Below are positions 1 to 64,000 of a DNA stretch of 64,000 nt, piece by piece (the first letter of the stretch is position 1; each line of letters starts with the position of its first letter). A program made the translations under genes and the position numbers. The stretch lies in NCBI GenBank assembly GCA_013420905.1, contig JAAXNY010000010.1, forward strand, positions 2,914,001 through 2,978,000, given 5' to 3'. Under the pieces are notes generated by a model. It was not told where the DNA came from and did not search any database. It saw nothing but the letters and a program-made list of their open reading frames with translations. Origin of the DNA: Collybia mongolica. Taxonomy: Eukaryota > Basidiomycota > Agaricomycetes > Agaricales > Clitocybaceae.

Positions 1-37
1 CCGAACCATCACATCCGACAGGCCCACATCACATCAC

Positions 38-997
38 CTTGCGATAAGATTGCAGATAGCGTTGTATAGGATATACCTGTGTGGTCCCGGGGTCGAATCA
101 GGATCCATTGGTGGTGTTGTATTGTTCTCGCTTTCTTGAAACTGTTTCAACTCCCATCGGTAGGAATACATATCATTGACAAGCATCTCATGTCCACCAG
201 CCAGTATCTCGAGTGAGCGAAACTCCGCATCCTGGGATAAACGCTGACTTGGTTCAATGTCAAGCTCCCAGTATAAAAGACCCATCGTGAACCTATAAAT
301 GCAAGGAAAAGAGGAAATTGAAGTTCGGAAGAATCTAGTGGTGGGCGGACAGCTCACCAAAATCCCCCTTCAAAAATCCGATATTCCAGGTATTTATCAA
401 ACCCCTGCATTACGCGTTTTCTACGCTCCTCATGATGATTGCCTGCCGCAACCAAGTAAAGATAAGTCTCGTTAAACACTCTCTGGGCACGCTTTTTCGA
501 TGACTCGTCTCCGATGGAGCGAATTCTAGTACATAAGTCATGTACCACAGTTTCGACTGGGTCCGTAGGAGCTCAGCCGGCCATGATAACGTCTCTCAAC
601 CTTTTGACAGATTCTTTGGCCTAACAAAAGTGACCTCAGCCACATATGATCAGTCGATCTTATGCTCACCTGCCTCCACAACTCCCATCGCTTCCAAAAT
701 ATCATCATAAACGAAGAAAAAGGTAACCCACGCAGAAGCTAATTCTGCACGTTCCTCAGGAGCATTGGGGCACACTAGTACGCCCCATTGCTCTATATCC
801 TGATTCGCGTAGGCTTCCTTCTCCTCAGAGGACGTCCACGGCCAGCGGTCTCTGTAATATCCCCGCACTCTCTCGACAACCCTCTCAAGATAAGGAGCGC
901 TGTCGGGCGCGGGCCAGCAGAAGTAAAAACTGGTTTTATGATGAGGAAGTCTGAAGCTAGGCTGGACATTGTGGGTTAAGGGTAAAGCCCGGAGGCT
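38..997 (-). pseudogene. Trichodiene-synthase-like sesquiterpene synthase, damaged and cut by the window edge
   Basis: Three blocks on the minus strand align with the intact neighbour at 1579-2707. Block 670-997 has the RWPW motif and the metal-binding DDILE motif. Block 356-548 is the middle helix region. Block 38-348 has the second metal motif NDMYSYRWE. Class I terpene synthases of this type cyclise farnesyl diphosphate using Mg2+ bound by DDxxE and NSE. Intron 349-355 onward is plausible (GTGAGC donor, TTTATAG acceptor near 348), and a donor at 32-37 implies one more exon left of the window. Damage: the first block has no in-frame ATG before the upstream stop at 998-1000. The block that matches exon 2 of the intact gene (AKESVKRLRDVI) runs into an in-frame TGA just before 566 and is out of phase with the upstream donor. 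A rescue splice to an acceptor at about 556 keeps frame but deletes about 20 conserved residues. I infer a decaying copy; a rewired functional gene is less likely. Confidence 0.7.
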
Positions 998-1578
998 TCA
1001 AGGTGAACGGTCGCTGGGTCCTATACCTTCGTGTCCTACTACACGTGGCAATTAAGCCAATAATGGTGTCGACCCTTGTGTTGTGTACAGAAATGCAGGA
1101 CAGTTCCCCATTTCGGAGTGTAGTTCATTTCGTGTTTGTGGTCCGATCGAGCGTGATGTGGCAGTGGCGCCAAGGTGGCAGCGGTTCAGTATTGAAATAA
1201 TGGTTTCTTGCTTTGGTTTACCGAGGGAAATTGAACGCGGGCCACGTCACAATAGCACGAACTCACACAACATTAACAGTCCAAACTCGATGTGACACTA
1301 GATACATCCTTGGATATTTTTTAGATAGATTCTTCGCTTGTTTCGGAAGCATCAAACATCAGGAATCGTCGGAGGTTTCTTCCTCCTGGAAGGAACGATG
1401 CTTTCCACTCTCTACATTTAATGTACAGTTGTCCCACATGCCCAAACAAATGTGTTCTAACAAAGGTCTACTCGGCCCCTTGCTGGATTATGTATCTACA
1501 CATGTGCATGTCAAGTACAAAATTTGAATCGATTATTTATTTTGGTATCCAAATTATACATTGTACAGTGCTTTCCAT
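998..1578. other. Spacer between two terpene synthase genes
   Basis: No coding segment on either strand shows a recognisable motif or a consistent exon chain. It must contain the promoter of the damaged left synthase and the 3' end of the intact one. I see no repeat or RNA gene. Confidence 0.4.
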
Positions 1579-2707
1579 CTATTGAGTCTTCACCTTATTC
1601 TCAGATACGCTATTGTACCGTCCGCAATAACCCGACCAAATAAAATTTCCCCCAATTACATCCGTGAGGGCATTGGAGAAGTTTTCGATGATTCTCAGAT
1701 GCTCCAGCAAGTCACTATGATTGTCCTTCAACCTCTCCAACACCATCATATACAGCTCCTCCTGCTTCAGAATGCGCTCTTTTAGATTAGCCATTGCATC
1801 CAACAGGCTAATTTCGGACTTCTGCAAGAGAAATGAGAGGCTGTCATACATCGAAAAGCCTCCCTGTGTTTCCTCTGCCCGTTTTCTCTCAACACGGTAC
1901 GAATATAAGTCATTGACCAAAACTCCGTGACCACCAGCTACATGGGTGAGGTTTTGAAATACTTCGTCGGCTGATAGCCAAGAGGGCATTACCAACCCTC
2001 GAGCCCAAAACGTGATTGCGAATGTCAAACTAATGTGCTAGTAAGAGCACTATTCGCTGACTAAATATGCTGATCACATACTCAGATCCTGCATCGTTAC
2101 TTCGATATTTCAAAAATTCGTCAAAATCTAGGGATAGGCTCTTCATCCTTGCTTGTTTAGAACCTGCAGCTTTGAGATAGGTCATTGTATGTATTACGAT
2201 TGACTGTCCCGTAACCCGCGAAGCTGGGTCGTTAGTAGTCATAACCTGGTCGACCAAGTTATATGCGAGGCTTTCGATAGGTGTCATCGCGCCGGCAACT
2301 TCGTCCCCCGAAATGACCTTCGCAAGTCGAGTAAAAGATTTCTTTGCCTGTAAACACGAATAGAAAGGGACTAATTAGCGTCGACGAATGAATGTGGGTA
2401 GAGATAGGATCACTTCTGTTCCATGCATCTCCTCCAACAAATCGTCATACAGGAAAAGGAACGTCAACAGTGCCACCCCGATCTCTGCGCGGTCTTCTGG
2501 AGCAGTAGGAAAACATAGTAATCCTAGGTCCTCGAGGTCCTTTTCAAGATAGCTTAGCTTCGCCTCTTCGGAGGTCCATGGCCACCTGTCGAGAAAGAGC
2601 CTCTGAACATTCGAAACTATCTTTTTTCTCTCGGGATGATGATGCGTGGCGAATCGAGAGACGAAAGCGGGCTTGCTGGCTAGGGGATCGAAAAGTGTAT
2701 AGGTCAT
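1579..2707 (-). CDS. Sesquiterpene synthase, trichodiene-synthase-like (class I terpene cyclase)
   Basis: Three exons, 2707-2414, 2347-2082 and 2029-1579, join in frame to 336 aa, with introns of 66 and 52 nt. The first aspartate motif is DDLLE (D88, D89, E92). The NSE triad is NDLYSYRVE (N226, S230, E234). A C-terminal RY pair (R324, Y325) matches the diphosphate sensor of this family. RWPW near residue 41 is shared with the damaged neighbour on the left. The length is normal for a fungal single-domain cyclase without a prenyltransferase part. The expected reaction is Mg2+-dependent ionisation and cyclisation of farnesyl diphosphate in the cytosol; the product cannot be predicted. The ATG at 2707 lies about 45 bp after a TATA box at 2751-2760. 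No P450 or other tailoring gene is visible within 10 kb, so there is no clear biosynthetic cluster, only tandem synthase copies. Confidence 0.9.
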
Positions 2708-2750
2708 TTAAGTGACACTGTTGTGTATGCCTGAGAAGCCAGTCGGGGCT

Positions 2751-2760
2751 GACTTTTATA
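2751..2760 (-). promoter_or_regulatory. TATA box of the sesquiterpene synthase gene
   Basis: On the minus strand the bases read TATAAAAGTC, 44-53 bp upstream of the ATG at 2707, a normal distance for a fungal promoter with a short leader. Confidence 0.55.
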
Positions 2761-3551
2761 CTAGAATAGCGTGGTTACATTCCATAACATCTTAATTATG
2801 GCCTGGATCATTTTCGCCTTCAGATCGTGGCGGTCAATATTCTCATCCCCAAAATTTTGATATTCTGGAATTAGAACACAGCGCACCCGAATTGCGCAAG
2901 GATACCTTGTGTACGTATGTGTTAAATGCTGGTTGTCTCCGATATGTAATACTGAGGGCTGTGAGCACCGGCATCTTTGTTGCATGAATTGTGTGCTACC
3001 GATAGGGTTGTGCAATTTTAGCAGATATTGGAGACGGCGGCTTCGTTCTGGAAGGTGGGGGTTGCAACGGCGCCCGATGATCATGAGTGGTCCATGACTC
3101 CATGAGAGGCACGACATGGTGATCGATCCACCCTTTCCACAGTTGTGGTTCTCTTCAGCATGCCTTCCGATATCTATTTCATGGCAGGGTGGCGGGGGCA
3201 TAAGCACCCCCTCATCCGTTGGGTCGCAACTCCACCAGACGAAAGTCAGCCAGACGTTCTATTCGGGTTTTGCGGGATGTACGGAACTGTGCGGAATGTT
3301 GCTAAATACATAAGTACTGCGCAGGTAATCGGGGACGCCGACGGATATGGCCTTATTTACTCGGTGCACGGATGTGTCGCGCCCACATAATTTGACGGAT
3401 CGAAAAGCCCGCGTGCCGACTAAAGAAAGATGATTGGTCCGACCTGAACAACCTGCGGGTTATAACATGGTAGTTTGGTTGTGGTTTAGACAGTGAGAAC
3501 GGGCCGGAACAAAGGTGGAGCCCAGGGTCCTTGAGGACCTCCGTCGTCTAT
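2761..3551. other. Spacer upstream of the intact terpene synthase
   Basis: Open frames here are short, have no family motif and do not splice into each other. I see no transposon ends. It may hold remote promoter elements of the minus-strand synthase, or remnants of a third synthase copy that begins just to the right. Confidence 0.35.
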
Positions 3552-3890
3552 CTAATAGTCTGTTCGTTGACATCGCTTGCCTCGCCCCCAAGATGCCACG
3601 AGACGCGAAGTGACTCCGGCACGGAGAAAACCTTGAGCTCGAACCCCAATGCTAAGTAGGAGTCTCATCAGTATCCGCCTTCGAGGACTCTGGTGTTCTG
3701 GGAAATGATTGAGCCTCTGCATTGCATTTTCTGTATTCCTGGCGGCCGTAGGTTTCCTAAAAGATCCTTTGAGCATATTGTCTAGACATCTTGTCCCAAT
3801 GGGGCGAATCTCCGTACACAAATCGCGCACTAATGGCCTTGATTACGTCCTCGGGAGTTCTACCATCATCAGAACTATCGAAGTATCCTT
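3552..3890 (-). pseudogene. Relic of a third terpene synthase
   Basis: On the minus strand the block starting near 3830 reads RDLCTEIRPIG, which matches HDLCTRIRSIG in the middle exon of the damaged synthase at 38-997. The similarity continues weakly over about 40 residues (NAMQRLNHF against KRVMQGFDKYLE). Just upstream, in another frame, TPEDVIKAI fits the stretch preceding this motif, so a frameshift separates the two. No DDxxE or NSE motif is present, and the frame after residue 45 does not resemble the family. I read this as a fragment left by local duplication and decay. The motif match is short, so confidence is moderate. Confidence 0.5.
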
Positions 3891-5956
3891 CTAGGTGCCA
3901 AAGAGCCAAGAACTGTTGAAAAGAAGCCATACAAAAATAATCGACCTAAGCAGAGGATTTCGGTTTCTAATGTGGAACACATTGGTCAGATTCCCTTGTA
4001 GAAAGTCCTCAACTGTCCTCAAAGTGGTTTGCTCGGAACCTTTGGACTTCGAAGGGACATCTGATCTTTATGGTTAGCAGCATGGCGACACAAGCCATAT
4101 ATCTCTGCATGGGGTAGGAAATTGACTTTCGCAACTGTAAGCGAGGAAGCGCCAGGACGGAGAGGTTCGGGTCAGAGTTTCAGCCCCAACTGGGGCGAAC
4201 AATATAGCTCCGGCTTACTGCGTGGAGGAACAACATCTAAGGAATAATCATGAAGATATACCAACATACCTGTGGTCATGAGTCCAAGGAATGTTGGACA
4301 TAGAAGAAAACGAATGAATTCCATGGGGCATTAAGGTTGAGGGTGAGCGAACGTGGCGAAGGCTGTGGTATCCATGAGACTCGTAGAGACTCATAACATT
4401 GATGTTGACTGACACAACGGAAAACGCATGCTACAAGTAGCGTGACGAGGTGTTGCGTTACAATTCCACACAGTACGACGGTAGCAAGAGGCCATGCGGC
4501 CCGGCTGGTGCAGTCGTAGGGACTGGCTGAGCGGAAAGAGTAGTTGATGGGATACAGCAATGGCAAATGCGCGCGATGGAGGGAGCAGCAGTGTGAAGGG
4601 GTGTGTCGAAAAGATGAATATCTGAAAGCCATGGCTAGATGAGGTACTCACGGATTAATTAGTTCAAATGTCAAGTTGACAGTTCCGTTGGCGAGGTCGA
4701 TCAAACTTCATGATTCTCTGTACCAATTTTCTTTTACCGCGCTGAGGAGTGCACTCGACAAGATGGATTGCATATATTCCTTTCGTGCAACGTAGATGTG
4801 ACAGGTCGAAGGACCGCGGGTGTTGTGGATTGATAGGATGGAGAGATCAGTGATCACGAGGCTTTGAACGGTATTGCTCGCGTATCCTCTTCATTCATGA
4901 CTCCCCAAGCTACATCCTGGAATATGAGCAGGCTTCACTGGCCCAGTTCTCCGAGTTCATCGGCACCACCGGTCAAACGTTTGGTCTCCAATAGTTATGG
5001 GTCATTTGCGCGAAACATCAACGATATTCTCTGAGGTTACGACGTACAGTACTGGCTGCATTGAATGGCAGCATGGGAAAAGTGTGGGAAGTGCAAAGCT
5101 CCACCGCCGGGAGTTGTTGCCATTGCTGGGTGCAATCATGTTAACGTTATAGCGGGAGTTGTGAGGGTAGTAAGTACGTCGTAACTCGGGAAGAGGGCAA
5201 TGATAAAACCAGGGTATCTGAAACCAGATATATTGTACATACCAGTGCTAGAATAATACCACCACAATGTGCCATGAATCAAATACCAGCTGGTTTCGGT
5301 AGTGGGTCATGTTCGCGACTTGCGAGGAGGTCAGGAATGGATTGAGAAAGAATCTGCTACCAGGACGGCAATTGCCGATATTGTTCTAACGTCTTCCCAC
5401 GCCTTAGCCGACTCAGGCTCTCATCAGACCAAGCGGAAACTCGTTCTCTATGGAAGGCCGTTCGACGAACTAGCCATTCTTACCATATCCGCTTTACAGG
5501 TCCCGTTAAGGCCTTTCCTTCCGATACTAAGACTCGGCGGGGTTGGCAGCAACTACGAAGACCAACCTACTGCAAGCATAGTGCTATCTATGTCCAAATA
5601 GGTTTGAATAACAGCGAATTATACATATGACAAGGCTCACCTAAAATTCGGTATCGTTCGCTAATCATTTGTATTGAACAATCTATCAAGTATCTCCAAG
5701 AACCCGAGTATTGGAACCAAGTCAGTGAACTTATTCAATCGCAAAGCAAAGGTTTGAATGAGCTCAGACTGGAAATTTGACTTTTATTTACAGAACTAGA
5801 CCTATTGAAATCGAGATGCCTACGAGATACAACAGTATGATATTGGACCGCAATACTATTCCACATCTCATCTACTCCCGACCCGTTCAAAGCAGCTGTG
5901 AGTAAACCATCAATCCAAGGACTCGAATGCACAGCGGAGACAAACTTACTCTTCAT
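3891..5956. other. Two-kilobase region without a supportable gene
   Basis: The longest open frames (4276-4632 minus, 5302-5601 plus) have no recognisable motif, signal peptide or consistent splicing. The part next to 5957 is the 3' flank of the xylanase gene. No tRNA, tandem repeat or transposon terminus was found by eye. Confidence 0.35.
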
Positions 5957-6734
<778 letters not shown>

Positions 6735-6757
6735 TCAATTGGTGGAAAACATCTCCC

Positions 6758-6768
6758 TTTTATATGTG
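6758..6768 (-). promoter_or_regulatory. TATA box of the xylanase gene
   Basis: The minus strand reads CATATAAAAGG about 40-50 bp upstream of the ATG at 6719, within a plausible core-promoter distance. Confidence 0.5.
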
Positions 6769-9700
6769 GACAGCAAAAATATCGGCACTCGATACTCCTA
6801 AGCCCTTGTTATTGCCATAGTTCATCCTGCGTTTAGCCATATAGTTTTATCCGCTTGAATCGCTAAGGTCATCAGGCGTAGGTGACATAGGAATGCAACT
6901 GTCCATCGAATTTCGCCGAGAACCCTCGAATTGTTCATTTAAGTTCATAGGTATCTAGTCAATGATGTAATGTTTACTGACACGTTCCAGCGTTCGATGA
7001 GCGCGACGCTGAGTGAAATGCGGGACGAAGCCACGTTATTTGGATAAGTAAATGGGACTATCACATACTTTGTCCTACATGCAAAAATTTGAGAACGAAC
7101 ACGAGTGCGAGAAATGAGCGAGGTTTCCATTTCCTCGAAATCGGCACGCATACACTCCGGACCAAAACCGCCGACACGCGGGCACCCGAAATGTGCCAAG
7201 AGCGTGTCCCGAGTGACGCGAAGGCATCCAGTGATCACCTGACCGTATTGATTAGATGTACACTTGCATGGATAGTCGACGAATAGGGGCCGAGAGAATT
7301 AACACTTCGCGCACACCGTGTAGTAGTGTCGTGTATACGATTCATGTCGAATTTGTTAGCTCTGGAGGTGAACGGCACTAGGTAAGGGTTCCAATTCCAG
7401 AATTCTATCATGGATGGAAGGAGTCTTCTTGATTGCCAAGCAGTACTTACTTGACACATAGCATGGCCATGTGGTGCGAATGCGGAACCGTAGCGAAATG
7501 GTGCAAAACAATGGGTCTATTTCACGTCATGAGTGACAAGGACTAGCGTTGATTGGAGTGAAGTGTGTTGTCGTCTTGTTGACTTTGTGGGGTATGCAGG
7601 GTTCGGAATGTGACCCGTAGCAACCATGTGGGGTATGTACGCCAAGGAGGCACCGCGACAAACAAATGCACTCTAAGATTTCCTCCATTTATCAACCAAA
7701 GCTTTATTATACTCTGATCGAGCAACTGTATGAGGCGGGGAATTATGGGTGTTGGCATTCGGCGGTCCTGATATGTTAGGAGAAATAGAGTGTATAACTA
7801 TTCCTGGACACATGTGTCTTGGGCTGGGGCGATTATGTAGTCTGTGAACGGACATATCATTGTTCGCTGTACGCCTGACGGTTCTTCGGTCCGCATATAT
7901 TTGACTGTTGCGGACCCAAGTGTCGGCTCGCAAGGTGAGCTCCTAGGTCACGGCGGCCCATTTGTTGGGGGCCTGTATAAAAGTGTGTAGGGCTTGAGTG
8001 TATAAAAACTGGGGGAAGGGGCGGAAATATACACATACGACATTCCCATTCGTTCTTTACTTGTGGTAAGTCAGAGAATGAATCACAACTGATGACTGGG
8101 AAAGTATTCGCAGCAACTTGGGCTGAGAATTGTACATGTGTCATCGACATTGAAACTCTAAGAGATGTTGGATTCTGGGGTTGACGAAGGTTGGGTGTAT
8201 CAATGTCGACAAGACCTGATAACTGGTTGGTATCGTGCTTAGAATTGTTATAGAGACGAGTCTTGTCTGGTTGGGGGAGCTCTGAGGAACGCCATTGCGA
8301 TGCATTGTCTCCGACATGAAATCAAGAAGAACGAATTGCCTCCAACATATCCCTGTCCCTCGACGCTGGTGCGGAAAGCGAACTCAAGCCTGCGGCGGAG
8401 ACGTGGTACTGGAGCTACGAAGAATACGTAATTAGCACAGAGCAGGTGCAGTTCATCCTATATCGACATTTATCTGTGCGTTCAGGTCTCTCATATCCGA
8501 CATCCTCCTCTCTCGCCGCGAATTCCAGCTAATCGGTGCAGATTTCTTTACTGGGTGACATGGTTCCACCGATGCTCTTCTAGCTATACTTGGAGTTTTT
8601 CGATAGTCGTCGGGGACGTGGCTTAGGTTCTAGCCTTCCCAAAATTAACATGTACCGTTCCCGGCTTCCTACTTCTATATTCGCCTAGCTCGCCTGTTGC
8701 TGGCCAATCCCCCACGACTACAAGCTTGTTGGTGCCCCGCCCGCGGTTTCTCATGTTCGTGCTCATCAGTCCTGGGTCTTGGGAAGAGAAAATGTTGAAA
8801 AAGACTAGTAAAAGGGATGATCGAGAGGGAGCGAGTGCATGACGGAACAGTCTGCTGAAGTTGGTGTTGGCGAAGATAGATGTGGACAGTGAGCTGGGCT
8901 TACAGATCAGGGAGGCGATTTGTTGTTTTTGTTGTAGCTTCGTCCTCTTCCTCAAGCCCGTACAGTCTATATCGTTTCTCTCTATCCTTACCACCGGTAC
9001 CGACTGGGCCACTTTGCTCGTCGGATAAGCTGTACAGACGCGCCATGCCCTGTCCAATCTACATTGGCGGCGGAACCGGGTTACAAAGGGCTTGTAGATA
9101 GAAATAGACGATAACACTAAGGCTTTGTAGTGATGGGGTGGTTGAGCAGTATGCATGGGTCATCCAGAGCTTGATGATCGAATGGCACTGCAAAGCGCAC
9201 GACTATACTGCGATGTACCGTCAGGCTGTCATCGAGGTAGAACGTAAAAGGCGTTAACATTGTAACCGCGTCCAACAGCCAACGCTAACGAAATCAGAGC
9301 CGACGATATGCAGGCCAAATGTCATGGTTCTCTCAAAGTTTTCCGTGCGATCGTGACGACGGAACTCATCACAAACAATGTTTTGTTCAACAATTGTGCA
9401 CGACGTCAAAGAGGTGTTCTACTTCCAGTGAGGATCTGAACTCCCGACAATATTGATCTTGAACGCAAACTAAAGACCTTAGAGGCGTACTAGGAAGGAT
9501 CAGCCCAGTTGAGAAACGCACCACGATCATCGCTGGCCCTTGAGGAAACGTGGTTGGCTACCATTGCCATTGCAAGTTGTTCGTTGAGTGTCAACGCTTT
9601 CAAGTTTCGACAGACGATCAGCATGTTTAAGGCGAGTCAGTGATTGTGCTCGAGTTGGCGTATGGCTGTTGACGAGGCGCGGGAAACGCTTGACGACGCC

Positions 9701-10999
9701 ATCACCAGCGACCGGGATTTGCCACTGTCTCTCCTCGCCATCCACCACCGTCTCCGAATCATGCTCGCTCCAAAGCTGAGGCCGAGTATGCTGCGCTCCC
9801 AGGTAGATGTATTTTACACTCCTGCCTTAATATTATATTACAAGGAGCTTGTGCGTAGCCAGTTATCCAGCGCCCCATCTGACGCTTCAACGACGCTTTT
9901 CCAGACAATTTAAGCACGTACCTAATAATCCAAGGCTATATAAGGTAATCCGAGAAGAGCAAATATCATTCTGCATTGACCTTTCACCTTCGAGTCTGGA
10001 TGAGTTGTCAGTTTCGAATTGATGAACCCATTGGCTTGACGTATGTTGCCTCTTCTTCTGGCTATGCGAACGACATTCTCAGTCACGGATCCCAATGCAG
10101 GCTTGGAGCCCTGGAAAATTATTGTTACACCTTGGGCCTCATCACGAAAACTGATTTGGGACTGTTTTACACCCCTTACTAGCCATATCATCGCGCGCAT
10201 GATCTGTACCCCTTCACGCCAGAGCTTTTGTTGTCTAGCAGGCGTCTGTTGCACACCGCTAGTACTCAAGATGCAATGGATGACATTCTGGGTGACGGCT
10301 TTGACAAAGGGAATGCCCAACTGAGACGCAGGCCACGTACCTTCAGATGAAAGAGTGAAGGTAGCTGGGAGGAGGCAACGGGGATAATTTATTACGAACA
10401 AGAGATTACCTTTTGGAAGCGTGTTCTGAAGAAGATGCTAGATTCACGTCCAGAATTCGGGACAGCGTCAAACAGCGGCGCCGTGAGACTCTAGAGCGGC
10501 TCCTTCGCCTTCCAGCCTCTTTTGTGACCTGCGAAGATCTTTGCGATGCATTATTACAGGAGCCCCATCATGATTGTGATTGTTCGACGACTCAAAGTGA
10601 CGCAATACAACCGACACCATTGTATAGAAAAATGGTGTCGTGTTACGCCGTTCGAGGTACCTATGGACATAACAGTCATACAGGTACCTATTATTCGAAT
10701 GTTCAGCAAGCCATTTTCAGGCTTGATGGTAACTAGATTTCACTAGGAAGACCCCGAGCAATATGGAGCGGGGGCTGCAAGGAATTTTGGCGGTATCCCC
10801 ATGGAGTTATACGATCAATCCCCTTGCCTACCCAAGAGTTTCTGGATACCCAATGCTTGCTCTGTATATGACACATTTCCCCATGTTACCCGTGTGCGTA
10901 CCCTGATCGGGGTAAGAATTCTCGGGGATGATGAAGCGGTAATCAGGGCTATACTGCTCCTCCCTTCTTTTCATCTCTCCTTCTCAGTTTCCGGGCGTA
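6769..10999. other. Four-kilobase intergenic region, no supportable gene
   Basis: The longest frames here are 8623-9156 (minus, 177 codons) and 9922-10401 (minus, 159 codons). Neither has a recognisable motif, a sensible hydropathy pattern or an exon chain, so neither is called. Smaller frames at 9588-9913 and 10413-10736 (plus) are equally uninformative. A short lineage-specific gene here cannot be excluded without transcript data. Confidence 0.3.
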
Positions 11000-12573
11000 A
11001 TGGCCGCCACAATGCGACCAATCGTAATCGATGATACGGACCCCGCAATACAATACTCAGGTGTGGGATGGTTTCAGGATAATGGAAGTCAGGATGGGGT
11101 TGGGAACTTTGGTCCAACGTATTTGAAGACACTGCATGGGACAAATGATAACGGCGGTTTGACATACACGTTTCAAGGTGGGCCCTCTTGTCCAATGTGT
11201 TCCACAGGCCACTCATTTGGTTGGTATCCCAGGGACATCTGTTCAGGTCTGGGGAACAACGAAGCTCGCGAAGACAGCAGAAGGGACGTTCGACCCATCC
11301 TGGGAATGCTTTGTTGACAAAATCAGCATCGGCGCCACCAAGCCATTTGAATTTGCTGAAAACAATTGGCTCCTGTGTGAAAAAAAGGACCTTGTGGATG
11401 GGCGACACGAAATCGCGGTTAATGTCAATACTGTCAATCACACATTTTGGTTCGACAGGATTCATTATACTCCTTCTCCCGGTATATCGCTAGAGACCGC
11501 TGTCGTCCTTGTTGACAATCACGACCCTGGAGTAGCCTTTGATTCGGGATGGCGGGCATTGGGGGGCTCTGCTAACATGACTCAGGCCACGGGTTCAACT
11601 GCGACATTTCTGTTCACAGGTATGTCCAATAATTGTCTCTGATTGTTTTTTCAATTCCTCATGCATCGCGGAGTCAGGTACGAGCGTCAGCTGGGTCGGG
11701 TTCATTCCTACTGAACTGCCTCACAACGCCTCGTCTGCGACATATTCTGTGGACGGAGGTCCCTCGATATTCTTTCCGCTAAAAGGTCTTCCACCGGGCT
11801 CTACGCCAACCGTATACAACCAGGTATTCTTCAAGACACCCGATCTTTCTCCCGGTCCCCATTCGTTGGTTGTTGTACACCAGGGAACAGGCCAACAAAC
11901 ACCACTCACGCTCGACTTTCTGTATGTTACCAACACTTCAACTCCAAACTCGCAGAGTACGAACTCAAATCCGAATCCTACGCCCACCACCGGGACGCCT
12001 TCCCCGCAACCAGACAAAGATAGCACCCCGGTTGGGGCTATCATCGGAGGTGTACTTGGTGGCCTCGCATTGATTTTTTTCGCCCTATTGATCCTCTGGT
12101 GGTACAAACGAGGGCAGCGTCGTGATGAGCATCGTCCAGAATCCAGTGCGCCCACTATACCCCCACACCTAGGGATGTCACCGTTCATCTACAATTCGTC
12201 GTCGGCGGGGTCAGGGTCATACATTCCTGAAATGGCTTACGGAACATCTACAAATCCCTCGTTGCAGAGCAATTTCCACCCTCAACGTGGCTTTCCGGAC
12301 GTGACACCGTACAACCTCTCATTATCTCCTGCCACGCCAAGTGTACTCGAAAGTCAGTCCACTCTCTCGAGATCACGGCATACACCCTCCGCCAGTATGT
12401 CATCGGGCACCATGTCGGGGTACAATCTGGGCACTGTCACGGAAACGAGAGAAATGCACAAACAGCAAGAGCGGCGTCGACCGCCCGTGCGCCATCCTGT
12501 CATGCATGAAGATAGTGGTTTACGGTTGGGCAGAGGAAACGTGATAGATGTGCCTCCGACATATACCCCCTGA
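11000..12573 (+). CDS. Single-pass membrane protein with beta-rich ectodomain, function unknown
   Basis: Three exons, 11000-11177, 11233-11619 and 11678-12573, join in frame to 486 aa; the introns are 55 and 58 nt. The first 280 or so residues appear to be two similar beta-rich modules, starting at IVIDDTDPAIQYSG near residue 8 and VVLVDNHDPGVAFDSG near residue 150. Then comes a Ser/Thr/Pro/Asn-rich stalk (about 272-305), one transmembrane helix at about 307-330 with a GxxxG-rich start (VGAIIGGVLGG), a YKRGQRR stop-transfer signal and a cytoplasmic tail of about 150 residues rich in Ser, Pro and Tyr. This layout is common among uncharacterised agaricomycete surface proteins. No signal peptide is seen, so the true start may lie in an unrecognised upstream exon. 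I do not know its ligand or role. Confidence 0.75.
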
Positions 12574-14682
12574 ATAAGTGATCATTCCCCCCCGTGTACA
12601 ATACCCATCTTTTGAATAAGAGCAATCTCAAATTCCTGTGTCGTGAATGGCTGGTCCTCGTTATCAGAAATTCAATGTTAATTGAGCTGTGCCTTGGACA
12701 ATACATGTTTTTCAGGAATCGCAAACTAGGCTACATATTACGCTTTTGGCCGCTAGTCTTTCCGCAAGCATGGGGTCTTCGCGGAAGCTGCCAGCGTTCC
12801 CCTGCACAAATAACTCGCATCAGAATGGAAGCAAAAAGTGATGGTATGGATATGACGGACCAAAGAACGCCAGCCTTTTATTCTTTATAGTTTCGCAGTC
12901 CGAAACGTGTCTAGCGGACATTTTCGGTTATGAATTAGGAGAGATTGGAGATAGGTTCATGTAAATGTCTATACCACTTTTTTGGGCTGTCGAATATGAT
13001 GAGAGGGCTGGAAATGACGGGACGGGTGGAAAAAGATGGGGCATGTATCGCGACCATCCGAATTAGATGGATATTGTCAATTTTCGTCCCATGAAACGTT
13101 GCATGTAGTACAGGTGGATACTAAGGACCGGGGTATACATTCAATATCGAAAATTTGTCTGATAGACCAAGGTGAACGAACGCTAATCCATGACCCAGCC
13201 CAAAGTCGCCCTTCCAACCCCCAAAACCACGAATAGTATGCATGCCCTGCCTGATACCCAACTCCATGTCCTCAACTACCCCTACACATGCATTCGAGGG
13301 TAGAAAAGAAAAGCGAAAACGTTGTCTAGAATAAATTTAATGACTTGTGGCAGTAAATACAAGGAAGACCTCACGAAGTCAATCTCATGCTAATTACGAG
13401 CATCAATGGCATTGATATAGCACAGCTGTGCCAAATACGTTAGACCTAACTGCTAACATTACCCCGAAGATCAGTACAAGAACGACCCAATGAACACCAG
13501 GACTCACATCGCTCGAGCAGGCACAACACTTCTTGTTCCACAACATGGGCTGATTGCTCCCTTTTTGCGCTCTTTCATCCTTGGAAAGAATGAGCCCTTC
13601 GTATAAAACAGCAACGCCAACACATCACATCACGCCAACCTGGGAATGCAGAACGCGAATTAGAATGATGATAATGGAGAAATGGCAAGGCTATAACCTC
13701 ACAAAACTTTTACGAATATTTTAGCCCAAGGTAGCCCAACGATGTAATTCAATTATGATCGTCAGAACTTGGAAGGACAGATCAAGTAGGAAAATAGTTG
13801 TGATGAAAGGTTGAAAATCCTGATACAGATGAACTCGGAATCTTTCCGATCCTTCCGAACACAGTTAAAGGTGTTCGTTCGTGCTGGGTTGATGTTCGCT
13901 TTCGAGGTGAACAGGTTTCTCCTTCTGCTTCCACTGCTCGTATACTGATTCTGCACAATGCTGGCTACAACTTCCATGGATCAGGTTTTCTGACCATCCG
14001 ACGCATCCGACGAATGTTGAGATCGTGAGACATCGTCATGTTATCAGGCGAGCCAACAGCCTCTACTCCAAGGATTCACACTACGTTTTGCATCATACTC
14101 TATCCTGGCGGGTGCCCTTCCTCCAGCTATCAGCCCATGAAGACCTCGGGAGAATGATGCATTCATCAAGAACGCAGCTGCGCCAACACCCGTCAGCTCA
14201 TGCCCTCCTGTCCTGTACACCCCTCCGTTCTAGCTTCAGCCACGTAAAATTTTCGGAATCTGGAGAAGTCCAATTCAAGCGTTAGAACCTGGCAGGACCA
14301 CAACATACTGTAGAGCGTCACTGAATGAGGCCATGATGTCAACCTCAACGGCATGTGTCCCCTGTATGTGGTGCCTCCCCAGCTATTCTCGCCGTGCACA
14401 TATTTCCCGGCCAGCCTTGTACTAGCTGAATGAGAATTCTTCTTTCCTAACAGTTCCTCGTGTTTCAAGGCGGATGCTTCTCGTTGCCACATATCACTCC
14501 AAAAACTCTTGCTATTAGATTTCCTCCTAACATTGTGACTGTCTGGGAACTCGAGCAATTCTTTGTCTGGGTTATGAACTACTGCCTGTCGTGACAGCTT
14601 GTCCCAGACACTGCCGAGTCCAGCTTCTCGAATACGTTGGAATTCGTTGGGTACTCGTATACACTGGTCTGTTTCCTCTAAT
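12574..14682. other. Two-kilobase intergenic region without a clear gene
   Basis: Short frames are present, but none has a motif or splices to a neighbour. The 14193-14696 minus frame overlaps the 3' end of the alpha/beta hydrolase in another frame and is rejected. The region should contain the terminators of the two convergent flanking genes. Confidence 0.35.
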
Positions 14683-16037
14683 TTATATATTTGCAACTAA
14701 TTCATTCTTCAGACGCTTTCCTTCACACTCAAGTATCCAGTTCAAGACTATTTCATCGGTTTCCTGTGGGCCAAATTATTAACGACTGCTATGTTGTGCA
14801 TAATGCCTACACAGACCTTCGGGTGGGAAGCGCTCAGGAAATGCTGACCTCCATTTATCAGTTTCAGCGAGACGGACGAAGCGTTAGCGAGTAATTCTGC
14901 GTATCTAATCAAGCATATCACACCTCAGCAAGTGAATTGTACACGCTATCCTTCAACTCACTTTTTGGCGATATCAACACTGTAAACACAATCGTTTGTC
15001 CCGTCTAGAAAAAGCGGCTCAGTTACTGGCCTGATAAACAGGAATTTCAAAAGTACAGATACTCACGCAGAACAAGCACCGGACAAATGATCTCAGGCAG
15101 CCTGTATTCAAGGGAATCACGGTCGCCAAGACACGTTGTACCTATCCACGTCAGTCAGGCATGCTTTCCATAACGGTAAACACGGTTCACAACGTACACA
15201 TGAGCATCTTCTTCCTCCCGGCGTCTCCCCTGTATGTATCGCGAATCGATTGCGTCCAGTATGCGTGCTGCTCCTTCGTCACCATGTCACCAAAACCGAC
15301 GCCGATCAAGTCATCGGAGAAAAACAATGGGGCTTCGAAAGTGGGAGTAGGTTTGGGGGAATAAAGAATCTTGTACCACTAAGCGAATGTCAACCGAGTT
15401 GTATGCCGTGACCAGAAAAGAACCCTTACTGGTGGGAAAACCTCGAGTGTGTTCCAACAGCCGAGCTTGCGTGTGTCCTCTGTTTCTGCAAACATGGAGG
15501 AGCCGATTGGGACGATACCAAGCACCTTCTCTGGGCGCAATATGGCCATCCTGCTAACAATAAATCCACCTTGGGAGGTTCCCAGCGCGTAGACTTTCGA
15601 AATATCCAATGCGTCCTAGCGCGCACTTAGAGATGGTTGGGGTCTGCACCTGTTGGTATCACATACCGTTACGTCTAGAGCCATTTGTGCCGTGGTCCAG
15701 TACGACCTGGAGAGTGTACTGAGTACATATCCTAAGACATGCATCTGACATTGAGAAACATACCATCCCGTAGGGCCTTCGGTCTTCCCGTGGCCCTGAA
15801 CTATGGATCAGCTCAGTCAACGACGAACCAAGTATGGGAGCTGGCGATTTCATCGATTCCAAGCAGATTGACTTTGTTCGTCAACTCCGTGTTATTGATT
15901 TGAGGTCCATACAACTCGAGTGTCGTCAAGAAACTGTGGAGGAGGACGAGGGTCGGGTTTGCTGGGTTCGGCTTGGGGGGTACCTGTCGATATGTAGCCG
16001 TGATACCAGAAGCTAACGAAATGAATTTAGTCTCCAT
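14683..16037 (-). CDS. Alpha/beta-hydrolase fold protein (nine exons)
   Basis: Exons at 16037-15846, 15795-15764, 15706-15667, 15615-15430, 15378-15198, 15141-15067, 15004-14962, 14904-14817 and 14763-14683 join in frame to 305 aa, with introns of 50-62 nt. Landmarks of the fold: oxyanion region LVLLHSF near residue 30, a GHGKT loop at 65-69, nucleophile elbow GTSQGG with S102, HGTND with D240, and GGQHFLSASHP with H271. S102-D240-H271 would be the catalytic triad. Substrate is unknown; relatives are annotated as hydrolases, esterases or epoxide-hydrolase-like enzymes, probably cytosolic. The start at 16037 is preferred over the in-frame ATG at 16070 because a TATA box at 16071-16076 would place transcription start downstream of the latter. 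Oddity: intron 1 (15796-15845) needs a GC donor instead of GT to preserve the homologous reading. Confidence 0.85.
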
Positions 16038-16070
16038 GATTGAGTTTGTGGGGGTTGGTGATCGGTCCAT

Positions 16071-16080
16071 TTATAAGAAA
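16071..16080 (-). promoter_or_regulatory. TATA box of the alpha/beta hydrolase gene
   Basis: The minus strand reads TTTCTTATAA directly before the upstream ATG codon at 16070 and 33 bp before the preferred ATG at 16037. Confidence 0.45.
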
Positions 16081-16535
16081 GCGTCATAGGTAGTGTGGGC
16101 GGTCACGAGGCTCCTATTTCCGCATGGGCATTGCATGGCTCCCTGCATCAGGGTATTCTCTCTTCCGCACATTTAATGCGTGTGGATGCCTTCTCACCTT
16201 CACAATAATGATGGAAGGACTATCTTCTGGGTCGAATGCAAGTCAACCAATTTGGCGGGGGGAAACCGGTTGTTCATATTAGTATTGCCACGAATTGAAT
16301 TGAATTGACACGAAATGAACTGACGAGAGGACAGATAGAACCAATAGGATCAATTACTGAAAGGAGGCCCCCGGAAGCTCCCCTATATGTTCATATACTA
16401 GGACCAAGTTTTTTTTCGTGCCACTTGAGGATTGTGAATCTGGGCTCTGGATCTTTCTCAAACTGAAACAGACCAAACAAATGGGTGACCTATTACTTGA
16501 AAAAAATCCTGAAGGGAGGTCTGAAATCTGCTATA
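16081..16535. other. Boundary between host locus and transposon stack
   Basis: The left part is ordinary intergenic sequence upstream of the hydrolase. From about 16,400 the base composition becomes AT-rich and CpG-poor and remains so. The last 130 bp are the left flank of the Tc1/mariner insertion and contain no gene. Confidence 0.4.
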
Positions 16536-18111
16536 CAGTAGGCAACAAAACTGTTTCAATGTTTTCACATTCTGTAAAGATGCATCCATATGTCAGAAAA
16601 TAAAAATAGGAAAAATATGAAAAAATTACAGAAGCTGCATTGATGTCATATAATGTTGCTTACATAATGTCTTTGCACCACTTCCATTTTTGGTAGCAAA
16701 ATCACATGATACATACAAAGCCATCATTGAAATGGTTTTGTTGCCCATCATTAAAAAGTAAGAAAGTGGTAAAACTAGTACTTGGTATATCCGCCTTTGG
16801 CCCTCAACACCGCAGCAATACGTCTAGGCATGCTCTCAATCAATCCTTGACAGACAGACTTATCTATTGCTTCCCACTCCTTCTCCACTCACTCCCAAAG
16901 CTCATGCTGGCTGTATGGAGGATTTTCATATTCATTGAGCTTCATTTTGAGGTGATGCCAAAGATGTTCAATAGGATTCATGTCAGGTGACTGTGCAGGC
17001 CACTTCATAACATTGAAACCATTGTCCTTGAACCAGCTTTGGGCCTTCTTGCTTGTGTGTTTGGGGTCATTGTCCTGCTGGAAGATGATTTTGGCAGGGG
17101 TTTTCCCATAGTGATGAAGGGAATCTTGAAGCTCATCCTCCATGATGGATACATAGAGGTCTGCATCCATCTTTCCCTCAATCCTGGCTGCATATCCAAC
17201 CCCATCCCACCCCATGCAGCCCCATACCATCACATTACCACCTCCAAACTTCAGTGTCCCCTCTACAATCCTATCACTCAACTGCTCCCCTACCTCTTTC
17301 CAGATCCATTTCCTTCCATCTGACCTGAGATGGTTAATTTTGGTTTCATCAGACCATATAACCCTTTTCCAGTCCTCCAGAGTCCACTCCTTGTGCCTTT
17401 CTGCAAAGTCCAACCAATCCCTCCTATGATGGGTTTTGAGAAGAGGCCGTTTTTGTTTTACTGCAGGCTGTAAACCATGCTTTTTCAAGTTGCGACGAAT
17501 AGTTTGGGAGGAAATGGATTGGTTGGTGACATCTTGAAGAGCTTTGGTGACTTGGACTGCATTATCAGCCTTGCCTATGTGAATGATGCACTTTGCATAG
17601 CTAATATTGGCAGAAGTGAGCTTGGAAGGATGGCCACCAAAGGACTTTGGGAGCTCAGAACAATACTGAGAACAGATCCTAGAGATAGTAGCAATGGAGA
17701 AGCCAGTGATCTTGTGGATCTGGTGGCCAGAAGTGCCTGCATCAAGCAGTGTGATGACATGAGAGCGCTGAGCAGGGGTAAGAGATTGCATAGTGTGTTT
17801 GGGGGCATTAGAGCACTTGAACACTCTGTATTTATACTAAAACATGAGCAAGTCATGTGACTACAGTTAAGATCTCAGCACTTTCTTATTTTTTTACAAT
17901 GGGCAACAAAACTGTTTCAATGATGGCTTTGTATGTATCCTGTGATTTTGCTACCAAAAATGGAAGTGGTGCAAAGACATTATGTAAGCAACATTATATG
18001 ACATCAATGCAGCTTCTGTAATCTTTTCATATTTTTCCAATTTTTATTTTCTGACATATGGATGCATCTTTACAGAATGTGAAAACATTGAAACAGTTTT
18101 GTTGCCTACTG
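16536..18111 (-). mobile_element. Tc1/mariner element A with long terminal inverted repeats
   Basis: The element starts CAGTAGGCAACAAAACTG and ends with its reverse complement. It is flanked by the TA target duplication at 16534-16535 and 18112-18113. The inverted repeats are about 215 bp (16536-16750 and 17899-18111), differing by small changes; many relatives have only 20-60 bp. One transposase gene lies inside on the minus strand. Total length 1576 bp. Confidence 0.93.
16775..17824 (-). pseudogene. Tc1/mariner transposase (DD34E), one nonsense codon
   Basis: The frame encodes 349 residues including one in-frame TGA at 16889-16891 near the C-terminus (residue 312). The N-terminus has two helix-turn-helix regions (about 14-55 and 70-115). 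The DDE catalytic residues are D159 (WSDETK), D251 (QQDNDPKHTS) and E286 (NPIEHLW), with 34 residues between the last two. GMGWDGVG-type GRPR-like linker and the WPAQSPDMNP motif are typical of the Tc1 group. The enzyme would cut and paste the element at TA dinucleotides in the nucleus. The stop falls after the catalytic core, in a position where relatives have an arginine codon, so CGA to TGA is the likely change. A truncated 311-residue protein could still be made. Confidence 0.9.
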
Positions 18112-19098
18112 TACGTATATAGGCTGAGGATTTTGCCAAAATTGCCTCAAATCTGCTATTTTGGGCTGGGAAAATCATCATTTTGGGAGTCTCAAATCCA
18201 CAAAAATATTCTGAACATACCTGGGAGCTTCCAAATGCAAAAGGGGACTCAGGATGGTGGGGATACAGCTATGAACAAACAAAAACAATTACCTTGATCA
18301 ATGATTTATTTGACAAGGTCAGACATCACAGAGGGCTTTTATTTAATAAAAAGAGCTATGGGTGTTCACAGGGAAAGGTTTTGCACAAGCTGGTTCCTTC
18401 TAAAATGAAATATATGGTCAACAGACCTCAAAACTGTGGCAAAAGGAAACTGTGGGAAAAATTTTGGAGTATGTGCAATTGATTCCTTTTGAAAAGCTTG
18501 TTGTAAGGGGCAGCATTGCCACAAGCAATACCAGAGGGAGGGCAATGTGCATGGCAAGGTCAACCATGTAGAGAAGGGGGCACTCAGGGCACAGGCAGCT
18601 TAGTTACAAGTTCTTTAGTTTACTAAAGATGAGTTCTTTATCAACCCAGTTTTCAGGCAAAAAGGTGATTCATTCATTCATTCATATTTCAACACTGCGG
18701 GAAAATATTTCCATAATGGGATTTTTCTGCTCTTATGGCTTTTTACAGCATTTCTCCACAAATACAAAGTATTGTGACATAATTTGCATGTATATGGGAT
18801 GCTTACATAATGCCTTTGATGATGCCATCAAAATTATGCATATCTAATATTTCAAAGCATTGCGTTTCAAAATTTATTTTGTGATTTTCTCCATAACCAG
18901 TAAAGCTATTAACTTTGTTTTTATATGTTTGGAATGTACAAACATGGCTCTACAATTTCCTTGTTGAGCATATTTTTCCCACAGTCTATTTTGAGCAAAA
19001 TATCAGAAATGTCCAGATTCAGCTAGTTTTGAAGGTCTGTGTGTTATGCCAGGGGTGAACAAACATCTTATAACAACAATGACCCTGACCAAACATGA
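18112..19098. repeat. AT-rich degenerate transposon sequence
   Basis: CpG-poor sequence with no intact frame. A segment at about 18,620-18,720 recurs in the same orientation at 43,570-43,660, including a (TTCA)n microsatellite and a stretch that reads NWVDKEL on the minus strand. I infer remnants of a transposon gene that cannot be named. Confidence 0.5.
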
Positions 19099-19533
19099 CC
19101 CTTGTGGGAAATTACACTAAACATTGGAATAATCAACAACTACTATTATATTTACCTGAAATACAAATTAAATTGATTTCTCTATTTATTGACACATGTC
19201 ACATGATCTATTCCACCACATAAGTATACCAAATACATGACAACAATCTGAATGCTTATTTAGTGTACATGATCCTGGGAAAAGTTAGTTCTGATGGTTT
19301 TTGTGTTTTCTCCATAACCAGGCAAGCTATGGCATTGGGCTTTGTGCACAGGCATTGCTTGTTTACTTGGTAACATTTTCCCGTGGTCACATGACCTCTA
19401 TAAACTATCATCTACATTGATTCTAGTCATTTTTACAACTTGCTGAAGGTGGAATGGACTTATTTCTCCTAAGAAAAGAAATAAAGAATGAGTACCTGCC
19501 ACACAGTGTGTTGGCCCACTCCACCCAAGTCAC
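19099..19533 (+). repeat. Left copy of a 0.4-kb inverted repeat
   Basis: Starting at CCCTTGTGGGAAATTA, this 435-bp block matches the reverse complement of 43721-44114 at roughly 90-95% identity by eye, with a gap of about 40 bp in the right copy. The two copies face each other 24 kb apart. A reading frame through MDLFLLRKEIKNEYLP is kept in both. Confidence 0.75.
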
Positions 19534-19689
19534 ACAAGAAGGACCTGGACCTAAGGTGTTGCAAAGGTGCAGACCCTGAAGGGTGAGCACCAGCTATATA
19601 CAGTAGGTAAACTATGGAGATACTACAGAATGCAATATAGGCCCACTTGGGCATACAACAGTGCACTGGTAACACTGTGAAACTGAGAA

Positions 19690-20180
19690 TAGATGAAATT
19701 CAACCCTGTGTTTCATCCTCTTAAATAAGAGAAATAATACATTAAAAATATGGAATTCATTCACTTAATAATCCTAAAATGTAAAGAATTTCATCTCAAA
19801 GATGTTTGAAAACACACCCCCTGTAAGGGGAAAAATGGAGGGAAAACCCCTCTTTAAGGTATAATTTGATGGATGAATTTCATGCAAAATTTGTCCATAT
19901 TCATACCCCTCATAATTCACCCTCATAGGATGAATTTCTTACTATCAAGGGTGCTATACTAACCTTTCATAAAGGATGAATTTCATACTAATAAGGGCAA
20001 AAATACTGGCATTTTATGAGAGATGAAAATTATATGTTTGAATTCATCCCATTTTCCTCACTTAAATTCATCCTCTTTTTCATCATTTTACTGGATTGTT
20101 TTTGGATGAAAGTAGTACTAACTGCTCATCCATTGAAAGGTTGAAATGCACTCATTTTTATTTAGATATTTCATCCTCTT
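19690..20180. repeat. Array of short GATGAAA / TTTCATCC motifs
   Basis: More than ten copies of GATGAA(A) or its complement TTCATC(C), in both orientations and irregularly spaced, occur within 490 bp. Such dense short direct and inverted motifs are typical of subterminal transposase-binding regions of large DNA transposons such as CACTA. A similar array lies at 44150-44413 and continues at 61966-62100. Confidence 0.55.
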
Positions 20181-20229
20181 ATAGATGTTTAAATTTGTGT
20201 GATTCAACATTTAACAATACTCTAATGAT

Positions 20230-22361
20230 TAGTAGGCTTCTGATTCATTCCCTTCCTCATCCTCCTGGTCCTTATCCTCCTGGTCCTCACCCTCCTGGTC
20301 CCCATCCTCTTCCCCCTCATCACTACTATCTACTTCATCCTCATCATGCTCATTTAAGTCAATGTGACATCCATTTCCTCCTCACCATCATCATTCCTGC
20401 CCCCTACTGTATTTCCAGTCTCATTTGTATACCCACATTTACAAGCATAGGTGCATTTGTTCTTTAAATGTGACTTGATAAATTCTTGAGTGGCCCAGCC
20501 ATTATGGAATTTTTTGAGGTATGTATGCCAACTTTTGGCCTGAAATAAATTATTTAAATGAGTAACAAAGCAGTGAAGAAAAGACTTACCATGTGGATGA
20601 TTTGACTAATGATTACTGTAGGTTGCCTGTGCCAAACAACTGAGTAGTTGAGGCCTGCATCACCAACTAAACTACAAACACAGTGCTATTACTTGTAAGA
20701 AAAAAGATTGGAGCAAAGGGTTTTAAGAAGTAAAACTTATATGAATGGCCTTGTATAAATTGGAATCATCTTGGAGTTGCATTTCAGCCTGGAGATTGAA
20801 TCCGTTCCCTGTGACACTGCACAGTGGGCATTGAAAGGGGGCTCCTGGGCTATAAGTGTGCTGATGCTATGTAATGTAATCTCTTACACACACACACACC
20901 AAACCTAACAATCAACTCATGAACAGTAGGAATTGCCTGTTTTGAGTTTGGGTTCAAGTGCTTGTAAGCACTAAGCTTTGAATAGTACTAGTCAAGGCTC
21001 TTTCCAATGATCTCTCAATGGGTTTGGTTCAGACAAAGCTTCAACACAAGTTTAAAACTTGCTAGGTATATTTGTAATATCTCTCAATCCAATAGACTGA
21101 GTACCAAGTGTATGTTCAATTATTAATGATCCCAAGCGGATTTATAAGTCCAAGCAACTTATTAAACAAACAGTGCCAAGTGCACTAAGGCCAAGTGCCT
21201 AGTAATTCCAATGGACAATGCGGTACTAAGTTCCAAGTGAACTAAGACTCTTCAATTCTGTGATCTCTTCAAACAATTCCAATCAAGACAACTTTGAAGC
21301 AATCTGAGCCTTAATTTGGGCACGCAATAGTGTTTTAACAAATGTGATTTGTATACTCTATAGTAGTGCAAAGTGGGGGCAAGATTCCTTGCCTTTGCAC
21401 TACTCATCTACAGTCTATTTATAGTGTACAAACTAAATATCATACGGAATTGTAAATTTTATACAGAACCACGCTCCCCTGCACCAAGGATCTGTATTTA
21501 ATGCTGACGCATCCTCTATGGCTTGGCGCGCATGCCATACATGCCAATTATGCCATTTATTGGTTACTTATCAAATATTGAAAGAGCTGGCTAAACTCTT
21601 ATCAAGTCCCAACTGCGCGCTTTGTTATTTAAAACAGTGCGGCACTGTCATTTACTTCTCCTGATCGTCCCGGTTGTTATTCACAGTGTCCCGCCTCTTC
21701 TGATAGTTAACACCAAGTGCCCGTGACTAGGATCGGGTTGTGCAAGTCCTGAATTTACAATTACTTCTCCTATTAATGATGATCCCCGGACTAATGATAT
21801 CATACTACAATGGTTACTTATGAATTAAGATACCAAGGTTGTAACTGGGCATGGTGAATAGGACTAATAATAGACCGTACTCATAGTCCTCTGTACTGAT
21901 AGTGTATTATCCATTAGACTAGTTCACTCTGATTAGCTGTCTTGGAGCTCGACTCTAATCCTTTATTACTGTTTACTTGGTTATTAGAAATGATACTAAT
22001 AGCCTTACTTGTTGACTTTATAAGTGCAAACAATTTTGGGCCCTATCAGCATGATATGACATTCTTTGGCTGTTCTTTAGCATGGGCAGCTTTCCAAAGG
22101 GCTATGAGTTCAGCTAGTTGAGTTAGTATGGTATAGAAAGTATGCAAAAAAAAGTAATACCTTTCATTTTCTTCATTTTTGCTTCCATTGCCATTGTCTC
22201 CAATGTATTTATCTGTGTACCTGGTGAAACAAAATGTAATAATAGGTAACATGTTTCCATTTGAAAACACAGTATCTACCTTTAACTCTCTGGGATGAGC
22301 CTGAAGACAATGCCACCTTGCAAGATTGCTTCACTTTTTGAGATGTGGTAGACTTAGCCAT
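20230..22361 (-). pseudogene. Degenerate minus-strand gene split by a solo LTR
   Basis: On the minus strand, a start at 22361 (MAKSTTSQKVKQS) leads through short pieces with plausible small introns (LAELIALWKAAHAKEQ near 22,060-22,120), then a solo LTR at 20832-22048, to a highly acidic Asp/Glu/Gln run at about 20,230-20,370 made by four 15-bp repeat units. I cannot identify the family and cannot build a complete exon chain. It resembles small accessory proteins of agaricomycete DNA transposons, but that is inference. Confidence 0.25.
20832..22048 (-). mobile_element. Solo LTR of the Gypsy-1/Gypsy-3 family
   Basis: In reverse orientation the block begins TGATAGGGCCC and ends CCCCCTTTCA, exactly like the LTRs at 46072-47288, and has the same length, 1217 bp. 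It is flanked on both sides by GCAT (20828-20831 and 22049-22052), a 4-bp target duplication. No internal retroelement part lies within those duplications, so it is a solo LTR from LTR-LTR recombination. Most CpG sites of the young LTR appear as TpG or CpA here. Confidence 0.92.
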
Positions 22362-23969
22362 AGTTTTATGGAAAAGGGTGTGTTGGAGAAAGAGCTGGTG
22401 GCAAAGTTGAAGAAAGACAAGACTGAGCAAATGAGGAGATTCTGGGAGACACAGAGAAAGAGGGTTCTCTTAAATTTGAGGTGGAGCAAGTTCCATCCCT
22501 AAGGACAACAGAACTGAGCTCAAACAATTTGCACAGGGGATGAAAAAGAAAAAAAAATGGGTTCTGGGCTTTTGGGTTGGCAAAGGGATTTCTATAATCT
22601 GACTAGCTTTGGATTCCAGATCTTTAACTGTGCTTGGGTAGAACTGTTGGGGTTTGGGGCATGAGCACAAAATAAAACATATAAAGGACCTTGGAATTCA
22701 AAAAAATAATCATAACATAATGGCCACTGGCCTCACACCTAACCCTCCAGACACTTCCCCTACCCACTGTGCACTGCAGAATGATGATGTTTCTGGTGAC
22801 AGTGACAAGTACAGTTGAGAACACATTTTAAATGTTTTTGACTATCTCTGATAGAAATTGAGAGGCTTTCAATTGGACGGCTGAAGACATTGCCGGACTC
22901 TAGTTGAGGAAGTTGATGGCTTGATAATGAAGCAGACAAAGACCAATGTAATTGAAACAACAGGCCACCAGGCAGGTGGTAGAATCAACATGTTATATGG
23001 TTTGCCAAATGACAACTCATGATATTGACAGCCTAAAGTATAAAGTACTTCAATAGACTCAAATTGAGGGATCATAAACACAAATCAAAGTTGATAGACT
23101 TAAATCAAGGTCAAGAGGACAAGTCAAGATCAAAGAGTGTGAGAAAAGAGTGGATGTGAATTGCTGTCCTAGATCTACATAACAGGGGCCTTTTATACAT
23201 CAAAAACTGTACCTAAACTGGTAAATTTTATGACAGAGTCCATATTGCAAAAGTGAGGTGAAATAGGGGTATATCTGAAAGAGGTACCATATGATGGTAT
23301 CTACAAGGGTCATCAATACTTTAAATTGAAGTCAGCCAGCCTGATTGGGCAGAGTTGGGTTTGTAATCCAAAATGGAGTCAAATCAACATGTGTTGGGTG
23401 TGATTGGTTGTTGAAATGTGCTGGTTGCACAATCTAGCAGCAGAGAGGCAAGATGAAAGGAAAAGAGAGAGAGGAATGGGATGTGACTAGAGGGGTATGA
23501 AGTTGTGATGAGTGTATAGACAAGTTGAAGAGTTGCCAGGATGATATCAAAGTTGAAGTTGCAGTCAAGGTCAAAGAAGAGGAGATGATATCATTGTTAA
23601 AGATATCAGTGTATGCACATAGCACAAGTGCAAGTGTGTCATCTCCCCCAGACTTGATTTTGACTTGCCCAGTCAAAATATTCAAAGTCAAAGTGCATAT
23701 TGTCTTGTAGAAAGTAATGCATTTGGGTAGATTGATGTGGAGGCAAGTCGAACAGAGAGAGAGAGAAGTGACAAAGACCAAGGAGTGTGCTAGGGAAGGG
23801 GCTCAATAAATTTTAAAACAATGCCAGCAAGGTGGCAAAACATTGGGACATAGTGGCATGAAATTGTCAAGTCAATGTTGTAGCATGATACTGGTGGAGT
23901 TTGAACATATCTGATTACTTATTGGCAGATCACAGGAGATTCCCCCATCATTCTGATTAAGCATCTACC
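22362..23969. other. AT-rich degenerate region without a gene
   Basis: No frame with a recognisable domain and no clear termini. By position it may include the upstream region of the antisense gene of the decayed Gypsy-1 element, which begins at 23970. Confidence 0.35.
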
Positions 23970-25600
23970 ATGGCCAACCTCCCCCCCATTGTTGAAGCTA
24001 GCCATGTCCTCAATTTCCTCAAATCAGTCCAGGATCAGATCAGGCCAGGGGCAAACATGATGCCAGGGGACATGTGTGAGATTGCAGGACATGCAATGGT
24101 GACACAGGTAAGTCAATTAATAAATTGTTTGAAACAATGTGGGGTAAAGACAAATGGCAGGACCTATACATTGATCTGGCCAGTGCACTGACCAATGTTG
24201 TTACCGCCAGCATGCGGCATATGATGTTGTTGCTGGATGTGTTTATCTACAGGCATGTCAATGGAGCTTGGCGGGAGCTCAACTATCACAAGTACAATCA
24301 TCTACTCAGCTTGGGACCAGCTTCAATCAAGGAGAAACTCCAGGAAGTTGAAGCTGAATTGGCCACTGGTCCACTAATGGAGTCAACAGGCTGTTCATAA
24401 TGTCAGGCCAAAAGCGCGGCAAAGGTTGCTGGTGGGGATACCAGTATTGGTGGTGACTCAGATGATGAGGAGTTGCTGGCAGTTGTGAAGATGAAGGTTT
24501 TTGGTAGCAATGAAAGTGAGTCCACCAAAGAGCAGGTTCCTGTGTCTGTGCAGCCTGGGGCTCTTTTGACATTGTTGGCAATATTGAAGACCCTGCGGCT
24601 CCAGGTGGAGTTTGTGCTTACTTCTTGAAAGTCAATGGTAACAAATACAGATGAGGCAGGTGGCCAGTCAAAATGGAAAGCCAGTGGGGAGCAGCCCAAG
24701 GCAGTGGAGATGTTGGCAAAATGGGGTAAAGGAACATCAGGACCAGACTGGGTGTACCAGTGCTACTTGAAGTCACACCATTTTCCAATGACTCACGAGG
24801 TAAGCAGTCATGAACTGATGATGATCACAGCTCACCATATGATTGTTAGATGATCCAGCCATGCAACTACTGTCACAACATCAAGGGAGTTTGCAAATTC
24901 AAAGACTCCCTCATGTCATACAAGTGTATATGGTGTCAGGTGGGCAAACGGGTGTGTGACCCATTGGCAGCAGTGATGAAGGGATTGCCACAATGGGTGC
25001 AGGGTGAGATCACAAAGAATGTGAAGCTATTGAAACACCTTGTTGTTTTGACTACAGGTCTGGTTGGGCCTAGTGCCAGTACAGATGTTGGGATTAGCAG
25101 TGAGGAGGTTGCCAGTGACAGCAAAAGTTCACTGGAGCTCCCAGTTCCTCAGGGACATGTGAAGACCAACATTGGTTGCAGTGTGTGAGGCAGGGAGAGT
25201 TCAGCTGGCAGTGGTGTGCAAAGCTCAGCAGGGGCACGGCCCACATCATGGAACACAGGCAGCATCAAGGCGTGGCATGCAAAGGCGTTGGGAGTGCAGA
25301 CTGGCAAGAGTTCAGGTGGGATCACAATGCCAGTTACACCTAGCTTGCCAATGGTCAATCTGAGGACTGGCCAGGTTGTTTGGACTATGAGGAGTTTGCT
25401 GTCAAGGGTGGTGATGAGCCAGACCATGCTGGCAATTGGGCTGTCTCCTACAGCCATGTCAGTTGACTTGGCACTCGTTCAAATAGAGATTGACGGTGTA
25501 TCAGATCAACTTTGTCATCTGGAACAGGAGGCTTGCTGTGCAACCTTGAACCTCATGGCATTGCAAACATTCATTTTTTTGTACTTGTATTTCCAATAAC
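23970..25600 (+). pseudogene. Decayed antisense accessory gene of Gypsy-1
   Basis: This gene lies on the strand opposite to the Gypsy-1 integrase remnant that follows at 26260. Exon 1 (23970-24107) has 46 codons beginning MANLPPIVEAS and ends at a GTAAGT donor; a 53-nt intron leads to DLYIDLASALTNVV in frame. Later, after an acceptor near 24849, comes a six-cysteine cluster CNYCHNIKGVC...CIWCQVGKRVC (spacing C-2-C-6-C-10-C-2-C-6-C). That resembles the cluster C-2-C-7-C-8-C-2-C-7-C in the antisense gene 56678-58627 of the intact element. Several stops break the chain (for example after MESTGCS near 24,400). Homology between the two genes is inferred from cysteine pattern, strand and position, not from strong identity. 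Confidence 0.5.
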
Positions 25601-26259
25601 TGTGAATAAATGAAATGGTTGGTTGCAATGTGTTTGGTGGTATATTGATGTAAGTTGGAGAAGTCATAAATAGGTCAGGAGGCACAACTATGCACCACAA
25701 AGGTAAACAGTATTGGTAGAGAGGGAGACAGCATCCCCTGGACTGAATTTGTTCTACCAGGGGGAGTTCAGGCTGAGAGGGTGTTTGGCAACAAAGCTGA
25801 AAGCGCAAAATAGAAGCTGAAAGCATGGAAACAATGATCAGCAGGGAACAGAAGTAAAGGATGATAAAAGATATGAAACAGTAAGAGAATGGAATGGCTC
25901 CCCCAGACTGAATTTGTTGTATCTGGGGTGCAATCTAGTCCAAAGTTGATATAAAATAAAGGAATCATGGAATAAGGAAGTGAGAAAGAAAATAAATGAA
26001 ATGTGGATCAAGTCAATTGTGAATGTTAACACTCATTGTTGGTAATGACCATGTTGTCAGGGCCAAAATCTTCATTGGCATCTGACAAGGATTCTTGTGC
26101 ATGAAGTTGTGTGGTGGAGATGTCCATGAAGTTGTTGATCAGTGGAAGAGGTATAGATGTGCACAAATAGTAGGGGATAACATGGAACACTCCAATTGGC
26201 TGGGTGAGAACAGTGCCATCAGGCTTGCAGAGGATATATGTGCCTCCTCAATCCTGTGA
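25601..26259. other. Spacer between antisense gene and integrase remnant of Gypsy-1
   Basis: CpG-poor, no conserved frame. In the intact element the corresponding gap between integrase and the nearest antisense gene is only about 150 bp, so this part has been expanded or has decayed beyond recognition. Confidence 0.3.
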
Positions 26260-27276
26260 GATTATGATGTAGGGGCTGAGAAACCAAGGATGCATTTTTC
26301 TATTAAGGGATTTCTTGATTCGTGTGTTTTGGATGAGGACCAGTGCACCACATGAGAAGTTGAAGCCTTTGATGCTAGTGGTGTGGTTCTTTGAAAATCA
26401 ATGCATGTGGTTAAGTTAGGCCTAGTAAATGTGTTGTCAAAGGGCTTTGACATTGGAATTGTTGTGCCTAATGAACAATCAAGTCTTCCATTGACAGAAT
26501 GGAGTCTGGAGGTGGCATGAGGTATGTTGCTTCATCAATATTGAATGGGAGAATGGGGTGTAATCCATCAGCAGTGAAGTACAGCAAGTAACTGAGAGTG
26601 TGAGTCAGTGTTACATGTTCAGCCCAGAGAGCAGAATGGAAGCTGACATGCCATTTGTTCTCAATGCTATCCACAATCTTGTAGAGGGCTTGCCACAGGT
26701 TCCAATGTTTTTATTCAGCAATTCCATTGGCACATGAGCTGTAGCTGGATATGCAAATGTGATGGATCTTGTGTTGTTTGATGAGGAGGTCCATGGTGGC
26801 AATGAAGGCAGGGCCATTATCAGTCACAATCTCAGTGATTGCTCCCCACTGGCAAAGGATGTCCTGAAAAATAAATTTCAATAAGGCAGCAGCATTCTTG
26901 TTTTGTAACAGATGAGCTTTGGGATAAGAAGAAATGGAGCAACAGGCATGTATGACATATCAATAGCCACCTGCTGGCATCATCACCATAGTGTTGACAT
27001 ACACTTTATGAAATAGTGTGGCAGGAACAGCAATGATTGGTGGGATATTAATATGATGGACTTGTCAGGTCTGGCAGACGTGGCAAGAGTCTACAAACCA
27101 TTTGACATCCAGCTTCATGTGTGGCCACCAGAACCATTCACAAAGATGGCTCTGAGTAGGGTAGAGACCCCAGTGGCTGACATGGTCATACAATTAGGAA
27201 ATAAGAAGGAGATGACAAGAGGGAGGAATAAAGACTTTGTGACTACCTTCTGGTGACTTATGCCATAGTATGTTAC
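26260..27276 (-). pseudogene. Gypsy-1 integrase remnant
   Basis: Read from 27276 downward on the minus strand, pieces match the Gypsy-3 integrase in order: zinc-binding end (KWFVDSCHVCQT against [11 protein letters not shown]), the PPII..PATLFHKVYVNTM strand with the first catalytic aspartate region, the [10 protein letters not shown] region (weak), and FHSALWAEHVTLTHTL followed by PILPFNIDEATYL (against [14 protein letters not shown]). Many stops and frameshifts. The frame continues on the other side of the nested insertions, at 38391, with IKMLQNPQ, showing that Gypsy-1 pol was once continuous across this point. Confidence 0.8.
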
Positions 27277-27768
27277 TGTTACAAATTCCCTATTCACGTG
27301 TTCTACTCACTCTTTTCCTTTTACACATCATTGATTACACATGCTTAACAACATTGGCCAACTCTTATCTCTAAGGTTCCATATATACATTCCATTTCTC
27401 ATGCTTACTCATACATGTACCCTTATCTATATAACCAATAGCACTAATCCCTCCTATCTATACAACCAATAGTGTAAACCACACTTATCTATGCTTATTG
27501 GACTCATACATATATATAGGGATATTCTAGCTTAGTTAGTTCTTTAGCTTGACCTAGCTGAATTCACCTTATTCATCTACCTTGACTCCTTGATGTGAAC
27601 TTGATCCTACTTGCCTTACAAAGGGAGTAGTGTATCATTGAACAAACAATCTGACTTAGCCCTACTGATGGAGTCATTAGACATTGGACTTACAGAGTCA
27701 ATGGTCTTAGAACAAACAAACAACAAACCAGATTTGATCTAGAGGATAAGGCCTAAACAGCCATAACA
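27277..27768 (+). mobile_element. Solo LTR of the Gypsy-2 family
   Basis: A 492-bp block starting TGTTACAAATTCCC and ending CCATAACA is a homologue of the LTR at 30767-31242. It is flanked by the 5-bp direct repeat GTTAC at 27272-27276 and 27769-27773, so it is an independent solo LTR inserted in the Gypsy-1 integrase, not the 5' LTR of the Gypsy-2 body further right. Confidence 0.9.
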
Positions 27769-27809
27769 GTTACCTTTGAAGAAGAACTTGATGGTGTACC
27801 AGATAAGAT

Positions 27810-28685
27810 TTTTTTTTTTTTTTTTTTTTGGTTCGACATTTTATATACCAACTGTACCTAATACATGTGCTGGTCACTACAAGTAGTAATTGGGGGAATG
27901 GGGAGGGGGGGCAGAGGACAAAGCGCTGCGGAGCTGGGATGCTTGCCTGACCAAGGTCAAGCTAGCGAATGGAGCTGGAGCTCATTGTACACAGGCCAGA
28001 AGGGCCAATCTATGCCAGGGGGTAGGCCCCCCACTGCGGTGCCCCACAGTGGGTGGTGGCTTTGAGTCCACCGATTATCCAGGTTTGCATGTTCGGGCAG
28101 GGAGCACCCTATAGCCATCACTTAGAACACTGAGTACCGCCCCTAGCCTGTTCAGGACTAGGAAACGTCAAAAGCAAAAGCGCTTTTGTTCTCTGAGAGG
28201 AAGTCAACCAGCCACGCATAGTGCAGCTGACAGCTGGGCTTGTCTTCCTGTCCATGTCGCGGACAGTCGTATAGGATGTGTTGTATGGTTTCCAGGGGAG
28301 CACTGCACCTACAGGAGACAGATTCTTCTTTGAAGAATTGTGATTGGAATACCCCAATTGGAGCGTGTCTGGTGATGCACCACACCACACATGTGGTCAG
28401 AGCATGGCTGTGACCAGTCTTGCACATCCACGGCCCATTGTTTACATGGGTCAGGGTGAGCGGGGTGTCCTTTTTTGCATAAAGCGTCAGGAAATTGGAG
28501 CCAATGTACTTCTTGGATTGGAAGAGAGACTTCCAGCCATCAAGCATGCATGTGACTGCTTTGTGTCATGCAAAGTCAGCAGGTATAACTGGTGCTCCAC
28601 CTGCCTCAACGCAAGTCGAGACAGCGCTGATATGTGCCAGTTGGTGGTCTTCAATCTCCACTCCCTTTGTTGAAAAGACAGCCTC
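27810..28685 (-). pseudogene. Non-LTR retrotransposon ORF, C-terminal part
   Basis: The minus-strand frame ending at 28158 encodes ESVSCRCSAPLETIQHILYDCPRH, a CxC...H...C zinc-binding arrangement found near the C-terminus of many Tad/Jockey/I-type LINE polyproteins, after the reverse transcriptase. Upstream, WKSLFQSKKYIGSNFL follows the same pattern as these proteins. RT and endonuclease are absent, presumably lost where Gypsy-2 now abuts at 28686. A 3' untranslated segment and a poly(A) tract follow. Confidence 0.65.
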
Positions 28686-29669
28686 ATGGTCGTGGTAGAC
28701 CATGGCCTTACAAAGGGGGTAATTTCTATCCCTTGTACCAAAACAATTGACGCTTTAGGAACAGCAAATCTTTACCTGGAACACGTTTACAAAAGATTCG
28801 GATTACCTGACACCTTTTTATCTGATCGAGGTCCTCAATTCGCAGCCAAAGTCTTCAAAGAATTAGGAAAACTCCTCAGAATAAAGCTTGTAATGAGCAC
28901 AGCGTATCATCCACAAACAGATGGGGAAACAGAAAGATTAAATCAAGAACTCGAAATCTACTTTTGCATGTTCTGTCAGAACAACCTGGTGATATGGAAA
29001 GATCTAAATCCAATAGCAGAATTTGCGCATAATCAAAGAACGCATTCTACAACAAAGAAATCCCCATTCTTCCTCATGATGGGATACGAACCACAAGCAA
29101 TTTCATCAGCATTCCAGAAGACAAATGTTCCAAGTGTAGAACAACGGATGATTGAACTAAACAGAGCATGAGAGGAAGCAATAGCAGCACACGATCTAGC
29201 AAGAAGAAAAGTAGCGGAAAGAACAACATGAGGCTTCAATCCATTCAAACAAGGAGAACATGTTTGGTTAGAAGGAACAAATCTTCAAATTCCTTATCCC
29301 TCAAGGAAACTAGCACCAAAAAGAGAAGGACCTTTCGAAATTCAAGAAGTCCTCAGACCAGTGACATACAAATTGAAACTTCCATCTCAATGGAGAATTC
29401 ACCCCATGTTTCATGCATCTCTTCTCACACCATATAAAGAAACCAATACTCACGGACCTAACTTCTTAGAACCCTCACCGGATCTTGTGAACCAAGAAGA
29501 AGAATACGAAGTAGAAGGGATTATAAATCACTGACAACGAGGCTGAGGCTTCCAATACCTCGTGAAGTGGAAAGATTACTCATCCGCACACAACATGTGG
29601 GAACCTGAAAAACACTTAAAAAGAGCTCAAACAATACTTCAATCTTACCAGAAGCTACATCGCCTCTAA
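28686..29669 (+). pseudogene. Gypsy-2 integrase with C-terminal chromodomain
   Basis: The frame starts inside the integrase core: [11 protein letters not shown] carries the first catalytic Asp, FLSDRGPQF the second and [16 protein letters not shown] the Glu. A GPY/F-type region (KREGPFEIQEV) and a chromodomain (YEVEGIINH...FQYLVKWKDY...NMWEPEKHL) follow. Such chromodomains direct insertion to marked chromatin. Four in-frame stops interrupt it (29169, about 29229, and two near 29533-29545); all are TGA. The zinc-binding N-terminus and everything upstream are missing. Confidence 0.9.
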
Positions 29670-29719
29670 CCAGCTATCATCTTTCATCACTCTCAACAAG
29701 TTTCAAACCTTTCACAAAC

Positions 29720-30733
29720 ATGTCATCTCCTACTGTCAACAACTTTTACATTGCCACTGCTGCTCCTCTTACCACTCCTCCCAACTCCCCAATTGTAAAC
29801 ATCGCATCCCAAGAACGTCTTGAATTGGCCACGAAAATTATACGTCGACAGAAATTTTTATCGTGGTTCATGCACGAAGAACACCGTGAATGAAAGATTC
29901 AAACATTCAACAAACCACCTTACGATCAACTTATTAAACTAGTCGAAAAATATTTGGAGATCAGGAATATGCTGTATAATCAAACAGCAGACATCAGTCA
30001 GATTCTTGACCAAACCACCGAAGAACTAGTAGATACTCAAGAATTCCGAATCTTAGAAGATCTAATCCCACTAGTACAAGATGGAATTTGATTACCCACA
30101 TTTACTCCTTCAACACCTACAGAATCCACCAAAAGAATTTATACAGTCGATGAAGAAACACAGACATCCCCTCCTAGAACTCCAACACCCTCGACTACAA
30201 ACTCCCCTATTTATCAGACCAAACCGCTCCCAATCCCGCCCTTTTGCAAACCATCCCCTGCATCATTGGAACATTCCACTCCTGATCCAGTGGACATGGT
30301 TTCAAACAAAGAAGTATTTAAATATTTAAAAGGATGAAAAGCCACAAAGTCTGTCATCAAAAAGAAGAAATCACCCAAACCTATTAAATACACATTGAAC
30401 CCGCTCAACTATGCCGGAAGTCGAGAAAACCCTATCAACCTCACTCAAGTCGAAAGAACACTCATGAACAAAAACGTATTATGTTCTAGATGCCTCAACT
30501 TTGGGCACTCATTGATACACTGCGAAAAACAATACTGTCCAATTTGTTTTCAACCAGCACCAGGACATTGTTGTGACCAATGTCCTCAAAGACCTCAAAC
30601 TAGAACAGTAGGACATTATCAAATGTGGCGACAGTTTGGTGAAGAGTATGAAGAAGTAGATGACAGGATTGACAATCCTTTTGACTATCCAGAAGCCATT
30701 GCCAACATGACGGGAGAACCTATCGATTACTAA
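29720..30733 (+). pseudogene. Gypsy-2 downstream ORF with CCHC zinc knuckle
   Basis: A 337-residue frame starts 51 nt after pol on the same strand and ends just before the polypurine tract. The N-terminal third is helical and charged (RLELATKIIRRQKFLSWF), the middle is Pro/Thr-rich, and the C-terminal part has CSRCLNFGHSLIHC (CX2CX4HX4C) followed by a second Cys-rich group CPICFQPAPGHCCDQC. It could be a Gag-like nucleic-acid-binding protein placed after pol, or a captured third gene. Three in-frame stops, all TGA. I do not recognise a named family. Confidence 0.75.
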
Positions 30734-30766
30734 AGCTGGGACGCTTTAGAGATAGAGAGGGGGTAA

Positions 30767-31242
30767 TGTTACAAATTCCCTTATCTGTTCAACCTATCAC
30801 TTCTTTTCTTCTTCTTCTTACCTATTATTGATTATCAGATGCTTATCAATCTTATCCTTCAACATCTCCATATGCATTTCTTCTCTCATACTTACTCAGC
30901 TTTCTTACTCATCCTTTTCAATAGCTTACTCATCTTTATCTATAATGAATAGCGTAAATAATGCTTATCGGACTATTATGTATATATAGGGATACTTTAG
31001 CTTAGTTAGCTCTTTAGCTTGACCTAGCTGAATTCACCTTATTCATCTATCTTCTTGACGTGAACTCGATCCTATCTGCCTTATGAAGGGGGTAGTGCAT
31101 CTTTGATCAGATAACTCGATAACTTGACTTTAGCCCTATTGAGGGAGTCAATAGATGTTGGACTTACAGAAGTCAATGGTCTAAGAACGAACGAACGATA
31201 CATCGGATTGACTTAGAGGATAAGGCCTAAACAGCTGTAACA
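30767..31242 (+). repeat. 3' LTR of Gypsy-2
   Basis: A 476-bp block, TGTTACAAATTCCC to GCTGTAACA, similar throughout to the solo LTR 27277-27768 (shared TATATATAGGGATA promoter-like motif and TTCACCTTATTCATCTA). It follows a polypurine tract GAGATAGAGAGGGGG. Confidence 0.9.
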
Positions 31243-31443
31243 CTATGAGCCTTAATTTGGTCTCTCCAGAGTTACTTATGGAGCTAACGCCCTGCTGATG
31301 ACTAATGTCCTACAAGCGGCCATTGGGGAGGGCTATTACTGGTATTACCACACTCATAGGAGCCAGGTGTCCTGTCCCCTCTGCGCCGGGGTCGGAGTAT
31401 TATAATCCCCATTCCTAATCTTACCATCCCCTATCCTTTTTGG
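31243..31443 (-). other. Probable middle piece of the interrupted retroposon
   Basis: This 200-bp segment lies between the Gypsy-2 LTR and the KDZ target duplication CTTTTTGG (31436-31443). It has no coding signal. By position it should belong to the retroposon that starts at 38377, but I cannot align it to anything. Confidence 0.4.
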
Positions 31444-31979
31444 GAGGTCTTTACACTAAGCCACATAACCTGTGCGGACTCCGTGCGGACACACGGACTC
31501 CACATGGACTCATTTGGCAGGATGCTCAGTCAGATGATAGTCTGTGTCAATCCGTGTGATTTCATGCAGACACACGGACAAGCACGGCTGGACAGCTGGT
31601 AGAGTCCACACGGCCAGATGCTGACTAATATTATTTCTAATCAGATTATTAATGTAATTTTTATTGACTCAAATTATGTAACTGAATGACCTAATATAAC
31701 AGTGCTGAAAAATTTGCACCCAATGAGATTCAAACGTGCACAGGCAGAAGCATTACATAATATTTTTGACATTCATAACCGTTAGGCCAGACTGGCATTC
31801 ATAGCTGAAAGATACACAGCCTCAAGTCTACGCGTTTCAGTCACATGATTACAGGCACATGCCACGGTCACATTACCATTGCCACGTCTTCGTTGATTAT
31901 CTTCAACCACATCAACGACCACCAATGCACCAACCGCCAACGCACCCAACATCGCCCAACGCCGACCAATGAACCAATG

Positions 31980-32970
31980 CCCAATGCCGGTATGCCAGCA
32001 ACGACACGCTCTACGGGATCCACCACGTGCAGCGGCTTATGCCACTCGTTGCCTCCTCCATCAAAATCTTGCAAGCGCACATTATCAAGCGCCAACAAAA
32101 CCACTGCTGCAGCCAAGAAGACCAAAACAAAAGCAAAAGCCCCTCAAGCACCCGAAGCGCCTGGAGACGCACAAACGGCAAACAACAAGGTCGAGGGAAG
32201 TGGGGGAAATGGTGGAAAAGGACGTGGAACGAGGGGACAGTGTGGAAAGGGCGCCCCGAGGGGCGGAGGGAGGTTAGAGAATCTTGTTTCCTTACGCGCT
32301 CACCACACAGACTGTCCCCCCCTCCAGGAAAACGTCAGGAACCCGAAACGAGGAGGACGTGGCTGCCAACGCCCAAGGTGCCCCAGCGCACCTAACCGCG
32401 TGCGTTCAATTTTTATTATAATCGCATCCCCCTGTTACTAATTCTCCATCCCGGGACCAAATGTGCACTTGATGCAGGAACCGCCAGCATTGCGCCCCCA
32501 CCTCATGCACAATTGGCCACCACACCCACGCTGCCAGTACAGGGCAAAGTCACCCGAATGACAACTGGGCATCTGCGACGCTTGGATATCAAGAGGCAAC
32601 AACAACGACAAAGATAGCAGTGGCAACAGCGACAACAAGGCCAGTGGCAACAACGGCAACAGCAGCGGCAGCAACAACAACGGAGAAGCGGACGACAACA
32701 ATGAAAACGAGGACAACGAGGACAACGACGAAAACGACAATGAAGGTGCAGACAAAGGTGCGGACAAAGGCAAACCACGCAACAACGGAGCACACAATGG
32801 CGATGACGAGGAGAAGGCCAGCAGCGAGCGAGCGCCACCCCACACCACCATGGCCAGTAACGACGACGGCAAGGCCTCCACCCCAATCCCTGACACTATT
32901 CAAGAAGCCACCCAGGACAATGCAGAAGGCTGGGGTGATGAGAAGGGTGAGGATGAAGGTACTGATGGTA
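31980..32970 (+). other. Low-complexity coding-like region of the KDZ element
   Basis: In one plus frame 32,590-32,960 encodes an Asn/Asp/Gly/Glu-rich chain, made by imperfect AAC, GAC and GGC repeats; 31,990-32,280 encodes a Lys/Ala/Gly-rich chain starting MPATTRSTGS. They may be the first exons of the accessory gene at 33122, but I found no convincing splice junctions. Long frames on the minus strand over the same DNA are side effects of the repeat. Confidence 0.4.
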
Positions 32971-33121
32971 GGCTATACCTACTCATTCCATACTATACAT
33001 CTTTTACATCTACTTTACTAGCTATGGGACCCAACACAGATACAGGTAAACTTTGTATTTAGAAATTGAAAATAAAAATAATCATCGACTTTTATCAATA
33101 TAAATAGGGGGAGATATCCAT

Positions 33122-34372
33122 ATGTCTAGCCCTCCAATTAGTCCACCCAAATTTTATGGTGCTTCTCGCACAACTGGGGGGATTATTAGGGGGAGAACAC
33201 AAGGGAATGCCTTGAACCATGCAGACCTGCAGGAGCTTGGCTCTATGGACAATTTCCCAGTTATATCTCAACAAGGCCATGTTCAGGTCTATACCAACAG
33301 AGAAAGACAAGGTTTACCAACCTTTTTTAAACATGATGTAACCTCAACTCTTGGACCAGTTCTAGAGACCTTATCCAATCTTCTATCACCAGTTTGTAGT
33401 AAGTATATTCAATTTTAATAACCTAATTTCTTTTTGACCATATAGTAACAGAACAAAACCAACGCATTTTTATATTTGAAGAGACTAGCTAGGCTATAAA
33501 GGGAAGGTATAAAACAGCACTCAGAAAAAATGATGAAGCTGTCTGGGTGGCCAAAAATGGAAAACAAACTCTTGACTTTTATATTGTAAGTTTTTTATGC
33601 ACTTGTTATATCATTTCCTAACTAACTAAACTTTATTTCTAATTACTCCATTCAGGAGTCTGATAATCCATCTACAAGTTGCCACTTGTCTACTCCATAC
33701 TCTATTGCTTCTGATCCTCCAGGTTCTAGAACTGTTACACATGCTCCAAGCCCTGATCCATTCTCTAGTACTGTTAACTCTGGCTCTGGCTCTGGCTCTG
33801 GTTCTGGTTTTGCTTCTGGCTCTGACTCAGTAGATCCACTCAAGGCAGCTATCTTAACTAAGCTAGGGGTGTCTGCACATCTTGCTAGTTGTCAGGACTG
33901 GGGTCTTCATAGTTCTTTTGCTAAGTGGAAAGGCTATCTAGATGCCTGCTCCGCTTACAAGGAGTTTGTGGAGACTAAGAAATGGACTGGGCCAGTACTG
34001 ACTGGAAGAGCTCTAATTGAGCTTTTTGTCTCTAAGTCCCACTTTCATGACCATTTTACTATGTTTGGGGATGTCATTCAATTCCCTGAAATGGTTGAGT
34101 GGCTGGAAAAGTCTGGAAGTGATTCAGTATTCAACAAAGAGGTCTGGGGCTATCACAAGGTGAACTACAACTTTAAAGATCTGGCTAAATGGTTGGACCT
34201 GGAAAAGAAGAGGCATTTGGAGGAGGAGAATTCTAAAAAGAAGTCTGAGAAGAAGAAGAAAGGCAAGGAGCAAGAGAAAGGGGAGGGGAGTTCTAAGAAA
34301 GGAGGAAAGGATTCAAAGGATAAGGGCTCAGGTGGAAAAAAGGGGGGAAAGAAATCTAAGCAAGTCAAGTAA
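33122..34372 (+). pseudogene. KDZ-associated accessory protein, multi-exon, one nonsense codon
   Basis: Exons at about 33122-33397, 33446-33585 and 33657-34372 join in frame to roughly 375 residues. The introns are short with GTAAGT donors. The protein starts MSSPPISPPKFYGASR, has a conserved-looking core (HVQVYTNRERQGLPTFF; ETS.AIKGRYKTALR), a Ser/Gly spacer (SGSGSGSGFASGS), a second core (KWKGYLDACSAYKEFV... MFGDVIQFPEMVEWLE... YNFKDLAKWLDLEKKRH) and a very basic Lys/Gly tail. One in-frame TAG at 33487-33489 breaks exon 2. I have no named family for it. Its position directly before the transposase, same strand, suggests a role in transposition. Confidence 0.6.
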
Positions 34373-34451
34373 ATAAATGTGTATTAGAGTATTATTCTGA
34401 CTATTCTGTTTTCTTGTTGGTTCTTTTTACAGTCTACAGCTGCTATCTGGA

Positions 34452-37400
34452 GTGTTCTTAAGAATGTTCTTATTTTTCTGGGACTTGGATCTGATTATCT
34501 GGCATTTCTCTGGAGTGTTCTTATTTTTTTGGAACTTGGCTCTTATTATCTGGAATCTTCCAATCTTACTCTGGCTAATTATGGGACTGGGTTATTTGCC
34601 ATTGGCATCAGCTACATCTGAAAAAGTTCCATTTCCAGATGTCTCTTTTAAAGTGTTCAGTGATTTTATCCTAAACAACTTCAATCCAACAATATCACTG
34701 TCATCTGCTCTACTGGTCTTATTTACCATGACAGACAATACAGATGTTCTGAGCTTACATGCAAGACAAAAAAATCCTATATATAGTACAGAAATTAAAT
34801 CTCCCATATCTGGATGGATTCGAGCCTTAGCTCGTGCACTGCATGAAAAGATGGGGAATGACAGTGATGAACTTTTCCAGACAACTGAGATCAGGTCAAG
34901 AAGATGCAGAACAACAGAACAAAATATTGTCACTGATATTGGAATGAAGCTGGATCAGCTTGCTATTGTGTTGACTCTATATCCATATAATAGCAAAGGC
35001 AAATATCTGGGAAAGCTGAAACCTATATCATATAAATCATTTGAATCAGCTCAAGTTATTTGTCCATATTCAGTTGTCTGTGAAACCACAACATGTGATC
35101 CTCGGTCACTTTTGCAAATCTCACGTTCTAGAGATATTCCAAGAGTCACATTAATAAAAGGAACAACTATTCATGAAAATGTCCAGGTCTTGACAGGGCA
35201 ATGTCCACAATGTAAAACATTGTATCTTGCAGATCATGAGCAATCGCCACCTGACCATGAAAATGGAAAGTTTATGCAGATATACCTCAATTCAGCAAAG
35301 TTCATAAAAGTTGGTTCAAATCTCTGGGTGGATCACATATTCTTGGGTGGTGTTGTTAATGGCATGTATAGTTTTCATGCTTCATCATCAGCTTATGCAG
35401 AATACTGGAACAATAGCTTCTGGAGAGGTGCCTCAGTTAATGCAAATAAAGTATCACGCCATCAAATATGGGGATCATTTGTACAAGAGTCTATCAGATC
35501 TATTGCAGGTGCAGCTAATATGAATCTAGAGGTTCAGGAAGGCTTATCTACCAATGAACTCACAAAACAAGCATTTAAAGAACTAGGTGAAGATGGAATT
35601 ATTGGAATTGCCAGTGATCATGCTTGTAGTGAATGTTCACAGCCATATAAAAAAGAACAGCAGAGCTAATTAATGGAGATGATGCTGCTGCCCTTGTTGG
35701 CATTGATCAGAATACTAGAGCAGTTCCAATGTTCACTGGAAATAGAGAACAGATACTCCCTGATCCTGATGCACCTGAACCTGGGCAAGCTGATAATACT
35801 ATGAATATTGACTGTCTTGAGGTAAAACTAAGAGTTGTGGATGGGATGGTTACAGGCCCACAGAAATGTGCAATTGATGGCTGTACATCTGAAGTTGTTA
35901 ATTTGCGAGGTGGGGTATTTTGTGCCACACATCTAGCAGAATATGGGGACAGATGTCATGTTCGGAATTGCCAAAACCCCAATGTCAATGGCACTCGTTG
36001 ACTGGACCGAGTTCACTGGGAGTGTGTTAAGTCGTCGGACTTGTAACTCCGAGCGGGCCTCTAGTTGTAAAATAATAGAGGAATTCCTATGCAGAAAGAG
36101 CAAAGATCAGCGTAGCAAAGGCAATGGGAATATACCGGAGAAGGGTGTCAGACGGCAGGTGTGAAGGGGGTCGGAGATCGTCGGAGTCGGCGGTCACGAC
36201 TTCAGAGGCGCATCGGTCGGCGACGCAGTACGACTGTACGGTGAACAGGACTCGGCGGTGCGATGTCCGAGCGTTCGGCGTAACGGGTTCGGTGTGGGAT
36301 GCGACTTCGGTGCAAAGTTCGGACGCGTCTTATAAGAGAGCGAGAGCTCCGTAGAGAGAGAGAGAGGGAGAGAGAGAAGGTAGTTGATATCTGTTCCAAG
36401 TAAGTAAAATATAGAGGTATTTATACTAAAAGTTGTACCCTAGGCCAGAGTCTGTGTCTACAGATGTGACCAAGGAAACATGAAGGAGGAGATAGATAAA
36501 TTAGATACAGGGTTGGTGTGGGAATGCGTCGTTATGTTTCATACTACAAGGCGGACTCTATACTTCGGTGTCTGTGCCCACCGGGCACGTCGGTGTGGCC
36601 ATACCAACGATACGTACATGTTGAAGGAACATGAAGACGTGACTTTGGAGTCGGTGGTCGGCGGCGCGATCGACGAAGGGATATCCGGCGGCGGCGGCGG
36701 CGACGGAGCCACGGCGGGAATCGTTGAGGAAAGCGGTCGGCATGATGTTCGGTGAGAGTCAATACTTCGGCGGCGGCGAACTCGTGATATGGGACCGGCA
36801 GTGGTTATTCCGTATGATCTCGGCGGCGGCGCATGTTTACTCGGTAGTGGGGATTTCCTAGGTCATGGTGCAGTTAAGGAAAAGACCGTTTGACACGCAT
36901 GGAGCGAGGCCATGCTTGTCATTGTGCATGTAGGGAACACCAGCACCTATGGGCCAGACATATTGCCAACCACAGTAGGCAGACATATGCTGGTGCAAGA
37001 AGGGCAATCAATAGGCCAGCTGAAAATCTACCTTGGCAGACTGCTGCAGTACCATTCAGACAAGCACATGATGAACATACTCCAGAAAGTGAAAGAAGTA
37101 ACTACTTCACAGCATCACATTACTACTGTGTTGAAACAATTTGTGCTCCCTGTGGTGTTGTTGTTGCATGGACCAAATTTGATAAATCAGAGTCACCTAC
37201 AAAAATCTTAGAATTTTTGGAGAAGGTTTATCCTACTGAAGAGTCAAGACCAGCATATATCTGCATTGATAAAGCTTGCCTTGTTCTCTGCACTGCTGTT
37301 GCAAATGGGAGCTGGGATGGGGTGTGGAAACCAACAACTTGTTTTATTGTTGATGCATACCACTATATAAACCATCGTGCTGAAGATTACTTATGCCGAA

Positions 37401-37808
37401 AGTGGTGTAACCCTGCTCCAAAAAATGGTTCTGCACCAAATTTAGTTGTAGTAGCCCATGATAAGGATGGAAATCCTTATTACAAGAGAGCCTTCAATAC
37501 ACAGGTATGTTAATGTGTGAGCTTTAAATGCAGTCATGCTTATTACAATATTACAGGCATGTGAACAATTAAATGCATGGTTAGGAGGCTTTGATTCAAT
37601 TATCAGAAGAATGAAGCCTAGTAATTTTGACTGGTTCTTGCATGCCATGATGTTTTACCACACAAGATATGTGATTGAAAAGCAAGCAAGTAGAGATTCA
37701 CCACCCCAGGTACAACAGGAGGAGCAGGAAGAAGATGAAGATGAAGAAACAGAAGTACAGCCAAACATTGATATGGCTGCAGAGGTTGTAGATGGGGATG
37801 TTGAATAA
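34452..37808 (+). pseudogene. KDZ transposase with CxC5 and CxC6 cysteine clusters, broken
   Basis: First segment 34452-35669 carries the CxC5-type cluster (CPYSVVCETTTC ... CPQCKTLYLADHE) that accompanies KDZ transposases. At an A6 run (about 35648-35653) one base is missing compared with the reading needed; the frame then continues as INGDDAAALVGIDQNTRAVP. The CxC6-type cluster follows (CAIDGCTSEVV...CATHLAEYGDRCHVRNC). The gene is interrupted by a solo LTR at 35999-36921 and resumes exactly in frame at CREHQHLWARH. The RNase H-like core has FDKSES (first Asp), VDAYHYINHR (second Asp) and, after an intron at 37504-37556, ACEQLNAWLGGF (Glu), then an acidic tail. The 5' start is uncertain; the first 50 residues are hydrophobic and probably include an intron or wrong start. 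Confidence 0.85.
35999..36921. mobile_element. Young solo LTR (923 bp) inside the KDZ transposase
   Basis: The block begins TGACTGGACC and ends GCTTGTCA. It is flanked by TCGT (35995-35998) and TTGT (36922-36925), a 4-bp target duplication with one C-to-T change. Removing the block plus one duplication restores the transposase frame precisely. Unlike its surroundings it is rich in CpG, so it is a recent arrival. A TATAAGAG motif near 36330 and a downstream GA-rich tract look like an LTR promoter. No full-length partner is in the window, and the family is unlike the other two LTR types here. Confidence 0.75.
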
Positions 37809-38064
37809 ATATAGTTTTATGTGTAGTTACTAGTATTATATGTGTTAGTAGTATATAAATGAGTGGTTACTAGTATTGGTGTGTGTTAGTAGGACATAAA
37901 TGGGCAAATTTATATAGAGTCCGCACGGAGTCCGCGCGGACTTGTATGGACTTTTGCAGTTTGTACTGATTTATATTATTTATATGGTGTCCGTGCGGAG
38001 TCCACACAGATTTTTGCAGTCTGCGTGGAGTCCACAAGGACACGTGGGGGACTGTAAAGTACAG

Positions 38065-38377
38065 CTTTTTGGCCCCAGGGTCACCACTTAAGGTATCGCC
38101 TTGGGGGTGTTGCCACTTGGGGTAGTCCAGTGACTGTCACATCACCAGTGGCCATAGAGCTCCAGATCAGGGGCTGGTATTTCCAGCTTTGAATATCCTT
38201 TACCAAGGGATTACCTAATCCAGATTTGATTCCCACACCAGGGAACTCATTAGCTGGTGCAGATCTTGGGTAATCTGCCTGAGCGGGAATTGAACCCTCA
38301 ACCCTTAGGATGTTGCACAGCCACCATGATGGGAGCACAACTTTTTGCAGCAGTAACTGCTACTCCATTGTGCCCCC
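38065..38377 (-). repeat. 5' head of the retroposon with a tRNA-like B box
   Basis: Reading from 38377 on the minus strand, the segment begins GGGGGCACAATGGAGTAG. A perfect RNA polymerase III B-box sequence GGTTCAATTCC occurs at 38296-38286, about 80 nt downstream; an A box is at best approximate (TGGAGTAGCAG, 14-25 nt from the start). This suggests a tRNA-derived head joined to a LINE body. Confidence 0.5.
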
Positions 38378-38390
38378 TACCAGATAAGAT

Positions 38391-39085
38391 ATTGGTATTG
38401 TTGATTGTCAATATCAGGAGGTCATTGGGGGTTTTGCAACATTTTGATGATGTTGTTGAGTCACAAATCAGCCCTCGTTTGGCGAGTGTTGCATGGTATA
38501 ATGACTTTGTTTGAAGAAATTGTTGAAGGAGGTGTGAAGTCAAGGGAAAGGTGAACGGTGTCCATTAAAGATGATTGAGGGGGGTTGTCATGTTGGATAG
38601 ATTGAGGAGTGGCAGGGTATAATAGTTTGCCATGAGTCAAAGGTGATGGGTGAAGTGTATAGAGTGAAACCAACAAAACAGGCATAGGAGGAGATGGGGA
38701 GGAGATCAGGTTAATGAAATGCATGAAGCCATATGCATGATTGATCCAGTCTTCATAGTCATTGGAGTTGTCAAGATCAATGTCATTGTCTGGCTGTGCT
38801 GGTCATTGAGAAAGGCCATCTGGGATGTGCAAGGCACCTGGTACATGGACTAGCTTGAAGTCAAACAGAAGGATGCTGGCAATCCAATGGTTGATCATTG
38901 CATTTGGTTGGATATCTGGGTTGTTAAGCATACCTTTGATATACTTGGCATCCACTTCAATGATGACGTTCTTCACACCAATGATGTAGAGTCAAGTCGC
39001 ATGGAGTGAGTGAAATAGACTGTAGAGCTCAAGTTTTGGCTGAGAGTATTGTGATTTGCATTTGTTGAGAAGGATAGACCCAAGA
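38391..39085 (-). pseudogene. Gypsy-1 RNase H and following linker, remnant
   Basis: The minus strand from 39085 matches the Gypsy-3 RT-RNase H protein: FLGSILLNKCKSQYSQPKLELYSLF (against FDSITLNEREARFSQPKRELFGL), then VIIEVDAKYIKGMLNNP (catalytic Asp of RNase H retained) and VHVPGALHIPDGLSQ. Stops and frameshifts follow. The reading IKMLQNPQ at the left end continues into 27,796 and beyond once the retroposon is removed. Confidence 0.85.
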
Positions 39086-39966
39086 AACGGGACACCATAA
39101 ATAACAACTGGAATGATCAGGAGAAGTAAAAGACAGTGCCACACTGTTTTAAATAACCAAGTGCGCAGCTGGGCATTGATAAGAGTTTGGCCAGCTCTTT
39201 TGATATTGGCTAAGTAACAAGTAATGACATAATTGGCACATATGGTGTGTGCACCAAGTCATAGAGGACGAGTCAGCATTAAATACAAGACCCTTGGTGC
39301 AGGGGAGCATTGTTCTGTATAAAATTTACAATTCTTTATAATATTTAGTTTGTACACTATAAATAGACTGTAGATAAGTAGCACAAAGGCAAGGAATCTT
39401 GCCCCCCACTTTGTGCTATTATAGGATATACAAATCATATTTGTTGAAACACTATTGCATGCACAAATTAAGGATCAGATTGCTTCAAGTTGTCTTGATT
39501 AGAATTGTCTTGAAGCATTTGGTTAAAGAGATCACAGAATTGAAGAGTCCAGTTCATTTGGAACTTAGTACTTGCATTGTCCATTGGAATTACTAGGTGC
39601 TTGGCCTTTAGTGCACTTGGCACTGTCGTTTTAATAAAGTCACTTGGACTTACAGATCTGCTTGGGATTGTTAATAATTGAACATACACTTGGTACTCAG
39701 TCTATTGGATCAAAAGATATTATAAAAGTATACCTAGCAAGCCTTAAACTTGTGTTAGGGCTTTGTCTGGATCAAACCCATTGAGAGATCAGTGAGAAAG
39801 GCCTTGACTAGTACTATTAAAAACTTAGTGCTTTCAAGCACTTGAACCTGAACTCAAACAGGTGATTCCTACTGTTTGTGTGTTGATTATTAGATTTGGT
39901 GTGTGTGTGTGTAAGAGATTACATTTCATAGCATCAGCACACTTATAGCCCAGGAGCCCCCTTTCA
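39086..39966 (+). mobile_element. 5'-truncated LTR of the Gypsy-1/Gypsy-3 family
   Basis: Matches the young LTR from about position 355 of 1217 to its end (CAGGAGCCCCCTTTCA). The first third is missing together with about 130 codons of the surrounding Gypsy-1 pol, so a single deletion removed both. Orientation is opposite to the host Gypsy-1 copy. Confidence 0.85.
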
Positions 39967-40756
39967 GCAGCTTGTCTACCTTCATAACAGCACATGTGGT
40001 CAATGACGAGTGCCTCTGGAATGCAGAGGAAGGCCTTTGGACCAGACCAAGTACAGCCGACATACTTGATCCTCTGGACTATCTGGTTTAGGCTCTGGAA
40101 GTGTTCCCAGACAAATCAACGGATGCTGGGGTTTTTGGGAATAGTCTTGTAGGTACCATCAGGTAACTCATAGCATGTTGTTGGGCCTTTAACCAGTGCA
40201 TTGTCAACAAAAGGGATAGTGACTTCCAGTATCTCTTCTTGTAAAGTGTATGTGACATCACTGTGGAAGATCAGCACTGAGTTTGCCCATCCCATTGGCA
40301 TGCAAGTAAGTCAAAAGGTGCCAAGAGGTGTTTGAAAAGTGGTAAAGTCTCTTGAGTCTATTGCAAGACACCATTTGTCATAGCCAACAAACAAATTGAG
40401 TAGGCTGTAACAAGCTTGGCTGCCACACAACTCAGCCAGGTGTTTGGTGTATGGCGGCATACCAGAGTTGCAAATAGTGATGGTGTTCAGGGGTTGGAGG
40501 TTGTGAACAATATGAAGCTTACCCCTAGCTTTTCATAGAACAGTAAACCATCATGACCAGTAAGAGGAGTTTGATTGCTTGTAGACACTGGCAGCAATCT
40601 TCTCATGAACTATTGCAATGACTTTGTTGTAGATGCTGGGCAGTATTGGCATGTTTTTGAGAACCCAGGGGACATGCTTGACTACTGGCATGTGAACTGG
40701 GGGAAAGAAGTCTTTGCAAAACAATCCCTTCTGCAATTCCTTCCAGGTGAAGCCAT
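39967..40756 (-). pseudogene. Gypsy-1 reverse transcriptase remnant
   Basis: Minus-strand pieces in order: FFPPVHMPVVKHVPWVLKN, KIAASVYKQSNSSY, LHIVHNLQPLNTITI, GYDKWCLAIDSRDFTTFQT, MPMGWANSVLIFHSDVTYTLQEE, then VTIPFVDNALVKGP. These match the Gypsy-3 RT one to one. The YIDD active site of Gypsy-3 reads FVDN here, so the enzyme is dead. Several stops. Confidence 0.9.
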
Positions 40757-41927
40757 TGATAGGGCCTGAAATTGTTTGCACTTATAAAGTCAACAAGTAA
40801 GGCTATTAGTATCATTTCTTTAGAGTCGAGCTCCAAGGCGGCTAATCAGAGTGAACTAGTCTAATGGATAATACACTATCAGTACAGAGGACTATGAGTA
40901 TGGTCTATTATTAGTCCTATTCACCATGCCTGGTTACAACCTCAGTATCTTAATTCATAAGTAACTGTTGTAGTATGATATCATTAGTCTGGGGATCATC
41001 ATTAATAGGAGAAGTAATTGTAAATTTGGGACTTGCACAACCCAATCCTAGTCAGGGGCACTTGGTGTTAACTACCGGAAAAGATGGGACATCATGAATA
41101 ACAGCCAGGACAATCAGGAGAAGTAAATGACAGTGCTGTGCTGTTTTAAATAACAAAGTGCGTGGTCGGGACTGGATAAGAGTTTAGCCAGCTCTTTCAA
41201 TATTTGATAAGTAACCAGTAAACGACATAATTGGCATGCATGGCATGCACACCAAGTCATAGAGGATGTGTCAGCATTAAATACAGATCCTTGGCACAGG
41301 GGAGTGCGGTTCTGTATAAACATTTATAATTCCATATGATATTTAGTTTGTACACTATAAATAGACTGTAGATGAGCAGCGCAAAGGCAAGGAATCTTGC
41401 CCCCACTTTGCACTACTATAGAGTATACAAATCACATTTGTTAAAACACTATTGCGTGCCCAAATTAAGGCTCAGATTGCTTCAAAGTTGTCTTGATTGG
41501 AATTGTTTGAAGAGATCACAGAATTGAAGAGTCTTAGTTCACTTGGAACTTAGTACTGCATTGTCTGTTGGAATTACTAAGCACTTGACCTTAGTGCACT
41601 TGGCACTGTTTGTTTAATAAGTCACTTGGACTTATAGATCCGCTTGGGATCATTAATAATTGAACGTACACTTGGTACTCAGTCTATTGGATTGAGAGAT
41701 ATTATAAATATACCTAGCAAGCTTTAAACTTGTGTTGAAGCTTTGTCTGAATCAAACCCATTGAGAGATCATTGGAAAGAGCCTTGACTAGTACTATTCA
41801 AAGCTTAGTGCTTCTAAGCACTTGAACCCAAACTCAAAACAGGCAATTCCTACTGTTTGTGTGTTGATTGTGTAAGAGATTACATTTCATAGCATCAGCA
41901 CACTTATAGCCCAGGAGCCCCCTTTCA
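40757..41927 (+). mobile_element. Solo LTR of the Gypsy-1/Gypsy-3 family
   Basis: A 1171-bp block from TGATAGGGCC to CCCCCTTTCA, flanked by CCAT (40753-40756) and CCGT (41928-41931), a 4-bp duplication with one CpG-type transition. It sits in the Gypsy-1 pol frame between HQDG and FTWKELQKG, which become continuous when it is removed. Its small internal deletions and CpG loss indicate an older insertion than Gypsy-3. Confidence 0.9.
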
Positions 41928-43060
41928 CCGTCTTGGTGCACCATCATGAAATGATGCATGAGCTTTTGTTTGTTGCTGGTCAGGAATCCTGGTGGGTGAT
42001 TCTTTTCTATTATATCATAGGTGGCCTGATTGTATTGGCCAGTAGGTTTGAAGCCAGGGGGGGGTTGTTGATAGAGTGGGTAGGTCCTCAAGTGGATTGC
42101 CAGTGATATTTTGGACTACATGGAATTCTTCAGGTAGAGTCTTGCCTATTGGTTTAATCTTGCAATCAACAGGTTTGTATTTCTTCTTTCCAGCAAAAAC
42201 GGCCCATGGAATGGACAAAGTATTTGTGTGTGCCTCAGTTGGAGGCAATGTCATAGGGTATGTCAATTGGATTGTTGTGGGTTTGATGTGACCAGCTCTG
42301 GGTGATTGCATCATTGGAGGACAGATGGAAGGGAATGTTGAAGTGTTTGGTGGTTTGGAGGAAGTCAATGCCAAAAGTCAAGAGTAGATCAGAGTAGTAA
42401 CAATTAAGTTGTCAAAGGCCACTGTTGGCCATTGTTGTGGTAGTCTTAGGTAAATTTGACAAGTAGTGAGGAACTAAATTGATTGAGGTATGTTGTTCAA
42501 CACTAAAGGGAGTACTGGTAGTAGTGGGGGAGAGAACCAATGAACTATCCCTTGGGTGGAGTAAGGCAATGTGATGGTCTAAAAAATATGATGAGCAAGC
42601 AAGCACATGAACAAAATCAGAGGCTTGCATGTGGGTAACTTGATATCCTGGGCATGAGAGGGGGGGAGAGTCACACAAATTTTCTCATGCAAGTCATAGA
42701 GGAGGGTTATGTGCTTCAGCTGTGCACAGGTGGTAACATACTTGTTGATATTTGCATAGGGGAATCATCAACTTTTGATGTGACAGAGTATGTCACCACA
42801 GTAGCACTCTGTTGTGGAAAGGCCCAGTAGGCCCACAATGGACCCATATACCTGATTGTTGGTGCAATGTGCAAGAGTGCATGAATGGTGAGGGGACACA
42901 TAACTACCTGCTGTGGATCATATTGGTAGTATAGCCTGTAGTTCATCAGACAGCATCTTGTCAGCAATGAGAATGACTTACTGTTTGTACTCCTCAACCC
43001 AATTCTGGAAACCTCTCTCAAGTTTGTCAACTTGTTTGCAGGTGATTTCAAATTCTAAGC
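41928..43060 (-). pseudogene. Gypsy-1 gag-protease-RT start, remnant
   Basis: Minus strand 42374-41928 reads KKYKPVDCKIKPIGKTLPEEF...GNPLEDLP...PPGFKPTGQYNQ...LMHHFMMVHQDG, matching the N-terminal part of the Gypsy-3 RT protein (KKYKPVHLKTKPTLADLPDKF). The frames at 42412-43051 hold fragments that by position should be protease and gag but match only weakly. The 5' LTR of Gypsy-1 is not visible to the right; it was lost or replaced by the CACTA fragment that follows. Confidence 0.7.
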
Positions 43061-43103
43061 AAATTGTTAATAGGTGAACTGATTGAATAAAGTGCTTATA
43101 GTA

Positions 43104-43421
43104 TCAAGTATGTAGAAACCATCCTTCAAGGAGGGTGGGTGCAATATACAATGTCCAGATTGAATGTGTTTCAGTGATCATCTGTGCCCTCTTGGATGCA
43201 ATATTTGGAACCCTAGATCCAAATGATGCTGGTATTGTCCCTCCTGCATTTTTGGTAGCCTCTCCAATAGCCTCCCATACTGTTGGCAACAACACATAGC
43301 CTTCACCATTGTGGGGAAGGTCCTTGAACTTCCCAGTCCAAAGGTGAATCAGATTTGGAATGAGGTTAGACCAGATAAGATGCATGAAATTATAAGGGAA
43401 TGAACCAGGAAAAGAGAGCAA
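43104..43421 (-). pseudogene. CACTA (En/Spm) TNP2-like transposase fragment
   Basis: A 105-residue piece, FPYNFMHLIWSNLIPNLIHLW...FGSRVPNIASKRAQMITETHSIWTLYIAPTLL, has the pattern of the conserved mid-region of agaricomycete TNP2-type CACTA transposases. No upstream or downstream part is intact. It may belong to the same lost element as the inverted repeats at 19099 and 43721. Family recognition is from memory of the motif. Confidence 0.55.
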
Positions 43422-43720
43422 GCTTAGAGTGCTGAGCAGTTTGCATCATGGCACAATGGAATATAGTGCATTGTTAACCATGAGGATGGGATGTGGACTC
43501 CTTTGATTGTGCACATCTGACATGGTGAAATCACATTATGGCCTTTCATGCGCATGACCATTGAGATCATGAGTTATGAGTTCTTTATCAACCCAGTTTT
43601 CAGGCAAAAAGTTGATTCATTCATTCATTCATTCATTCATATTTCAACACCGTGGGAAAATTCAACTTCTTTAGTTTACTAAAGACAAGTTCTTTATCAA
43701 CCCAGTTTTTGGGCAGAAAG
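43422..43720. repeat. Degenerate repeat with (TTCA)n microsatellite
   Basis: Two tandem copies of a segment reading AGTTCTTTATCAACCCAG, separated by ATTC repeats (43612-43642), and matching 18,620-18,720. On the minus strand the second copy extends the NWVDKELVFSKLKKL frame of the inverted repeat next to it. Confidence 0.5.
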
Positions 43721-44114
43721 GTGACTTGGGTGGAGTGGGCCAACACATTGTGTGGCAGGTACTCATTCTTTATTTCTTTTCTTAGGAGAAATAAGTCCAT
43801 TCCACATTCTATAGAGGTCATGTGACCATGGGAAAATGTTACCAAGTAAACAAGCAATGCCTGTGCACAAAACCCAATGCCATAGCTTGCCTAGTTATGG
43901 AGAAAACACAAAAACCATCAGAACTAACTTTTTTCCAGGATCATGGACACTAAATGAGCATTCAGATTGTTGTCATGTATTTGGTATGCTTATGTGATGG
44001 AATAGATCATGTGACATATGTCAATAAATAGAGAATTCAATCCTCTTTGTATTTCAGGTAAATATAGTAGTAGTTGTTGATTTTTCCAATGTTTAGGATA
44101 ATTTCCCACAAGGG
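43721..44114 (-). repeat. Right copy of the 0.4-kb inverted repeat
   Basis: Reverse complement of 19099-19533, ending CCCACAAGGG. Identity about 90-95% by eye. The minus frame MDLFLLRKEIKNEYLPHNVLAHSTQV is open here and continues into the neighbouring repeat to end at 43633. Confidence 0.75.
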
Positions 44115-44149
44115 ACACACTGTGCGCCTGGTGGGGGAGGTTTTTCCCC

Positions 44150-44413
44150 CACTTAATGGATGAAAGCAGCATTTCCTAAGTTTAGTGGATGAATCTAAAG
44201 GGTATGAAATTGGGATGAAACTTCATCCCAGATATTTCATCCCTTGAGAGAATGAATTTCTGCTCTGATAATTTCAGAAATTTTCATCCCTTAGTGGTGT
44301 GAACTTTCATCCCATTAGAGGTGAATTATATGGGACAATTTTAATCCAGTGAAAAAGAGGGGAATTTCATCCTATAATGGGTGGGTTTTATTAGATCATT
44401 TTAATCTATTAGG
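44150..44413. repeat. Second array of GATGAAA / TTTCATCC motifs (left half)
   Basis: About ten copies of the motif in both orientations. The array is cut at TTA (44411-44413) by the Harbinger insertion and resumes at 61966-62100 with further copies (CTTTCATCCCA, ATTTCATCCCA). Confidence 0.55.
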
Positions 44414-44562
44414 CCCCTTTTGGAAACACGAGTAGGGTAGAAGTAGAGCCAAGTAGAGTAGGATTTCTACTTTTCTACTTGAGGCGCTAAAGCGCTCCCA
44501 CGTTAGTCACAAACTGTCACAATTATAAGACAACAGAAAATCTCGAGCTGATCAATCATAGA

Positions 44563-45992
44563 TTGATCTTGACTCAACGCTCAGATACCAGCATGGTTGT
44601 GAGCTGCTCGACTCAAGGCTCACAGCATGTATCCATCCACGAAACACGCAGGAAGAGCCACAAGAGGCTATCTGTTCTTGCTGTGCTTGGTGGAGCTGCA
44701 TCATTGGCTGCCTATGGTTCCCATTATCTCAATAAGACACCCATCCATACATCAAAGTTAACGGGTGAAGAATGGTTGGAGGAGTTGATGACAGGTAGTG
44801 ATTTCCCCAATCTTTAATATTTTAGCTCTTCACACCCCATATCTAGGCCATCCAACGCAATTCCGACGCCAGTTCGGCATGGAACGTTTTGTTTTTCGTT
44901 ATCTCCTCCGGGAACTCCAATGCCGTTGTGGGCTTACCCCTACAAGACATGTATCAGCACGAGAACAGCTTGCGATTTTTCTTCGAATTGCGCGCACTGG
45001 ACAAGGAAACATGGAGATGCAGGAACAATTCCAGCGAAGTGGCGACACAATTTCCAAGTATGCTCCTTCCATGTCTGATTGACCCACTGGATCATGATTT
45101 GGATTAGAGCATTCCATCGCATTTTAAACATGCTTGTTTCTAAACAATTCTATGGAGCCTATGTAAAACTACCCCCTAATGATGTGGTTCCGGAAGAGAT
45201 CATCCAATATAGCCGGTTCTATCCTTTCTTCAAGAATTGTCGTGGTGCTGTCGATGGTTCGCTGCTTGATGCCTTTGTGTCTGCAGCAGATATGGCACGC
45301 TACCGTAGCCGTAAGGGTCGTATATCGACTAATTTGTTGGCTGCATGCCGATTTTCTCTCTTATTTTGTTATATCCTGAGTGGATGGGAGGGCAGCGCTG
45401 CCGACAGCCGGGTTTTCGACAATGCACGGCGAACCGATTTTCCGATAGCTCCGGGTACATATTACCTTGGAGATGCGGGCTTTCCACTTTGTGATGCCCT
45501 CTTGGTGCCATACCGTGGCGTTCGATATCACTTGAAGGAATGGTCTCAAAGTGGTCAGAGGTTGTGTCCTATCCCTTTATTCTATGTTTCAAATGTTGTT
45601 GACATTTTTGTAGGCCAGCAAATTATAAGGAGTTGTTCAACCTTCGCCATGCTTCCCTTCGGAATGCTATTGAGCGAATTTTCGGAGTATGCAAGCGTTG
45701 ATTCAAGCTAATGGTTGCATCACCAGAGTATAGTCTGCGGACCCAGTCAAAAATCCCTCTCGCACTTGCTGCTCTTCATAATTTCATCCGTATTATTGAC
45801 CTGGATGATGAAGCAGAAATGGATGGAGATTACGAGATGGGAGATACAACAGCTGATGCGTACACAGCACCGATAAATCCGGATCACCTAACATCCCATA
45901 TTTCGCAAGCTGAAAAGGATCGAGCAAGCAGAATGAGAGATAACATTGCAATAGAAATGTGGGATGACTATCAACAATGGCGGGCAGAATGA
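44563..45992 (+). pseudogene. PIF/Harbinger DDE transposase (DDE_Tnp_4 type), one nonsense codon
   Basis: Four exons, 44563-44794, 44847-45057, 45108-45560 and 45614-45992, join in frame to 424 residues with one in-frame TGA at 45699-45701. The N-terminal half has the helical region (FRRQFGMERFVFRYLLREL... REQLAIFLRIARTG). The catalytic core has GAVDGSLLDAF (first Asp), SGWEGSAADSRVF and YYLGDAGFPL (second Asp), and NAIERIFGVCKR (Glu). Relatives have Arg where the TGA follows VCKR, so CGA to TGA is likely. The stop lies after the catalytic Glu, so a product lacking the last 97 residues could form. Together with the Myb-like partner it would excise and reinsert the element at TWA sites. Confidence 0.88.
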
Positions 45993-46071
45993 GGGGAGTA
46001 ATTAAAGGAGCGGATGAGAGTTATAGTGAATGGTATAAAGAGTGGCTAATATGTATATCGAATCGGAGCGG

Positions 46072-47288
46072 TGATAGGGCCCGAAATTGTTTGCACTTAT
46101 AAAGTCAACAAGTAAGGCTATTAGTGTCATTTCTAATAACCAAGTAAGCAGTAATAAAGGATTAGAGTCGAGCTCCGAGACGGCTAATCAGAGTGAACTA
46201 GTCTAATGGATAATACACTATCAGTACAGAGGACTATGAGTACGGTCTATTATTAGTCCTATTCACCATGCCCGGTTACAACCTCGGTGTCTTAGTTCAT
46301 AAGTAACCGTTGTAGTATGATATCATTAGTCCGGGGATCATCATTAATAGGAGAAGTAATTGTAAATTCGGGACTTGCACAACCCGATCCTAGTCAGGGG
46401 TACTTGGTGTTAACTACCGGAAGTGACGGGACACCGTGAATAGCAACCAGGACAATCAGGAGGAGTAAACGACAGTGCCGCGCTGTTTTAAATAACAGAG
46501 CGCGCGGTCGGGACTTGATAAGAGTTTAGCCAGCTCTTTCAATATTTGATAAGTAACCAGTAAACGACATAATTGGCACGCATGGCGCGCGCGCCAAGTT
46601 GTAGTAGACGCGTCAGTATTGAATACAGATTCTTGGCGCGCGGGAGCGCGGTTCCGTGTAAAATTTACAATTCCATATGATATTTAGTTTGTACATTATA
46701 AATAGACTGTAGATGAGTAGCGCTAAGGCAAGGAATCTTGCCCCCACTTCGCGCTACTATAGAGTATACAAATCACATTTGTTAAAAACACTATTGCGTG
46801 CCCGAATTAAGGATCAGATTGCTTCAACGTGTCTTGATTGGAATTGATTGAAGAACTACAGAATTAAAGAGACTTAGTTCACTTGGAACTTAGTATCGTA
46901 TTGTCCGTTGGAATTACTAGGCACTTGGCCTTAGTGCACTTGGCACTGTATTGTTTGATAAGTCGCTTGGACTTACAGATCCGTTTGGGATCATTAATAA
47001 TTGAACGTACACTTGGTACCCAGTCTATTGGATCGAGAAATATTATAAATATACCTAGCAGGTTTATAAACCTGTGTTGAAGCTTTTGTCTGAATCAAAC
47101 CCGTTGGGAGATCATTGAAAAGGGCTTTGGCTAGTACTATTCAAAGCTTAGTGCTTCTAAGCACTTGAACCCGAACTCAAAACAGGCGATTCCTACTGTT
47201 CGTGTGTTGATTGTTAAGTTTGGTGTGTGTGTGTAAGGGATTACATTTCATAGCATCAGCGCACTTATAGCCCAGGAGCCCCCTTTCA
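46072..47288 (+). repeat. 5' LTR of Gypsy-3
   Basis: 1217 bp, TGATAGGGCC to CCCCCTTTCA. A TATAAATAG promoter motif lies at 46698-46706. A palindromic CpG-rich GCGCGCGCGCC stretch at about 46586-46596 is reduced to TGCATGCACACC-like sequence in older copies. Confidence 0.97.
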
Positions 47289-47290
47289 TC

Positions 47291-47308
47291 TGGAGCCCAC
47301 CGCGAGGG
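47291..47308 (+). promoter_or_regulatory. Putative primer-binding site of Gypsy-3
   Basis: TGGAGCCCACCGCGAGGG starts two bases after the 5' LTR and begins with TGG, complementary to a tRNA CCA end. I cannot assign the tRNA from memory. The complement implies a discriminator U before CCA. Confidence 0.6.
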
Positions 47309-47743
47309 TTCAGAGTTTTGAATAGTCTAAAGAGAGCATCTTTCTTTGAAAAATATTATACCAAGACGAGTAACGTCGTCTACAAATTGAAGTAGAGCGG
47401 AGAAAGTTTAGTCAATCTGTCTCAAGAGCCGTGCCCACAAGCCAGCTCGTCAAACAGACTAACTAATCAGCCACTTGCAAGACAAGTAGCTACAAAAACG
47501 CGGAAGACTAAAAATTCGCAAAACGCTGGAGCAACAGAGTCGTTACCACCTCCTAGGCGAGCGCGCACACAAGGATCTTCACAACCAGCCTTTGGATCTT
47601 CAGGACCAAGGCAAGTATTTAGAACCCCAGAGCCCTTAGGAAACATATCGACTACTAGTAGACCAGTAGCGCGCGGAAGATCGTCCGTAGTAAACCCAGT
47701 AGCAAACCCGAACTCGTTAGCTACTCAGAACCGTTCAGTAATC
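47309..47743 (+). other. Leader between primer site and gag
   Basis: The gag frame stays open for at least 280 nt upstream of the ATG at 47744, without another ATG. Translation could begin upstream by a non-AUG codon, or this is simply leader. Packaging signals would be expected here but none can be recognised. Confidence 0.4.
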
Positions 47744-49255
47744 ATGACTGAACCCCCTCGTAAATATATGCCCCAACCAGGCGTCCGTGATGCACCAGTA
47801 TTCAAAGGAAAAGAGCCCACGGGTTTAATCCGGTTTCTGGAGCGAATGGAGGTCCTATGGAAGGAGTGTAACATTACAAATGATGAAGAAAAGAAGTTAA
47901 TGTTGGGAAAATACGCAGACCTACAATCAGAGAATGAGTGGAGGGCATTAGACCACTATAAGACAGGCACTTGGACGGATTTCAAGACAGAGTTGATCTC
48001 TAGTTATCCGGAAGCACTCGATCAAGTAGAAGGATCAGTAGCCAAGTTAGAGGCAGTGTGTCGCGCCAACCCACGTATTGGAGTAACCGATGAGGCCGCG
48101 CTGAAAAAGCTGAAGCGTGAATTCAAAGCAGAATCTATTAAACTCTTGGGAGTTAGGCCACCTATTATCTCTAACCGTGAATTAGTTACCAAGTTCTTGG
48201 GATGTCTAGACGAAGTCTTCAGATCCCAAGTACAAGGAAGGCTAACCCTGCTAGGGAATAATCAGTCTAATGCTACACAGGCAGGACAAGCCGTTGCTAC
48301 AAACAACCGAGCAGATCCTAATACTATTGCCGAAGCCGCCGCGCTCGCGCGACGAAAAGGGGATCAGTACAATCTGGAGGAAGTTATAGCAACTGCAATC
48401 AGCATTTCTGAAGGTGTAGCCAACATGAATATTCCAGACACAAATAGATCGTTTATAACGTCCGTAACAGCAACAGCAGCGCCCAAAATCAAAGTAGAGA
48501 TGGATGAAATAAAACAACAAATAGTTAATTTGTTAGACCGTCTCCAAGTAAATGAGAAGAATACGAGGAGTGGATTTGAGGATGTAATGAAAGCGCTTCA
48601 ACAAGCAACTGTTCAGAACCATGCCACGAATAGCGCACCCCAGCAGCATCAGTATCAGAATCAGTACGGAAAGCCTAAAGAAGGACAACCGCAAAGACCA
48701 AATGCGTATAAATGTCACTACTGTTTTACACCCGGACACTTCATAATGGCCTGTCCCGAGAAACAGAAACATTTTGAGGAAGGGAAAATAAAAACCAACG
48801 CAAATGGAGGAGTATGCTTACCAGACGGATCATATATTCCAAGAGAACCAGAAACGGTATCATTGAAAGATAAAGTGGAACACTTCCATTCAAAGAAGGT
48901 AGCGGCCCTTTATTACGGAGATGTCACAGAAGGACCCGCTCCAGGAGTATTGTCCGTTATGCAGTCACATAATGCAGTAGACAATAGTAACGACATTGGA
49001 ACCTTGAAAGCCATAATGGCACAAATGGCACAATTTCAAGCGCAACAAATGTTAGGACAACAGAGCGCGCAAACCGCGCTGCCAGTAGCGCCTCAGATGC
49101 AGAAACAGGAATATATAAATAATAACTATAATCCTACGGCAAAGAGCGTGCCGAACCCTGACATAGTAGCCTTACAAGCACAAATGAGTACTTTATTAGG
49201 GCAGGTAGCAGAACTCAATAACCAAAACAAGGTTAAAGAGTCGGGTTTCAATTAG
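47744..49255 (+). CDS. gag: Gypsy-3 Gag polyprotein
   Basis: A 503-residue frame. Residues 10-170 resemble a retrotransposon capsid (FKGKEPTGLIRFLERMEVLWKE, then LMLGKYADLQSENEWRALDHY and a helical run with ELVTKFLGCLDEVFRSQVQGRL). A coiled-coil-like segment lies at about 245-290. The zinc knuckle CHYCFTPGHFIMAC (CX2CX4HX4C) at about 323-336 would bind RNA. The C-terminal part is Gln/Asn-rich. The stop TAG at 49253-49255 follows a slippery heptamer at 49243-49249, so some ribosomes should continue into the protease frame. Gag would assemble the cytoplasmic virus-like particle. Intact. Confidence 0.93.
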   Translation: MTEPPRKYMPQPGVRDAPVFKGKEPTGLIRFLERMEVLWKECNITNDEEKKLMLGKYADLQSENEWRALDHYKTGTWTDFKTELISSYPEALDQVEGSVAKLEAVCRANPRIGVTDEAALKKLKREFKAESIKLLGVRPPIISNRELVTKFLGCLDEVFRSQVQGRLTLLGNNQSNATQAGQAVATNNRADPNTIAEAAALARRKGDQYNLEEVIATAISISEGVANMNIPDTNRSFITSVTATAAPKIKVEMDEIKQQIVNLLDRLQVNEKNTRSGFEDVMKALQQATVQNHATNSAPQQHQYQNQYGKPKEGQPQRPNAYKCHYCFTPGHFIMACPEKQKHFEEGKIKTNANGGVCLPDGSYIPREPETVSLKDKVEHFHSKKVAALYYGDVTEGPAPGVLSVMQSHNAVDNSNDIGTLKAIMAQMAQFQAQQMLGQQSAQTALPVAPQMQKQEYINNNYNPTAKSVPNPDIVALQAQMSTLLGQVAELNNQNKVKESGFN

Positions 49256-50466
49256 GTCCGATGAAGGAGGCTAAGGAACACGCTAGACCTACGACTAGGT
49301 CGCGTTCCAAGAGACAGCCAGAGGACCGAAGTAAAAATAGAAATAGTCGTCAAGAAAGTAACAATTCAGAGAGTAGTCAGGATAGTAGTGAAGAGGAGTT
49401 GGTAGCGCCGTCTCCTAGTAAAAAGAAAGTAAAATTTGTTGAACCATCAGTAAAGTCCCCAGTACGAAAAGAATTACCCTACATCGATGTGCCCGTGGTA
49501 CCCTACATACCCCGGAGAACGGAACGCAACCCTGAACCAGTTGATCCGCTACCTAATTTTAACACTAAGCGCGGTCCGACTTATGAAACTAAGTCCCCGA
49601 TAGAAGTAAAATTAAAAGGTGGCGATATAATTGCTAAAGTGTTAGACAACCCTATCACATTGACCACGGGAGAGTTAATGGGCTCGTCAAAAACCATTAG
49701 AGATGGAATAAAGAATATTGTAACTGCCAGACGTAAGTCCCTTACCCAAAGGGACGCTAACTTGCAAATAAACGGAATAGATGAGGAAGACGTCTTACCC
49801 TTTGGAGGGGACTGGGAACTTGATGATAACTACTTACGGCATGACGCGCTACCAGTAGAGTCAATCCCATTCCAGTCTTTCTTCATCTCAGAGTATGACC
49901 GCGGCGGAATACCTAAGGGATCTATAATATGCGGGGACCCAGTCCTACAGTATTTAGAATCTTTACCAGCCGGGGAAGAGCCCAAACAGTTGTATGTAGC
50001 AAAAGAATCGGCCTCTTTGCGCGCAGTATATCCAGTAATAAATGGGGTAGGAACGGAGGAATCTTTATTAGATGGGGGATCCCAAATAGTATCAATGGCT
50101 AAACAAACGGCTTTAGACTTGGATATTTCATGGGATCCGGACGTTGTCATACACATGCAGAGTGCTAATAAACAAGTGGAGAAAACAGCGGGATTAGCGC
50201 GCAATGTCCCTTTCTTGTTTAATGACATGGCCATCTACCTCCAAGTACATATTATAAATTCACCCGCATACAAAGTATTGCTCGGGAGACCGTTTGATAC
50301 GCTCACGGAAAGTCAGATCAAAAATGCTCGGGACGGGGGACAAGTAGTCACTATCACGGACCCGAACACGGGACGAAGGTGTACTATTCCTACCCATGCA
50401 AAGGGATCACCGCCTAAGCTGTTGAAAAGACAACCGGAGCAGGATTTTCGGCCTTCGATGAATTAA
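49237..50466 (+). CDS. Gypsy-3 protease region (after -1 frameshift)
   Basis: The frame opens at 49237 and its first ATG is at 49261 (401 residues from there). The first 100 residues are basic, Ser-rich and likely disordered. The retropepsin core is at about 235-365: VINGVGTEESLLDGGSQIVSM carries the active site as DGG instead of DTG or DSG, followed by VHIINSPAYKVLLGRPFDTL, the usual ILGRPF-type C-terminal strand of retropepsins. It would cleave Gag and Pol. It overlaps the next frame by 49 nt. Confidence 0.85.
   Translation, partial: RVGFQLGPMKEAKEHARPTTRSRSKRQPEDRSKNRNSRQESNNSESSQDSSEEELVAPSPSKKKVKFVEPSVKSPVRKELPYIDVPVVPYIPRRTERNPEPVDPLPNFNTKRGPTYETKSPIEVKLKGGDIIAKVLDNPITLTTGELMGSSKTIRDGIKNIVTARRKSLTQRDANLQINGIDEEDVLPFGGDWELDDNYLRHDALPVESIPFQSFFISEYDRGGIPKGSIICGDPVLQYLESLPAGEEPKQLYVAKESASLRAVYPVINGVGTEESLLDGGSQIVSMAKQTALDLDISWDPDVVIHMQSANKQVEKTAGLARNVPFLFNDMAIYLQVHIINSPAYKVLLGRPFDTLTESQIKNARDGGQVVTITDPNTGRRCTIPTHAKGSPPKLLKRQPEQDFRPSMN
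49243..49249 (+). promoter_or_regulatory. -1 ribosomal frameshift heptamer GGGTTTC at the gag end
   Basis: In the gag frame the codons are TCG GGT TTC AAT TAG, which places G GGT TTC exactly as X XXY YYZ. The protease frame is open from 49237, so the overlap with gag is 19 nt and the needed shift is -1. The heptamer ends three nucleotides before the stop codon. Confidence 0.75.
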
Positions 50467-53150
50467 TCCAAAGTGATCAAGGAGAGCTAGCCGTAGAAAT
50501 TGCTGAAGATGAGGACGGGAACTTTATTATAACGGGTTATAGACACCCTACTGATAAGCGGAATTTTGGTCACAAAGAACTTAGAGATGTCTTTTTGTCT
50601 AGAAGTGATGTAAACATGAATAGTACAGTACCTGAACGCGAATTACTAGCCACGTACTTGGCTTCCGTAGATGAGCGCGATGGACCAGTAATAAACTACG
50701 AGCAGAACAGTAGGGACCCAGCAAGCACACCCACTAGACCGCTGACATACGCTCAAGAACAGCCCATGATCAATAAAGCTTTAAGTAAATTAAAGCAGTG
50801 GCAAATTGGCACAAACGAGCGCGGTCTTGGAACGGCAACAAGTGAAAAGTGTAATATTGAGACCATGGATCAGCTAGTAGGAAAGAAGTATAAACCAGTA
50901 CATTTGAAAACAAAACCAACACTGGCGGACCTGCCTGATAAATTTAGAATTATCAGAGATATAAAGGGCGACCCTTTAGCAGCCCTACCAGTTCTAACGC
51001 CTAACCCACCTCCGTTTAAACCAACTGGGAGGTACACTGAGGAAAGGCGCGCGGAATTCCAAAGAGTACACGAAGAAGAAAGCTTCTTAAAACCTAAAGA
51101 GATGGATATAATCCACGACTTTATGTGCAAACATAATGATGGTTTTGCTTGGAATGATAGTGAGCGCGGTAGTTTTAAGAAGGAATATTTTCCTCCCGTC
51201 GAAATACCAGTAGTCCCACATACGCCGTGGACAGAGAGGAACATTAGAATCCCACCAGGAATCTATGAAGATGTTTGTAAAATCATCAAGACAAAAATTG
51301 ATGCAGGAGTCTATGAGAGATCCAATTCATCATACAGGTCTAGATGGTTTACCGTATTAAAGAAAGGCCCAGGAAAGAAGCTTAGAATTGTACATAGTCT
51401 AGAACCACTGAATGCAGTCACAATAGCGCACTCGGGTCTACCACCCGCTACCGAAGAACTAGCAGAACACTTCGCAGGGCGCGCTTGTGGCGGAATGATG
51501 GATCTATATGTAGGATACGATGAGAGGCCTTTAGCAGAAACCTCGCGCGATCTAACCACGTTCCAAACACCATTTGGCGCGCTGAGATTAGTAACACTCC
51601 CTATGGGATGGACGAATTCTGTTCCAATATTTCATGACGATGTCACGTACATCCTACAGGATGAGGTACCACATGTCACAATACCCTATATTGATGATGT
51701 ACCCGTGCGCGGTCCAGCAACGCGCTACGAACTACCGGACGGAACAGAAGAAGAGCTACCTGGTGCTCCAGGTGTTAGGCGCTTCTTCTGGGAACATATG
51801 CAAAATGTAAATCGCGTCGTACAGAGAATGAAGTATTCTGGAGGAACATTTTCAGGATATAAGTCTATGTTATGCGCAAGTGAAATTCTAGTGGTAGGAC
51901 ATAGATGTACATATGAAGGACGGAAACCTACTACAGATAGAATCGGTGTAGTTGAAAGATGGGGACCATGCAAAGATGTCAGTGAAGTACGCGCTTACAT
52001 GGGAACTATTGGTGTATGCAGGAATTTCATTAAAGACTTCGCCCGTATAGGTCAACCAATTCAAAAGTTAACTAGGAGTAGTGAACCTTGGATATGGGGG
52101 CCTGAGCAAGAAGAAGCGCAGCAGCTATTATTAGACGCACTTAAAAATAGCCCCGCGCTCCGTCCAATTAATTACACCTGGAATACGCCAGTAGTACTGT
52201 CAGTAGATACGTCATGGAAAGCCGTAGGCTACTATATCTACCAGGAAGACCCTGATATACCTGGAAGAAAGCACTATGCTAGATTTGACTCGATAACTCT
52301 GAATGAGCGCGAAGCGCGCTTCTCACAACCCAAACGAGAGCTATTCGGATTAATGAGAGTTCTAATGGCATGTTATTATTGGTTTATTGGAGTACGAAAT
52401 TTGGTAGTGGAAACGGATGCAAAGTACATTAAGGGGATGTTATCAAACCCAAGTTTAGGACCTAATGCAACGGTAAATAGGTGGATCGATAGGATACTTA
52501 TGTTCCACTTTACTTTGGTTCATAAAGCTGGTAAAGGCTTTGGCCCAGACGGTCTGTCAAGACGCGACGCGCGGCTAGGGGATCCTGTCTACCCGGACCC
52601 AGACGATGGTTACGACGAACCCTCAGGTCCTTTAAGGTTTATCAACCCAACGGAAGGATTGGATGACCCTTTGGAACTGTCAGACTTTAAAGAGGAGATC
52701 GACACGCGCGGCGGATATCTATTCCAACTTGCAAAGGAAATCTCTGATTTTGAAGTGGAAGTAAACAATGCCTGGGCTGGTGAAGCAGCATTTATCGGAG
52801 AAGTAAAACAGCACTTAGGTTTAGGACGGTTCGGTATTCAAAGAGAAGCTTATCTAAAGCAACTTGTAAATACTACTGTCATACCCAATGAAAAGTTTAA
52901 ATACGACCCTAATGTAAGGGAAGTATATGATGAGTCTAAACGGACACCTACGGCACAGGAACAGGATAAAAACCTACCTTTAATAAAAGAATGGTTAAAA
53001 AGACCACAAAAGAGACCAAAAGGAATGACAGATCGCGCCTACCTAAAGTTTGCAAGGCAGGCATCTAATTTCTTTTTGGATCCAGAAGGCAGGATGTATA
53101 GGAAAAATATCGATAGCGCGCACCAGCTTGTTGTTGATAAAAATCACTGA
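50418..53150 (+). CDS. pol: Gypsy-3 reverse transcriptase and RNase H
   Basis: The frame is open from 50418, in the -1 frame relative to protease; the first ATG is at 50616. Domains: linker (KKYKPVHLKTKP, FPPVEIPVVPHTPW); RT fingers (RWFTVLKKGPGKKLRIVHSLEPLN); palm (GYDERPLAETSRDLTTFQTPFG, TLPMGWTNSVPIFHDDVTYIL, and the active site IPYIDDVPVRG); thumb; RNase H starting VVLSVDTSWKAVGYYIYQ, with ETDAKYIKGML and FTLVHKAGKGFGPDGLSRRDAR. It copies genomic RNA into cDNA within the particle. The reading ends at a TGA (53148-53150) in the same frame as the integrase, so one nonsense codon separates RT-RNase H from integrase. No canonical slippery heptamer was found for the protease-to-RT shift. Confidence 0.9.
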   Translation, partial: AVEKTTGAGFSAFDELIQSDQGELAVEIAEDEDGNFIITGYRHPTDKRNFGHKELRDVFLSRSDVNMNSTVPERELLATYLASVDERDGPVINYEQNSRDPASTPTRPLTYAQEQPMINKALSKLKQWQIGTNERGLGTATSEKCNIETMDQLVGKKYKPVHLKTKPTLADLPDKFRIIRDIKGDPLAALPVLTPNPPPFKPTGRYTEERRAEFQRVHEEESFLKPKEMDIIHDFMCKHNDGFAWNDSERGSFKKEYFPPVEIPVVPHTPWTERNIRIPPGIYEDVCKIIKTKIDAGVYERSNSSYRSRWFTVLKKGPGKKLRIVHSLEPLNAVTIAHSGLPPATEELAEHFAGRACGGMMDLYVGYDERPLAETSRDLTTFQTPFGALRLVTLPMGWTNSVPIFHDDVTYILQDEVPHVTIPYIDDVPVRGPATRYELPDGTEEELPGAPGVRRFFWEHMQNVNRVVQRMKYSGGTFSGYKSMLCASEILVVGHRCTYEGRKPTTDRIGVVERWGPCKDVSEVRAYMGTIGVCRNFIKDFARIGQPIQKLTRSSEPWIWGPEQEEAQQLLLDALKNSPALRPINYTWNTPVVLSVDTSWKAVGYYIYQEDPDIPGRKHYARFDSITLNEREARFSQPKRELFGLMRVLMACYYWFIGVRNLVVETDAKYIKGMLSNPSLGPNATVNRWIDRILMFHFTLVHKAGKGFGPDGLSRRDARLGDPVYPDPDDGYDEPSGPLRFINPTEGLDDPLELSDFKEEIDTRGGYLFQLAKEISDFEVEVNNAWAGEAAFIGEVKQHLGLGRFGIQREAYLKQLVNTTVIPNEKFKYDPNVREVYDESKRTPTAQEQDKNLPLIKEWLKRPQKRPKGMTDRAYLKFARQASNFFLDPEGRMYRKNIDSAHQLVVDKNH

Positions 53151-53156
53151 ACATAT

Positions 53157-54461
53157 ATGATGAAGGCATCTCACGATTCTGTTGGACATAGGGGTTTCTA
53201 TGCAACAAAATCTTTAATAGATAAAAGATTTTGGTGGCCAGAAATGGAACGCGATGTATCATGGTATGTGAAGTCATGTCACATCTGTCAGACAAGGCTT
53301 TTAACTTTGTTGAGAATCCCTCCTGTTATAACCCACACACCGTCTATATTCCAAGTATTGCATGCGGACACCATGTATATGAGCCCATCGTCTAACGGTT
53401 ATAAATACATTGTCCAAGGAAGATGTGCGCTGTCTTCATGGATGGAAGGCGCGCCCCTCAAATCTGAGGACGGCAAGACCTTGGGAAGGTGGCTGTTCGA
53501 AGAAGTAATTTGTAGATGGGGTTCTCTAACGGAAATTGTAACGGATAATGGTCCTGCCTTTGTCGCAGCCAAAGCGTGGCTGGAATCCAAGTATGGTATT
53601 ACAGGAATAAGTATATCACCATACAATTCCAAAGGAAATGGGATCGCCGAGCGCGCACATTGGGATGTGCGTCAAGCTGTCTTCAAAGCTACAGGTGGTG
53701 ATGTAAAGAAGTGGTACTACTTCTTCCACCATGTAATGTGGGCTGACAGGATTACTATACGGAGAGGGACGGGTTGCTCCCCCTATTTTATGATTACGGG
53801 CGCGCACCCAACCTTACCGTTAGATATCATTGAAGCCACTTGGTTAGTAAAGTTACCAGGAAAAATATTGACTACAGAGGAACTCATTGGGTTTAGAGCG
53901 CAGGCTCTAGCTAAGCACGTCCAGCATGTGGCCGATATGAGGAAACGTATCAATATAGAAAAACGAAGGAGACTATTACAGTATGAGAAGGATCACAGCG
54001 CGACCATCAGAGACTATGATTTCAAACCAGGAAGTTTAGTACTAGTTAGAAATACCGAGGTCGAAAGTTCGCTCGATAAAAAGCTGAAGCCACGGTACCT
54101 GGGACCAATGATAGTCCTGAGACGAAACCGCGGGGGAGCCTATATTGTTTGTGAAATGGATGGATCGGTGTGGCAACATAAAGTGGGGGCGTTTAGGGTT
54201 ATTCCCTATTTTGCTAGGAGTACAATTGAACTGCCGGATAATCTGCAAGATCTAATAGACATCTCTAGCGAAACATTAAATGCTTTAGTGGAATCGAAAG
54301 ATCCCGCTAATAGACAAGTTTATAAGGAGCGTGACTATACCTTTGACAGAGTCCAATTGGATCAGTCCGATTCAGAGTCAAGCTCTAGTGAAAACACTGA
54401 AGAGGGGATAGCGCCGGCGCTACCACAAACTACTATGTCACACCGGAAGTTGCATAAGTGA
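53157..54461 (+). CDS. Gypsy-3 integrase
   Basis: 434 residues, in frame with RT-RNase H across the TGA at 53148-53150 (relatives appear to have Arg, as in KNHR, so CGA to TGA is likely). The zinc-binding region is H6-x4-H11-x29-C41-x2-C44. The catalytic triad is D71 (HADTMYM), D130 (IVTDNGPAF) and E165 ([10 protein letters not shown]), with about 34 residues between the last two. The C-terminal part ([15 protein letters not shown]...[16 protein letters not shown]) is a GPY/F module; no chromodomain is present. An acidic Ser/Glu tail ends the protein. It would join cDNA ends to host DNA, here with 4-bp staggered cuts. Confidence 0.93.
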
Positions 54462-54607
54462 TAAATCAGTATGAAAACAGAAGCAGTAAAGACAGTGTAA
54501 GCAACGAAGCTAAGTAGTAAGGACAGTGTTAAACCGAGTAAAGACAGTAATACAAAGGAGCGTGGGGAGGGACACCATAACTAAGGAGGAAGTTAATTGG
54601 ACTACCC

Positions 54608-55985
54608 TCAAGCAGATATGAAGTCGTCTTCAACCTCGGGCAAGGGCACATCAGCCGGAGCTACCTCCTCTTTATCATTGTCATCCTGGTCATGGACTTC
54701 GGTAGCGCTTGCAGTGGCAGCCTCGTCAGAGCCTCCCTCCAGAGCGGCCTTGTTCATTAGACCGTTGAGGCGAGTAACCTCGTCCATAGTGGCGTCACGA
54801 CGCTTCAATAAGAAGGACACTGTATGACTGATCTCCTCCAACTCAGCGCGGTAGTTTAAAAGCATCCTACCGAGGGCTTGCTTGGTGTGTGACAAGGGAT
54901 CGCCCGCGTCAGCAATCAAGCGCGCCCGCGCTAAGACTACATCGTGCTCCTTGGAGGGACGGAAGTCAATAAAGACATGAGTATCTGATACACAGTCAGT
55001 ATAAAAATAGAACCATCTATTATTAGAAAACGTACCCTCAGCAGATGCCTTTGGATCTTCATCCGGGGTGTCCTGCCTCGTACGCTTTTTGGGACGAAGA
55101 GTGCTGCCGCGGTTGAGCTCGGAACGCTTACCGTCCTGTAGGAATAAGAAACAAAGTAATAGACAGAGCAAAAACAAGAATGGGTACCTTGATGGCAGCC
55201 TTTTCAGCCTTAGTCCTTTTGACACGGGGAACCTTAATGTTCTCCTTCTCCTTGCGACTACGGGTGATTGGTCCTTCACTAAGGAGACGACTAGTCACTG
55301 GCCCAGAGACAGTAGCGCTAGCCGTAGCGCCGGAATCAATGACCATATTCTTGAGTAAAGAAGAGACGCCATTGAGTATGTCGCGCACTGACAGCACGGT
55401 AGCTAAAAAGAAACATACCGAGTCAGTACCAGACATTTCAATGTCACCGTCATATTCACCGCCAGCAATGACCTCGCCTGGAATAGCGGGACTATCCGCA
55501 TCACCACCAGTAGCAGGGACCTAGTACCAGAAAACCATGGTTTAAGAACAGTACAGTGCAAGATAAGGTAAAAAGCGCGCACCGCGGTTTGAGACAGGTG
55601 CTCGGTGCGGACCTTTTCACGGTGACGGTGAATAGCGGCAGTAAGAGTCACAATGTTGCGGTAGACGGGCTCTTGAAGTAACTCGGGGTATACATGTTGT
55701 AGTCCCTGGAATGCTTTACGGACGCCAAAGATAACATTCTGCCAGGACCGCTCCGTCAAAACCATTTTGGACTCAGTCAGGAGTAGCTGTAAATTGTAAA
55801 AGTTGTTACGATAACGGCGTATATAAGTTAATTGGTAAAAAGTGTACCGCGGTTTCGCCTAACTTCCGGACGCTGACCCTTTGTTCAACAAGGGTGTCCA
55901 TCGATAAACGAGCTTGAAAGGTGTGCCACTGAGCTTGGACCATCTTGAAGTTCTCGATGTCTTGATAGTTGGGGGGGCTAGTCAT
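54608..55985 (-). CDS. Antisense accessory gene 2 of Gypsy-3, five exons, unknown function
   Basis: Exons 55985-55848, 55786-55583, 55520-55188, 55135-55036 and 54984-54608 join in frame to 383 aa. Donors are GTACAC, GTGCGC, GTACCC and GTACGT; the last intron (51 nt, TACTGAC branch site) is a multiple of three, so reading through is also possible and would add 17 residues. The N-terminal half is helical (NFKMVQAQWHTFQARL; SWQNVIFGVRKAFQGLQHVYPELL). Residues about 185-225 and 239-245 are basic (RKEKENIKVPRVKRTK, RPKKRTR) and look like nuclear localisation signals. The C-terminal part has a heptad-like helix (LGRMLLNYRAELEEISHTV) and an acidic end. A TATA motif on the minus strand at 56082-56091 supports its own promoter. 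Nothing here matches a family I know. Confidence 0.72.
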
Positions 55986-56677
55986 AATGATGCAGAGGAA
56001 ATTGATTCTTCGAACCAGAACGTTGTAAAGAGAGTATAATAGAGTTGGGCGATGTCTTGGGACAAAAAGCACAGCCAGTGCCCTTTTTATACCTCTACGA
56101 CTAGAGAAGTGCTACCCAGTCTCTCATTCGTTGCGCGCGTTCTATCCCCAGAAAAATCTATACATTTCAACTGAACAGGTCCGAGACGCGTGCCTAATTG
56201 AAATGCTGGGCCCAATTGAAAAAGGAGCTCCGTAAAAATTCATGTGGAGCGCGGCAGTGTCCGCATGACAACTGGGACAGTTGTTATCAGTGTTGAGGGG
56301 GAGATGGGTATAAGCAAAATCGAATTGGAAAAACCTTACCAAGGTTACAAGGATTGAAATAGATTGTCTATAAAAAGTCAGTGATCGCGCCACGGTTTTT
56401 AATGATCGAGAGAATTGCACCAGAATTAAACCGTACTATTTATAACTTAAGTAGCCGGGGCAAGGGCGGAAGCTTTCTTATGAAGACAATAGAACCACAG
56501 CCAAATCAATAGCATTGTTTATAGTCCGAGGGACTGTATGTAAGACAAAGTGTTGGACTTCAATTAATAAAATTGAAGCCCAACGAAAGGCGGGGGAATA
56601 AGTGATATGTAAGGGCACTAGGGCCCGGGAAAACACATATAGAAAGAAAACGTAGGTGGGGGGGGGGCGCGGCGCGG
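55986..56677 (-). other. Spacer between the two antisense genes
   Basis: Contains the probable promoter of the 54608-55985 gene (TATAAAAAGG on the minus strand at 56082-56091) and the 3' flank of the 56678-58627 gene. No other coding signal. A homopolymer G run lies at 56658-56666. Confidence 0.45.
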
Positions 56678-58627
56678 CTACTCCTCCTCGCTGTCAGGCA
56701 CGGACGCAGAAGATCTTGACGACGAAGAACTGTCATCAACCTCTACTTCTTCTTCCAAGGGCGGCCAAGGGAGATTCTGGAAGTCCGCGTAGAAGAGGAG
56801 GGCGCTCTCCGTGGCTGGCGTAGTCAGCAAGAGGTTTTGAAGGCCCTCCAGGCCTTCCTCCTCGTACAACCTACCAATGGTGCCAACTATGCGCGCCAAC
56901 AAGGAGTCGCGCATTTCAAGCGTGCGGTTAGCGGCCTGAATGACCTCCGCGGCAAGGGTGTCCGCGTCGCCGAGCTGAGCATAGGCTTCAGCAACCGCTA
57001 GTAGAATAAGTAAAATCAGTAGTAAACAAAAAGACGGAAAGAAGATGGCTTACTAGAAATGCCCGCACCAAGCATGGGCCCCAGATCCTCACGGAGCCTA
57101 GCGCGCTTCTGGGGAGTGAGGCTGAAGCTGCACTTCCCCTTCTTGGCAGTGGCGCATTCCACGCACGGTTTACCCCAACCGTTGAAGGTGCACTCAATGT
57201 CGCCGCGGGTGGCGCACATCATGCAAGGATAGCCCACCTAGTAAAAATGATCAGTAACAAGAAATAAAGTAGTAATAAACATACGGAAGAGCGCCGCGGC
57301 GCAAGGTCAGCCAGCAGGGAGGTAATGGGGGACTGTAGCGGCGTCAGCTCCCGGTTGGGAACCAGCGCGTGCTTGCGGCGTGTCGCCTGTGCCCTATCCC
57401 TAGAGCGAGTGGTCTTACGCGACCGACGAGGAGAAGGGGCCGCGGGAGGCAACAACTCCGCGAACCCCTCTTGAGCCAACTGGCGGGCGATCTCATCATC
57501 GAAGAGCCGAAGTTCAGGGACTTCAACCTTCACCAGCGGCTGCCCAGAGGACTAAGGAGATAAAGATGAGTAAAAGTAAATGACTTCAAGAGAGAAAAGA
57601 GACATACCGGGCCTGCTTCCGAGGGACGCGGCGCGGAAGCACTGCCAGTCCCCTGGGCGCGCGACATGTCGGACTAGAATTTTGAAATCAAGTCAGCAAT
57701 AATGTGAAACTCGTAAAGTAAAGGATATACCTGGGGAACCGCACGGCCTTTGCCCTTGGACCCAGCTGTACGCTTCCGCTTGAGGGGCTATTAAAATAAG
57801 TCAACTACCGAAGAAAAGTAATAAAAAGCAGTAATAAACGAACCGCGGGTACCAAGACCGGGGAGCGCGCCGGCAAGGGCGCGGCGGACCAACTGTCCCG
57901 GTACTGATGGTAATGGCGCGGTGCACCAACCATGCGAGGAGGGACGAGGAAAGTATCCTGAAAGATACTTTCACCATTGTCGCGCTCGAAGCACGACCCC
58001 ACCTGGTCCAGGACTTGCTCCACAGTGGGAGCCTGGCCCTAAAGTAAAAGGTAGTCAGCTTGACAAGGGCAGGCAGAGTAAAGAAGTAAACAAGTCACTT
58101 ACCAGAAGAATGGAATTGTGGCCCAGGTCAGTCGATATGACCGTGCACCAGGAAGACCACGAAGCCTCGCGCGCGTCGACTGGGATGCGCATCACTTGAA
58201 GGTGAAGCGCGCGCAGGAGGAGAATAGCCGGATATGGCAGCGAAAAACGCGCGCCACGGACCACGCCAGTGATGGCATCCTGAGACCAGTAAATAAGTAA
58301 AAGGTTTTAATAAGTAAAAGATGGGCATACGATGAGCATGGAGCAGTGATCGACGAAGTCAATCAACTCGTCGAGGTCAAGGGGGCCCTGATGGTCCATA
58401 CGGGGCGCGAGTTCCTCGGCCATAATAATCCACCCTTGCTCCATGGCGACAAAGACATCGCCCTCGGCATCTTCAAGGAGGTCGGAAAATGAGGGGACCG
58501 GCTGGTCCACATAGACCATAGTGGGGGAACGGCCCTCAGTCGGTAGAATCGCGGCAGAGAGCGAGAGAGACAGCGCGGAAGGCGAGCGCAGAGCACGAGC
58601 CATGGCGGAAGTAGAAGTGGAAGACAT
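56678..58627 (-). CDS. Antisense accessory gene 1 of Gypsy-3, eight exons, six-cysteine cluster protein
   Basis: Exons 58627-58331, 58279-58103, 58038-57844, 57787-57731, 57673-57608, 57551-57285, 57237-57054 and 56997-56678 join in frame to 520 aa; the introns are 42-66 nt, mostly GTATGT/GTAAGT to TAG or CAG. Exon 1 starts MSSTSTSAMARALRSP and has an acidic helix region (SFSDLLEDAEGDVFVAMEQG). The short exon 4 encodes PLKRKRTAGSKGKGR, a nuclear localisation-like run. Residues 358-389 form C-x2-C-x7-C-x8-C-x2-C-x7-C (CMMCATRGDIEC...CVECATAKKGKC), similar in spirit to, but spaced differently from, fungal Zn2Cys6 clusters. The C-terminus is helical, then acidic and Ser-rich (VDDSSSSSRSSASVPDSEEE). 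Position and features suggest a nuclear regulator of the element or host; that is inference. Confidence 0.78.
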
Positions 58628-59067
58628 TTCTGTTTGAAAAGGTTGGAGCGTTTGAGCGATGCAGATAGCAAAGAGATTTAGAAATGGGCTATAAAGTCCA
58701 AATTGTCTAAAACTTAGCAAGGACGCGAGCTTTTTAAAACGCACAACCCTGCATTGCGAAGCTCTAAAGAACAAACAGGAGTACCGATCTCTTGCTGAAG
58801 TGTCAGAAACATAACGAGAAAAATGTCCAGATGACTGAAATATCTGTAAAGCGATGTCCAAATGTCAAGTACTCTCTCAGGAGACGTATATAACTGTCAC
58901 GATCCTGATGGGAAGTAAACCTCTGGGCTCGATCCCAACATCGCGCGCCTACCTGTCTAAAAGCGGAACCGTTGTAACATTGTACTGAAAGATTAGACGC
59001 GTGCAGACCCGAAGTATTGGACCAACCTGCCGGCAAAGAGAGACTGAGGACAGTCTACATTTGTGGT
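58628..59067. other. Upstream region of antisense gene 1 next to the 3' LTR
   Basis: About 440 bp without further coding signal. It must carry the promoter of the eight-exon gene unless the LTR is used in antisense. AT-rich TTTTAAAAAG on the minus strand near 58,735 is a weak TATA-like candidate. Confidence 0.35.
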
Positions 59068-59077
59068 ATGGGGGAGA
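59068..59077 (+). promoter_or_regulatory. Polypurine tract of Gypsy-3
   Basis: ATGGGGGAGA ends directly at the 3' LTR and is the expected plus-strand DNA primer site. Confidence 0.75.
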
Positions 59078-60294
59078 TGATAGGGCCCGAAATTGTTTGC
59101 ACTTATAAAGTCAACAAGTAAGGCTATTAGTGTCATTTCTAATAACCAAGTAAGCAGTAATAAAGGATTAGAGTCGAGCTCCGAGACGGCTAATCAGAGT
59201 GAACTAGTCTAATGGATAATACACTATCAGTACAGAGGACTATGAGTACGGTCTATTATTAGTCCTATTCACCATGCCCGGTTACAACCTCGGTGTCTTA
59301 GTTCATAAGTAACCGTTGTAGTATGATATCATTAGTCCGGGGATCATCATTAATAGGAGAAGTAATTGTAAATTCGGGACTTGCACAACCCGATCCTAGT
59401 CAGGGGTACTTGGTGTTAACTACCGGAAGTGACGGGACACCGTGAATAGCAACCAGGACAATCAGGAGGAGTAAACGACAGTGCCGCGCTGTTTTAAATA
59501 ACAGAGCGCGCGGTCGGGACTTGATAAGAGTTTAGCCAGCTCTTTCAATATTTGATAAGTAACCAGTAAACGACATAATTGGCACGCATGGCGCGCGCGC
59601 CAAGTTGTAGTAGACGCGTCAGTATTGAATACAGATTCTTGGCGCGCGGGAGCGCGGTTCCGTGTAAAATTTACAATTCCATATGATATTTAGTTTGTAC
59701 ATTATAAATAGACTGTAGATGAGTAGCGCTAAGGCAAGGAATCTTGCCCCCACTTCGCGCTACTATAGAGTATACAAATCACATTTGTTAAAAACACTAT
59801 TGCGTGCCCGAATTAAGGATCAGATTGCTTCAACGTGTCTTGATTGGAATTGATTGAAGAACTACAGAATTAAAGAGACTTAGTTCACTTGGAACTTAGT
59901 ATCGTATTGTCCGTTGGAATTACTAGGCACTTGGCCTTAGTGCACTTGGCACTGTATTGTTTGATAAGTCGCTTGGACTTACAGATCCGTTTGGGATCAT
60001 TAATAATTGAACGTACACTTGGTACCCAGTCTATTGGATCGAGAAATATTATAAATATACCTAGCAGGTTTATAAACCTGTGTTGAAGCTTTTGTCTGAA
60101 TCAAACCCGTTGGGAGATCATTGAAAAGGGCTTTGGCTAGTACTATTCAAAGCTTAGTGCTTCTAAGCACTTGAACCCGAACTCAAAACAGGCGATTCCT
60201 ACTGTTCGTGTGTTGATTGTTAAGTTTGGTGTGTGTGTGTAAGGGATTACATTTCATAGCATCAGCGCACTTATAGCCCAGGAGCCCCCTTTCA
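59078..60294 (+). repeat. 3' LTR of Gypsy-3
   Basis: Same length and, in every stretch compared, same sequence as 46072-47288. Identity of the pair means very recent insertion. The small open frame MELSIVLSVGITRH at 59889 occurs identically in both LTRs and is not a gene. Confidence 0.97.
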
Positions 60295-60347
60295 GCGGAT
60301 TACACGAGGTTAGGGGTATAAAAGCACTGGAAGGGGATGATCATAAA

Positions 60348-61378
60348 CTAATCCTCAGCCTCGCCGTAAAGTTCAGCCTTGATGAAGCGGGTACGGGCAG
60401 TTTTTTTGCGGATAGCGAGGATCGTGTCAGCAAATCCTGTATCACGGCGTATGATCTTGAAAACCCTGAGTTGTTCGTCGTCAGAAAGATCGCCATCATC
60501 CTCGATTGTGTGAATAGCAGACCGCTTGCGGGCAGGAGATGGTATGACAGTATCTGCAGCAAAGGCCTCAGCAAGTCGACTGATTGAAGATGCCATGCCT
60601 TCGATAGCCTGGCTACCAGTCTTGCGATGGTTCCTGGAACGTTTACTGGCACATGCCACAGTATCAGTCGTGGTAGACAGCATAGGTGCAGTAGCAGTGG
60701 GAGGAGGAGATGCAGGAGTAATTAGGGATGCAGATGTAGTATCGTTGGATGGAGGAGTTGAAGTTGGAATAGGCTGGGATGGATCGGGATCAGTGGAATC
60801 CTCCTCGCCTTCACTAGAGTCACTATTAGGCTCGCCGGGGCGGAAGACACCTTTACCCGTGGCATAAGTGCCTTCTATAAGATCAGCCATATCGTCGAAG
60901 TGTGGAAAGGAGGTTTTGCGCCACTTTTTCTGCTTGGGATGAGCCTGACAATATCAATCAATGGAAATAGAATAATGAACAGATTACAACGAAATACCTT
61001 GATGTAATTGTCCCATATGTTGTCTCCTGCAACAGCTAAATTCTTATCGGCATCCCATCCAAACCCAGAGAGTTCGCGGATCTGTTTGACATCCTTGTAC
61101 TCTTTTTTGAGCTGGTAAAAAAACATTTGTTGTCAGATAACATTGATGCTTAATTAAACAAGACATACCGTGGACCAGCGGGTCCGGCAGCTTTGGGCCG
61201 TCTTTGGACTACCACCAGTATGCGCCTCAGTCCCAGCAAGCGCGGTTTCAGCAGCGTTCCATGCAGATGTGTGCCAGCCAGCATTGTCAGCTTGTCGGCC
61301 TTCTTGACGCTCCTTGAACAGCGTGTCAAGCAAGATTGCATCGCAATCACTGGTCCAGATAGCACGAGCACGAGTCAT
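60348..61378 (-). CDS. PIF/Harbinger Myb/SANT-like DNA-binding protein
   Basis: Three exons, 61378-61169, 61111-60998 and 60944-60348, join in frame to 306 aa. Residues 1-110 form a Myb/SANT-like trihelix domain: W8 in RAIWTSDCDAILLDTL, W34 in AGWHTSAWNAAETAL, W68 in SCRTRWST, then KKEYKDVKQIRELSGFGWD and NIWDNYIK. This is the plant and fungal Harbinger type (Myb_DNA-bind_3-like). Then KQKKWRKTSFPHFDDMADL, a Pro/Ser/Thr-rich acidic middle, and a basic helix (ASKRSRNHRKTG) and C-terminal region. In Harbinger systems such a protein brings the transposase to the element ends and into the nucleus. It is intact, unlike its transposase partner, and is transcribed toward it; Gypsy-3 lies between them. 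Confidence 0.88.
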
Positions 61379-61965
61379 GGTAATAGAGACAATAAGAAAG
61401 ATGGAAATTTGAGAGTAGAGACTGTATGTGTACAATAAAAAGTGTACTGGATTGGGCTGAAGAAAAATCGGACATCTTTTATAGTGTTGTGAAAGCCAAA
61501 AGAAAAAAATATTGTCCAAGGACATGCACCTTCCATGTTCAGGCCGCAGACAACTTTGACTCGGTGAAAAGTAGAAACAAGGAATGTGACTGCCTGGAGG
61601 CTGTTTATGAACCGAAAATTCAAATAAGTTGACATACAGACGTAACTTACCTGTGTTTCAGATCCTAGCCTCATTGTAGGGTTCTCCAGTGTGAATGGGG
61701 AAGCAGACATTAGTAGTCACATTACAGACCATCATTGCAAGGATTGACAAAGTATGCTGTATACTACAGTTGAATAGTATGCGGCGAGATGAGAAGAGGC
61801 AAGGACTGATCTTAATCTAACACATTGTGATTAGATCTTCGTGTAATCAGCGTGACACCAATTCTACTCTACCCTACCCAGCCGCGCCAAAAGTAGGACC
61901 CTTAATCCGGTAAACAAACCCTACCCTGCCCTACTCCTACCCTACCCGTGTTTCCAAAAGGGGCC

Positions 61966-62100
61966 TTAGAGAGTGAACTTTCATCCCATAAAAGGTGGAA
62001 TATGTGGGATGATTTAAGTTCAGTATAGAAGGTATTTCATCCCACAAATAGTGGGTTTATGGGATGACTTTACTGCCTTAGATGAATTATTTAGAAAAGA
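61966..62100. repeat. Second array of GATGAAA / TTTCATCC motifs (right half)
   Basis: Continuation of 44150-44413 across the Harbinger insertion, starting from the duplicated TTA, with CTTTCATCCCA, ATTTCATCCCA and GGGATGA motifs. Confidence 0.5.
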
Positions 62101-62369
62101 AGAAATTGAGATTTTGGTTAGATTAGAATGAAGTGTTATATGTAGTATAAAATGACTGTGTTAATTGATCTATATATATATATGTGACCAGTACTATTGG
62201 TCCATACTATGTACTTGAGTCAATAATTGGCTTTGGTCAATAAGTGCTCATTTGCCATGGTCTTTAATCCAACCAATTAAACATTGTACTTGATCAATAT
62301 CAACAAATTCTGTTGCCCCCAAATCTTTGTAATAGATGATTTTATGATGGGTATTAGTAGCTATGTCTA
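62101..62369. other. AT-rich spacer
   Basis: AT-rich sequence with a (TA)n run at about 62,170-62,182. No gene. It forms the left flank of Tc1/mariner element B. Confidence 0.4.
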
Positions 62370-63977
62370 CAGTGGCTCAAAAAACTGCCCCAATGTTTGT
62401 ACATTTTTGAAAGATCAATATGGTATGAAGTGCTGACATAAGCAGGGGACCTGGGGTAATTATGTAAGATACTATGACATCGTGGCTTTCCAATGGACCC
62501 TGGATCATGTGATTTGGATCAAAACCCATTAAGCTATAGGCCAAACAAAATGATTACTCATTGGGGCAGTTTTTTGACCCTCTATCAATTTTCTATCTAA
62601 TACTTTGTATGACCACCTTTTGCCTTTATAACTGCTTGTATCCGCCTGGGCATACTTTCTATCAGGTTTTGGCATACCTCTGGTGGAATTTCACCCCACT
62701 CTTCAGCCAATCTATCCCACAACTCATGTACTCCTTTGGGTGGTGTCGGATATTCTTTAAGACGGCGCTTGAGATGTTCCCAAAGGTGTTCTATTGGATT
62801 CATGTCAGGGGATTGGGCAGGCCAGCCAAGGACTTGAATGTTGTTGTCTTCAAACCACTGTGTGGCCAGTCCAGATGTGTGTTTGGGGTCGTTATCTTGC
62901 TGAAAGTAGCGCTCGCCATCCACCATTTCCAACTTCTCAAAACTTTCCTGAACTCCACTCTCCAAAATTTCACAGTATTGAACCTTGTCCATGTTCCCCT
63001 GCACCTCTATGAGCTTTCCCACTCCATTCCACCCCATACAACCCCATACCATGAGGTTTCCTCCTCCTCCATGTTTGACAGTAGGTGATGTTGTTCTATC
63101 AGATGGTGGTTCTCCCCTTTGTTTCCAGACATAAACCTTTCCATCTGACCCAATCCTATTGATTTTGGTCTCATCTGTCCATAGAACCCTTTTCCAGTCC
63201 TCCACAGTCCAGCTTTCATGATATTTTGCAAACTGGAGACGCCGGATGCGATGGGCTCATTTGAGAAGAGGAGCTTTCCTCTTTGTAGCAGCATAAAATT
63301 GATTTTCCTTGAGTGCATTTCTGACTGTCTGGGGTGTGACAGGATTGGGGATGATGCCATTGATGAATTGGGTAGCCTGAACTGCATTATCAAGCTTCCC
63401 TGACTTGATTTGACGAATAATTGACTGTTTGTCACGAACAGACAGCTTGGAGGGGCGGCCACCAAGGTTGTTTTCTTTGTTTCCATCCACATCTTTGCTG
63501 ATCCTACTGATGGTACCCTTCCCTAGACCAGTTTTCTCCTTGATTTGACGCTGAGAATAGCCCTCATTGAGGAGAGAAACAACAGTATTGTGCTGAGCAG
63601 TAGAAATGGCTTTCATGATGGTGGTAAGAGGTCAAGAAGATGATTGAACCAATTCCAACATGTCAAATTGATACAAATAAAGTCACATGACATTGTTTAT
63701 TCTTCCCACAGTCCATAATGTTCTTGCATTGGATCATAAATGCCAGAATAATGGAAAATAAGATAAGGGTCAAAAAACTGCCCCAATAAGTAACCATTTT
63801 GTTTGGCTTATAGCTTAATGGATATTGATCCAAATCACATGATCCAGGGTCCATTGGAAAGCCACGATGTCATAGTATCTTACATAATTACCCCAGGTCC
63901 CCTGCTTATGTCAGCACTTCATACCATATTGATCTTTCAAAAATGTACAAACATTGGGGCAGTTTTTTGAGCCACTG
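62370..63977 (-). mobile_element. Tc1/mariner element B with long terminal inverted repeats
   Basis: Ends CAGTGGCTCAAAAAACTGCC and its complement, with TA duplications at 62368-62369 and 63978-63979. The inverted repeats are about 213 bp (62370-62582 and 63764-63977) and nearly identical. Length 1608 bp. A distinct family from element A, although both share the long-repeat design and minus-strand orientation. Confidence 0.93.
62597..63616 (-). pseudogene. Tc1/mariner transposase (DD34E), one nonsense codon
   Basis: A 339-residue frame with one in-frame TGA at 63257-63259 (after KRKAPLLK, residue 120). N-terminal helix-turn-helix regions: TVVSLLNEGYSQRQIKEKTG...TISRIS and, after NLGGRPSKLS, a second one. 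Catalytic residues: WTDETK (Asp), QQDNDPKHTS (Asp) and NPIEHLW (Glu) with 34 residues between the last two. The C-terminus ends MPRRIQAVIKAKGGHTKY, complete for the family. The TGA separates the DNA-binding from the catalytic part, so this copy should be inactive unless read through. CGA to TGA would explain it. Very similar in layout to the transposase at 16775-17824 but clearly a different family. Confidence 0.92.
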
Positions 63978-64000
63978 TAATAGTTTGGCCTGTTTGATAC

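Follow-up and report, generated by a model that had tools for sequence, protein, structure and literature searches.

How can a retrotransposon carry genes that are interrupted by introns, and what might such genes do for it? The question is raised by a 64,000-nt stretch of Collybia mongolica DNA (the window), in which an element carries coding sequence on its opposite strand between integrase and the 3′ LTR (Table 1). The initial annotation had called this a young Ty3/Gypsy element with two spliced antisense genes, here A and B. Its youth is borne out by the two LTRs, which are identical. The order of its parts (LTR, zinc knuckle, weak protease, RT/RNase H, integrase, LTR) is that of Ty3/Gypsy, with the curated Pfam cut-off passed by RNase H and Integrase_H2C2 and missed by the zinc knuckle, protease, RVT_1 and rve. 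Many other copies have a single open 1,347-aa frame running from RT into integrase, whereas here a stop follows 910 aa. The family comprises dozens of copies within one genome. Rfam gave no match across positions 46000–60400.

Table 1. Features of the element, of genes A and B and of an older locus, in window coordinates
Feature	Position	Strand	Details
5′ LTR	46072..47288	+	1,217 bp; 100% identity with 3′ LTR; begins TGATAG; 4-bp GCGG repeat flanking
gag-like ORF	47396..49255	+	619 aa with zinc knuckle; PF13696 E 8e-6, slightly short of curated cut-off
Protease-region ORF	49237..50466	+	409 aa; PF13975 match weak, E 0.013
RT/RNase H ORF	50418..53150	+	910 aa, stop-terminated
Integrase ORF	53151..54461	+	436 aa; PF17921 E 3.5e-17; PF00665 below cut-off
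Gene B	55985..54608	-	5 exons, 383 aa
Gene B exons 1–5	55985-55848, 55786-55583, 55520-55188, 55135-55036, 54984-54608	-	
TATA-like box of gene B	56083..56091	-	TATAAAAAG; ~100 nt upstream of ATG
Gene A	58627..56678	-	8 exons, 520 aa
Gene A exons 1–4	58627-58331, 58279-58103, 58038-57844, 57787-57731	-	
Gene A exons 5–8	57673-57608, 57551-57285, 57237-57054, 56997-56678	-	
Six-cysteine cluster	57054..57237	-	C-x2-C-x7-C-x8-C-x2-C-x7-C; gene A exon 7
TATA-like box of gene A	58690..58695	-	TTTATA; ~65 nt upstream of ATG
3′ LTR	59078..60294	+	1,217 bp; purine-rich stretch just before
Old Ty3 integrase fragment	27190-26071	-	39–41% identical
Six-cysteine gene relic	24850-25599	+	adjoins old integrase fragment

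Rebuilding A and B reproduced the exons, protein lengths and phases of the initial annotation exactly. All 11 introns are bounded by GT..AG and span 47–64 nt, with matching phases. Each gene is preceded by a putative TATA-like box, identical in 35/35 copies for B and in all 31 copies with data for A; a promoter scan, whose patterns are bacterial, was left unused. In most copies A and B code antisense to gag-pol between integrase and the 3′ LTR, the arrangement of an aORF-3R. Exon 3 of B includes a 27-nt intron-like stretch, whose nine residues are absent from a Collybia nuda protein described below; it was kept as exon since it is in frame and very short for an intron.

Comparison of 35 aligned copies reveals constraint on both genes. 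GT-AG borders are retained in 382 of 385 intron instances, and indels are distributed unevenly, at 5.5 per kb in exons, 31 in introns and 59 in intergenic sequence. A is wholly intact in 27 of the 35 copies and B is in frame in 32; only 2 of the 15 indels in exons have a length divisible by three, which speaks against the genes; exon length changes are limited to 7 copies. For 28 of these copies, dN/dS is 0.36 for A (p=4e-15) and 0.50 for B (p=2.5e-4), falling to 0.29 and 0.25, respectively, for variants common to at least two copies. Singleton variants in B give 0.69 (p=0.08), at which constraint is not clear. Pairwise values for four more diverged copies are 0.19–0.32 (A) and 0.23–0.39 (B); those for the seven youngest, which are based on few differences, scatter, at 0.28–0.91 (A) and 0.41–1.23 or undefined (B). 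Hence both proteins are under purifying selection, strongest on variants common to several copies. A Ka/Ks near 1, which the initial annotation had named as the outcome that would speak against its genes, is not what we found, and the intact copies together with dN/dS uphold its picture of two spliced antisense genes in a proliferating family.

The motifs first picked out in the two proteins are likewise conserved. All six cysteines of A are retained in 34/35 copies and in three of four further copies, and the basic runs PLKRKR (A) and RPKKRTR (B) are each retained in 32/35. The profile of the Zn2Cys6 fungal transcription factors, PF00172, matched neither full-length A nor exon 7. The Zn2Cys6 spacing is C-x2-C-x6-C-x5-12-C-x2-C-x6-8-C, and the first loop of A is one residue longer. 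No Pfam family matched full-length A or full-length B, even at E values as high as 1, which also leaves both without the TRP28 domain of Retand (PF04195), and none for exon 7 of A alone at E up to 10. Among solved structures there was no convincing relative of either protein. Predicted structures were poor, with a mean pLDDT of 40 for the C. nuda protein and of 57 for A exon 7, so that modelling of the cysteine region, proposed at the outset, ended in low confidence.

Protein searches, also proposed at the outset, were productive for B and not for A. One annotated C. nuda protein (P0001), from gene BDZ94DRAFT_1234893, matches B with 64% identity at 100% coverage, and the RPKKRTR run is present there too. 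P0001 was the sole match in the protein collection, both for B and for a profile of B plus the C. nuda protein (~8,000 best-word candidates scored each), and a viral_contigs scan with P0001 gave no match. A had no homologue in the same collection (~8,000 best-word candidates scored); with no relative found outside its genome, the function of A is read from its motifs.

We propose, with a probability of roughly 0.55, that A and B are accessory genes borne by the element, which are transcribed from the minus strand, spliced by the host and translated, and which most likely serve nuclear control of the element. After integration, each would be transcribed from its own promoter, marked by the TATA-like boxes, and the host would splice the transcripts before translation. 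The basic runs may direct nuclear entry, the six-cysteine cluster of A may bind zinc and DNA, and B could be a helical nuclear partner; both proteins are thus probably nuclear regulators. Their most likely sphere of action would be the element's own nuclear life, that is LTR transcription, chromatin state or integration, a logic comparable with that of the nuclear antisense proteins HBZ of HTLV and GENE23 of maize Grande. The orientation answers how introns can be carried at all. They are reversed in the genomic RNA, and so A and B survive reverse transcription unchanged and are readable from DNA copies only. More tentatively, the pair may form a regulatory unit readable from integrated DNA alone, in which a zinc-cluster DNA binder (A) and its helical partner (B) would signal that integrated copies are present and adjust either LTR transcription or integration; the antisense introns would silence the unit in the RNA and particle stage, and 5′ exon variants of A might be exchanged between elements as modules by recombination.

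A and B might instead serve replication structurally, helping to assemble particles, to package RNA or to bring cDNA into the nucleus, as other retroelement accessory proteins do. Selection on both proteins, strongest for variants in at least two copies, would be expected here too, as would the retained basic runs and the conservation of B in a second fungal species. However, proteins serving the particle would have to come from integrated DNA and not from the packaged RNA, and A, with its cysteine cluster, its basic runs and a tail that is acidic and rich in Ser, would better fit the picture of a nuclear protein. We consider a structural role rather unlikely.

Less probable again is that A and B were captured from the host, or make up another mobile element nested in this one, and ride along as cargo from which the element gains nothing. 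Their many introns and promoter-like boxes do resemble those of cellular genes, but variants common to at least two copies, at dN/dS 0.25–0.29, display no neutral decay, and the segment is not bounded by any repeat of 16 nt or more. Among the matches listed, 71 of 80 gene-B ends lie antisense to a listed integrase, and the other 9 have none listed alongside, although integrase remnants were present at both of the two examined.

The segment could also act as antisense or double-stranded RNA, in silencing or transcription interference, with the frames as by-products. An antisense transcript would cover the same stretch as the sense genomic RNA, and such functions are discussed in PMC7264820 and in the accessible part of PMC10186651. 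Against this, constraint tracks codons: third-position variation is 0.28 in A (versus 0.12 and 0.10 at the other positions) and 0.19 in B (versus 0.14 and 0.11), and shifted-frame controls give dN/dS of 0.9–2.3, which makes an RNA role very improbable. None of the five sense ORFs in the region (85–135 aa) looks like a conserved gene; crude dN/dS is 0.76–0.94 in four and 0.35 in one (55011-55358), which overlaps gene B exons, and all five contain stop-making variants, being open in 22–27 of 28 copies.

Chance was assessed with 60 dinucleotide shuffles per region and free choice of 45–70 nt GT..AG introns. The real maximum in the A region, 533 aa, was reached in 4/60 shuffles (median 456 aa; maximum 524 aa when limited to at most seven introns), whereas the 407 aa of the B region was attained in 0/60. 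On the sense strand itself, the same procedure yielded a frame of 405 aa with 11 introns in the A region and one of 359 aa with 6 introns in the B region. The initial claim that such frames are unlikely by chance is thus weaker than supposed, since for A frame length alone is weak evidence; it is the copy comparisons that are decisive in accepting both as real genes. Chance splicing of a non-coding strand, for all that shuffles can match A, is refuted for B and made very unlikely for A by selection, splice-site conservation, intron-dense indels and the full-length homologue of B.

A second six-cysteine gene, the relic that adjoins the old integrase fragment, at first resembled an antisense gene comparable to A and B from a distantly related lineage, a reading that was rejected. 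A related copy (L061) has a longer last exon (295 aa), and no integrase could be detected within the 3 kb examined there; the relic's similarity to it ends near 25565, short of the integrase fragment. The adjacency therefore looks secondary.

The antisense genes of HTLV have far fewer introns than A and B, and their promoter lies in the 3′ LTR, whereas A and B have internal TATA-like boxes. HBZ of HTLV-1 and APH of HTLV-2/3/4 arise from spliced antisense RNA, are largely nuclear (APH-3 is also cytoplasmic) and act on LTR-driven expression, according to the accessible part of PMC10186651; we claim no sequence relation. Of an HBZ-like regulator, the features seen here are the basic runs and the cysteine cluster only. 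A Didymium group I intron carries a homing endonuclease gene in antisense, which contains a spliceosomal intron of 47 nt and was shown to be expressed and spliced (PMC9548176, in part). That case differs in element type, in the one intron reported and in encoding a known enzyme. Plant elements carry antisense additional ORFs (Grande GENE23, RIRE2, Retand TRP28, PvRetro13); the Grande protein is found in the nucleus and its gene has a promoter of its own (PMC7264820), and DNA binding is predicted for TRP28 (PMC11963269, in part). These are described as ORFs, and 'intron' is absent from the main text of PMC11963269, whereas A and B are multi-exon. Also close by description is the Boty-like Ty3/Gypsy element of Botrytis cinerea, whose extra antisense gene, brtn, also lies between pol and the 3′ LTR (PMC7264820; accessible parts of PMC8365987 and PMC4227169), but its host is an ascomycete and one antisense gene is described. 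The pair had been thought new in a fungal element. Antisense position is already known from brtn and splicing from HTLV; for a multi-exon antisense pair in a basidiomycete element we found no published precedent in the literature searched, some of it accessible in part. A review describes the roles of antisense accessory genes as undetermined and calls for study of antisense and spliced transcripts (PMC7264820). The present element is a clean case, with two many-exon antisense genes, measured purifying selection, conserved splice sites and dozens of copies in a single genome; it makes the role of such genes testable, and annotation of transposable elements should include spliced genes on the reverse strand.

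Genes A and B, two spliced genes on the minus strand, occupy the 4.6 kb between the integrase stop (54461) and the 3' LTR of the window's Ty3/Gypsy element. The element is young and flanked by the 4-bp repeat GCGG, and Pfam matching of its sense ORFs shows, in order, a zinc knuckle, a protease (weakly matched), reverse transcriptase (RT)/RNase H and integrase. Despite the identical LTRs, the RT and integrase ORFs are split in the window copy by a stop at 53148–53150 (910 + 436 aa); many copies elsewhere in the genome hold a single open RT-integrase frame of 1,347 aa. Older LTRs belonging to this family lie elsewhere in the window (20832–22048 and 39087–41927; 82.9–96.8% identity by piece), as does an old pol relic (38710–42185).

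Coordinates of the LTRs and antisense genes in the window
Feature	Position	Strand	Description
5' LTR	46072–47288		1,217 bp, identical to 3' LTR
3' LTR	59078–60294		1,217 bp, identical to 5' LTR
Gene A	58627–56678	minus	8 exons, 520 aa
Gene B	55985–54608	minus	5 exons, 383 aa

We reproduced both gene models of the initial annotation exactly, with the same exon counts, lengths and GT..AG introns (11 in total, 47–64 nt). Such frames had been thought unlikely by chance; each region was dinucleotide-shuffled 60 times and the best spliced frame of every shuffle was recorded. For B, 0/60 shuffles attained 407 aa. For A, frame length by itself leaves the argument insecure: the shuffles had a median of 456 aa and 4/60 attained the real 533 aa with intron number free, the maximum being 524 aa when at most seven introns were allowed. 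On the sense strand, the A region yields a best spliced frame of 405 aa (11 introns) and the B region one of 359 aa (6 introns). Since A is insecure by frame length alone, a comparison of copies was needed to decide.

Searching at the DNA level the genome to which the window belongs (26 contigs, 46 Mb) yielded 39 matches. From these, 34 places (L numbers) were fetched and aligned with the window's element, making 35 copies; three partial matches were left out and one additional match falls within an already fetched place. Gene A is intact with every splice site kept in 27 of the 35. It is cut by contig ends in L036 and L038, carries frame-changing indels or a large deletion in L033, L034 and L042, and has an altered donor in L039, L040 and L041, L039 additionally losing 24 nt in frame. 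Gene B is in frame in 32 copies, including L023 with a 9-nt in-frame deletion, its frame not being kept in L034, L037 and L042. GT-AG is found in 382 of 385 intron instances. Distinct indels number 15 per 2,715 bp of exon, 19 per 613 bp of intron and 41 per 692 bp between the genes, the last count scoring several homopolymer-run length variants separately. The contrast between exons and introns supports the intron boundaries. Only 2 of the 15 exon indels are divisible by three, and exon length changes are limited to 7/35 copies (L023, L033, L034, L039, L042 and the contig-end-cut L036 and L038).

A and B are accessory genes of the element, selected for protein function. Across the 35 copies, variation at third codon positions is 0.28 in A, against 0.12 and 0.10 at the other two, and 0.19 in B, against 0.14 and 0.11. 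We calculated dN/dS relative to the intron and intergenic mutation spectrum, CpG context included, in 28 of the 35 copies (excluding L033, L034, L036, L037, L038, L039 and L042), with p-values that assume independent variants. A Ka/Ks near 1 among copies, which the initial annotation had named as one outcome that would count against its genes, was not found: dN/dS came to 0.36 for A, on 131 synonymous and 103 nonsynonymous variants (p=4e-15), and to 0.50 for B, on 49 synonymous and 61 nonsynonymous (p=2.5e-4). Shifted-frame controls, using the same exons one or two bases off, gave 0.9–2.3, and no stop-making variants occur in the real A and B frames among the 28 copies. Variants common to at least two copies gave 0.29 for A (p=8e-13) and 0.25 for B (p=5e-5); singletons gave 0.47 for A (p=1.5e-4) and, in these 28 copies, a non-significant 0.69 for B (p=0.08). 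If leaving descendants requires working A and B, variants shared between copies are expected to be more tightly constrained than private ones.

Eleven copies were also compared pairwise with the window. Integrase, unscored in two where the aligned length differs, shows 1–8 synonymous and 0–1 nonsynonymous differences in eight of nine scored copies, and 0 synonymous and five nonsynonymous in the other (L014). The seven youngest pairs scatter on few differences (dN/dS 0.28–0.91 for A; 0.41–1.23 or undefined for B), and the four more diverged pairs gave 0.19–0.32 for A and 0.23–0.39 for B. A exons 1–6 come in two types that differ by about 5.5%. L024–L035, L036 and L038 differ from the window by 3.9–5.7% over these exons (57241–58550) and by at most 1.8% in B and A exons 7–8, with a sharp edge near 57240. 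Such sharp-edged divergence argues for block exchange, the 5' part of A seemingly having been swapped between elements by recombination. Gene A dN/dS of L024 and L031 against the window is 0.19.

The association of the genes with the element was examined by whole-genome searches with integrase (97 matches listed) and gene B (299 matches, the first part used). Among the matches listed, 71 of 80 last-exon B matches have a listed integrase antisense to them in tail-to-tail arrangement, at exactly 153 bp in 66 of the 71, and none of the 80 has a same-strand integrase within 3 kb. Nine of the 80 have no listed integrase; both of those examined (L048, L049) show integrase remnants. Conversely, 26 integrase matches have no listed B, and four were fetched. 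A and B are both present in L057, and similarity to the element ends soon past integrase in L056. L054 and L055 are deletion derivatives that have lost most of A and B: in L054 the integrase end is joined to the 3' LTR, and in L055 B's end meets A's start, the break points sharing short repeats (~10 and 7 nt). By eye, changes in the gene B stretch of the older copies L047, L048 and L049 seem to be mostly C-to-T and G-to-A transitions, such as deamination or a RIP-like process would leave.

Protein searches with A, B and a profile of B plus its relative each scored ~8,000 candidates. The sole match to B was the annotated Collybia nuda model BDZ94DRAFT_1234893, a protein of 371 aa that aligns along 100% of B at 64% identity; A had no match at E 0.01, and the profile found nothing further at E 0.1. 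The B alignment has 26 gap positions altogether and runs across each of the four splice junctions, the C. nuda protein being without two residues beside junction 2, and B's basic run RPKKRTR is identical in both. A 27-nt intron-like stretch in B exon 3 (55403–55429; GT, CTGAC, T-rich, TAG) is in frame and unchanged in 35/35 copies, and its nine residues are absent from the C. nuda protein; it is a candidate relic or micro-intron.

Neither A nor B matched any Pfam family at E up to 1, and at E up to 10 the C. nuda protein and separate pieces of A gave only weak matches, far under cut-offs. Against solved structures, A had one chance-level match (E 0.84) and the B profile none; the C. nuda B homologue was modelled as helices with low confidence (mean pLDDT 40). 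The A protein has a PLKRKR run, an acidic Ser-rich tail and a cysteine cluster, C-x2-C-x7-C-x8-C-x2-C-x7-C, whose spacing is reminiscent of fungal Zn2Cys6 clusters; despite this, A is not assigned to that class because the profile test fails. The six cysteines are kept in 34/35 copies, and PLKRKR and RPKKRTR in 32/35 each. Upstream, TATAAAAAG at 56091–56083, ~100 nt from B's ATG, is unchanged in 35/35 copies, and TTTATA at 58695–58690, ~65 nt from A's ATG, in 31/31 copies with data, which suggests a separate putative promoter for each gene. A further six-cysteine gene, apparently spliced too, is present in the window as a relic (~23970–25565), its broken end adjoined by an old integrase fragment; the last exon is open in a related copy, L061 (295 aa, acidic tail). 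This relic may belong to another mobile element.

The antisense orientation would allow spliced genes to cross the RNA stage unaltered, and would tie expression of A and B to DNA copies. Judging from their features and by analogy with the antisense proteins of Grande and HTLV (PMC10186651), a nuclear regulatory or integration-related role is most likely, its main rival being a role of the proteins in the particle or in import. No report of paired antisense genes with multiple exons in a basidiomycete element turned up in the literature searched, which lay mostly outside subscription journals. Relatives in kind are described for the plant elements Grande, RIRE2 and Retand (PMC7264820, PMC11963269) and for a fungus, as brtn of Boty (PMC7264820, PMC8365987, PMC4227169). 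Like A and B, brtn is an extra antisense gene of a fungal element, and Grande GENE23, which is reported to have its own promoter (PMC7264820), resembles A and B with their predicted own promoters.
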